The notes under the pieces were generated by a model. It was not told where the DNA came from and searched no databases. It saw only the letters and a program-made list of their open reading frames with translations. A stretch of 43,530 bases of DNA, taken from Verrucomicrobiota bacterium (lineage in GTDB: Bacteria; Verrucomicrobiota; Verrucomicrobiia; Opitutales; Opitutaceae). Shown here piece by piece: positions 1 through 43,530 of the stretch; the stretch's first letter is position 1, and each line of letters starts with the position of its first letter. The DNA lies in contig JANXRL010000172.1 of assembly GCA_025352985.1 (NCBI GenBank), forward strand, positions 1 through 43,530, read 5' to 3'. The translations under genes and the position numbers were made by a program.

Positions 1-108
1 CTGCGCCTTCTTCATCTTCGACGCAGCCACCAGCTCCATCGCCTTGGTGATCTGGCGGGTGTTCTTGACCGACTTGATGCGTCGGCGGATGTCACGTGTG
101 GAAGCCAC
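1..108 (-). CDS. atpG: ATP synthase F1 gamma subunit, N-terminal fragment
   Basis: This is the 5' end of the gamma subunit, the central rotor shaft of F1 that turns inside the alpha3beta3 ring. Thirty-six codons are visible before the window edge. They read [20 protein letters not shown] and continue [16 protein letters not shown], the strongly conserved gamma N-terminal helix. The start is GTG at 108, since no ATG fits and no clear ribosome binding site is seen. It follows atpA by 26 bases on the same strand, as expected in an atp operon. The rest of the gene lies outside the window. Confidence 0.93.
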
Positions 109-134
109 GGTGTTTTAGGGGAGCGCGGAGGCTA

Positions 135-1661
135 TTAGGCGGCGAAGGTGGGCTTCCACTCGTTCATGGCGGCCTCGATCTTGGCTTCGAGGTCCTTGTC
201 GAGGGCGGCCTTGGTGCGGATTTCGGTGAGCAGCGCGTCCTTGCGGGTGGCGAAGAAATCGCGGAGGGACACGGAGGCGGCGTTGACCTTCTTGAGGTCG
301 AGGCTGTCGTAGAAACCCTTCTGGATGGCCCAGAGGGTGACGACCTGCTGCTCGATCGGAATCGGGCTGAAGGCGGGCTGCTTGAAGAGTTCGACGATGC
401 GGCCACCGCGGTCGAGCTGGGCCTTGGTCTTGGCGTCGAGGTCGGAACCGAACTGGGCGAAGGCCGCGAGTTCGCGGAACTGGGCGAGCTCGCCCTTGAG
501 TTTGCCGCCGACCTGCTTGGTGGCCTTGATCTGCGCGGCGGAACCGACGCGCGAGACGGAGAGACCGACGGACACAGCGGGACGGATGCCTTGATTGAAG
601 AGATCGGTTTCGAGGAAGATCTGGCCGTCGGTGATGGAGATCACGTTGGTCGGAATGTAGGCCGAAACGTCGCCGGCCTGGGTCTCGATGATGGGCAACG
701 CGGTGAGCGAGCCCTTGCCGTCGAGGCGGGCGGAGCGCTCAAGGAGGCGGGAGTGCAGGTAGAACACGTCGCCAGGATAGGCTTCGCGGCCGGAGGGGCG
801 CTTCAGGATGAGCGAGATCTGGCGGTAGGCGACGGCGTGCTTGGAAAGGTCATCATAGACGATGAGGGAATCCATGCCGTTTTCCATGAACCACTCGCCG
901 ATGGCGGCACCGGAGAAGGGGGCGATGTATTGGTTGGCGGCGTTGTCGGAGGCGGTGGCGCCGACGATGACGGTGAACTCAAGCGCGCCGGCGGCCTCGA
1001 GGGCGCCGATGGTGCGGACGATGTTGGAGTTCTTCTGGCCGACCGCGACGTAGATGGAGTAAACGGGGCGGAACTTGGGGTCGCCGGAAGCGAGGCCGAC
1101 CTTGTTGATCTTCGCCTGGTTGATGATCGTGTCGATCGCGATGGTGGTCTTGCCGGTGCCGCGGTCGCCGATGATCAACTCGCGCTGGCCGCGACCGATC
1201 GGGATCATGGAATCGATGGCCATGATGCCGGTGAAGAGGGGTTGGGAAACGGATTTGCGCTCGATGATGCCGGGAGCGATGCGCTCGACGGGGTAGCTTT
1301 CGGTGGCGGCGATGGGGCCTTTGCCGTCGAGAGGATTGCCGAGGGCGTCCACGACGCGGCCGAGGAGGGCTTTGCCCACGGGGATGGAGAGGAGCTTGCC
1401 GGTGGTTTCGACGGGATCGCCTTCCTTGAGCTGGGAGACGTCGCCGAGGACGACGCAGCCGACTTCGTCGGTTTCGAGGTTGAGGGCGATGCCGATGACG
1501 CCACCGGGGAACTGCACCATCTCGTTATACATCACGTCGGAGAGGCCGTCGATTTTGGCGACGCCGTCGGCGACCGTGCGGATGACGCCGGTGTTCTTGC
1601 GAACGGCTTTGGTGGAAAGCTTCGCGATCTGCTGTTCGATTTGTTCGAGGACCGTGGACAT
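135..1661 (-). CDS. atpA: ATP synthase F1 alpha subunit
   Basis: This is the non-catalytic nucleotide-binding subunit of F1, which alternates with beta in the hexamer. The 508-residue length is normal for the family. The Walker A loop GDRGTGKT is at residues 165-172. The family signature [13 protein letters not shown], with the conserved Ser-x-Ser and arginine, is in the second half, and the N-terminal beta-barrel and C-terminal helical domain are both present. The ATG start at 1661 has no obvious ribosome binding site. The gene sits between atpH and atpG in the usual order. Nothing is truncated or unusual. Confidence 0.98.
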
Positions 1662-1708
1662 GCGACGTGAGGGTTTGGTTTTAAAAAAGTATCAGAGGGG
1701 CGGGAAAA

Positions 1709-2104
1709 TCAGACTGCGGCGGACAACGCGGCGAGCTGGCCGGCGACGGAGGATTCGTAAACGTCGTCACCTACGCGGATGCGGAGGCCGGCGAGAAGGG
1801 AGGCGTTGGATTTGGTGCTGGCGGCGACCGGGCGCTGGTAGCGGGCGGTCATCGCGCCGGCGATGGCCTGCAAGGCGGCGTCGCTCACGGGACCGGAGTG
1901 CTCGACGACGGCCTGGCCCTTCGCGACTTCGACGGCGACGAGGCGGCTGTAGGCGCGCAACACGGGGACAGGCTTGGCGGGCGGGTTTTTCTCCAAGTAA
2001 GCCAGCACGCCGGCGACGCGTTCTTCGGAGAAACGGCCATCGACGAAGCTCAGCTTGAAAAGCTTCTGGGAGAGCTGGGTGATCTGTTTTTTGCCGGACG
2101 CCAT
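1709..2104 (-). CDS. atpH: ATP synthase F1 delta subunit (OSCP), short form
   Basis: Delta links the top of F1 to the peripheral stalk (subunit b). This protein has only 131 residues against roughly 170-180 for most family members. The C-terminal part is the best match: SLLAGLRIRVGDDVYESSV corresponds to the conserved delta pattern around 'GGxxIRVGD'. The N-terminal helical bundle that contacts alpha is present but seems abbreviated. The position between atpF (7 bases upstream) and atpA supports the assignment. The shortening looks like a natural compact form, because the start is clean and there is no frameshift signature. Confidence 0.88.
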   Translation of the reverse strand: MASGKKQITQLSQKLFKLSFVDGRFSEERVAGVLAYLEKNPPAKPVPVLRAYSRLVAVEVAKGQAVVEHSGPVSDAALQAIAGAMTARYQRPVAASTKSNASLLAGLRIRVGDDVYESSVAGQLAALSAAV

Positions 2105-2111
2105 GGATGGA

Positions 2112-2708
2112 TTAGGCCGAGGTGAGTTCGCGGGCGGCGGCTTCGTTGTAGCGGCTGCGGTCGGCGTCGTTCAGTTCTTTGGAGAGAACGCGCTGGGTGG
2201 TGGCGATGACGAGGCGGGCGATTTCGGTGCGGGCCTCGGCGAGCATCTTTTGTTTTTCGAGTTCGATGGCCTGCTGAGCGGTGGTGATGATACCGCCGGC
2301 GCGCTCGGTAGCGGCGGCGGCTTCGCGCTCCGCGAGTTCTTTGGAGGCTTTGCGGGCCTGTTCGATGATGGCGGCGGCTTCGATCTGCGCCTTCTTAAGG
2401 GTGTCGGCGATTTCCTGCTGGGCGGAATCGAGGCGGGTCTTGGTCTCTTCGGCGTAGCGGAGGCCGTCGGCGATCTTTTTCTGGCGCTCGTCGAGGGTCG
2501 CGAGGACGGGCTTGAAGGCGAACTTCCACAGCACGAAGGCGACGATGCAGAAGTTGACGATCTGGCCGATGATCGCGGGCAGGTTCACGCCAAAATTTAT
2601 GCCAAAGCCCCGGATTAATTCCGTGATGGGATTCACGGATGCGGCGTGGGCGGCGGTTGCCTCGGCGACTTGACCGGTGACTTCGGCGAGAACGGGCAGG
2701 GAGATCAT
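2112..2708 (-). CDS. atpF: ATP synthase Fo b subunit
   Basis: This is the peripheral-stalk subunit, anchored in the membrane and dimerising through a long helix. Of 198 residues, a transmembrane segment spans about 45-63. It is followed by a charged helix rich in Lys, Glu and Ala (about 70-185) that holds [10 protein letters not shown] and several [10 protein letters not shown]-type stretches, typical of b. The first ~44 residues form an unusually long N-terminal extension before the membrane segment, with an Ala-rich stretch at residues 15-24. The ATG is directly preceded by the pyrimidine tract CTTTCCCC rather than by a Shine-Dalgarno site. An 11-bp hairpin separates it from atpE. Confidence 0.95.
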
Positions 2709-2731
2709 GGGGAAAGACAGGCTGGAAAATG

Positions 2732-2765
2732 AACCGCAGCGCTAAGCGAAAGCCGCGCTGCGGTT
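2732..2765 (-). promoter_or_regulatory. Hairpin between atpE and atpF
   Basis: A perfect 11-bp inverted repeat (AACCGCAGCGC and its complement, 2732-2742 and 2755-2765) with a 12-base loop lies just after the atpE stop codon. Read on the coding strand it is followed by only four T after two bases, so it is a poor intrinsic terminator. A role as an attenuator, or as a 3' stabiliser of atpE mRNA giving extra c subunit, is an inference from its position. Confidence 0.6.
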
Positions 2766-2777
2766 TGAAGGGGTCTC

Positions 2778-2987
2778 TTACTTGATGAACAGAGCGTAGA
2801 ACGCGACAGATTCGGCCAAGGCGATGCCGAGGAGGGCCTGGACGAGGATCTTGCCGGAAGCTCCGGGATTGCGGGCAACGCCTTCGGTGGCGGCGGCGCC
2901 AACGAGGCCTACGCCAATGGCGGCGCCGAGACAGCCGAGGCCGCTTTGAATGCTGCCGGTGATTTCAGCGATGGTGTGGATGGTCAT
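2778..2987 (-). CDS. atpE: ATP synthase Fo c subunit
   Basis: This is the proton-carrying ring subunit, 69 residues as a two-helix hairpin. Helix 1 carries the glycine-rich packing motif GLGCLGAAIGVGLVG (17-31). The polar loop is ARNPG (38-42). The ion-binding carboxylate is Glu59 in LAESVAFYALF. Aligned on the loop arginine, the position that is glutamine in Na+-type rings is Val26, so a proton ring is inferred. The chain stops ten residues after Glu59, shorter than the 17-18 residues seen after the carboxylate in E. coli or mitochondria. The gene is flanked by hairpins on both sides, which may relate to its high required stoichiometry. Confidence 0.95.
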   Translation of the reverse strand: MTIHTIAEITGSIQSGLGCLGAAIGVGLVGAAATEGVARNPGASGKILVQALLGIALAESVAFYALFIK

Positions 2988-3014
2988 GGTGGATTTTGGT
3001 TTTTTGTTGGGTTG

Positions 3015-3045
3015 CCGCCGTGTGCAGTCAACACACTCCCGGCGG
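3015..3045 (-). promoter_or_regulatory. Imperfect hairpin in the atpB-atpE spacer
   Basis: CCGCC (3015-3019) pairs with GGCGG (3041-3045), and GTGTG (3020-3024) pairs with CACAC (3032-3036), with a 4-base bulge at 3037-3040 and a 7-base loop. It lies in the leader of atpE on the transcribed strand. No T-run follows it, so it is not an intrinsic terminator. A role in translation or mRNA processing is only a guess. Confidence 0.4.
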
Positions 3046-3059
3046 AAAAACGGGTAAAC

Positions 3060-3959
3060 TCAGCGGGCGGCCTTTTCCTTGTCGCCAGCGTGGTCTTCCT
3101 TGTGGTGGTCGTCCCCGTGATTGCAGATCAGGCCGATGTAAACGCTGATGAGCAGCGTGAAGACCAGCGCCTGAATGAGGCCGACGAGGAACTCCAGGAA
3201 ATAGAAAGGAATGGGCAGACCCCAGCGGGTGATGCCGGACATCGTGTGGATGACGTATTCGCCGCCAAACGCATTGCCGTAAAGTCGGAGGGAAAGGGAA
3301 ATGGGCCGGATCATCATCGAGACCAGCTCGATGAAACCGATGACGAAAAACACCACGAAGAGGCTGTAATACATCACCGCGTGAACCTCGCCCTTGGTGG
3401 CCTTGTTGCCAAAAATGTCCTTCAGGATGAGTTTGGGGCCGGCGTAGCGCAAAATGAAATATAGCCAGGCGACGATGCCGACGGTGGCCAGCGCGAGCGT
3501 GCCGTTGAGATCGGCGTTGCCGGCGCGGACGAAGGGAACCCAGCCCGATTCTTCGCCGCCCGAATGCTTGAACATCACGGTGCCGACGCCGGGGAACAGG
3601 CTGCTCCAGTTTTGGATGAGGATGTAGCTGAAGAAACCGATCAGGAGGGGGAAGGTGTAGCGGGCGACCTTGGGGCCTACGACCGGGGCGGTGACATTGC
3701 GCACGCCATCCAGAAAGTTTTCCACCACGGCCTGGCCGCGGGAAGGCACAAGCTGCGGGCGACCGACAATGAAGCGGACGGCCAGAATCAATACCGCCGA
3801 AACGATCCAGCTCGTTAGGATACTGTTGGTGACGGAAAGCGGCCCGATGTTAAAAAGCGCTTCAGCCGACTTGCTCAGGCCGTGTTCTTCACCGGCAAAC
3901 ACCGTCGCGCCGGTGAGGGGCAAGGAGAGGAAAAGGATGAGTTTTTTGACTCGTGACAT
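3060..3959 (-). CDS. atpB: ATP synthase Fo a subunit
   Basis: This is the stator channel subunit that conducts protons to and from the c ring. It has 299 residues. The N-terminus resembles a cleavable signal peptide (about 1-22, ending VFAG), as in several long a subunits. Several hydrophobic helices follow. The essential arginine is Arg225 in the motif SLSLRLYGNAFGGE, and a conserved glutamine (Gln263) is in the last helix. The C-terminal tail is His/Asp/Lys-rich (HGDDHHKEDH), a possible metal-binding or simply polar tail. It is the first gene of the atp operon here. No atpI or atpZ is seen upstream. No clear ribosome binding site precedes the ATG. Confidence 0.97.
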   Translation of the reverse strand: MSRVKKLILFLSLPLTGATVFAGEEHGLSKSAEALFNIGPLSVTNSILTSWIVSAVLILAVRFIVGRPQLVPSRGQAVVENFLDGVRNVTAPVVGPKVARYTFPLLIGFFSYILIQNWSSLFPGVGTVMFKHSGGEESGWVPFVRAGNADLNGTLALATVGIVAWLYFILRYAGPKLILKDIFGNKATKGEVHAVMYYSLFVVFFVIGFIELVSMMIRPISLSLRLYGNAFGGEYVIHTMSGITRWGLPIPFYFLEFLVGLIQALVFTLLISVYIGLICNHGDDHHKEDHAGDKEKAAR

Positions 3960-3996
3960 CGGCTAGAAAGTAAGCGTGAGGGGGGTGAAAAGGTTC

Positions 3997-4025
3997 AGCT
4001 AGGCAAGCGCGGGAAACGCCGTCAA
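3997..4025 (-). promoter_or_regulatory. Weak candidate promoter for the atp operon
   Basis: On the minus strand TTGACG is followed after 17 bases by CTAGCT, 37 bases before the atpB start. The -35 box is good and the -10 box poor. The spacer between trmB and atpB (3960-4140) holds no gene, so a promoter is likely somewhere in it. Confidence 0.25.
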
Positions 4026-4140
4026 CACCTGAAATCACGGCTGCTAATGATGTTTCCCTCGCATAACCAACGCCTCGGCCAAGGGGGTTGGAAATTTTCG
4101 TAATAAATGTAATGAGGGGGGAACTTTCGTCCGTTTGAGA

Positions 4141-4725
4141 TCACCCCTTGGTGGCGACGAGCGATTGATGGCTTTCGGCGCGCTTCTGAAAAACGGTGGG
4201 CAGCTCAAACGGCCAAGGCGCGTCCGCAACGAGCGTCCACGCGGGGTGTTGGTTGATGAGTGCGCCGACCTGCTCGAAGTATTGGGAGTGATCCGTGCGG
4301 AAATAAAGCCGAGCGCCCTGCCCTGCTCTGCTGGCCAGGAGGCTTAGGAATTCGGGCTGAACAACGCGGTTTTTCCAGTGGCGACGCTTGGGCCACGGAT
4401 CGGAGAAAAGCACGAAGATCTCCGCGAGGGCCGTATCCGCGGGCAGCGCCTCTAGAAAGAGAGTGGCTTCGGCGTGCATCCAGACGACGTTGGTGAGTTT
4501 GGCGCGGTTGGATTTGCGGGCGGATCTTTCCAATCGGTCGCCGATCAGGTCGATACCGATGCAAAGATGATCCAGGTGGGCTTCAGCGTAGGCTGTGAGG
4601 AAGTGTCCGTGGCCGCTCCCAATTTCCAGCGTAGTTGGACGGGTGGTCGGCAACAACGGGGAGAGTTGAGCACGAATTTCAGCTAGGCGCGAGGCACTAA
4701 GGGCTTGGGCGATTTCTAGCGGCAT
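4141..4725 (-). CDS. trmB: tRNA (guanine-N7)-methyltransferase
   Basis: This enzyme methylates N7 of G46 in the tRNA variable loop using S-adenosylmethionine. It has 194 residues. The SAM-binding loop LEIGSGHG is at 33-40. The family hallmark DPWPKRRHWKNR is at 109-120 and is followed by VVQPEFL. The downstream FRTDH (142-146) matches the catalytic and tRNA-binding region. The protein is a little shorter than the E. coli enzyme because it lacks an N-terminal extension. The gene stands alone between phoR and the atp operon on the same strand, 181 bases from atpB. The ATG start at 4725 is clean. Confidence 0.95.
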   Translation of the reverse strand: MPLEIAQALSASRLAEIRAQLSPLLPTTRPTTLEIGSGHGHFLTAYAEAHLDHLCIGIDLIGDRLERSARKSNRAKLTNVVWMHAEATLFLEALPADTALAEIFVLFSDPWPKRRHWKNRVVQPEFLSLLASRAGQGARLYFRTDHSQYFEQVGALINQHPAWTLVADAPWPFELPTVFQKRAESHQSLVATKG

Positions 4726-4816
4726 GAAGATAATTTATCCTAAAGGTTTGAATCCCTAGCTCAACAGAGAAGAAGCGCGATCTGCCCAATCGATCCAGAT
4801 GCGCCCGCGTTTTATT

Positions 4817-6100
4817 TCAGACGGCTAATACGCCGGTGATCAGCGGCAGGCTGAAAAAGAAGGCGGTTCCCTGCCCCTGTTTGCTTTCCACCCACACTCG
4901 ACCGGCGTGGAGCTGGATGATATGTTTTACGATGCTCAGGCCCAAGCCGGTTCCGCCTTTTTCGCGGGAGCGGCCTTTGTCCACCCGGTAAAATCTTTCG
5001 AAGATGTGTGGAAGGTCGGCTTCGGGAATACCTTGTCCGTTGTCCCGCAGGCAGACGATGACTTCGTTATGACCTTGTAGGCGGGCGGACAGTTCTATCC
5101 TTGAGCCTCTTGGGGTGTATTTGAGCGCGTTGTCGAGGAGGTTTTCTAAAACTTGCGTGAGTTTTAGCGGATCGATTTGTAAAAAGCCGATGGTCGGGTC
5201 CGAGGTAAAATGGAGAACATGCTCCTTGCCGGCAGGACGTGCTCGGTAGTCATCCATGATGTTTTCAAGAAAAGCGTTTAGATTTGTAGCTTCGCGGCTT
5301 AGCCCAGGATTGATCGACTCCAGCCTGGAGAGGACCAGCAGATCTTCCAGGAGTGAATTAAGCCTCTCGGTATGGCGTTGGATGGTTTTCAGGAATCGAG
5401 CCCGGTCAGATGCCGGGATGTCTTCGGCGCCGTCAACCAAGGTTTCCACATAGCCTTTGATCACGCTGAGCGGCGTGCGGAGCTCGTGGGAGACGTTGGC
5501 AACGAAATCCTTTCGCACAGCCTCGAGTTTTTTCTGCTGGGTGATGTTGTGAAGAACAAACAGCGTCCACGGGGCTTTTTGGCTGTTGATGGTCTCGATG
5601 CTGGTGCCGGTGACCTCCACCCAAGTGGATATCGGGCCGTCGATAAACTCGATCTCGTGTTGAGGCTGCGCGGTGCCTCGCCTTACCGATTCGACGTAAT
5701 TGAGAAAATTTACACTGTGCAGCACGAGTTCCAGCCTTTGCCCCAGAATATTGATAGCGCGCGGAAATATTCCTTTTAACGCTTTGTTGGCTAATAATAT
5801 GTAATTATTTGAATCAACAATCAGAACGGCCTCCTGAAGGCTTCCCAGCGTCGCCTCAAGTTGTGCAAGCTGGCCGTTGCGGAGCTGCTGAAGATGACCG
5901 ACCTCGATAATCAGATCGTTGCTGAGCGTGCAAAGCTGATCCCAAGTATGACCCGATACTCCGGGCAACTCTTCGCGTAAGAAGGGCTGCTTTTTAAGCA
6001 AAGCTTGGTGCAGGCCTTGCACGGCTCGCTTATGATTGAAGAGTTTAAACAGGGTCACGCTCAGCGCTGCGGCTAAAAAAAGCGTGATGACGATGAACAT
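4817..6100 (-). CDS. phoR: PhoR-like membrane sensor histidine kinase
   Basis: This is the sensor kinase of a two-component pair with the upstream PhoB-like regulator. With the ATG at 6100 it has 427 residues: one N-terminal transmembrane helix (2-20), a PAS-like region (about 85-190), a HisKA domain with phospho-acceptor His205 in VSHELRTPLSVIKG, then HATPase_c with the N box (NLLDNALKYT, 320-329), DNGQGIP (353-359) and GTGLGLS (383-389). An in-frame TTG at 6160 would add 20 residues but has no ribosome binding site. Placing the ATG so the protein begins with the membrane helix fits PhoR. No periplasmic loop is present, as in PhoR proteins that sense through the Pst transporter. The ligand is not proven from sequence. 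Confidence 0.88.
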   Translation of the reverse strand: MFIVITLFLAAALSVTLFKLFNHKRAVQGLHQALLKKQPFLREELPGVSGHTWDQLCTLSNDLIIEVGHLQQLRNGQLAQLEATLGSLQEAVLIVDSNNYILLANKALKGIFPRAINILGQRLELVLHSVNFLNYVESVRRGTAQPQHEIEFIDGPISTWVEVTGTSIETINSQKAPWTLFVLHNITQQKKLEAVRKDFVANVSHELRTPLSVIKGYVETLVDGAEDIPASDRARFLKTIQRHTERLNSLLEDLLVLSRLESINPGLSREATNLNAFLENIMDDYRARPAGKEHVLHFTSDPTIGFLQIDPLKLTQVLENLLDNALKYTPRGSRIELSARLQGHNEVIVCLRDNGQGIPEADLPHIFERFYRVDKGRSREKGGTGLGLSIVKHIIQLHAGRVWVESKQGQGTAFFFSLPLITGVLAV

Positions 6101-6212
6101 AAAGTGCGCTTGAAGGTTAATCCGCGTGAAAATTCCGCAGATAACAACTCTCAACGACAAGAGATTTTGAAAAACAGGGCGTCTCGAACTGGTTGAGCTT
6201 GTGCGGGCACTC

Positions 6213-6917
6213 CTAGGCTTTGCGCTCGGCGAAGCGATAACCGACGCCTCGAATCGTTTCTATCCAGCCGGCCTCGGTGCCCAGCTTTTCGCGGAGGCGG
6301 CGCACATGGGTATCGACCGTGCGGGTTTCAATTTCCGTTTCGTAGTTCCAAACGTTGATAAGAAGGTGCTCGCGGGTCTGCACGCGACCGCGGCGCTCGA
6401 TAAGCAGCCGTAGCAAGTTAAATTCGGTGGCGGTCAGCTCTACTAGTTGGCCGTGTATGCTGATTTCGTGGCGTTCGATATCTATTACGATTTGGCCGGC
6501 CTGAAGTCGTTTGGGTTCTTCTGGTGCACCGTCGGAAAGGCGCCGTAAAATCGTTTGCACGCGAAGAACTAATTCTTTTGTGCTAAATGGTTTACATATG
6601 TAGTCGTCTGCTCCTGTTTCGAGGCCCTGCACGCGGTCGTTTTCCTCTGCTTTGGCGGTCAGGAAGATAACAGGAACCTTTTTCAGCTTGGGATCGGCCC
6701 GCAACATGCGGCAGATTTGGATGCCGTTAAGATCCGGCATCATAACATCCAGAATAACAAGATCCGGGAGAAAAGAGCGCGCAGTGCCGATGCTACTATT
6801 GGGATCGTTTACCACTTCGACCTGAAACCCCTTCGCCTTGAGATGGTAGGCTACGAGTTCACTGACATCGGACTCGTCGTCTACGACCAATATTTTTTTG
6901 GGTTTAACGTCTGTCAT
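6213..6917 (-). CDS. phoB: PhoB-like response regulator, OmpR family
   Basis: This is a DNA-binding response regulator phosphorylated by the kinase encoded 112 bases downstream. The receiver domain has acidic residues Asp13-Asp14, phospho-acceptor Asp57 in VILDVMMPDLNG, Thr87 and Lys109. The C-terminal winged helix has TATEFNLLRLL, the recognition-helix region TRTVDTHVRRLREKLG and the wing IRGVGYRF. The ATG at 6917 gives 234 residues and matches family starts. A GTG at 6950 is in frame, and an AGGAGG lies beside it but is too close to serve that codon, so the start is not fully certain. PhoB function (phosphate starvation) is inferred from the pair and overall similarity. Confidence 0.88.
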   Translation of the reverse strand: MTDVKPKKILVVDDESDVSELVAYHLKAKGFQVEVVNDPNSSIGTARSFLPDLVILDVMMPDLNGIQICRMLRADPKLKKVPVIFLTAKAEENDRVQGLETGADDYICKPFSTKELVLRVQTILRRLSDGAPEEPKRLQAGQIVIDIERHEISIHGQLVELTATEFNLLRLLIERRGRVQTREHLLINVWNYETEIETRTVDTHVRRLREKLGTEAGWIETIRGVGYRFAERKA

Positions 6918-6971
6918 AGCAGAGGCTACCTTAGCGCATGCCTGCAACACCTCCTAGTGAATTTCCGGTGC

Positions 6972-6989
6972 GTTTCACAAATGTTACAA
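6972..6989 (-). promoter_or_regulatory. Possible Pho box upstream of phoB
   Basis: On the minus strand TTGTAAC-ATTT-GTGAAAC lies 55 bases before the phoB ATG. Two 7-base half-sites with a 4-base A/T spacer is the layout of a PhoB half-site pair (CTGTCAT type), and the match is partial. It would fit autoregulation, but this is weak evidence. Confidence 0.3.
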
Positions 6990-7098
6990 CCACATCTGCC
7001 TGCCTTAATCACGAATGAGCCTTTTAGGGTTAGCAGATTGTTTCCCGCGAGTAGTTTAAAAGCTAGAACTACTACACGTAGGACTTTTACACGGCACC

Positions 7099-9618
7099 TC
7101 AACGCGTGGACAAACGCAGCACCGTTACTGAGTGGGCGGGAAACTCGTGTGAGAACGAGTCCGAACCTACCGGAGCCGGCAGCGATGACTCGTGCGGAAC
7201 CACTTTTTCGGGGTTCTCCAACGTGTTTTGCGCAGACGGGTCGCCTGTGAGCAAAATGGCCCGACCTCCCGTCACCCGCGCCCCTTTCACTGCCACAGCG
7301 CCGGAAACCGGGCGGTCCGAGAAATTCACCGCTTTTAGAATCACTTCGCCGGTCTCGTTCACGCGACTGGCTGTGGCGATCAGCGCCGCCGGTTCCTGTG
7401 GTGGCTCGTCGGCTTCGTTCATCAGCTTTCCATCCAGAAAACAACGCACATGCCGCCCGACGAGTTCCACGCGCAAATTATACCAGCGGCCCGTCTCCAG
7501 CGTCACATCCGTTCGGGATCCTAGGTCCGCCGCTCCGCCGCGCCCGACGGCAATTCCCGCCTTCGTATTCTTCCAGCCGCCCACCGTCCAGCTCCCGAAA
7601 AGGCTTGAATCCAGGTAATGGAAAAAAATCCGGAACCCCTCCGTTCCGCTCAGTTTGCGGGCCTTGAGAGTAATGACGCCATCGCCCCATGGAACTCCTT
7701 TAGCGATGGCACGAGTGTTGGTTTCCACCGAAGGCTGGCTCAAAACGCCTTCCGTCGCCGTCCATTTGCCGCCCGAAAGTTGGAAGCCCCCTGTGCTTTT
7801 TTGTAAATCAGGCTGCGTTTCTGCCCCTCCCCCGGGCTGGATGCTGATGTCTTTAAATTCCACGGGCGAGCCGAACGAACCCACCCCCGCCTGGCCTGTC
7901 GGGGCGGGCATCTTGTCGCCAGAAGGCAACTGGAGATCCATCGGCAGCCAGACGTCACCTTTGTTTTCTGCGAACATTTTTTGCGCGTAATAAGAGGGCG
8001 AGCTGAAGCTGTTCAACGCGTCGTAGCCGATGAGATTGGTTCCCCACTGCGACGCGCCCGGGTTGACATTGACGAGCAGCGGCGCGTAGCACGACATCAC
8101 CACCACGTCGGAATTGCGCTCCAGGCCGGTCATCCAGGCGGCGTCGCCCAATGCGGCTTGCAGCGTCGGCGTGGGTTTTCCATCTAGCGACGCCCATTCG
8201 CCCACCATGATTTTTGGGCCATTGCGGTTGGCCTTGTCGAAATGGGTGGCGTCCAGCGCCAGCGACCGGGGGGAGCGGTAAAGGTGTTGATCCACCACAT
8301 CTGGCTTACGGCTGGACACGCCCCTTGTGGCGATGATCTGGAGCTGCGGGTATTTTGCCTTGATGGCGTCGTAAAACTGGGCAAAACGCGCCTCATAGCT
8401 CTGGGTGCGGTCGTAAAAATCCTCGTTGCCGACCTCGACATAACGCAGCGGAAAGGGCGCGGGGTGGCCGTCCTTCACCCGTTCGCCGCCCCATTTCGTC
8501 GCGGCGTCTCCTATGACATATTCAATCTCATCCAGCGCATCCTGAACAAACGGGGCCAACTCCTCCGGCTTTTCCACATGCTCTCCCTTCAGACTATAGC
8601 CGGAGAAAACCGCCAGCAGCGGCTCCATCCGCAAGTCCTCACACTAGTTCAGGAACTCCAGCAACCCCATACCATCGTTGGAGCGGTAGCCCCAGCAGCA
8701 GCGGTGGCCGGGACGCGACTCCACGCTGTGGATCATCTTCTTCCAATCAAAACGCTCTTTGATGAAATCCCCTTCCAGATAATTTCCCCCGGGAAAGCGC
8801 AAGAACGCCGGGCGCATGGCGGCCATTTTCTCCATCAGATCCGGGCGCAAGCCGTTCGGGCGGTCGTGGTAGGTCGCCGGAAAAAGCGAGACCAGCGAGA
8901 ACCACAGCGTGCCCTGCGCCCCGGCGGTGAGCGAGAAGCGCCCCGCAGCGGTGGCGGTCACGCTTGCGTCTGTCTTCAGCGTGGCGGTAAAGCGCTTCCA
9001 CTCCGCGCCCACGCCGCTCACCTCCGCCCGTGCAAACGAGCGCCCGCCGTCGGCGGATTCCAGCGCCACTGCCAGCGGCCCCTTGAAATCCGCGCTGGCG
9101 CGGGCGTAAAAAGAGACCGTATACGTCGCCGAGGGCCGGATAGGCACTCCCCAATAACCATTATTGGTCACCCCCGCGCGGCGATCCGGCTTTGCGGCCT
9201 TTATCTCCAGACGCAGCGAAACAGGCAATGCGTCGTTCAATGCGCGCTCGCGATCCAGCGCCAGGGTTGCCTGCGCGCCCTCCGCACACGCCAGCGACCA
9301 ATGCTTCGGCGAACTGGTATCATCTTGAAACGAACGGTTCTGTAGCAGCTCCGCGTAAAGTCCGCCATCGTAAGCATGGTTGATTTCCTCGGTCATCAGC
9401 CCGTAAAGCGAGGGACTGATGGCATGGCCGGGTTGGTCTGCCCGAATGATTACGGTCGCGGGAAGAGCCGAAGTGGCGGGGACAGGCGTTTCCGCCTTGC
9501 CAAGGAGCGGTAGCGCGCATGCAAGACCAAGTGCCTTCAACAATTGAAGTGGCGCGGACGGTGTTGCCCGCCCCGGTCCAGCCGGCCGGTGCAACGCTCG
9601 CCGGATGCCCGGAATCAT
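7099..9618 (-). pseudogene. GH51 alpha-L-arabinofuranosidase, interrupted by one in-frame TAG
   Basis: This is an exported family GH51 enzyme that would release arabinose from arabinan or arabinoxylan. The reading frame is continuous except for one TAG at 8646-8644, between LLEFLN and CEDLRMEP, where relatives commonly have Trp (TGG). The ATG at 9618 has AAAGG four bases upstream and starts a signal peptide. The N-terminal (beta/alpha)8 portion contains a carbohydrate-binding-like insertion (about 9150-8890). After the stop, the acid/base Glu lies in RYVEVGNEDF and the nucleophile Glu in KIMVGEWASL. A C-terminal LamG/DUF1080-like sandwich follows (about 7800-7350). Both catalytic glutamates are intact, so this is either a young pseudogene, a readthrough case or a base error. 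It is divergent from an AraC-type gene. Confidence 0.9.
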
Positions 9619-9816
9619 GGATACCTTTGTAAACACCCCGTCAAAGGTGCTAGGGGCAGCCGCAGCCGAGATATCGGTGGCGGCATTACGCGTAACGGCG
9701 GAGACAGCGGGGCTGCGGATAACGTTGACTGGTGAAGAAGGGGTAGGCGTGCTCACTTCGTTTAGTCTACCTCATCCGCCTGCGACTGTGAATGCGCGCG
9801 ATGCCCAGCCACCTTT

Positions 9817-10656
9817 GTGAAAAGCCACTCGTATCCCTTGGTTAAAAATAGCCATATCATCGGGTCACGCACCCGGGAACGCCTGATTAGCGAACAGGAT
9901 TGTCCGGAACTCATTCCCCACGGCCTATCTGTGACCGGAGTATCGGACTGTGCAGCCCCTTATGAAATGGCTAGGATGCGTCCCCCTTGGGTGCATTTGC
10001 TGGTAAGCTTGGAAGGCCGTGGGCGGGTATGGGTGGACGGTCACTGGGAGGAATGCGGGCCGGGGCGGGCTTATTTGTCGCGAGCGGGTGCGCCGCATGC
10101 GTTCCGACCGGCCGGGGGCCAACGCTGGCGGATCGCTTGGGGATACTACGTCGCCGCACGCCCGTGGCAAGAACGCCTGCCCAAGCAAAGCACGATGGTC
10201 GTGGCGGACGGGCACGGCGTAGCGGCTGCAATCGATGGTCTCTACCGCGAGGTTCGCGGGAGCCGGACGGCCGACGCCCGTCGGCTTTGGGCGACCCTTG
10301 TCGATCTGTATTGGAGGCAAATTGTGGAGCAGCGTGCCGGGCGGGGGCAACTCGCCGCGCTTTGGGAGCGGGTTGACCAAGCACTGCAGCACCCCTGGTC
10401 TATCGCGACGCTCGGCCGCGAAGCAGGCTTCGCGCGCGAGCAACTCCGTCGGATTTGCCAAGTGGAAACAGGCTGCAGCCCGATGGCGCAGGTTACCCGG
10501 CTTCGCATGCGCCGAGCGCTCACCCTGCTCCAGACTACGCCGCTATCGGTCGAGGCGGTGGCGCGAGCGGTGGGTTACGAAAACGCATTTGCTTTCAGCA
10601 CTGCATTCCGACGCTTGGCCGGCCACCCGCCGCGGACTTTTTGCACGCGAAGCTGA
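9817..10656 (+). CDS. AraC-family transcriptional regulator
   Basis: This is a 279-residue regulator. The N-terminal half (about 35-120) resembles an AraC cupin sensor domain. The C-terminal half (about 183-277) is the double helix-turn-helix of the AraC family: WSIATLGREAGFAREQLRRI is the first and LSVEAVARAVGYENAFAF the second, ending with FSTAFRRLAGHPP. The start is GTG at 9817, and the next in-frame ATG (9967) would cut into the sensor domain. The gene is divergent from the GH51 gene with 198 bases between. This is the classic arrangement for a local sugar-responsive activator, so control of the arabinofuranosidase is the obvious inference. Confidence 0.88.
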   Translation: MKSHSYPLVKNSHIIGSRTRERLISEQDCPELIPHGLSVTGVSDCAAPYEMARMRPPWVHLLVSLEGRGRVWVDGHWEECGPGRAYLSRAGAPHAFRPAGGQRWRIAWGYYVAARPWQERLPKQSTMVVADGHGVAAAIDGLYREVRGSRTADARRLWATLVDLYWRQIVEQRAGRGQLAALWERVDQALQHPWSIATLGREAGFAREQLRRICQVETGCSPMAQVTRLRMRRALTLLQTTPLSVEAVARAVGYENAFAFSTAFRRLAGHPPRTFCTRS

Positions 10657-10769
10657 CCGTCCGTAAATATAATTAGGTCATAGGTAATGCCCGGCGGCTA
10701 AACGCATGGTAAGTGAACTAAGCACCTCATGGTTTCCGCCAAAACTAAAGAATAGCGTTAAAGTAAGCC

Positions 10770-12668
10770 CTATCTAAGAGACCCACTTGCTGCCCCCCTA
10801 CCCCCTTCTATTAAAACCATTAAGATGCTGATATCCGAAGGGTTAACCCCACTGATGCGGCTTGCTTGCCCCAAGGTGTAAGGCTTGATTTCTGCAAGTT
10901 TAAGTGCGCTTTCTTTGCGCAGGCCGCGCACCTGAAGAAAGTCGAGGTGCGGGGGGATTTTGATTTTTTCGATGTCGGCCAGCTTGTCGATCTGGCGTTG
11001 TTCGCGCGACAGGTAGCCATGATAGCTCACGCGGTAGATGACTTCTTGGCGAAGGGCTTCAGGTTGGGAGGCGAACGCGTCAGGGAAAACGGGCATCGCC
11101 CCCCCACCCGTGGTTGCACGGCGGATAGCGTCGCCAAACGTCCCCTGCCCGACCGGCGCCTTTTGGGATTGGAGAAACTCGATCCACTGCTCGGTTTGGC
11201 ATTTTTTTTCTTTCATGCGGGCCAGCCGGGCCGGGGAAACCAAGCCGTGGGTTTTGGCATGATGGAACAGACGTAGCTCGGCGCTGCCGTGATTGAACAA
11301 GAGCCGGTATTCGGCGCGACTGGTAAACATGCGATACGGCTCGTTGGTGCCCTTGTTTATCAGGTCGTCGATGAGCACGCCGATATAGGCTTCGTGACGG
11401 CCGATGATAAGCGATTCCTGCTGGCGAACCTTATTTACGGCGTTGACGCCCGCGATTAGTCCTTGCGAGGCGGCTTCTTCGTAGCCGGAGGTGCCATTGA
11501 TCTGGCCGGCGAAGAAGAGATTTTCCACCTTTTTGGACTCTAGGGAGGCGTAAAGCTGAGTAGGAGGTGCGAAATCGTATTCGACGGCGTAGGCTGGACG
11601 CAGCAATTGGGCGTTTTCCAGTCCGGGGATACTGTGGACCATGTCGAGCTGGACGTCGAACGGCAGAGAGGTCGAGAGACCGTTGACATAGTATTCGTTG
11701 GTCGAGCGGCCTTCGGGCTCCAAAAACAGGAGGTGCCTGGGTTTATCGGCGAAACGCACGAATTTATCTTCAATGCTGGGGCAATAGCGTGGGCCGACGC
11801 CTTCGATCTCGCCGGAATACATGGCGGATTTGTGCAAGTTGTCGCGGACAAGGCGGGCGGTTGTTTCCGTAGTATGCGTCATCCAACATGAAACCTGGCT
11901 TGTGCCCGGCTTCCAGCCGATGCGTTGCTCGCCGTTCTGTTCCACGTGGAACAGATCTTCCGGACCACGCGTGTCGTAAAAGGCGAAGAGCGTCGGGTTG
12001 GTGTCGCCGCGCTGTTCTTCCATCTTGGAGAAATCGATACTGCGGCCAAGGAGGCGGGGAGGGGTGCCTGTTTTAAGCCGGCGGAGCTCGATGCCGGCCT
12101 CTAGGAAGCTGGTAGAAAGAGTTTTGGCGCTAAAATCTCCTAGCCGTCCGCCTTCGTTCTTGTTTTGGCCGATGTGCATCAGGCCGCGTAGAAAAGTGCC
12201 GGTGGTGGCGATGACGGTCAGGCCGCTGAACTCGATGTCGAGGTTGGTGCGAACGCCAGTGACTTTTTGGCCGGTGAAGATCAAGCCCGTGACGGTGGCT
12301 TGGAAGACTTGCAGGTTGGGCTGAAGCTCAAGGGTGTGCTTGAGGCGGAACTGATAGGCTTTCTTGTCACATTGGGCGCGAGGGGACTGGACGGCGGGGC
12401 CTTTGGATTCGTTGAGCAGGCGGAATTGAATGCCGGTGACGTCGGTGTTGATGGCCATCTCCCCGCCGAGGGCGTCGATCTCGCGGACCATCTGGCCCTT
12501 GGCTTGGCCGCCGATGGCGGGGTTGCAGCTCATCTGGGCGATCGTGTCGAGGTTGCCTGTGAGGAGCAGGGTAGAGGCACCCATGCGGGCGGCGGCGAGT
12601 GCGGCTTCGCAGCCGGCGTGGCCGGCGCCGCAGACGATCACGTCGAAGGGTGATTTATTATAAACCAT
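10770..12668 (-). CDS. mnmG: tRNA uridine-5-carboxymethylaminomethyl modification enzyme, FAD subunit
   Basis: MnmG (GidA) works with MnmE to install the cmnm5 group on U34 of several tRNAs, using FAD and methylene-tetrahydrofolate. It has 632 residues, the usual size. The FAD-binding motif GAGHAG is at 14-19. The family blocks [13 protein letters not shown] and QCDKKAYQ are present, as is the conserved cysteine in RYCPSIEDK. The C-terminal helical domain that contacts MnmE is complete. It starts at ATG 12668, ten bases after the mnmE stop codon, so the two partner genes are cotranscribed. No Shine-Dalgarno site is seen. Confidence 0.97.
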
Positions 12669-12678
12669 TGAATTAGAT

Positions 12679-14031
12679 TTATTTGCCTATGCAAAATGTC
12701 TTGAAAAGGTGATCGAGCATCCGCTCGTTATCAATTTTTCCGGCGATCTCGCCAAGGGCGTCCAAGGCGCTGCGTAGATCGCTGGCGAGCAGCTCTACGG
12801 GGCCGTTGTTAGTAAGTTTGGCGAGGGAGGACTCTAAGCCTTCGCGGGCGCGTCGGAGGGCGTCGGCGTGGCGGCTGTTGATGGCGATGAGGTCTTCGCC
12901 TTGATCTTGGCGGAAAGCGTCGGCGTGACGGATGATGGCAGCGGTAAGGGCGTCGAACCCTGTTCCGGTGATGGCGGATACGGGCAGGCAGGGCAGGGTG
13001 ACTGTTGGCTGAGCGACGGGAAGGCGATCCTCGAGGAGGTCGTGCTTGTTGAGGAGCACGAGGGTGTTTGTCGGTGTGAGGCGGGCGGAGACTTCGGTGG
13101 GCAGGGGCGGGCAGGGTAGCGTGGCGTCCACGACCCAGAGGAAGAGATCGGCTTCGGCGGCGCGTTCCATGGTTTTGGCCATACCCAGCTTTTCCAGAGC
13201 AGCGGGAGCGGCGTTGAGGCCGGCAGTGTCGATCAGGCGCAGGCAGTGCGGGCCGAGGATTAGGCGTTCTTCGATAAAATCGCGGGTGGTGCCCGGCTCC
13301 GGACTGACGAGGGCGCGGTCGTGACCGACGAGGCGGTTGAGGAGGCTGCTTTTGCCGGCGTTGGGTTCGCCGATGATGACGGTTTTGATGCCGTCGCGGA
13401 GGAGTTCCCCGTAGCGGTGGGTCGCGAGGAGGCGTTCGGTTCCACGTAGAACACGAGTCAGTTCATCCCGGACGATGCAGCTATCCTCGGGGGGAAGCTC
13501 TTCGTCGGGAAAATCGATGTAGGCCTCCACGCGGGCGAGCACGAGGAGCAGGTCTTCGGTGAGCGTCTGCATGTGCCGCCCCAAGCTGCCGCGCAACTGC
13601 TGGTTGGCGGCGGCGAGAGCGCGCTCGCTGCGAGCGTGGATCAGGTCCATGACGGCCTCGGCTTGGCTGAGGTCCATGCGGCCGTTCAGGAAGGCGCGGC
13701 GAGTAAATTCGCCGGCTTCGGCGGCGCGGCAGCCGCGATTAAGTAGATCTTGGACAATGACTTGAGCTATAAATGGATTCCCATGACAAGAAATCTCAAG
13801 GATATCTTCGCCTGTATAAGAGCGCGGGCCGGCGTAATAAGTGACCACGACATCGTCGAGACGTTGGCCGCCAGTGTCACGATAATCGGTGTAAGTGGCG
13901 ATGCGAGGGTGGGGGGTGGAGCCGAAAATGGCCGCGGCCAGCCGTGCGCAATCGGGACCGCTGGCGCGCACCACCGCGAGGGCGGCGGTGCCGACGGGCG
14001 TGGCGAGAGCGGCGATGGTTTCGGTGGACAT
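12679..14031 (-). CDS. mnmE: tRNA modification GTPase
   Basis: MnmE (TrmE) is the G protein partner of MnmG in tRNA U34 modification. It has 450 residues. An N-terminal tetrahydrofolate-binding domain covers about 1-118. The inserted G domain has the P-loop GEPNAGKS (221-228), switch GTTRDF (247-252), DTAG (268-271) and LNKHDL. The chain ends with the invariant CIGK (447-450), whose cysteine is a family hallmark. The gene precedes mnmG by ten bases on the same strand and lies downstream of the recA terminator, so it probably has its own promoter in 14032-14114. Confidence 0.97.
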
Positions 14032-14114
14032 TCCGCATAGGCAACGGGCCGCGCGCTTGAAAGCAAAACGAAATCCCGTGCTGTCCCAGCCGAGTCAGGT
14101 CGGGAGCCATTTGC

Positions 14115-14146
14115 AAAAAAGCCCCGTCGCGGCTGCGGCGGGGCTT
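14115..14146 (-). terminator. Intrinsic terminator after recA
   Basis: A 12-bp stem (14119-14130 with 14135-14146, one G-T wobble) with a 4-base loop is followed on the minus strand by a run of six T (14120-14115). It lies 34 bases past the recA stop codon and is a textbook rho-independent terminator. It separates recA from the mnmE-mnmG unit. Confidence 0.9.
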
Positions 14147-14179
14147 GTGGGAGAAGAAAAGCGTGTAGTTGGTTATAAA

Positions 14180-15262
14180 CTACTCAGCGGCGGCGGCGGC
14201 GCCGGTCACGGAGGTGCCGCCGGTGACGGTGACTTTTTCCATGATCGCGGCGGTGAGCTTGGCGGCGAGCTCCGGCTTTTCGCGCACGGCCTGCTTGGCG
14301 GCGTCGCGGCCTTGGCCGACAAGATCGCCGTTGAAAGATATCCAGGAGCCTTTCTTTTCCAGAATTTTGTGTTCGATGCCGAGGTCGATGATGGAGCCGG
14401 AGGCGGAGATGCCTTCGTCATACATGATGTCGAACTCGCACTCGGTGAAGGGAGGGGCGACCTTGTTTTTGACAACCTTCAGCTTGGTGCGGTTGCCGAT
14501 GACCTTGCCGTCCGGGGTCTTGATCTGGTCCTTGCGGCGGATGTCGATGCGGATGGAGGAGAAAAATTTCAGGGCGCGACCGCCGGAGGTAGTCTCGGGA
14601 CTGCCGAACATGACGCCGATTTTTTCGCGAATCTGGTTCGTGAAAATGCAGATGCACTTGGTCTTGCTCACGACGGCGGTGAGGCGGCGCATGGCCTGGG
14701 ACATGAGGCGGGCCTGGCTGCCCATGGTCATGTCGCCCATCTGGCCGTCGAGCTCGGCCTTGGTGATGAGGGCGGCGACGGAGTCGATGACGATGACGTC
14801 GATGGCGTTGGAGCGGATGAGGGTCTCGGTGATGTTGAGCGCGTCTTCGCCGGAATCGGGCTGGGAGACGAGGAGGTCGTCGAGCTTCACGCCGACGACG
14901 CGGGCGTATTTCGGGTCGAGGGCGTGTTCGACGTCGATGAAGGCGGCGAGACCGCCGCGCCGCTGGGCCTCGGCGATGACGCTCAAACAGAAGGTGGTTT
15001 TGCCGGAGGATTCCGGTCCATAGATTTCGATGATGCGGCCGCGGGGGAGGCCCTTGCCGCCGAGACAGAGGTCGATGGCGAGCGAACCGGTGGAGACGGT
15101 TTCAACGGCCATCTTGTGGTTGTCGCCGAGGCGCATGATGGAGCCTTCGCCGAATTGTTTGGTGATGGCGCTGACGGCAAGATCGACATTCTTGCGGGCG
15201 GCGGGATCGGCGGTGGTGATGGCGGGGGCGACGGAGACTTTGGCGGGAGCGGCTTTGGACAT
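14180..15262 (-). CDS. recA: Recombinase RecA
   Basis: RecA forms filaments on single-stranded DNA, promotes strand exchange and stimulates LexA self-cleavage. It has 360 residues. About 20 extra residues rich in Ala, Pro and Lys precede the conserved core. The Walker A motif GPESSGKT is at 82-89, with the signature [13 protein letters not shown] in the second half. [13 protein letters not shown] marks Walker B, and the tail is Ala-rich. The ATG at 15262 lacks a Shine-Dalgarno site. The gene is monocistronic, bounded by a strong terminator downstream and a 165-base upstream region with a 16-bp palindrome. Confidence 0.98.
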
Positions 15263-15316
15263 GATGATGGTGCGTTAAGGCTGAGGGATGGGTGTGTTGT
15301 TGGGAAAAGAGGGCGG

Positions 15317-15332
15317 CGGTTTTTGAAAACCG
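15317..15332. promoter_or_regulatory. Palindrome in the recA leader
   Basis: CGGTTTT-TG-AAAACCG is a 7+2+7 inverted repeat, 55 bases before the recA start. It could be an operator or a small hairpin. I found no TGTTC-N4-GAACA type LexA site in the same region, so an SOS role is only a possibility. Confidence 0.3.
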
Positions 15333-15427
15333 GTGAAAAACGCTGTTAAAACGTGAAGCGGTGCCGTGCAGGGAAGCAAGCCCACCGTTCGATAAGAGGA
15401 GAGATTTTCCGTAGGGCGGGGCGGGGG

Positions 15428-15796
15428 CTAGTGGCCTCCCGTCGGGGCGGGTTTGAACGCGATGGCGAAATATACGGCTCCCAAGATAAACAGAAAGCTT
15501 ACGGCGTAGTTCCAGGTGAGTCTTTCCTTGAGGACCAGCCAGGCGAAGACCACGAAGACTCCGAGTGTGATCACCTCTTGGATGATCTTAAGTTGGTAGC
15601 CGGTGAACTCGCCGCTTTGGTAGCCGGCTCGATTGGCCGGGATCATGAAACAATACTCCAGCAAGGCTATTCCCCAAGATATCAGAACGATGATCGGCAG
15701 CGATTTACCCTCGAAGAATTTGAATTTCAACTGCCCATACCAAGCGATGGTCATGAAGACATTCGAGAGGGCGAGCAGGGGGATAGTTTTCATCAT
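15428..15796 (-). CDS. DUF486 family small membrane protein
   Basis: This is a 122-residue inner-membrane protein with four predicted hydrophobic helices. It carries the DUF486 pattern: MTIAWYGQLKF near the N-terminus, WGIALLEYCFMIPANRAGY in the middle, QLKIIQEVITLGVF, and LKERLTWNYAVSF near the end. The family is distantly related to the drug/metabolite transporters, and its substrate is unknown. The first of two adjacent ATGs (15796) is chosen because it places the first helix at the N-terminus. A longer in-frame start at 15856 would add 20 Pro/Ser-rich residues. It is divergent from the glutaredoxin gene. Confidence 0.85.
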   Translation of the reverse strand: MMKTIPLLALSNVFMTIAWYGQLKFKFFEGKSLPIIVLISWGIALLEYCFMIPANRAGYQSGEFTGYQLKIIQEVITLGVFVVFAWLVLKERLTWNYAVSFLFILGAVYFAIAFKPAPTGGH

Positions 15797-15958
15797 GGAA
15801 GGGCTAAGCTTGTTGGCGACAGAGGGCGAGGGTGGCGGTTGCAGACCAAATCTCAAACGTCATCGCGGGAAATGCCTTAAAACATGAACCTTTCGCTTGA
15901 ACGGTCTAAACCTGCTCCTATAGGTTGCACCGTTTTCGGTCTTAAGTTTGTTCATCGC

Positions 15959-16294
15959 ATGAAAATCAAAGCATATCTCAAACCGTCCTGTGGTTGGTCC
16001 AATGGTGTTCGCACGATCATGCGGAAATACAACCTGCCGTTCGAGGACATCGATATCATCAACAACCGCGCCCATTACGCGGAGATGGTCCAGAAGTCCG
16101 GCCAGCCCCTTTCTCCCTGCGTCGAAATCGACGGCGTCATGCTCGCCGACATTTCTGGCGAAGAGGTGGAAAACTATCTCATTTCCAACGATCTCGTCAA
16201 AGCCAGCAGCAAACCCGTCGATGCGCCGCTCAACGCCGGCTGTTCCGATGAAGAGCACGCCAAGATGGCCACGAAAACCATCCGGTTCTTCTAA
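15959..16294 (+). CDS. Monothiol-type glutaredoxin-like protein
   Basis: This 111-residue protein has a thioredoxin fold of the glutaredoxin family. The active site is CGWS (11-14), so only the first cysteine of the usual CxxC is present. The central region LPFEDIDIINNRAHYAEM and the cis-proline and glycine region PCVEIDGVMLADISGEEVE match glutaredoxin beta strands 3 and 4. A 25-residue tail with one more cysteine (NAGCSDEEHAKM) follows. It may reduce mixed disulfides or carry Fe-S clusters, and sequence alone does not decide. The ATG at 15959 starts just before the first beta strand. It ends 31 bases before a strong terminator and precedes gltB. Confidence 0.85.
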   Translation: MKIKAYLKPSCGWSNGVRTIMRKYNLPFEDIDIINNRAHYAEMVQKSGQPLSPCVEIDGVMLADISGEEVENYLISNDLVKASSKPVDAPLNAGCSDEEHAKMATKTIRFF

Positions 16295-16325
16295 AGCTTG
16301 GCCACTTCTATCTGATCACCCGATA

Positions 16326-16356
16326 AGCGGCCTCGATGCACGAGGCCGCTTTTTTT
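16326..16356 (+). terminator. Intrinsic terminator after the glutaredoxin gene
   Basis: A perfect 10-bp stem AGCGGCCTCG / CGAGGCCGCT with a 5-base loop is followed by six T. It separates the glutaredoxin gene from gltB, so gltB needs its own promoter. The space between the T-run and the gltB start is only 38 bases, so the promoter must overlap or lie very near the terminator. Confidence 0.92.
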
Positions 16357-16394
16357 AACCCTGCGGTTCCCCTGTCCAACAGTTTGATTTTGTC

Positions 16395-19300
16395 GTGAAT
16401 ACTCCTCGTCCCTCTGTCCAACCCTCCCGCTCCGCCGCCACCGGCCGTCCCGCCAAGCAGGGTCTTTACGACCCGTGGTTCGAGCACGATGCCTGCGGCG
16501 TCGGTTTTGTCGCCGACCTTAAGGGACGAGCCACGCACGCCATTCTGCGCCAAGGCATCCAAGTGCTCGAAAATCTCGACCACCGCGGCGCCGCCGGTAG
16601 CGAGCCCAACACCGGTGACGGCGCCGGCAACCTCCTGCAGGTTCCCCACGCATTCTGTGTCGAGGTCGCGAAGAAAGTCCGCATCACGCTTCCCGCTGCC
16701 GGCGCTTACGGCACCGGTCTCGTCTTCCTCCCTCGCAACGCCACCCACCGGCGCAAGATTGAGGAGAAGTTCGCCCAGATTATCCAGAGCGAAGGTCAGA
16801 CGTTCCTCGGCTGGCGCACCGTTCCCACCGACAACTCCTCCCTCGGCGAAACCGCCAAGGCCAGCGAGCCGTTCATCCGCCAGATTTTCATCGGCCGCGC
16901 CGCCGACCTCGCCGCCGAGCTGGCTTTCGAGCGCAAGCTCTACGTCATCCGCAAGCGCGCCAGCACCGAGCTGCGCGACGAGGGCTTTCTCGGCGCCGAG
17001 ACATGGTATCTGCCCAGCCTCTCTTCCCGCACGCTTGTTTATAAAGGCATGCTGTTGACCACGCAGCTCGCCAACTATTTCCCCGACCTGCAAAACCCCG
17101 CCATGGCCACCGCCATCGCGCTGGTCCATTCGCGCTTCTCGACCAACACCTTCCCCAGCTGGGACCGCGCGCATCCGTATCGCTACGTCGCGCACAACGG
17201 CGAGATCAACACCCTTCGCGGCAACATCAACTGGATGCACGCCCGCCAGACCCACTTTGTCTCCGATGCCTTCGGCGACGACATCAAGAAGGTGCTCCCC
17301 GTCATCAATCCCAACGGCTCCGACTCGGCGATGTTCGACAACACGCTGGAGCTCCTCCACCTCGCCGGCCGCTCCTTGCCGCACGCGGTCATGATGATGA
17401 TCCCCGAACCCTGGTCCTACCACGCGACCATGGACGACTCGCGCCGCGCCTTCTACCAATACCACGCGTGCCTCATGGAACCGTGGGATGGTCCCGCCGC
17501 GATGACGTTTACCGACGGCCACGTCATCGGCGCCGTCCTCGATCGCAACGGCCTCCGCCCTGCCCGCTACTACGTCACCAAGGACGACCTCGTCATCCTC
17601 GCATCCGAGGCTGGCGTGCTCGACATCCCTTCTGCCGACGTCGTTCAAAAAGGCCGCCTCCAGCCCGGCCGCATGTTCCTGGTGGACACTGTGCAGGGCC
17701 GCATCGTGCCCGACGAGGAGATCAAGCGCCAGCTCGCCGCCGAATTCCCCTACCGCAACTGGCTCGACGAGCACCTCGTCCACCTCGACGACCTGCCCGC
17801 CGCGCCCGAGTTGCCCGTGCCCGACCGCGATACCCTTCAACAGCGCCAGCTCGCCTTCGGCTACACGCACGAGGACGAACGCGCCATTCTCGCGCCGATG
17901 GCTCGCGACGGCGTCGAGGGTGTCGGCTCGATGGGCAACGACACGCCCTTGGCCGTCCTCTCCAACAAGCCGCGCCTGCTCTACGATTATTTCAAGCAGC
18001 TCTTCGCGCAGGTTACCAACCCCCCCATCGACTGTATCCGCGAGGAGATCATCACCTCCTCCGAGACCCGCCTCGGTTCTGAGGGCAACCTTCTCCAGCC
18101 CGGCGCCACCGCGTGCCGCCGCGTCGAGCTCGACTGGCCCGTCCTCACCAACGAGGAGTTCGCGAAAATCCGCCGCATAGCGCTTCCCGGCCTCAAGGTT
18201 GATACCTTGCCCATCCTTTTCCGTGTCACCCGCGGCGAGGAAGGCCTCGCCAAGGCGATGGAGGACCTTTGTGCGTCCGCCCGCCGCCTCATCGAGAAGG
18301 ACGAGGTCAACGTCCTCATCCTCTCCGACCGCGGCGTCACCCGCGCCCTCGCGCCCATCCCCGCGCTCCTCGCCGTCGCCGGCCTGCACCACTATCTCAT
18401 CCGTGTAGGTCTGCGCACCCAAGTGAGCATCGTCCTCGAAACCGGCGAGGCCCGCCAGGTTCACCACTTCGCGCTGCTCATCGGTTATGGCGTCAGCGCC
18501 ATCAACCCCTACCTCGCGTTCGAGACCATCGATGAGATGATCCACGAGGGTCTCCTGCCGAACGTCGATCACAAGACCGCCTGCAAAAACCTCGTCAAGG
18601 CCACCGCCAAGGGCGTCGTGAAGGTCATGTCCAAGATGGGCATCTCCTCCATCCAGAGCTACCGCGGCGCGCAGGTGTTCGAAGCCGTCGGTCTCCGCCA
18701 GGACGTCATCGACCACTACTTCACGTGGACTCCCTCCCGTGTCGGCGGCATCGGCCTCGATGTCATCGCGCAGGAAGTTCTCATGCGCCACCGCGACGCC
18801 TACGGCGACCGCAACGTCCATGACCACGCGCTCCCCGCCGGCGGCCAGTTCAAGTGGCGCAGCGAAGGCGAATACCACCTGTTTAACCCCGAGTCCATCC
18901 ACGCCCTCCAGAAGTCCGTTCGCACCGGCGACTACGCGACGTTCAAGACCTACACGGGTCTGGTTAACGACACCTCGAAGAACCTCTGCACGTTGCGCGG
19001 CATGCTCGATTTCAAACCTTCCGACGCCATCCCTATCGAGGAAGTCGAGTCCGTCGAAAAAATCCTCGCCCGTTTCAAAACCGGCGCGATGTCCTACGGC
19101 TCCATCTCCAGCGAGGCCCACGAGACGCTCGCCATCGCGATGAACCGCATCGGCGGCAAATCCAACACCGGCGAGGGCGGCGAAGACCCCGCCCGCTTCA
19201 CCTGGACTAACGAGCTCGGCGACTCCAAAAACTCCGCCATCAAGCAGGTCGCCTCCGGCCGCTTCGGCGTCACCAGCCACTACTTGGTCAACGCCCGCGA

Positions 19301-21032
19301 AATCCAGATCAAGATGGCCCAAGGCGCCAAGCCCGGCGAAGGCGGCCAGCTCCCTGGCACCAAGGTTTATCCCTCCATTGCCAAGACCCGCCACACCACC
19401 GCCGGCGTCGGCCTCATCTCACCGCCCCCGCACCACGACATCTATTCCATCGAGGACCTCGCCGAGCTCATTCACGATCTCAAGAACGCCAACCGCCGCG
19501 CCCGTGTGAGCGTGAAGCTCGTCGCAGAGGTCGGCGTCGGCACCATCGCCGCCGGCGTTGCCAAGGCCCACGCCGACGTCGTCCTCATCTCCGGCCACGA
19601 CGGCGGCACCGGCGCTTCGCCGCAAAATTCCATCTGGCACGCCGGTCTGCCGTGGGAACTCGGCCTCGCCGAGACCCACCAGACGCTTGTCTTGAACAAC
19701 CTCCGCTCGCGCATCGCCGTCGAGACCGACGGCCAGCTCAAGACCGGCCGCGACGTCATCATGGCCGCCCTGCTCGGCGCCGAGGAGTTCGGTTTCGCCA
19801 CCGCCCCGCTTGTCGCCTCCGGCTGCATCATGATGCGTGTTTGCCACCTGAATACATGCCCCGTTGGCGTCGCCACCCAGGATCCCCGCCTGCGCGAGAA
19901 TTTCGCCGGCAAGCCCGAACACGTTGTGAACTTCATGACGTTCATCGCACAGGAGGTCCGAGAGATCATGGCGCAGCTCGGCTTCCGCACCATCGAGGAG
20001 ATGGTCGGCCGCACCGACCGCCTCGAACCGCGCAAGGCCATCACCCACTGGAAGGCCAAGGGCATGGATTTCTCCAGCTTGCTCTACTCGCCCGACGCCG
20101 GCCCCGAGGTCGGCCGTTTCTGCCAGCAAAAGCAGGATCACGGACTCGAGAAGTCCCTCGACCTCACCAAGCTCCTCGACCTGTGCGCCCCCGCCATCGA
20201 GCGCGGCGAGAAGGTTATCGCCGAGCTGCCGGTTAAAAACATCCACCGCGTCGTCGGCACCATCACCGGCAGCGAGGTCACGCGCAAATACGGCGCCGCC
20301 GGCCTGCCCGAGGATACCATCGACATCCGCTTCAATGGTTCCGCCGGCCAGTCCTTCGGCGCGTTCATGCCGAAGGGCATGACGTTCCGCCTCGAAGGCG
20401 ACGCCAACGATTACGTCGGCAAGGGTCTCTCCGGCGGCAAGATCATCGTCCGCGCCCCCGCGAATTCCGGCTTCAAACCCTCCGAAAACATCATCATCGG
20501 CAATGTCGCCCTTTACGGCGCGACCAGCGGTGAACTCTACGTCGGCGGCCGCGCCGGCGAGCGTTTCGGCGTGCGCAACTCTGGTGTGACCACCGTCGTC
20601 GAGGGTGTGGGCGACCACGGACTCGAATACATGACCGGCGGTCGCGTCGTCGTGCTCGGCCCCACCGGCCGCAACTTCGCCGCCGGCATGTCGGGCGGCG
20701 TCGCCTACGTGCTCGACGATACCGACCAGCTCAAGGGCAACGTCAATCTCTCGATGGTCGCCCTTGAAAAAATCGAGACGCCCGCCGAACTCGCCGAGCT
20801 TCGCTCCCTTGTCCAGCGTCAGGCCGATCTCACCGGCAGCGTCCGCGCCAAGGAAGTGCTGGCCGCGTGGGAAACGTTGTCCGCCAAGTTCGTCAAGGTG
20901 ATGCCCAAGGACTATAAGCGTATGCTCGCCTGCATCGAGAAGGCGCAGTCGCAAGGTCTCACCGGCGACGAGGCCATCATGGCCGCATTCGAGGAAAACG
21001 CCCGCGACACCAGCCGCGTCGGCGGAAATTAA
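16395..21032 (+). CDS. gltB: Glutamate synthase large subunit
   Basis: This subunit transfers the amide of glutamine to 2-oxoglutarate, giving two glutamates. It has 1545 residues. The class II amidotransferase domain begins at catalytic Cys34 in [10 protein letters not shown], implying removal of a 33-residue propeptide. Central and FMN-binding synthase domains follow ([20 protein letters not shown] and [12 protein letters not shown]). The 3Fe-4S cysteines are Cys1144, Cys1150 and Cys1155 in [17 protein letters not shown]. The C-terminal GXGXG beta-helix domain has FGAFMPKGM and [16 protein letters not shown]. The start is GTG at 16395. The partner gltD follows after 49 bases. Confidence 0.97.
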
Positions 21033-21043
21033 AACACTCCGGC

Positions 21044-21071
21044 CTTCATCCCTCATCCTTTAGCCTTCAAA
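21044..21071 (+). repeat. Degenerate heptamer tandem repeat in the gltB-gltD spacer
   Basis: Four consecutive 7-mers, CTTCATC, CCTCATC, CTTTAGC and CTTCAAA, fill the spacer, followed directly by the pyrimidine tract CTCTTTCCCC and the gltD ATG. The pattern resembles short heptameric tandem repeats found between genes in some bacteria. It replaces any Shine-Dalgarno sequence. Confidence 0.5.
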
Positions 21072-21081
21072 CTCTTTCCCC

Positions 21082-22560
21082 ATGGGCAAACCCACCGGCT
21101 TCCTCGAATACGTCCGCGAAATCCCCGCCGATCGTCCGCCGCTCGAACGCGTTCACGATTACAAGGAGTTCCACCTCCACCTGGAGGAGAAGCAGCTCCG
21201 CAACCAGGGTGCGCGCTGCATGGATTGCGGCGTTCCGTTCTGCCACACCGGCAAACTCATCAGCGGCATGGCCTCCGGTTGCCCGATCAACAACCTCATC
21301 CCCGAGTTCAACGACCTCGTGTTCCGCGGACGCTGGCAGGAGGCGCTTGAGCGTCTGCACAAGACGAACAACTTCCCCGAGTTCACCGGCCGCGTGTGTC
21401 CCGCGCCGTGCGAAGGTTCGTGCGTGCTCGGCATCAACAACCCGCCCGTCACCATCAAGAACATCGAGTATTCGATCATCGAAAAGGGCTGGGAAGAGGG
21501 TTGGGTCATCCCTAACGCGCCCCGCAGCCGCACCGGCAAAAAAGTCGCCGTCATCGGCTCCGGCCCGGCCGGTCTTGCCGCCGCCGCCCAGCTCAACGCC
21601 GCCGGCCACGCCGTAACCGTGTTCGAGCGCGCCGACCGTCCGGGCGGCCTCCTCATGTATGGCATCCCCAACATGAAACTGGATAAAAACGAGGTCGTCC
21701 GCCGCCGCATCCGCCTCATGGAAGAGGAGGGAATCAAGTTCGTGTGCAACGCCCACGTCGGCGTCACCCACGACGCCGCGCAGCTCCGCAAGGATTTCGA
21801 TTCTATCGTCGTCTGCACCGGTGCCACGCTCCCGCGCGACCTCCCCATCGAGGGCCGCGCCCACGCCGGCGTTCACTTCGCGATGGAGTTCCTCACCGCC
21901 AACACCAAGGCCGTGCTCGCCGGCACCGAGGCTAACATTTCCGCCAAGGACAAGGATGTCATCGTCATCGGCGGTGGCGACACCGGCACCGACTGCGTGG
22001 GCACCTCGCTCCGTCACGGCTGTAAGAGCGTCACCCAGATCGAGATTCTCCCGAAGCCTCCGACCGAGCGCACCGCCGATAATCCCTGGCCGGAGTGGCC
22101 CAAGACTTACAAGATGGACTACGGTCAGGAAGAAGCCGCCGCCCGTTACGGCGCTGATCCGCGCGTTTATTTGACCACCGTCAAAAAATTCAACGCCGAC
22201 GCCTCCGGCCGCGTCGAGTCGCTCGTCACCGTCGAGATCAAGTGGGGCAAGAACGACAAGGGGCAGTTCGTCCCGCAGGAGCAGCCCGGCACCGAAAAGA
22301 CCCGCCCCGCGCAACTCGTGTTGCTCGCGATGGGTTTCCTCGGGCCGGAGCAGCCGCTCATCAAGGCGCTCACCCTCGACACCGATCCGCGCAGCAACAT
22401 CAAGGCCGACCATAACGTCCACACCACGAACCTCCCCGGAGTGTTCGCCGCCGGCGACTGCCGCCGTGGTCAGAGCTTGGTGGTGTGGGCGATCAACGAA
22501 GGCCGCGCCGCCGCAAGAGAGTGCGACCGCTACCTGATGGGCGCGACCACGCTGCCTTGA
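21082..22560 (+). CDS. gltD: Glutamate synthase small subunit
   Basis: This NADPH-oxidising FAD subunit passes electrons to GltB. It has 492 residues. The N-terminal double 4Fe-4S domain has cysteines at 46, 49 and 54 ([10 protein letters not shown]), another in SGCPIN, and 106, 110 and 114 (CPAPCEGSC). The FAD dinucleotide fold [19 protein letters not shown] is near residues 153-171. The NADPH fold [20 protein letters not shown] is near 293-312. The C-terminal flavin-closing motif [18 protein letters not shown] is intact. The start is unambiguous and forms an operon with gltB. Downstream the sequence enters the repeat-rich island. Confidence 0.97.
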
Positions 22561-22604
22561 TGGAGTGGCTGGTTACGGGGTTTATTTTAAAAGTCTAGGA
22601 CTTG

Positions 22605-22714
22605 CCGGACCGGTTGCGGGATTGAAAAAGACGCGCAACGTGCGCGGAGATGTCCACGGGCGCACAATTGCAGCTGGTCTGGTTCAAGCGCGATCTGCGG
22701 GTAGCGGCCCATGC
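22605..22714 (+). pseudogene. Photolyase 5' end, copy 1 (22 codons plus upstream DNA)
   Basis: These 110 bases align without gaps to 28741-28850 (5 mismatches by eye), which is the upstream region and first 22 codons of a photolyase gene. Here the ATG at 22650 gives MSTGAQLQLVWFKRDLRV and then diverges after AAHA into FTRF and a TAG at 22728-22730, so only a 26-residue peptide is encoded. The photolyase N-terminal beta strand LVWFKRDLRV is unmistakable. This copy lies 45 bases after the gltD stop. Confidence 0.85.
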
Positions 22715-22856
22715 TTTTACGCGTTTTTAGGACTCCGGATCATATCAATCACACAATCTGATGATGCAGTTGTCTTCATCACAAGTTGCTGAATTTTGGC
22801 TTGTTAACGTGGTGCTGTGGGGCAGAACTCATTGAGTGGATTTTTTTAAAAAACCT
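22685..22856 (+). repeat. Direct repeat copy 1: photolyase codons plus module leader
   Basis: This 172-base segment recurs at 27640-27811 with no gaps and about 10 mismatches (counted by eye, about 94% identical). It starts inside the photolyase coding sequence and runs through a roughly 140-base A/T-richer leader into the first seven codons of the CHASE2 gene. The leader presumably holds the promoter for the following operon, but no convincing -35/-10 pair could be chosen. Confidence 0.93.
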
Positions 22857-24122
22857 CACAAAGCACTCTGGGGGTTTGTGTTAATCGTTGTAGTTTCCAC
22901 CGTGGAATGGGGCATGCATGAAACGCGAATCGCCCAGCAACTCCGTTCCCAGACCTATGTTCTGCTCAATGGGGTCGTCCGGAGAATTTCGACGCATTTC
23001 GATGTGGATACCCCTCCGGTGGCCGTCATCGATGTTTCCAATTTAAAAACCGAGTCGGATGCCACCACGGCCGAGCCATACACGCCGCCTCTCGCGTTGG
23101 TCCGTATCATCGAATCAATCACCACCAAGCACACTCCTAAATCGATTGCGGTGGATATTGATTTATCGCCGGTTTTTTTAGCAGACGGTCAACATGTGCC
23201 GTCCGGGTTTCTGGAACTGATGCTCTTGGCGGACAAATTGGAGAAAAAAGGCACGCCGGTTTTTTTTGGGGTAGACCGCTCGGTCGGCTATGGACCGCAG
23301 CATTGGCTTAGAGATGAACAATGGGCGCGGCATGCGGCTTGGTTACGTATTCCGCTTAGCCGACAGTTCATGATCCCGGTCGAGCTGGAGTCTCGCGATT
23401 GGAATACTGGCGCGGATAAGGTGCGCTTGCCCAGCTTGGCGGCGGCAGCGGCGGGGTGGAGCGAGGAAGCGCATGGTCCGGAAACGCGACCTGCCTCCGG
23501 ATTTGTCAATTGGACTCGCGGCAGGATGACGGAGTTGGAGGACGAGGAATTGATCGAGGGAAAGCTTACCGTCCAGCTGGCGCTGTCGGATTTGGGATGG
23601 GTCGAAAGACTCAAGTCGGCGATTATCGTATGTGACGAAAAAGGGGTTATCCCCGACGTGCTTTTGACGCAGGAGAGCGTGCAGCAAAAAATGGTTTTCA
23701 TCGGCAAAGTGGCGAAATCGTTGGACCAGTTTCAACCCTCTGGGTTTGAGCGCACGGTGCCGGGCGTTTTGCTTCATGCCGCAGGGGCCATCACGCTGGC
23801 CCAAGTATCTCCCTTGCGTGTGCTCAGTCATATGGCTGGAGCGGTGGCGGGCTTTTTGGGCATGGTTGTCATATTGGGCGTGCATACCCTCCTCAACCGG
23901 CGACAAAAGGAGGAATCGGCTAAGACCGTCGCGCACGATATCAGGGCGGGTTTCGTCTATAATGGGGTATGGGCTGCAATCCTCGTGGTCGTGGGCGTTC
24001 TCTTGGTGCTGTTCGCGCATGTCCTGTGGATGGAGCTGTTATTCGTTCTGGTCTTTCTGGTGCTGCACATGCTCCTCGAATGTCTGCTGATGGTGCAGCT
24101 CGTTCTTTCAAAACCTCATTAA
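22836..24122 (+). CDS. CHASE2-domain membrane protein without cytoplasmic output domain
   Basis: This 428-residue membrane protein has one N-terminal transmembrane helix (about 11-26), then a large extracytoplasmic CHASE2-type sensor region (about 35-325) with the patterns VAVIDVS, KSIAVDIDLSP, KMVFIG and the terminal PSGFERTVPGVLLHAAGAIT. Three or so C-terminal helices follow (about 332-353, 375-395, 398-424). CHASE2 is usually fused to kinase, cyclase or other signalling domains, and none is present here. The GTG start at 22836 lies inside the direct repeat and is needed to include the first helix, since the next ATG (residue 27) would remove it. It is the first gene of a three-gene operon ending in a caspase, one base before the next start. 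Ligand unknown. Confidence 0.8.
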   Translation: MDFFKKPHKALWGFVLIVVVSTVEWGMHETRIAQQLRSQTYVLLNGVVRRISTHFDVDTPPVAVIDVSNLKTESDATTAEPYTPPLALVRIIESITTKHTPKSIAVDIDLSPVFLADGQHVPSGFLELMLLADKLEKKGTPVFFGVDRSVGYGPQHWLRDEQWARHAAWLRIPLSRQFMIPVELESRDWNTGADKVRLPSLAAAAAGWSEEAHGPETRPASGFVNWTRGRMTELEDEELIEGKLTVQLALSDLGWVERLKSAIIVCDEKGVIPDVLLTQESVQQKMVFIGKVAKSLDQFQPSGFERTVPGVLLHAAGAITLAQVSPLRVLSHMAGAVAGFLGMVVILGVHTLLNRRQKEESAKTVAHDIRAGFVYNGVWAAILVVVGVLLVLFAHVLWMELLFVLVFLVLHMLLECLLMVQLVLSKPH

Positions 24123-24123
24123 A

Positions 24124-25074
24124 ATGAATAACGTCTGGGCTTCTATGACTAACCGATTTTGGCTTTTTGTCTGGTGCATCGTGGCTACCGCCGCGCCCCA
24201 CGTTGCTCGCGGCCAGTCTCCGGTGAGCTCCTCGTTCGAGCCTTATGCTATCGTCATGGAGATGAAATCCGCCAGCGGGGAAAAGACGGAGGCTAAGTTG
24301 TTCTACCGGGTTGGCGGCGACTGGGTGGAAATCTGCAAGGCCGACTTGCCATTTGCCTTGCCCGCGATGGCGGAAATCAGGAAGGCGAAGGAGGTGTCAG
24401 TCTCGATTTCGCTTCCCAAGGGACGTTACGACAAGGAACACACGCAATGGGACGGAACGAGTCCGGTGGTCGTCGCGAAGTTAAACGAAGAACTTCCTTT
24501 GCTAAAAAATCCCGGCCATGAGGCGCTGGCTCATTATTTGGTAGGAGGGGTCACTCGTGCAGGAGAAGGGGAGTTGGACTATCCGGTGGAGTTTAGCGCC
24601 GCACGGGCGGACGCTTTCGTGGTCATCCTGAAGAGCGACTGGCCAAAGGGGTCGGCTATGGTGGCGGTTTCTGACAGTGAGGGGAACGAAATCGCTAATG
24701 AGGCCCTGGCGAGAGCTGCAAATGAACGCGTGCTGGTTTCTCCCGTGTTGCGAAAAGCGCTGGCCGGTAAGCAGGGGCAATCGTTGAGCGTGCGGGTGCA
24801 GACGGGCGTCAAAAGCGCTTCGTGCGAGTTCATGGTCTTGTCTCCTGTCTTGGCGCAACGACTGACCGGGGCGCTCAAGGAAGCCGATGCCGAGACTGAT
24901 GTAGTGCTCCGCCATTTGATGCGGGCCCATGCCTATGAGGACGCCTCACTGTTGTTGGAGTCTATGGCAGAACTTAAGGCTGCGCACATAGCTGGGGGGA
25001 AAATGTATCCGCGATTGGGAGCTGTCGTCCAAGCCTTCGCCGCCCAACACGGACTTTCTGGAACACTTCCTTGA
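24124..25074 (+). CDS. Exported protein of unknown function between CHASE2 and caspase genes
   Basis: This 316-residue protein has a signal peptide (about 1-30, ending AAPHVARG before QSP), so it is probably periplasmic. No domain was recognised. An N-terminal beta-rich half (FEPYAIVMEMKSASGEK and on) is followed by a middle part with VVILKSDWPKGSAMVAVSDS. A helical C-terminal section (about 245-315) with LRHLMRAHAYEDASLLLESM could be TPR-like. The ATG at 24124 is one base after the CHASE2 stop codon, and the protein ends four bases before the caspase start, so the three are almost certainly translated together. It may be an adaptor between sensor and protease, but this is inference from position only. 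Confidence 0.75.
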   Translation: MNNVWASMTNRFWLFVWCIVATAAPHVARGQSPVSSSFEPYAIVMEMKSASGEKTEAKLFYRVGGDWVEICKADLPFALPAMAEIRKAKEVSVSISLPKGRYDKEHTQWDGTSPVVVAKLNEELPLLKNPGHEALAHYLVGGVTRAGEGELDYPVEFSAARADAFVVILKSDWPKGSAMVAVSDSEGNEIANEALARAANERVLVSPVLRKALAGKQGQSLSVRVQTGVKSASCEFMVLSPVLAQRLTGALKEADAETDVVLRHLMRAHAYEDASLLLESMAELKAAHIAGGKMYPRLGAVVQAFAAQHGLSGTLP

Positions 25075-25078
25075 TGCC

Positions 25079-27244
25079 ATGCCATCTATCGTAACCATCA
25101 TGCTTCGCCGCACGACTCTTTACCTTTTGATCGTCATGGCGGGTTTGTCCGCGTCCTGCTCAAAATCAGCCAACTCCACGTCGGAGTCTAAGCCGGTCGT
25201 GTCAGCGCCCGCAGTCCGGAGCGATCAGGCATCCGTGCCGCCGCCGCCGGCTGTGGCCGCCCCGCCCGCCGCTATTGTTCAGCCGACGGCACCGTTAAAA
25301 CCGGCCATTCCTGTGGAGGCTAGCGGACCCTATCACGATGTGCTTGCGCTGGTGGTCGGAAACAACGCGTATGCGGGCATGCCCAATCTGGCCGGAGCCG
25401 AGGGAGATGCCGAGGCTGTGGCGGCGGTCTTGCGGAAGAAATTTGGCTTCAAGGTAAAGAGCCTGATCGGTCCGGCGGCCACTGCGACAGCGATCCGTGG
25501 AGCGCTGGCAGAGATGCGTGGCCAAGTGTCCGCCAGCACGGATGTGATCTTCTATTTTGCAGGCCATGGCCTGCAAAAAAAGCTGCCGTTGGCCAACGGA
25601 GAAAAGGTCGCACGTAAGACGGGATTCGCCGTGCCCTATAGTCCTGATCCGGTCTCGACGAAGAGTGATCTGGAGGTGCTGCAACGCGATGCGCTTGAAA
25701 TGCAAGCCGTGGTAAATGATCTGGCCGGCTGGCCCGCGCGGCATCGGGTGGTGATCCTTGATTGTTGTTACAGCGGGTTCGCGAACAAAGCCGGAGTTGT
25801 GGCGTCGCTCGACGATTTTGATGCGCACAAGGTTGACCAACCGACTGTGCAGGTGATCACGGCCGGACTGGAAGGGCAATTGTCGGTCGAGAATTCGAGC
25901 GAGCACCGCGGGGTGTTTACGATGGCCTTGGTCAAGGTCCTTGAAGAGGACGATCTCCAGACTCTCCTGCTGGCTTTCATGAAGGTGAGCCAGAAAGTGA
26001 TCAGTTCCCCCGAGTATCTGGCCGACCGCCGATCGGGTTATCCCCAGCACCGGTTGATGTCGGGCGAGGGTGGCGAGTTCGTGCTGTTGCCCTTGGAGCG
26101 CCAGCCACAATGGAACGTCTATCTGAAAGCCAGTGACGAGCGGAAACTCTACTCGAGTTCGCAACAATCAAGCTACGGTGCGTCGGCTACCAGCGGGGAA
26201 TACAAAGCGGTGATCACACGCGGAGGCGAGGATGCGGAGCCGGTCGTGCTGACTCCCGAGGATGTCAAACGTCACGAGGCGCGCGCGTCACTGGGCGATC
26301 CGATCTCGATGGCGATCCTCACCGAATACTACGGAACCCAGAAGGACGAGGCAGCTAAACAAAAAGCGCACAGTTATGCGGTCGGGGGCTACGACACGGG
26401 TAACCCCTACGGCACGTTCGCGCTTGGACGAGCCTATGAAAAAGGCTATGGAGTGGAGGCGAATCCCGAATTGGGCACCGAGTTGCAAAAGATGTCTGGT
26501 TTGAAGGACATCTTGGAAATCGTGATGAAATACCGGCAACTGCAGACCGATCTGCAGCAGGCAAAGAAGGGTGATATCTCCAGTATGGTGAAGGTGGCGC
26601 AGGGTGGCGGGGCAATCTTGGGTCGATTGCGTAGCATGACTGGACGCTTATTCACCGGTGATGACGACCACATTGTCTCAGCGGGTCCAAAATCCATCGA
26701 CGAAGCCCTAGAGGCTGGTGATGTGCAGCGGGTGACTGTCAAACTCGGTGATTGGGCAAAAAGGCTGAGCAAGGTCACACCACAAACGCCGCGGCAAAAA
26801 GAATTGTTTGACCATTTGAATCAAGAGCTAGCCGAGCTGCAAACTCCGGTGACTCCTCTAAGCAAGCAAATGAAGGCATACGAAGAGGGCATGGTGCGGG
26901 TGCGTCCGCTTGCGGTTTCCCTCGCCAGTTCGATTAAAGCGGGAAGCACGATCACCAAGGACCGGGCGGATGTGAGCGAGGCGGTGCTCAAGGGTAACGT
27001 GAAGACTGTGGTGAAGAAGCTGACCAGTTGGCAGGGAGCATTGAAAAAACTTAAACCGACAACCGAAGAGCAGAAAAAATTGGTCGCCAAGCTTGATGAT
27101 GAAATCACCACGCTGCTGGTTCCGGTGACGCCAGTGAGCAAGCAATTGGAGGCTTATGAGACGGGGATCGAAAAACTCTGGGCGGTTTCCGACGCAGTGA
27201 TCGATGAGATGGCGGTTTCCGCAGAGGCGGCAGCTGACAAATGA
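25079..27244 (+). CDS. Predicted lipoprotein caspase (peptidase C14) with Sel1-like and duplicated C-terminal units
   Basis: This 721-residue protein begins with a lipoprotein-type signal ending LSASC (Cys27), then a Pro/Ala-rich linker to about 80. The caspase domain (about 85-340) has catalytic His163 in FYFAGHGLQ and Cys230 in VILDCCYSG. The early block LVVGNNAYAGMPNLAGAEGD is typical of bacterial metacaspase-like proteins. Residues about 410-470 contain Sel1-like sequence (LGDPISMAILTEYYG, FALGRAYEKGYGVEANPELG). Two homologous units of about 80 residues follow (539-620 and 631-713), both ending with PVTPxSKQ. An internal ATG at 25100 (residue 8) is an equally good start for the signal. 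A caspase anchored outside the cytoplasm is unusual. Its substrate is unknown. Confidence 0.85.
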   Translation: MPSIVTIMLRRTTLYLLIVMAGLSASCSKSANSTSESKPVVSAPAVRSDQASVPPPPAVAAPPAAIVQPTAPLKPAIPVEASGPYHDVLALVVGNNAYAGMPNLAGAEGDAEAVAAVLRKKFGFKVKSLIGPAATATAIRGALAEMRGQVSASTDVIFYFAGHGLQKKLPLANGEKVARKTGFAVPYSPDPVSTKSDLEVLQRDALEMQAVVNDLAGWPARHRVVILDCCYSGFANKAGVVASLDDFDAHKVDQPTVQVITAGLEGQLSVENSSEHRGVFTMALVKVLEEDDLQTLLLAFMKVSQKVISSPEYLADRRSGYPQHRLMSGEGGEFVLLPLERQPQWNVYLKASDERKLYSSSQQSSYGASATSGEYKAVITRGGEDAEPVVLTPEDVKRHEARASLGDPISMAILTEYYGTQKDEAAKQKAHSYAVGGYDTGNPYGTFALGRAYEKGYGVEANPELGTELQKMSGLKDILEIVMKYRQLQTDLQQAKKGDISSMVKVAQGGGAILGRLRSMTGRLFTGDDDHIVSAGPKSIDEALEAGDVQRVTVKLGDWAKRLSKVTPQTPRQKELFDHLNQELAELQTPVTPLSKQMKAYEEGMVRVRPLAVSLASSIKAGSTITKDRADVSEAVLKGNVKTVVKKLTSWQGALKKLKPTTEEQKKLVAKLDDEITTLLVPVTPVSKQLEAYETGIEKLWAVSDAVIDEMAVSAEAAADK

Positions 27245-27249
27245 GGATT

Positions 27250-27286
27250 CCAAAAGGGGTCGGGTTTTACCCTTTACCTTTTTTAG
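27250..27286 (+). repeat. Left inverted end of the RAYT remnant
   Basis: The sequence CCAAAAGGGGTCGGGTTTTA continues CCCTTTACCTTTTTTAG. It matches the reverse complement of 27599-27636 at nearly every position with two small gaps. Confidence 0.85.
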
Positions 27287-27535
27287 TCGCTTGGCCCACG
27301 CCGCCGTTTCGGGATGGTGTCCGCGGGACGCGAGGCCTGTGTGCTTGCTCACATAGACGCTCGTTCCCATGCCAAGCTGCTCCGCCAGCTAGCCGCTCTT
27401 GGCGCAGGCCTCGAGCAGGCATTCCTCGAAAGCCTTCCTGGCGCCATCGCTGGCAAACACCCACTCGCGGTAATTGCCGCGGTTGATGACGTGATAAATC
27501 GCGCCCGGATATTCCAGCCTTACTTTGCGTGCCAT
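27287..27535 (-). pseudogene. RAYT transposase, internally deleted
   Basis: From ATG 27535 the minus strand reads MARKVRLEYPGAIYHVINRG, then NYREWVFASDGARKAFEECL and LEACAKSG, ending in TAG (27391-27389). This is the diagnostic N-terminus of RAYT/IS200-like Y1 transposases. The same frame resumes after the TAG with LAEQLGMGTSVYVSK, matching the usual C-terminus. The middle, including the HUH motif and catalytic tyrosine (roughly 150 residues in relatives), is missing. It is a dead internal-deletion derivative. Confidence 0.82.
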
Positions 27536-27598
27536 GGGTGGTAGTTTGGATTTCAGGGCGGGCTTTGGCCGCTGCCTTGCGACTATCCCAATTAGCTT

Positions 27599-27636
27599 CT
27601 AAAAAGGTAAGGGGTAAAACCTGACCCCTTTTTAGG
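27599..27636 (-). repeat. Right inverted end of the RAYT remnant
   Basis: Read on the minus strand it starts CCTAAAAAGGGGTCAGGTTT, pairing with 27250-27286. Three bases later the photolyase-derived repeat copy 2 begins, so the element sits exactly at the edge of that repeat. Confidence 0.85.
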
Positions 27637-27639
27637 ACA

Positions 27640-27811
27640 CAAGCGCGATCTGCGGGTGGCGGACTATGCTTTTACGCGTTTTTAGGGCTCCGGATCATAT
27701 CAATCACACAATCTGATGATGCAGTTGTCTTCATTACAAGTTGCTGAATTTTAGCTTGTTAACGTGGTGCTGTGGGGCAAAACTCATTGAGGAAATTTTT
27801 TTAAAAAACCT
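27640..27811 (+). repeat. Direct repeat copy 2: photolyase codons plus module leader
   Basis: This is the second copy of 22685-22856, same length, about 94% identical. It begins in photolyase codon 12-13 (CAAGCGCGATCTGCGGGTGG). Its photolyase part differs from copy 3 (28821-28850) by only one base. The GTG that starts the CHASE2 gene in copy 1 is GGA here. The frame then reads on to a TGA that overlaps the ATG of the next gene. Confidence 0.93.
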
Positions 27812-27822
27812 GAAGTCGCATC

Positions 27823-28632
27823 ATGAATGAATTCTACAAAAAAATTATGAGCTTGGGAGTGGTGGCAGGCCTCTGGATTTCATCGTCACAAAGCTCGAAT
27901 GCCGCCGAACTACTATCCCTGACAGATCAACAGGGGCGTGTGATTCAAGCAACGGTTACCGCATTTGACGGCACACACGTCAGCCTTTCCCGCGAGGATG
28001 GAAAGGCGTTCACTATCGGCATAGATAAGTTGATCGAGTCGGATCAGCAACGGGTGAAGGATTTGTTCGCCGCCACTTCCTCGGCAAAAACAGGGTCGCC
28101 CGCCCCTTTACCCGCCGGCAACCCAACTGAAACCAAGGCAGACTCATTCGATCAGAAACTCGAACGGGTCAAAACGGTTGTCGCCAGCGTTTCCGATCCG
28201 GATGAGTTGTATTTCGCGAATTTCAAGGTGCCGGGAGCAACCCTGAAAAATGTAGATTGCACGGAGTTTACCGACTCTGGAGCGACTCTTTCATTACAGA
28301 AGATGAGGGCTTTTGCCCGCGATAAAGGCCGTAAGCTATTGGAGGCGGCGGTGGCGACCAACTCATTGGTAATAGTGCCGCAAGCCACTCCGGATACATC
28401 AGCCTACCTTTATTTTCGTAATGCGCAGGGAAAGACCGAAGGCTTAAAGTTAAGTGGCGGAAAATGGAGTCCGGACGTCGGCATCCGCGTAGGAAATTAT
28501 GCTAATAATTGGCCCAAAGGGGGGTATGTCAGTATGTCGGGTGATGGTAACGAGATTGGGCTTCTGACCGAGGCAACTAAAAACAAGAAACCGGCGTGGA
28601 TAATGAGATTGCATACCGTAAACTTCGACTGA
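27823..28632 (+). CDS. Exported protein with an N-terminal SHD1-like domain
   Basis: This 269-residue protein has a signal peptide (about 1-28, cut near SSNAA). Residues about 30-84 resemble an SHD1 (SLA1 homology 1) domain, a small beta module common in secreted Planctomycetes/Verrucomicrobia proteins: LLSLTDQQGRVIQATVTAFD, then VSLSREDGKAF and LIESDQQRV. A Thr/Pro/Ala linker (85-105) leads to an unrecognised C-terminal domain (about 110-269). Codons are visibly more A/T-rich than in the housekeeping genes around the island. The ATG at 27823 overlaps the stop of the ghost frame that continues from repeat copy 2. It is the only gene of module 2. Function unknown. Confidence 0.72.
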   Translation: MNEFYKKIMSLGVVAGLWISSSQSSNAAELLSLTDQQGRVIQATVTAFDGTHVSLSREDGKAFTIGIDKLIESDQQRVKDLFAATSSAKTGSPAPLPAGNPTETKADSFDQKLERVKTVVASVSDPDELYFANFKVPGATLKNVDCTEFTDSGATLSLQKMRAFARDKGRKLLEAAVATNSLVIVPQATPDTSAYLYFRNAQGKTEGLKLSGGKWSPDVGIRVGNYANNWPKGGYVSMSGDGNEIGLLTEATKNKKPAWIMRLHTVNFD

Positions 28633-28740
28633 ACTCAGGTGACGGCTAAAGAGAGTCTGGTGATGAGCGTCAATCGGTAGGGGATAAATGCGGGTGATGC
28701 GGTTTTTTATCCGGTCACAATTTTGTAGGAACGGATTCCT

Positions 28741-28850
28741 CCGGACCGGTTGCGGGATGGAAAAAGACGCGCAACGTGCGCGGAGATGTCCACGGGCACA
28801 CAGTTGCAGCTGGTCTGGTTCAAGCGCGATCTGCGGGTGGCGGACCATGC
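28741..28850 (+). repeat. Photolyase 5' region, copy 3 (likely the parent copy)
   Basis: These 110 bases match 22605-22714, and their last 30 match the start of copy 2. Only this copy continues as photolyase coding sequence beyond the shared segment, so it is most likely the parent. Confidence 0.88.
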
Positions 28851-28980
28851 GCCGCTCGCGGCGGCGGTGGCGGCGGCGCGAGTGGAAAAACGCGGCGCGG
28901 TGATCGGGCTTTATGTCGTCGAGCCGGAGGTGATCGGGGCAGAGGATTTTGCCGCGCGTCATTGGGATGCGACCGTCGAT
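28786..28980 (+). pseudogene. Photolyase, N-terminal 65 codons only
   Basis: From ATG 28786 the frame gives MSTGTQLQLVWFKRDLRVAD, then HAPLAAAVAAARVEKRGAVI and GLYVVEPEVIGAEDFAARHW. This is the N-terminal alpha/beta (antenna-chromophore) domain of a deoxyribodipyrimidine photolyase or cryptochrome-like protein, normally about 450-500 residues. Homology stops near codon 65, where the sequence changes into the 3' flank of the opposite-strand epimerase gene. The FAD domain is absent from the window. The gene cannot make a working photolyase. Confidence 0.85.
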
Positions 28981-29004
28981 CAAAAGGGGTCTGGGCGAGT
29001 TTTT

Positions 29005-29940
29005 TCAATTTGTATGGAGGGAGGCGGCGTAGTGGCGGAGGCCGTCTTCGAGGGTGACGGCAGGGGAGTAGCCGAGGTCGGCGCGGGCGAGGGTGAGGTC
29101 GGCCCAGGTGCGTTCGACGTCGCCGGGTTGGGCGGGGAGATGGCGGACGAGGGCGCGTTTACCGAGGACGCGTTCGATGGTCTCGACGAGGGTTGCGAGG
29201 GTGACGGGGTGGTCGCCGCCGAGGTTGTAGATGCGGAAGCCGGGCTGGAGGCGGTCGAGGGCGGCGAGGATGCCGGCGGCGGTGTCGGTGACGTAGGTGT
29301 AATCGCGGCTGGTGGAGCCGTCGCCGTAGAGTTCGACGGGGCGGCCGGCGGCGATGGCGTCCACAAACTTGGAGATGGCGAGGTCGGGGCGCTGGCGGGG
29401 GCCGTAAACGGTGAAGAAGCGGAGGGCGGTGAGGGAGAGGCCGTGGAGGTGGGCGTAGATGCGGCAGAGGTTTTCGGCGGCGAGCTTGGTGACGGCGTAG
29501 GGCGAGGCGATGGAGGTGAGGGCGTCGGTCTCGGCGAAGGGGGTTTTGGGGTTGTTGCCGTAAACGGAGCTGGAGGAGGCGAAGACGATGCGGGTGATGC
29601 CGAGCGCGGCGGCTTCGTCGAGGAGGTTGAGGGTGCCGTTGACGTTGGTCTCGACGTAGAGGCGGGGGTTCTGAAGGGAGGCGCGGATGCCGGCGCGGGC
29701 GGCCAGGTGGAGGATGGCGTCGGGGCGGAAGGCTTGAAGGGCGGCGCGGACGGCGGGGCGGTCGCGGAGGTCGGCGTCGAAGGTGAGGGCGCCGGTGGTG
29801 GCGGCCTGGCGGCGTTTGACGGAGGGGTCGTAGAAGTCGTTGAAGTCGTCAAGGAGCGCGGTGGTGTCGCCGCGTGCGCGGAGGGCGTCGAGGGTGTGCG
29901 AGCCGATGAAGCCGGCGCCGCCGGTGACGAGAACTTTCAT
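29005..29940 (-). CDS. NAD-dependent UDP-sugar epimerase (UDP-glucuronate 4-epimerase-like)
   Basis: This is a 311-residue extended short-chain dehydrogenase. The NAD-binding loop GGAGFIG is at 7-13. The catalytic residues are a serine in ASSSSVYG (121-128) and the Tyr148-Lys152 pair in SPYAVTKLAAE. The segment HLAARAGIRASLQNP followed by YVETNVNGTLNLL, and RFFTVYGPRQRPDLAISKF, point to the UDP-glucuronate 4-epimerase subgroup rather than GalE. It would supply UDP-galacturonate or a similar sugar for the neighbouring glycosyltransferases. The ATG at 29940 is preferred over an in-frame TTG at 29949. Its end abuts the truncated photolyase. Confidence 0.88.
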   Translation of the reverse strand: MKVLVTGGAGFIGSHTLDALRARGDTTALLDDFNDFYDPSVKRRQAATTGALTFDADLRDRPAVRAALQAFRPDAILHLAARAGIRASLQNPRLYVETNVNGTLNLLDEAAALGITRIVFASSSSVYGNNPKTPFAETDALTSIASPYAVTKLAAENLCRIYAHLHGLSLTALRFFTVYGPRQRPDLAISKFVDAIAAGRPVELYGDGSTSRDYTYVTDTAAGILAALDRLQPGFRIYNLGGDHPVTLATLVETIERVLGKRALVRHLPAQPGDVERTWADLTLARADLGYSPAVTLEDGLRHYAASLHTN

Positions 29941-30010
29941 GGGCGGCAAGGCAGGGGAAGGGACCGGCTCGCGTCAAACCCTGTGTGCCGTGATCAACCG
30001 CACCGCAGTG

Positions 30011-31144
30011 CTACTTGCGGAGTTTTTCGAAGAGGTCGAGGTAGGCGCGGGCTTGGCGGGCGGGCTCGAAAGCTTGGCGGGCGAAGAGGACGGCGGCGCT
30101 GCCGGCGCGGGCGCGGAGGGTGGGGTCTTCCAAATACGGGAGGAGGGCGGCGCGGTGGGCGGGGATGTCGCCGGCGGGGACGACTTCGCCGGTGACGCCG
30201 GGCTGGAGGCATTCGCTCACGCCGCGGGCGTCGGCGGCGACGACGGGGAGTCCGTGGGCTTGGGCTTCGATGAGGAAGTTGGAGAGCGACTCGGCCTTGG
30301 AGGCGAGGACGGCGAGGTCGGCGGCGCGGTAGAGGGGGCCAGGGTCGCGTTGGAAGCCGAGGAAGCGGAGGCGGTCGCCGACGCCGAGGCGGGCGGCGAG
30401 TTCGGTGCAGGCTGCGCGGGTGACGCCTTCGCCGGCAAACCAGAGCTGCCAGTCGAGGGTTTTGGGGAGCGTGGCGGCGAGCTCGACGAGGGCGCGCTGG
30501 TTTTTCTCGGGGCGGAACATGCCGACGCAGAGGAGGACGACGGTGGCGGCCCTGGCGCCATGTTCGGTGCGGAGAGCGTGGTTGCGGGTGCTGTTGGCTT
30601 GCGGGGGGAAGACGAGGGCGTTGTGGATCACGGAGACGCGGTCGGGGCGGACGCCGTGGTGGCGTTGGAGGACTTCTGAGGCTTCGGCGCTGTTGGCGAC
30701 GATGTGGTCGAGGTGAGGGAGCGAACGGCGGATGAGCCAGGGGAGGGGCTTGCCGCCGCGCATGGTGCCACTGACGAGAGCGCGCGGGAGTTTTTTGCGG
30801 AGGTGGCCGGCGCAGCAGTTGGCCATGGCGCCCATGCAGAGGATGATGTCGGGATCGGCGGCGCGGAGGGTGCGGACGAGGCCGGGGGCGAACCAATCGA
30901 GGCCGGTGTCGAAGGGTTGGAGGGTCTGTAGGGGAAGGGGCGGAAGCTGAGAGCTGAGAGCTGAGAGGCCAGCGTTGGAAGCGGAGTTGGTGCCGGGGCA
31001 GGGGCTGGGGTGGAGGGCGCCGCCGGGGCGGAAGAGGACGACGGCGGTATCGTGGCCGGCGGCATGAAAGGCATTCGCGAGGAGGAGCGTCTGGCGCTCG
31101 GTGCCGCCGCTGCGGAGGTGGTCTTGGACGACGCGGATTTTCAT
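30011..31144 (-). CDS. GT4-type glycosyltransferase
   Basis: This is a 377-residue GT-B fold glycosyltransferase. The N-terminus MKIRVVQDHLRSGGTERQTL is the typical acceptor-domain glycine-rich start. The donor half has VLLCVGMFRPEKNQRALVEL, WFAGEGVTRAACTELAARLG, FLGFQRDPGPLYRAADLAVL and the E-x7-E-like SKAESLSNFLIEAQAHGLPV. A low-complexity Ser/Pro/Leu stretch near residues 50-75 is encoded by a heptamer tandem repeat and looks like an insertion. The ATG at 31144 overlaps the stop of the upstream glycosyltransferase (ATGA). A longer upstream frame exists but is only the shadow of that gene. Sugar specificity cannot be told. Confidence 0.87.
   Translation of the reverse strand: MKIRVVQDHLRSGGTERQTLLLANAFHAAGHDTAVVLFRPGGALHPSPCPGTNSASNAGLSALSSQLPPLPLQTLQPFDTGLDWFAPGLVRTLRAADPDIILCMGAMANCCAGHLRKKLPRALVSGTMRGGKPLPWLIRRSLPHLDHIVANSAEASEVLQRHHGVRPDRVSVIHNALVFPPQANSTRNHALRTEHGARAATVVLLCVGMFRPEKNQRALVELAATLPKTLDWQLWFAGEGVTRAACTELAARLGVGDRLRFLGFQRDPGPLYRAADLAVLASKAESLSNFLIEAQAHGLPVVAADARGVSECLQPGVTGEVVPAGDIPAHRAALLPYLEDPTLRARAGSAAVLFARQAFEPARQARAYLDLFEKLRK
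30946..30966 (-). repeat. In-frame triple heptamer repeat inside a glycosyltransferase gene
   Basis: Three perfect copies of GCTGAGA (CTCTCAG class on the coding strand) total 21 bases, so the reading frame is kept and encodes LSALSSQ. It lies in a poorly conserved part of the protein and looks like an inserted short tandem repeat. Confidence 0.7.
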
Positions 31145-32316
31145 GGGAGCTCGTTTTCGGGGAGTTCGTCGCATGGGGCAAAGAGGAGGCCGGCGGCGTG
31201 CGTCCATGTGGTGCGCCGCGCCCAGGTGCGTCCGGCGGCGCCGAAGCGGCGGCGGAGGGCGGGGTCGTCGATGAGTTTGCGGAAGGCCTCGGTGAGCGAG
31301 GCGGGATGGCGGGGGAGGACGAGGAAACCGGTTTCGCCGTCGAGGACGGCTTCGGGCACGCCGCCGACATGGTGGGCGACGACGGGCAGGCCATGGGCGG
31401 AGGCTTCGAGGTAAACTAGGCCGAAGCCCTCGACGCTGTGGCCGTGGTCGATACTGGTAAGGGCGAAGATGTCGGCCTGGGCGTAGATGCCGTCGAGGCG
31501 GTCGGAAGGCACGTCGCCGAGGAAGCGCACTGTGAGGCCGGGGTGCGCGGCGGCGGCGCGGAGGGTTGCCTCGTAGCTGGGTTGGCCGGTGGCGCCGGCT
31601 ATCCAGTATTCGACGCGGTCGCGGAGGGCGGGCGGGAGCGACTGGAGGGCTTCGAGGGTGAAGAGCTGGCCCTTGCGCGGGTGGAGGCGGCCGACGGTGA
31701 GGACAATGATTTTGTCGGTCGTGCGGGTGGTGGCGGGGACGGACCGGGTGGCGAAGTCGGCGCGGAGGGCGCCGGGGGTGAGGAAGGTTTTGGGCGCGGC
31801 CTCGGGGAAGCGGTCGCAGAGGAGTTTGCGGGTGTAGCGTGTGAGCGTGCTGATACGGAAGGCGTGGCGGATGAGGCGGCGGGTGAGCCAGCGGGTGACG
31901 GGATCGGCGTGAAAGCGTAGGATTTCGGAACCGTGAAACGTGAGCACGAGCCGGCGGGGGCGGAAGGTGCTCCACGGCATGAGCATCATCAGCGCGAGCA
32001 TGGGGCCGGGTTCGGAGAGGTAAACGGTCGCATGGCGCAGGCGGCGGCGTTCGCGGATCAGGTGGCGGGCGAGGGCCAGGCGGCAGGAGAAGTTGTGCGT
32101 GCCCTTGAGGAGAGGAAGGCGGCGGAGCGTGAAGGGCCAGGAGTCGTCGGCGAGGTCGGTCGCGCCTGGGGTGGTTTGCTGCGCCCAGACCTCGACGGTG
32201 TGACCGTGGGCGGCGCCGGCGCGGGCGATTTCCTCGGTGAACGTCGCGATGCCTCCGCGCCGCGGATGAAACTCGTGGGTAATCACAAAGACGGTGGTGG
32301 GCGCGGCGACACTCAT
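31141..32316 (-). CDS. GT4-type glycosyltransferase
   Basis: This is a 391-residue GT-B glycosyltransferase. The acceptor domain opens with VFVITHEFHPRRGGIATFTE. The donor domain has IIVLTVGRLHPRKGQLFTLE, YWIAGATGQPSYEATLRAAA, VRFLGDVPSDRLDGIYAQAD and the E-x7-E motif in SVEGFGLVYLEASAHGLPVV. It is a typical GT4 retaining enzyme using a nucleotide-sugar. Its stop codon overlaps the next gene by four bases, and it starts a minus-strand transcription unit with the second glycosyltransferase and the epimerase. It is divergent from the ACP-dehydratase gene. The 143 bases between (32317-32459) hold promoters, but no clear consensus. Confidence 0.9.
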   Translation of the reverse strand: MSVAAPTTVFVITHEFHPRRGGIATFTEEIARAGAAHGHTVEVWAQQTTPGATDLADDSWPFTLRRLPLLKGTHNFSCRLALARHLIRERRRLRHATVYLSEPGPMLALMMLMPWSTFRPRRLVLTFHGSEILRFHADPVTRWLTRRLIRHAFRISTLTRYTRKLLCDRFPEAAPKTFLTPGALRADFATRSVPATTRTTDKIIVLTVGRLHPRKGQLFTLEALQSLPPALRDRVEYWIAGATGQPSYEATLRAAAAHPGLTVRFLGDVPSDRLDGIYAQADIFALTSIDHGHSVEGFGLVYLEASAHGLPVVAHHVGGVPEAVLDGETGFLVLPRHPASLTEAFRKLIDDPALRRRFGAAGRTWARRTTWTHAAGLLFAPCDELPENELP

Positions 32317-32459
32317 GAATCGGAGGCGTTTAGGTCTGCATGGCGCTCGCCAAAAGCAAGCCTTGGCCTCTGATGGGCGCTCTTTTAGCGTTTTTGAAAG
32401 GGGTTGGGTTCACACAGCTTTTACTTTCTTTCCGGCTCAACCTCGCCAATAAAGTAGCT

Positions 32460-33365
32460 ATGTCCGAATCAGTTCATGCTCCGATTGCACCGGTCCAGTC
32501 AGCTGTGAAAAAAGCCGAATCGTTCTCCGTGGAGACCGAGGCCGCCATCCGCGAGAGCATGCGCCGTTGTCCGGCGAAGGCGGTGGAGGCGGCGATCGAG
32601 TTCCGAAAAACCGGCGACGTCCGGCACTTGCCGGTGGTTATTGAGGGAATTTTTGAGCGTTTCGTGGAGCCCGACCTGCGTGCGCGCCTAGCTGCGCCGG
32701 AAAGCGAAGACCTGCGGGTGATCGAGGATCTCGGGCTGGACTCTCTGACCATGATGGAAATCGTCATGCTTGTCGAAGAGATCACCGGGACGGAGATCGC
32801 GAACGAGGAGTTGCGCAAGTTGAGCACGATCGGAGACATCAAGACCTTCGTGGATTGCCGCGCACGCGGCCTCCCGCCGCCGGCATCGGCGACCGTTTAC
32901 GACAACGCGGCGCTGCTTGAGCGCATGCCGATCCAGCCCCCGTTTTTGTTTCTGGACGAAGCCCGCTTGAGCTCGGCCAAGGCCACGGCGAGCTACCGCA
33001 TCACGGGGCAGGAAGTTTTTTTGCAGGGACATTTCAAGGGCAACCCTGTGATGCCCGCTTCGCTCATGCTGGAGGCGCTCGGCCAGCTCGGTGTGTGGTA
33101 TCTGCTCGCCGGCCTGCCGGTGGAGGCGGGCAAGGCGGTGGGCCCGGCCACGATCTTCTTCGCCTCGACCGATGGCGTGCGCTGCCACCGCGTGTGCAAG
33201 CCCGGCGACGTGCTCACGCTCCAGCTCAAACCCAAGCGCGTGAAGGCGCCGCTCGCGGTGTTTGAAGGCAGCATCCGTGTAGGGCAGGACAAGGCCGTGA
33301 CCGCAGAGGAGATCATCTTGACCTTCGGCTTGGTGGACGCCGCGACGCCTGCGCCCCAGTCCTGA
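32460..33365 (+). CDS. Acyl carrier protein fused to a FabZ/FabA-like hotdog dehydratase
   Basis: This 301-residue protein joins two functions. Residues about 25-135 are an acyl-carrier domain with the phosphopantetheine serine Ser95 in LGLDSLTMMEIVMLVEE. Residues about 150-295 are a hotdog fold of the FabZ class, with PFLFLDEARL, catalytic His191 in FLQGHFKGNPVMP and Glu205 in SLMLEALGQLG. It would hold a growing acyl chain and dehydrate the 3-hydroxyacyl intermediate. The ATG at 32460 is chosen because upstream in-frame codons look non-coding. Its TGA overlaps the ketoacyl synthase ATG (TGATG), so the two act together. The fusion is unusual for housekeeping fatty acid synthesis. Confidence 0.88.
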   Translation: MSESVHAPIAPVQSAVKKAESFSVETEAAIRESMRRCPAKAVEAAIEFRKTGDVRHLPVVIEGIFERFVEPDLRARLAAPESEDLRVIEDLGLDSLTMMEIVMLVEEITGTEIANEELRKLSTIGDIKTFVDCRARGLPPPASATVYDNAALLERMPIQPPFLFLDEARLSSAKATASYRITGQEVFLQGHFKGNPVMPASLMLEALGQLGVWYLLAGLPVEAGKAVGPATIFFASTDGVRCHRVCKPGDVLTLQLKPKRVKAPLAVFEGSIRVGQDKAVTAEEIILTFGLVDAATPAPQS

Positions 33366-34627
33366 TGCCCCGCGTTTTTATCACCGGCGTCGGTTTCATC
33401 ACCAGCATCGGCAATGATGCGGGCTCGGTGGAGACGAATCTGCGCGAACTCCGCCACGGATTGGCGACCTACGCGCCGTTTGCCGCCGATAACATTCCCG
33501 TAAAGGTCATCGCGCCCGTGCGCAGTTTTGAGACAGACGCGCCCGACCAGGAAGACTGGATCATCCCCGCGCCCTACAAGTTGAAACGCGAGTTGCTCCG
33601 CGGGATGGGGCCCAACGTCCTTTACGCCACCTGCGCGCTCGAGCAGGCCATCGCAGACGCGAAACTTTCCCCGGCCGATGTGTCCAACGACGACACGGGG
33701 TTTTACGCCGCCTCCGCCGGTTCCCCCGGGACGCTCACGCGGAGCATTAACCGTATGCACCAAGTAGGCGCGATGCGCTGCCCGCCGCTCAGCGTGGTCG
33801 CAAGCATCGCGGGCAGCGTGCAGTTCAACCTCGTCGCCCACCTGAAGATCAAGGGCGCCTCGGGCGGTTTTGTCTCGGCGTGCGCCTCCTCGTCGCACGC
33901 GCTCGGCTTCGCCTTCGACGAGATCGCCCTCGGCCGGCAGAAACGGATGCTCGTGGTTGGCGCGGAGGACGGAAACATCGACGCCATCCTCCCGTTTGCG
34001 GCGATGCGCGCCCTCTCGCCCAATCCCGATCCCGCGACCGCCTCGCGCCCCTTCGACAGAAAACGCGACGGCTTCGTAGGCACCGGCGGCGGCGTGGGCC
34101 TCGTGCTGGAAAGTGAGGATGAGGTCTTGCGGCGCGGCGTGACGCCCTACGCCGAGTTGCTCGGTTGGGGGCAGGCGTCCGACGGGCACAACGTCGCCAT
34201 CTCGCATCCCGAGGGCCTCGGTCTCGCCGCCGCGATGCGCCGCGCGTTGAAATCCGCCGGTGTGACCGCGGCCGACCTCGGCTACGTCAACGCCCACGCG
34301 ACATCGACTCCCATCGGCGACGTCTCCGAATGCAAGGCCCTGCGCGCCGTCCTCGGCGAACACGCTTCGCGCGTGGCGGTGAGCAGCACGAAGGCGTTGA
34401 CCGGCCACGGCCTGTCGCTCGCCGGCGCGATGGAGACGGCGTTCTGCGCGCTGGCCATTCGCCAGGGATTCATACCCGGCTCCGCGCACATCACCGAGCT
34501 CGATCCCGCGTGCGAAGGGCTCAATATCATTCGCGCCACGCAGGCCGCGTCGCCCGGCGTCGTGTTGAACAACAGCAGCGGCTTCGGCGGGGCCAACGTC
34601 TGCCTCGTGCTCTGCCCCGCAGGCTGA
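33365..34627 (+). CDS. Beta-ketoacyl-ACP synthase (KAS II-like)
   Basis: This 420-residue condensing enzyme has the Cys-His-His triad: Cys173 in SACASSSHA, His311 in NAHATSTPIGD and His348 in STKALTGHGLSLAGAME, with Lys343. The glycine-rich end NNSSGFGGANVCLVL is intact. It should condense malonyl-ACP with an acyl primer on the adjacent carrier domain. It overlaps the ACP-dehydratase gene by one base and is followed after nine bases by a glycosyltransferase, so the pathway probably makes an acyl chain for a glycolipid. There is no ketoreductase, acyltransferase or thioesterase beside it, so it must borrow from primary metabolism. Confidence 0.92.
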   Translation: MPRVFITGVGFITSIGNDAGSVETNLRELRHGLATYAPFAADNIPVKVIAPVRSFETDAPDQEDWIIPAPYKLKRELLRGMGPNVLYATCALEQAIADAKLSPADVSNDDTGFYAASAGSPGTLTRSINRMHQVGAMRCPPLSVVASIAGSVQFNLVAHLKIKGASGGFVSACASSSHALGFAFDEIALGRQKRMLVVGAEDGNIDAILPFAAMRALSPNPDPATASRPFDRKRDGFVGTGGGVGLVLESEDEVLRRGVTPYAELLGWGQASDGHNVAISHPEGLGLAAAMRRALKSAGVTAADLGYVNAHATSTPIGDVSECKALRAVLGEHASRVAVSSTKALTGHGLSLAGAMETAFCALAIRQGFIPGSAHITELDPACEGLNIIRATQAASPGVVLNNSSGFGGANVCLVLCPAG

Positions 34628-34636
34628 TTGCGGCCG

Positions 34637-35839
34637 ATGAGACCGGTCATCGCCTATCTTTTCACGACGTTCCCGAATCCCACGGAACTGTTCATGCAGC
34701 GCGAGATCACGAGCCTGCGCGCGCGGGGCGCGAACCTGCGCATCTACTCGCTCTGGGGCGGCGGCGGCGAATTCGAGGGCGTGCCGGTGACGACCTTTCC
34801 CAAGTGGAAACTCGTCTCGATCCTCTGGCTCGCGCCGATGCACGCGTGTCGCTGGCCGACGACTTTTTGGAAAGTGTTCGCGGGCCTGTTCACCCGTCGG
34901 CCGCCATCGTGGCTCAACCTGATGGAGAACCTGCTCGGGGCGGCGTTCGCGACGGTTTACGCGGAGCACTTCCGTAGCGAGCGGCCGTCGCTTTTTCACG
35001 CGGCCTGGGGAGGCGCGCCCGCGACGGCGGCGTGGCTGTTCTGGCGTTTTGAGGACCGGCCCTACGGCATGGGATGCCACGCCTACGATGTCTATCAGGA
35101 CGGGGGCGACTGGTGGCTCGATAAAAAAACCGAGGGCGCGCGTTTCGTCCACACCTCGACCGCGATGGTGAGAAAGACGCTGATCGCACGCGGAGGAACT
35201 CCCGGAAAAATCCACGCTATCCTGAGCGGCCTCGCGGAATTCCCCGTGTGCAAACCGCTGCGCACGCCGCGTCCCGTGCTGCGTCTCCTGTGTGTGGCGC
35301 GGTTGGTGCCGAAGAAGGGCGTCCGCCTCCAACTGCGCATCTATTCAGCGCTAAAGGCCGCCGGTGTTCCCTTCGAGGCGCGCATCGCCGGCGACGGACC
35401 GCTGCGCGGCGAAGTGGAAAAACTCGCGCGCGAACTCGGCGTGGAAAACGAAGTCGCGTTCCTCGGCCACCGCCCGCCGGGGGAAATCGCGGGCCAGCTC
35501 ACGTGGGCCGACGCAATGCTCCACACCGGCGTGATCGCTGCCGACGGCGACCGTGACGGCCTCCCCAACGTGATCCCCGAGGCGATGGCGGCGGGCGTCA
35601 TTGTGTTCACCTCGCCGACCGCCGCGACGACCGAGGCGATCACCGACGGCGTGACCGGGCGCGTGATCCCGCCCGAGGAGCCGTCGCGCTGGGTGGACGC
35701 GCTCGTGGCGCTGCGCGACGACGACCGGCTCGCCGGGCGGCTGCGGCAGGGCGCGCGAAACTGGGCGGAGGAAAACTTCGACGCGCACAAAAACACCGCG
35801 CGACTGGCCGCGCTTTTTAAGCAGGCGATCACGCCATGA
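34637..35839 (+). CDS. GT4-type glycosyltransferase
   Basis: This is a 400-residue GT-B glycosyltransferase. The N-terminal part starts VIAYLFTTFPNPTELFMQRE, characteristic of exopolysaccharide or colanic-acid type GT4 enzymes. The donor domain has LLCVARLVPKKGVRLQLRIY, ARIAGDGPLRGEVEKLAREL, VAFLGHRPPGEIAGQL and the E-x7-E region DGLPNVIPEAMAAGVIVF. The ATG at 34637 is used rather than a TTG nine bases upstream. The stop overlaps the next gene by four bases (ATGA). It probably belongs to one transcript with the ACP-dehydratase and ketosynthase genes. Confidence 0.9.
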   Translation: MRPVIAYLFTTFPNPTELFMQREITSLRARGANLRIYSLWGGGGEFEGVPVTTFPKWKLVSILWLAPMHACRWPTTFWKVFAGLFTRRPPSWLNLMENLLGAAFATVYAEHFRSERPSLFHAAWGGAPATAAWLFWRFEDRPYGMGCHAYDVYQDGGDWWLDKKTEGARFVHTSTAMVRKTLIARGGTPGKIHAILSGLAEFPVCKPLRTPRPVLRLLCVARLVPKKGVRLQLRIYSALKAAGVPFEARIAGDGPLRGEVEKLARELGVENEVAFLGHRPPGEIAGQLTWADAMLHTGVIAADGDRDGLPNVIPEAMAAGVIVFTSPTAATTEAITDGVTGRVIPPEEPSRWVDALVALRDDDRLAGRLRQGARNWAEENFDAHKNTARLAALFKQAITP

Positions 35840-36885
35840 TTTATTTTGACACGACCAACACCCGCCGGGCCCGCCACCAGTCCGGGCTCGTGCGCGTGTC
35901 GCGGCGGCTTCTCTGCGCGCTGGGCGGCGCGGCGCGGCCCGTCTTTTGGAAAAACGGGCGCTGGCAGGCCGGTGACAACGGGGAGTTCACGGGGTTCGTG
36001 GTGGCGGACTGGTTACTGACCGCCGAATTATTTTCGGAGGAGGAGAGACCGGGGATAGGCGATTTCTTCGTAAAAAAAACGGTGCGCACGGCGGCGATTT
36101 TTCACGATGCGATTCCACTGCGGCTGCCGGACGTGACGTGGCCGAAAAGCGTGGCGCGGCAGGTGCCCTACATGGAATTGCTCGCGCGCTGCGACCGCGT
36201 GCTGGCGGTCTCGGCGGCGAGTCGCGAGGAGCTGGCGGGCTTTTGGCGCTGGCAGGGGCGGAGCCGCTTGCCGGACGTGACGGCGATCACACTCGGGGCG
36301 GATTTCGATGGTGCGGCGCGATCCTCTGCCGGAAGCGGAGAGGGAGGGTTGTTGTGCGTGGGCATTTTGGAGCCGCGTAAGAACCAGTTGTTTTTACTAA
36401 AAGTCTGCGCGGAGCTGTGGCGGACAGGGGCGGATTTCGATCTGCATGTGGTCGGCAGAGTGAATCCGCATTTCGGCAAGCCGATCGAGCGTGAGTTGCG
36501 GCGGATGAAGCGTGACTTTCCGCGTCTGCATTACCACGCGGCGATCGGGGACGAGGCGCTGGCCGGGCTTTATACGGGGGCGAAGGCGACGGTATTCCCG
36601 ACGATCGCGGAGGGCTGTGGGCTGCCGTTACTGGAGTCACTGTGGCGGGGCGTGCCCTGCGTGGCGAGCGACCTGCCGAGCCTGCGTGAGAACGCGGTAG
36701 GCGGCGGTTGCGTGCTGCCGCCCGTGAACGACCACGCGGCTTGGGTGGCCGCGCTCGGGCGCGTGCTCGCGGACGATGAGCGGAAAATGCTCGCGGCCGA
36801 GGTGGCGAGCCGTCCGCTGCCGTGCTGGAGCGATACGGCGGCGGAAGTCGTGGCGGCGCTCAGCGCGAACGGTGCGGGAGGGTAG
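35836..36885 (+). CDS. GT4-type glycosyltransferase
   Basis: This is a 349-residue glycosyltransferase, a mannosyltransferase-like GT4 enzyme. It has AIFHDAIPLRLPDVTWP, LCVGILEPRKNQLFLLKVCA, LHVVGRVNPHFGKPIE, the donor motif TIAEGCGLPLLESLWRGVPC and GGGCVLPPVNDH. The N-terminal start MIYFDTTNTRRARHQSGLVR is short but matches its convergent neighbour (36860-38065), which appears to be a paralogue. It ends the plus-strand unit, and its last 26 bases overlap that neighbour's 3' end tail to tail. There is no room for a terminator between them. Confidence 0.88.
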   Translation: MIYFDTTNTRRARHQSGLVRVSRRLLCALGGAARPVFWKNGRWQAGDNGEFTGFVVADWLLTAELFSEEERPGIGDFFVKKTVRTAAIFHDAIPLRLPDVTWPKSVARQVPYMELLARCDRVLAVSAASREELAGFWRWQGRSRLPDVTAITLGADFDGAARSSAGSGEGGLLCVGILEPRKNQLFLLKVCAELWRTGADFDLHVVGRVNPHFGKPIERELRRMKRDFPRLHYHAAIGDEALAGLYTGAKATVFPTIAEGCGLPLLESLWRGVPCVASDLPSLRENAVGGGCVLPPVNDHAAWVAALGRVLADDERKMLAAEVASRPLPCWSDTAAEVVAALSANGAGG

Positions 36886-38065
36886 CCATCCAGCCGAGGA
36901 GGTCGTCGGCGTAGTTTTTCCAAGTGCGAAAACGCCGGGCGCGCGCCTCGGCCTGCAGGCGTTGCAAGGTCGCCGACGTGGTAAGCAGTTCGCGGATGGC
37001 GTCGGCGAGAGTCGGGGCCGTGACGTCGGGCAGCGCGAGGCAGCCGCCGTCGCGCGTGGATTCTCCGAGGGCGCCGCGGCCGAGGCAGACACAGGGTTTG
37101 CCTCGCGCGAGGCTTTCGAGGACGGGCAGGCCAAAGCCTTCCATGAGCGAAGGGTAAACGGTAAACGTGCAGGTGGCGTAGGCGTTGTTGAGAAAGGTGT
37201 CATCGACGGCGCCGTGGTAAAAGAGCGGGCGGCCGGCGGCCTGGAGGCGTTGCAGTTGATCGAAGGCGGCGCGGCCGGTTTGGGATTGGACGAGGCCGAT
37301 CAGGTGCAGCTCGAAGCGGAGGTCTTGCGACCAGAGGGTTTCGCAGGCGGCGAGGAGGGCGGGGTGGTTTTTGCGGCCTTCGAGCGAGCCGACCGAGAGT
37401 ATGCGATAGCGGGGGGAGGCGGCGGGTGCTTCGACCGGGGGCGGTGGATCGATGCCGAGCGGCATGGCGACGACGGGGGGATGATCCGCCCAGCCGGCCC
37501 AGCGCCAATAATCGAGCAGGCTTTGGCGGGACTCCTCCGAGTCGGCGGCGATGCCGTCGAACTGAAGAAGGCTTTGAAGATACGACGGGAAGCGCGCGGT
37601 GGTGGTGGGCGGGCTTAACGCCGGAAGTTTTAAGGGAATGGCGTCGTGAAAAATGGCGACGCGCGGTCCTTGCAAGCGGGCGAGCAGCGCAGGCAGGGCT
37701 CGGGCGACATCCGGGCTGAAAAGCTCGGGCACGATCAGGCCCGAGTCATGGGCGAAGGCGGGCGCGGGTTTGGCGAGCAGGCGGCGAATGCGGCCGCGCC
37801 AGCGGGCGGCTTGTGGCCAGAAGGGCTTCCGTTTGGTGGATGTGCCCGCGTCAGAAAGGGCGTGCTCTTCCCAAGGCTCCAAGGACCGCCATGTCCGTTG
37901 AAAAGGATCGTAGGTGAGCGTCTGCAACGCGGGCTCTCGGGAGGCCAGTTCGGCTTGCAGCGAGCGGCATACACGCTGGATGCCGGTGCGTGCACCCGTG
38001 TGGGCGGTGTGGGAGAGATCGATGGAGAGTTTCAACGGTTTCGATCCGCCCGTTCCCATGGCCAT
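36860..38065 (-). CDS. GT4-type glycosyltransferase, convergent paralogue
   Basis: This is a 401-residue glycosyltransferase on the opposite strand. It shares an architecture with the previous gene: IDLSHTAHTGARTGIQRVCR at the N-terminus, AIFHDAIPLKLPALSP, ILSVGSLEGRKNHPALLAAC, LHLIGLVQSQTGRAAFDQLQ, SLMEGFGLPVLESLARGKPC and DGGCLALPDVTAPTLADAI. Two ATGs six bases apart (38065 and 38059) are equally possible starts. An insert of about 60 residues (about 45-105) is absent from the paralogue. Its start lies 41 bases from the VWA gene's stop, so it may be cotranscribed with the ExbBD-type operon upstream of it. Confidence 0.88.
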   Translation of the reverse strand: MAMGTGGSKPLKLSIDLSHTAHTGARTGIQRVCRSLQAELASREPALQTLTYDPFQRTWRSLEPWEEHALSDAGTSTKRKPFWPQAARWRGRIRRLLAKPAPAFAHDSGLIVPELFSPDVARALPALLARLQGPRVAIFHDAIPLKLPALSPPTTTARFPSYLQSLLQFDGIAADSEESRQSLLDYWRWAGWADHPPVVAMPLGIDPPPPVEAPAASPRYRILSVGSLEGRKNHPALLAACETLWSQDLRFELHLIGLVQSQTGRAAFDQLQRLQAAGRPLFYHGAVDDTFLNNAYATCTFTVYPSLMEGFGLPVLESLARGKPCVCLGRGALGESTRDGGCLALPDVTAPTLADAIRELLTTSATLQRLQAEARARRFRTWKNYADDLLGWMATLPHRSR

Positions 38066-38106
38066 CCGCCCCAGGGCCGTCTCTGCGCACTTTGCGCCCA
38101 GGGGGT

Positions 38107-39576
38107 TTATTTGGCGGCGGCTTTGTCTGCGGCTTCTTGGATTTGCTTCAGTCGCTCGGTGGTGAGGATCTCGAATTTGCCGTTATAGCGGCGGGCGGTC
38201 TTGGTGAAATTCTCGCTTGCGGCGCCCGGTTTGAACTCGGGGCCCACGAAATAAAAGATGTTGAGCGAGGCCGTCTGGCGAAGGAAGGCGCTTTGGAGTC
38301 GGGAGATGTATTTCTGGGCGTCTTCCCAACTGGCGCCGGAGAGCTTGTTCGGTAGAGACCAATGCCACCAGATGGGTTTGCCGTCGGCAAAACTCCAGCC
38401 GGTCGTATCAAGTTTGAATTCAGGATATCCGGCTTTGCGGACCGCCGCTTGGAAATCGGCATCACTCAGACGGCGTTTATCCGCGATGATGAACGGATCC
38501 TTGCCCTTGGATTCCTGTTTTTTGTTGATCGCGTTGAGATCGGCGGCGGTCTTGGCGAAGGCGTCGTTGCGGGCTTTCATTACGGTGTCGGGGTCGAGTT
38601 TGGCCTTCTTGAATTCAACCAACATTTCCTTGTCGGCTTTTTCCGCCGCCAGCTGGCGCTTGGTCCATTCGGCGTCCGAGATTTCGAGTTGGCCGGTTCC
38701 GGCTGAACCGGTGATCAGAAAGATAACCTCGGGCTTGAGCTGAAGGGCGGCGTGGACGGGAGTGACCCACCAGCCGGGACGATAGTCGGGGTCGATGCCG
38801 ACGTTGGGCGGCACCACTTTGCGCCAGGGGATCGAGCCTTTGGCGGAGCTGACGCCGAGACTGTTCATGTTTGAGTTGACGGTTTTCATCCACTCGAAAA
38901 AGCGGGTTTTATTTTCCACGCTGCCGGGGGTGAGTTCTTCGGTGAACAACCGGATATTGTTGCGCTCGAAGAGGACCACGTCGAATTCCGTGGCGGGGGA
39001 AAGGGTGCTGATCAGGCGCATGATCTGCTCGCGGATGATATTGAAGGCTTGGAAGCCGCCCTTTTTGATATCCATGAGGTCGAGGCTCACATCGACGGCA
39101 AACACGACCTTGGAGACGCGCTGGTTGGTCACGCCAAGGAAGCTCATGGACATGAAGCCCGCGCCGGTGCCGCCGCCGCCGCCGAGGCCGGTGTTGTAGC
39201 CGGAGCCCGCGCCGACGGTGCCCATGCCGGCGCCGAAGCCCATGCCGTTGAGCGAGCTGGCCCCGACCTTGGGGAGTTCGGGCATTTCTGGCAACTGGAG
39301 GGCGTCGGTCGCGGTGGAGACGATGCGCTGGGCGGAGACAGGGGAGGAGGTCGATCCGCCGCTCTTGCGTGCGACTTGGAGGCGGTGCTCAACCTGTTTC
39401 TTAAACGAGGTGTCTGCGGGCGGGGCTTCCTCGAAGGTTTTCTTTTTGCCGATGATCGTCTCGGTGACCAGGTAGCCGGCGATGCCCACGACGACGGCGT
39501 GAATAATCACCGTCACCATGATGGGGACGCTGCTGGTCAGGCGGCGGTAGAGGCTGAGTTTTGGGGCTTCAGACAT
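38107..39576 (-). CDS. TonB-like membrane anchor joined to a VWA-like domain
   Basis: This 489-residue protein has a short cytoplasmic N-terminus, one transmembrane helix (about 18-38) containing VIIHAVVVGIAGYLV with His26, then a charged/Pro segment, a Gly-rich linker (112-140) and a von Willebrand A-like domain (about 150-330). The MIDAS-type motif is DVSLD (162-166), with the second serine replaced. The remaining ~160 residues are mixed and Lys-rich. The anchor resembles TonB, whose helix also has a conserved histidine that contacts ExbB/ExbD. As the gene lies six bases after exbD in a tolQ/exbBD-type operon, it may be the periplasmic output arm of this motor. The function is not established. 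Confidence 0.8.
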   Translation of the reverse strand: MSEAPKLSLYRRLTSSVPIMVTVIIHAVVVGIAGYLVTETIIGKKKTFEEAPPADTSFKKQVEHRLQVARKSGGSTSSPVSAQRIVSTATDALQLPEMPELPKVGASSLNGMGFGAGMGTVGAGSGYNTGLGGGGGTGAGFMSMSFLGVTNQRVSKVVFAVDVSLDLMDIKKGGFQAFNIIREQIMRLISTLSPATEFDVVLFERNNIRLFTEELTPGSVENKTRFFEWMKTVNSNMNSLGVSSAKGSIPWRKVVPPNVGIDPDYRPGWWVTPVHAALQLKPEVIFLITGSAGTGQLEISDAEWTKRQLAAEKADKEMLVEFKKAKLDPDTVMKARNDAFAKTAADLNAINKKQESKGKDPFIIADKRRLSDADFQAAVRKAGYPEFKLDTTGWSFADGKPIWWHWSLPNKLSGASWEDAQKYISRLQSAFLRQTASLNIFYFVGPEFKPGAASENFTKTARRYNGKFEILTTERLKQIQEAADKAAAK

Positions 39577-39581
39577 GGTCC

Positions 39582-40025
39582 TTAGAGCTCGGTGTCGGAC
39601 GTGAAGGTGACGTTGGTGATTCCGGCCACGGCGAGGGCATCGAGCACGTCGATGGTGTGGTAATAGGGGGAATCGGGGTGGCTGATGAGGGTGATGACAA
39701 CCTTGGTCTTGGCGGCGTCGCTCGAGTCCTTTAGGCGGATGAGGGTGGCCTTGAGCTTGGGGAGTTCGCGGCTGTCGGGGGCGTCGTAGTTCTCGTCGTT
39801 GAGGGTGATTTCGCCGTCCTCGTTGATCTGGAGGATCTGTTCGTCAACAAACTCGGCGGACTTGGATGCTTCGGCGACGCCGGGGAGCTTGGTCTGGAGG
39901 ATCTGCTCGACCTTGATCTGCGCGGCGAGGGCCATGAAGAAAATCAGGATCACGAAGACCACGTCGATCATCGGCGCGATCTGGAAGCCGACGTCGGCGT
40001 TCTGATTTTTTACAGGGATGCGCAT
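39582..40025 (-). CDS. ExbD/TolR-family protein (second)
   Basis: This 147-residue single-pass protein couples the proton motive force to envelope work with an ExbB/TolQ partner. The N-terminal helix FQIAPMIDVVFVILIFFMAL has the essential membrane aspartate, Asp21. The periplasmic part has the usual beta-rich C-terminal domain (KVVITLISHPDSPYYHTIDV and GITNVTFTSD). It starts ten bases after the first exbD. The two ExbDs are clearly different in their periplasmic domains and so are likely non-redundant partners in one complex. Confidence 0.92.
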   Translation of the reverse strand: MRIPVKNQNADVGFQIAPMIDVVFVILIFFMALAAQIKVEQILQTKLPGVAEASKSAEFVDEQILQINEDGEITLNDENYDAPDSRELPKLKATLIRLKDSSDAAKTKVVITLISHPDSPYYHTIDVLDALAVAGITNVTFTSDTEL

Positions 40026-40035
40026 GGTCGGCGGG

Positions 40036-40461
40036 TTAGCGGTTGAGAGTGGCGAAGGTGACGTCGGAGATGCCGGCGCGGGCGGCGGAATCGACGACGG
40101 CGGAGATATAGCGCACGGGGGTGAGGGCGTCGCTGCGGATGAGGACGCGGATCTTCGGGTCGGCCTTTTTGCGGGCGGCGAGGGTGGCCACGACGTTGTC
40201 GAGGTTTACGGGAGCCTCGTCGTAGGTGGTGATGGCGCGGCTTTCGGAGGCTTTCCAGGCGATGTTGAAGACGAGTTCGCCCTCGGAGCTTTCCTTTTTG
40301 TTGGCGTCGGGCGCGGCGGGAAGCTCGATCGCGGGATCGTAGCGCGTGACGGCAGTCATGGCGATGCTCATGAAGAAAATGAGCAGCACCAGAAGCACGT
40401 CGATCATCGGGGCGATTTGGAATTCGGGCTCGCCATCACCTCCGCCACCACCACCAGCCAT
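40036..40461 (-). CDS. ExbD/TolR-family protein (first)
   Basis: This 141-residue ExbD-like protein has a Gly-rich cytoplasmic tip (MAGGGGGGDG), the membrane helix FQIAPMIDVLLVLLIFFMSI with Asp21, and a periplasmic domain with IRVLIRSDALTPVRYISAVV. It follows the ExbB gene after 57 bases. It pairs with the second ExbD downstream. The ATG at 40461 has no purine-rich ribosome binding site. Confidence 0.92.
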   Translation of the reverse strand: MAGGGGGGDGEPEFQIAPMIDVLLVLLIFFMSIAMTAVTRYDPAIELPAAPDANKKESSEGELVFNIAWKASESRAITTYDEAPVNLDNVVATLAARKKADPKIRVLIRSDALTPVRYISAVVDSAARAGISDVTFATLNR

Positions 40462-40518
40462 AGTAAAAAGGAGTTAAGGGTTAAATTAAGGGTAGGAAAC
40501 CGGCGATCAGGCGCGGGG

Positions 40519-41298
40519 TTATTCGGCCGGGGCGGCCTCGGTGTTCCAGGTGGGGGCGGCGGCGTAGGATTCGCCGCCGGCGAACTCGACTTCGGAGAGC
40601 TGGCTGTAGGGGAACTTGCGGAAGAGGTCGGCGACCGCGATGGAGAGGCCGTGGATCTGGTGGGAGACGCGGTTGCGGAGGAGATAGTAGAACACGAAGG
40701 CGGGTATGGCGACGATGAGGCCGCCGGCGGTGGCGTGGAGCACGTGGCCGATGGCGCCGGAGAGCTTGGAGGGGTCGGCCGCGCCGGCTTGGCCCATCTG
40801 GGAGAAGGCGTCGATCATGCCGAGCACGGTGCCGGTGAGGCCGACCATGGGGGCGATGACGCCGATGACGGAGAGGTAGGCGATCTTGTTTTGGAACTTG
40901 GAATTTTCGCCGACGATGGAGTTGCCCATGGCGTCCTCGGTGGCGGCCAGGCCGCCGGGGGCGTGCTTGAGGCCGGCGTGGACGACGTTGGTGAGGGTGT
41001 CGGGATTGGCGGCGCAATAGTTGAAGGCGCCCTGATAATCGCCTTTGCGGAAGAAATCGCGGAGGGTTTCGAGGGAGGCGGCGGGGATGAGGAGGCGGGG
41101 GGCGCTCTTCATGTAAACGTCGAGAACGAAGTAAACGACGATCATGCTGCACACGATGAGGAACCAGATCGCGGGCATGTTGAGCTCTTGGAAGAGGGAG
41201 CGCTTGACGACGACGGGAGCGGTATCGGCGGCCCGCAGGAGAGAGGGCAGAGCGAACAGGGAGGCGGCGGACAACCAGCGGAGGAGGGGAGTCTTCAT
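40519..41298 (-). CDS. MotA/TolQ/ExbB-family proton channel protein
   Basis: This 259-residue inner-membrane motor subunit has an N-terminal signal-like segment (1-23), then three transmembrane helices (about 42-62, 140-162, 188-207). The conserved core is APMVGLTGTVLGMIDAF and the last-helix motif ALHATAGGLIVAIPAFVFYY-like, here HVLHATAGGLIVAIPAF. These are diagnostic for ExbB/TolQ. It forms the channel with the two ExbD proteins encoded just downstream. The upstream sequence before the ATG is pyrimidine-rich (CCTCCTCTCATC). Confidence 0.93.
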   Translation of the reverse strand: MKTPLLRWLSAASLFALPSLLRAADTAPVVVKRSLFQELNMPAIWFLIVCSMIVVYFVLDVYMKSAPRLLIPAASLETLRDFFRKGDYQGAFNYCAANPDTLTNVVHAGLKHAPGGLAATEDAMGNSIVGENSKFQNKIAYLSVIGVIAPMVGLTGTVLGMIDAFSQMGQAGAADPSKLSGAIGHVLHATAGGLIVAIPAFVFYYLLRNRVSHQIHGLSIAVADLFRKFPYSQLSEVEFAGGESYAAAPTWNTEAAPAE

Positions 41299-41339
41299 GA
41301 TGAGAGGAGGCGTTGGGTTAAGCTTTAGGATTAAAAAAA

Positions 41340-42149
41340 TCAGAGATTGGACTCGGCCTTGGCGGCGGTGGCTTCGGCGGATTCCGGGAAAGTGTTGATC
41401 AACTCCAGATAGGCGCGCTCGGCGTGGCCGTTGTCGCCGTAGCCCTTGTAGCAGCGGGCGCTGCCGAGGAGGGCGGCGGGGATGAGCTCGGTGTGGGAGC
41501 CATAAAAGACGGGCACCTGAAGATAAAACTCAAGGGCCTTGTCGAAGGCTTTGTTTTCGAAGGCGATGTCGCCGCGCAGGAGGAAGGCGCGGGCCTCGAT
41601 CTCGGCGGAGGAGTGCTTTTGGAGAATCGAGTCGAGCATGGCGTCGGCGATGTCGGGCTTGTTCAGCTTGAGCTGGACCTCGGCGAGGATGAGCTGGCCG
41701 GCCTTGACGTCGTCAGGGTCGGCTCCGGCGGAAATGATTTCGCGGGCGGCGCTTTCGGCCTCGGTGATTTTCTTTTGGACGAGCAAGGCGCGGGCGCGGA
41801 CCACGGCCGCGTCGCTCCACCATGAGCCCGGCACGGAGGGGAACGGGGCGAACAGGGTGTAGATGGGGGTGATTTTCCCTTGGGCTTCGGCCGCCTTGCC
41901 GGAGGCGAGCAGGGTGACGGCGGCTTCGATCTCGGCGGGTTCGGGCCAGTCGAGGCGGGTGACCTGGGCTATGGGATAGGACACTTCGGCGGAGCCTTCG
42001 GTGCTTCCGGCGAGGGCTTTCACAAGGGTGCCGTTTTTCAAGACGACGTCGGATTGGTTAAGGGCGCGGCCATCTTTGAGGATGTAGCGTTGCGCGCTGA
42101 GCGGGGCGGCGCAGGCGAGGGCGAGAACGATGCAGGCAAAGGACTTCAT
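41340..42149 (-). CDS. Exported TPR-repeat protein
   Basis: This is a 269-residue protein with a signal peptide (about 1-19, LSAQ). Residues about 20-70 form a small beta unit (YILKDGRALNQSDVVLKNGT) seen at the head of other verrucomicrobial envelope TPR proteins. The rest is helical, with TPR-like pairs such as SAEIEARAFLLRGDIAFENK and ALLGSARCYKGYGDNGHAER. It probably works in the periplasm with the ExbB-ExbD-VWA complex encoded downstream. Its ATG overlaps the stop of the preceding TPR gene (ATGA). Confidence 0.82.
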   Translation of the reverse strand: MKSFACIVLALACAAPLSAQRYILKDGRALNQSDVVLKNGTLVKALAGSTEGSAEVSYPIAQVTRLDWPEPAEIEAAVTLLASGKAAEAQGKITPIYTLFAPFPSVPGSWWSDAAVVRARALLVQKKITEAESAAREIISAGADPDDVKAGQLILAEVQLKLNKPDIADAMLDSILQKHSSAEIEARAFLLRGDIAFENKAFDKALEFYLQVPVFYGSHTELIPAALLGSARCYKGYGDNGHAERAYLELINTFPESAEATAAKAESNL

Positions 42150-43530
42150 GAGGAGCCTCCCGCGGGCGTGGCCGGCACTTGGAGTTCGAGGACGGAGATG
42201 CGGGATTTGGCCTGTTCGATTTCGGGGAAGTTCGCCAGGCGCTTGTCGCGAAGCATTTCGCGGTAGGTGGCGAGGGCTTCCTTGAGCTGGCCGAGTTTTT
42301 CAAAGGTTTCGCCGCTGCTGATGTAGGCGCGGGCGACCCATGGGGTGTATTTGCGGTAGGAAATGAAGACGCGCTGGAAGTTGGCCTGGGCCTCGGCGAG
42401 GTTGTCGCGGCCGCCGCGCTTGACGAGGATTTCGCCGAGGGAGTAAACGCTTTGGGCGGTGGCGGGGCCGCGCCACTGGCGGTTGGTGGCGATCTGTTGG
42501 AAGAGTTCCTTGGAGGCGTCGAGATTACCCTTGGCGAGAAGAGTCTTGGCGCGGCCGAGGGTGGCGTCGAGCAACTTGAAACGGGCGCCTGCCTTGTCGA
42601 TGGCGTTGTTATATTGGGTAAGGGCGACGTCGTAGTCGCCTTTGCGGTAGGCGAGTTCACCGAGGCCGACGTAGCCGAAGTCGGCGTAGATGGAGCGCGG
42701 ATAGCGGGCGACGATGGTGGTGTATAGGGCCTTGGCCTGATCGAGCTTGCCTTGCTCGAGCACCAGATCGCCGACGCAGCCGAGCAGGCCGGGGGGGAGG
42801 GCTTCGGGGGATATCTCGGCGCCGATGCGGGCAAGGAGTTCGTCGCGGAGGGCGTTGTTTTTGCGGAAGGAGGCGACTTCTGACTCGGTGAACCACACGC
42901 GGGCTTTGACGGTGGGGTTATTGAGAGTCTCCGGGGTCATGAGCAGGCTTTCGATTCTTGCGGCGATCATCTCGGGCGTGGGGGAGGGAGGGCGGGAGCC
43001 ATCGGGACCGGCCTTGGGGGTGCGGGCCATCAGGGTGGCGATTTGCGTCAGCAGGCGCTCGACGGTGTCGCGATCAGACTCGGCAACGTAACGCTGGGCG
43101 ATGGCGCACATCTGGTCGATGGCGGCGTCCACATGGCCTACTTTGGAGCGGAGCTTGCCGATCCAGTAGGCGGCGTTGATGACAAACGGATGGTCGGGAT
43201 GGGTGCGGGCGAAGTCGGACCACATGGTGGCGGCCGTGTCGTAGTCGTGTTTGGCCTGATAGTGGCGTGTAAGTTCGTCGAGCACGTAGCCGAGGAGATC
43301 GTCGGCGAGCGGCAGGAGGAGGGCGGCACGGTAGCTGGCGATGGCGTCGTCGATGCGGTCTTCGCCTGCAAAGACGTCGCCTTGGGCGGAAAGAACTTCA
43401 CCGCGCCGAGGGTCGTCTCCGGGATAGTCTTTCAACCAGGCCCCTAGTTTTTCCTCGGCAGATTGATAGTGCTGCAAGGCGTATTCGCAGGAACCGATGC
43501 GGTAGCGGGCGTCGGAGACGAAGCGTCCCT
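42146..43530 (-). CDS. TPR-repeat protein, N-terminus outside the window
   Basis: The frame is open to the window edge (460 residues visible, first readable GRFVSDARYRIGSCEYALQH). It consists of many tetratricopeptide-like helix pairs, for example YADFGYVGLGELAYRKGDYD, ALTQYNNAIDKAGARFKLLD and RAYISSGETFEKLGQLKEAL. Such proteins are scaffolds for protein contacts in the envelope. Its stop overlaps the start of the second TPR gene. A TTG at 43477 is an internal codon, not the start. The role is inferred only from the operon. Confidence 0.85.
   Translation of the reverse strand, partial: GRFVSDARYRIGSCEYALQHYQSAEEKLGAWLKDYPGDDPRRGEVLSAQGDVFAGEDRIDDAIASYRAALLLPLADDLLGYVLDELTRHYQAKHDYDTAATMWSDFARTHPDHPFVINAAYWIGKLRSKVGHVDAAIDQMCAIAQRYVAESDRDTVERLLTQIATLMARTPKAGPDGSRPPSPTPEMIAARIESLLMTPETLNNPTVKARVWFTESEVASFRKNNALRDELLARIGAEISPEALPPGLLGCVGDLVLEQGKLDQAKALYTTIVARYPRSIYADFGYVGLGELAYRKGDYDVALTQYNNAIDKAGARFKLLDATLGRAKTLLAKGNLDASKELFQQIATNRQWRGPATAQSVYSLGEILVKRGGRDNLAEAQANFQRVFISYRKYTPWVARAYISSGETFEKLGQLKEALATYREMLRDKRLANFPEIEQAKSRISVLELQVPATPAGGSS

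Follow-up and report, generated by a model that had tools for sequence, protein, structure and literature searches.

A probably duplicated and decaying gene neighborhood at the gltD-photolyase junction of a Verrucomicrobiota bacterium

Integron cassettes and islands in protein-coding genes are arrangements in which several modules lie behind a common junction and are flanked by direct repeats on both sides. Tandem duplication with partial gene loss is another known process that leaves direct repeats. REP-associated tyrosine transposases (RAYTs) and the REP/REPIN sequences form a further described system (PMC2817692, PMC3116915, PMC3686654). The locus presented in this study shares features with each of them, and we consider it probable that it is a locally duplicated, decaying neighborhood at an unstable junction between gltD and a photolyase gene, shaped by duplication, deletion, and the decay of a transposon.

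The window, i.e., the whole stretch of DNA that was analyzed (43,530 nucleotides), is an entire contig (C16) of a draft genome that comprises 2,881,183 bases in 199 contigs and is 92% complete. The gene order is gltB, gltD, a photolyase 5' segment (P1), a so-called leader (L1), a CHASE2-like gene, a second gene, a caspase gene, a transposase relic, a second photolyase segment (P2) with its own leader (L2), gene B, a third photolyase segment (P3), and an antisense epimerase gene. Both gltB (positions 16395 to 21032) and gltD (21082 to 22560, plus strand) are intact; the latter, which encodes the small subunit of glutamate synthase and is the left neighbor of the interval, matches NCBIfam TIGR01317 with an E value of 4.8e-237 and is 95% identical in amino acid sequence to its counterpart in G005, a genome of the same genus. 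An earlier reading, made from the sequence only, had placed photolyase 5' segments at three sites, and all three are present. P1 (22605 to 22714, plus strand) is a relic with an upstream part on the scale of 46 nt and 22 codons from the ATG at 22650; its translation is MSTGAQLQLVWFKRDLRVAAHAFTRF followed by a stop, as the photolyase frame reaches a stop codon inside the leader. It is identical to P3 (28741 to 28850) at 105 of 110 bases, with 5 differences, and P2, a leftover of 30 nt (27640 to 27669, plus strand), is identical to P3 at 29 of 30 bases. A query of 261 bases matches three places in the genome and no more, and the E values of the lesser copies in the DNA search (6.3e-72 and 3.9e-45) mean that these matches are not due to chance. 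A conserved hairpin (CGCGCAACGTGCGCG) lies directly before the photolyase ATG in the P repeat (22632 to 22646 and 28768 to 28782); it is terminator-like on the minus strand and is also present in G005.

Because the copies differ by 3 to 6%, they are not one stretch that was assembled several times. The fragmented and incomplete state of the draft, and the position of the right-hand break at a REP-like sequence, which belongs to a class of repeats, would suit a contig that wrongly joins repeated pieces; in both modules, however, the reading frames are undisrupted, which argues against such an assembly artifact, and we regard it as improbable.

P1 and P2 leave the photolyase sequence at the identical base (ATGC followed by TTTTACGCG), as had been recognized before, and the likeness extends through the leaders: P1 with L1 (22685 to 22856) and P2 with L2 (27640 to 27811) are identical at 162 of 172 positions, with 10 differences. 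L1 (22715 to 22856) and L2 (27670 to 27811), both on the plus strand and forming repeat D4, had been taken for a leader in front of different genes. The repeat is real, but L1 consists of a spacer of 121 nt and of 21 nt from the start of the CHASE2 frame, and the 172-base repeat thus ends, at 22856, 21 bases into that reading frame. The GTG at 22836 stands immediately after an in-frame TGA and, judging from the frame, is probably the true CHASE2 start, since later starts would cut the predicted hydrophobic N-terminus. In L2, three adjacent bases differ at this GTG, and the CHASE2 start codon is therefore lost. The junction that P1-L1 and P2-L2 have in common to the base, together with the 21-nt overlap with CHASE2, argues for one junction that was later copied rather than for two insertions. 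In the simplest reading, a single photolyase/leader/CHASE2 junction would have arisen once and been copied afterwards. Of the two origins that had been offered for the locus, repeated insertion is thus disfavored, and tandem duplication followed by gene replacement fits better.

Among the 252 genomes of the family, the leader has a match in one, which is its own, and its 20- to 21-mers have no exact match in the genome or viral contigs. With P1 and L1 joined as the query, a match is obtained in 2 of 56 genomes, i.e., its own and G005, the latter in the photolyase part only (91%). A widespread mobile repeat is therefore rejected within the family and was unseen in the exact contig scans. A structured RNA was also rejected, as there is no Rfam match in 21000 to 30500 and both leaders fold slightly worse than shuffled sequences (z = 1.10 and 0.90). 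The same applies to an obvious promoter: a sigma-70 scan gave 2 sites, compared with 3.1 expected, and neither of them lies within a leader, which leaves a promoter role unsupported. Through L2, gene B may make use of the upstream region of the CHASE2 operon, and any present function would be modest.

These results bear on an explanation in which a recombinase encoded at another locus captured cassettes site-specifically at codons 21 to 22 of the photolyase gene, with the leader and the P segment as the attachment region. The identical left junction, which occurs twice and in front of two different modules, is what such capture would give. On the other hand, the leader has no match in any other of the 252 family genomes, the leader repeat enters the CHASE2 frame, and no recombinase gene is seen in the interval; site-specific capture is accordingly regarded as improbable.

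The genes behind the two leaders are different, as had been noted: L1 leads to a CHASE2-like protein, a protein without a Pfam match, and a caspase, and L2 leads to one protein without a Pfam match. The first gene of module A (22836 to 24122) encodes a CHASE2-like membrane protein of 428 aa, whose Pfam CHASE2 match (E = 2.4e-5, 24.5 bits) is below the cutoff of 26.3; the second (24124 to 25074) encodes the 316-aa protein without a Pfam match; and the third (25079 to 27244) encodes a caspase-domain protein (Peptidase_C14) of 721 aa, with a Pfam E value of 1.2e-24, a PADLOC caspase E value of 3.3e-14, and a score below the cutoff of the NCBIfam caspase model (80.6 of 140 bits). Module B consists of gene B (27823 to 28632), which encodes 269 aa and has no Pfam match at E 0.1. 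All four genes are on the plus strand, and all four reading frames are open. PADLOC also gave a weak ZorA match (E = 0.006); a defense role for the modules is not inferred from the caspase and ZorA profile matches. The caspase protein is found at E 1e-15 or better in two of the 252 family genomes, i.e., its own and G225, and in the 15 kb around the G225 caspase there is no tblastn match to CHASE2, the second protein, or gene B. The N-terminal part of the gene B product is weakly similar to sequences in 26 of the 252 genomes, its own included, and the best E value in another genome is 4.1e-11. A virus-borne module A was rejected, as four stretches of the viral contigs matched a pattern and none was confirmed; for relatives of module A in the genome contigs there were 58 pattern matches, and for gene B in the viral contigs there were 9 candidate stretches, again with none confirmed, and all of these scans reach close relatives only. 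A plasmid-borne module A was rejected because neither the interval nor the caspase has a match in the plasmid collection.

The G+C content of module A (0.565), module B (0.507), and L1 (0.421) is lower than that of gltBD (0.646) and the right flank (0.655), and a foreign origin of the interval is therefore plausible from its composition. Among the genes at 22836 to 28632, the Pfam, PADLOC, and NCBIfam profiles gave no match to a recombinase and recognized no plasmid, replication, or transfer gene. The description of the locus as a cassette-like island finds no positive support in these results or in the distribution of the leader. The composition and the rarity of the caspase would also suit a Campbell-type integration, in which homologous recombination with the photolyase gene brought in a nonreplicating circle that carried the photolyase 5' segment, the leader, and the modules, possibly in dimeric form or in two separate events. 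Such an event directly gives photolyase segments alternating with modules and ending in photolyase, and this matches the observed order P1-L1-A-P2-L2-B-P3-photolyase. It is opposed by the missing plasmid, replication, and transfer genes, by the plasmid search, and by the fact that modules A and B have the P-L stretch alone in common; integration of a circle is considered unlikely but is kept as a serious alternative.

P3 (28741 to 28983, plus strand) is a truncated photolyase 5' segment of approximately 65 codons from the ATG at 28786. It matches PF00875 with an E value of 8.4e-9 and covers positions 2 to 47 of the 164 in this profile, and the complete antenna and FAD-binding domains are absent. 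The sequence-only reading had this copy continuing as photolyase, which holds as far as approximately 28982 and fails beyond it, where a REP-like AAAAGGGGTC end and the antisense epimerase follow. The ten bases that begin at 28982 (AAAAGGGGTC) recur in the REP-like ends at 27252 and 27632. The right neighbor, an NAD-dependent epimerase gene on the minus strand (29005 to 29949; Pfam Epimerase, E = 1.3e-60), belongs to a block that adjoins other genes in G006, G009, and G010 and has no match in G005 at E 1e-60; the segment from 28982 to 29004 is therefore a synteny break. In G006, G009, and G010, the block beside these other genes is an epimerase-glycosyltransferase block.

Homologues of P3 are found in G060 (54% identity over 61 aa), in a frame of 594 aa with both PF00875 and PF03441, and in G153 (57% identity over 65 aa). 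The photolyases of the genus are distant from the P3 fragment (32 to 42% over 36 to 54 aa in 11 loci). A PF00875 match is present in all 13 genomes of the genus, and in the genome studied here the P3 fragment is the sole one. Ten of the other 12 have PF00875 frames of at least 491 aa, and the matches in G004 and G007 are at contig ends or split. As the genome is 92% complete, an intact photolyase gene may have been left out of the draft. The in-frame P3 fragment has no match in the plasmid collection, and among solved structures it has 11 weak matches (E = 0.0012 to 0.084) to photolyases and cryptochromes.

Between positions 186 and 22592 of the window, G005 is collinear with it, except for a gap at approximately 6905 to 10796, i.e., some 3.9 kb of the window that are absent from the otherwise collinear contig. 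Downstream of gltD, G005 carries an oppositely oriented Acyl_transf_3 gene and then the photolyase 5' end, inside which the contig stops. The comparison with relatives that had been proposed, namely, a search for an empty site, thus yields a gltD-photolyase pair without the leader or the modules, but with the acyltransferase gene in between and a photolyase cut off by the contig end. Because of this intervening gene, G005 does not fix the ancestral order of gltD and photolyase. At E 1e-100, gltD is found in nine other genomes of the genus, of which eight were fetched and G008, with gltD at a contig end, was left out; a photolyase fragment is beside gltD in G005 only, and in two of the other seven loci the downstream sequence is short (343 bases in G009 and 3,253 bases in G012). 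In G004 and G001 (loci L024 and L026), a second gltB-like frame directly follows gltD, and the gltB of the window matches this frame at 66 to 72% DNA identity.

P3 (28749 to 28908) is 97.5% identical to G005. Over 97 aligned bases, there are 4 differences between P3 and G005, 5 between P1 and P3, and 9 between P1 and G005, and at the positions where P1, P2, and P3 differ, P3 agrees with G005, which places the changes on the side of P1 and P2. P3 is thus the continuation of the native gene, whereas P1 and P2 are relics. From 28768 to 28908, P3 is identical to G005 (contig C50) over 141 bases, whereas the flanks of the two species are 83 to 92% identical, and 22 of 18,217 windows of 134 nt in the aligned collinear flank are free of mismatches. 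Recent exchange of the gene, a conserved recombination site, or strong constraint may lie behind this stretch. It fits a conserved site of cassette capture, but recent exchange equally well, and no other observation speaks better for a bolder reading, in which modules are captured repeatedly at the photolyase 5' end: a recombinase encoded at another locus would insert them after codon 22 and restore the start of the photolyase after every module, leaving a small array under one leader. If true, this would be a novel mechanism by which gene modules are stacked at a protein-coding locus, and we give it very little credence.

Directly to the left of P2, between REP-like inverted ends (27252 to 27632, minus strand), is an internally deleted relic of a Y1 transposase of the IS200-like, RAYT-like type. 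The earlier statement that no recombinase is visible is therefore correct for integrase genes in the interval but overlooks this relic. Its inverted arms are 32 nt long and 94% complementary. The relic consists of two minus-strand pieces with a stop between them, which match the start (34/47) and the late part (18/42) of a 372-aa protein of G127, and the element has thus lost its middle. The Y1_Tnp match of the G127 homologue has an E value of 9.6e-11; the first piece of the relic alone gives a Y1 domain E value of 0.064, which is below the cutoff. Presumably the element is a RAYT rather than a member of another IS200-like group. The sequence from 27252 to 27632 is matched in 95 of the 252 family genomes, and solo REP-like copies occur in G005, one of them in contig C29.

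The caspase stop and the REP end are separated by seven bases, GGATTCC, which recur immediately ahead of P3 (28733 to 28739). Across the window, this motif has 7 occurrences on the plus strand and one on the minus strand, and in G005 a GGATTC lies upstream of the photolyase. As the motif is common to the P2 and P3 sides, P2 may once have had its full left part and been cut when the element inserted or decayed, a suggestion to which so short a match lends little weight. Modules A and B would then be bounded by photolyase segments on both sides, and the cassette and circle models predict the same.

Under the duplication reading, a photolyase gene would have stood downstream of gltD, and its 5' end would have been duplicated. 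One copy would have lost its body after codon 22 through fusion to the sequence upstream of the CHASE2-caspase genes, which would have created the one P/L junction. A copy of this junction, together with the first 21 nt of CHASE2, would then have come to lie before gene B, the simplest route being a tandem duplication from which the intervening genes were later lost. Beside the second copy, a Y1/REP element would have inserted and decayed, and a break at the REP-like end that now borders the epimerase block would have truncated the remaining photolyase. The common junction, the CHASE2 overlap, the agreement of P3 with G005 where the copies differ, the relic, the restriction of the leader to its own genome among 252, and the G005 pair without modules support this reading, and the GGATTCC motif is suggestive of it; against it, a full second copy of the module is absent, and the tandem duplication is not directly seen. 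On balance, the anatomy of the region is likely to be accounted for by known processes, i.e., duplication with deletion and transposon decay. So read, repeats and REP/transposase debris have reshaped one intergenic region, gene B has ended up behind the upstream sequence of another operon, and the matter is of little wider consequence.

Compared with integron cassettes and islands in coding genes, the locus is alike in its several modules behind a common junction and its direct repeats on both sides, but no integrase gene is seen in the interval, and the leader, unfound elsewhere, extends into the coding sequence of one of the module genes. The likeness to the RAYTs and REP/REPIN debris lies in the Y1 domain of the intact relatives, the REP-like palindromic ends, and the solo ends elsewhere, whereas the copy in the window is internally deleted and cannot be active. 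With tandem duplication and partial gene loss, the locus has in common the direct repeats with a common junction, the truncated copies, and the different genes between them; it differs in that the complete second copy is gone here.
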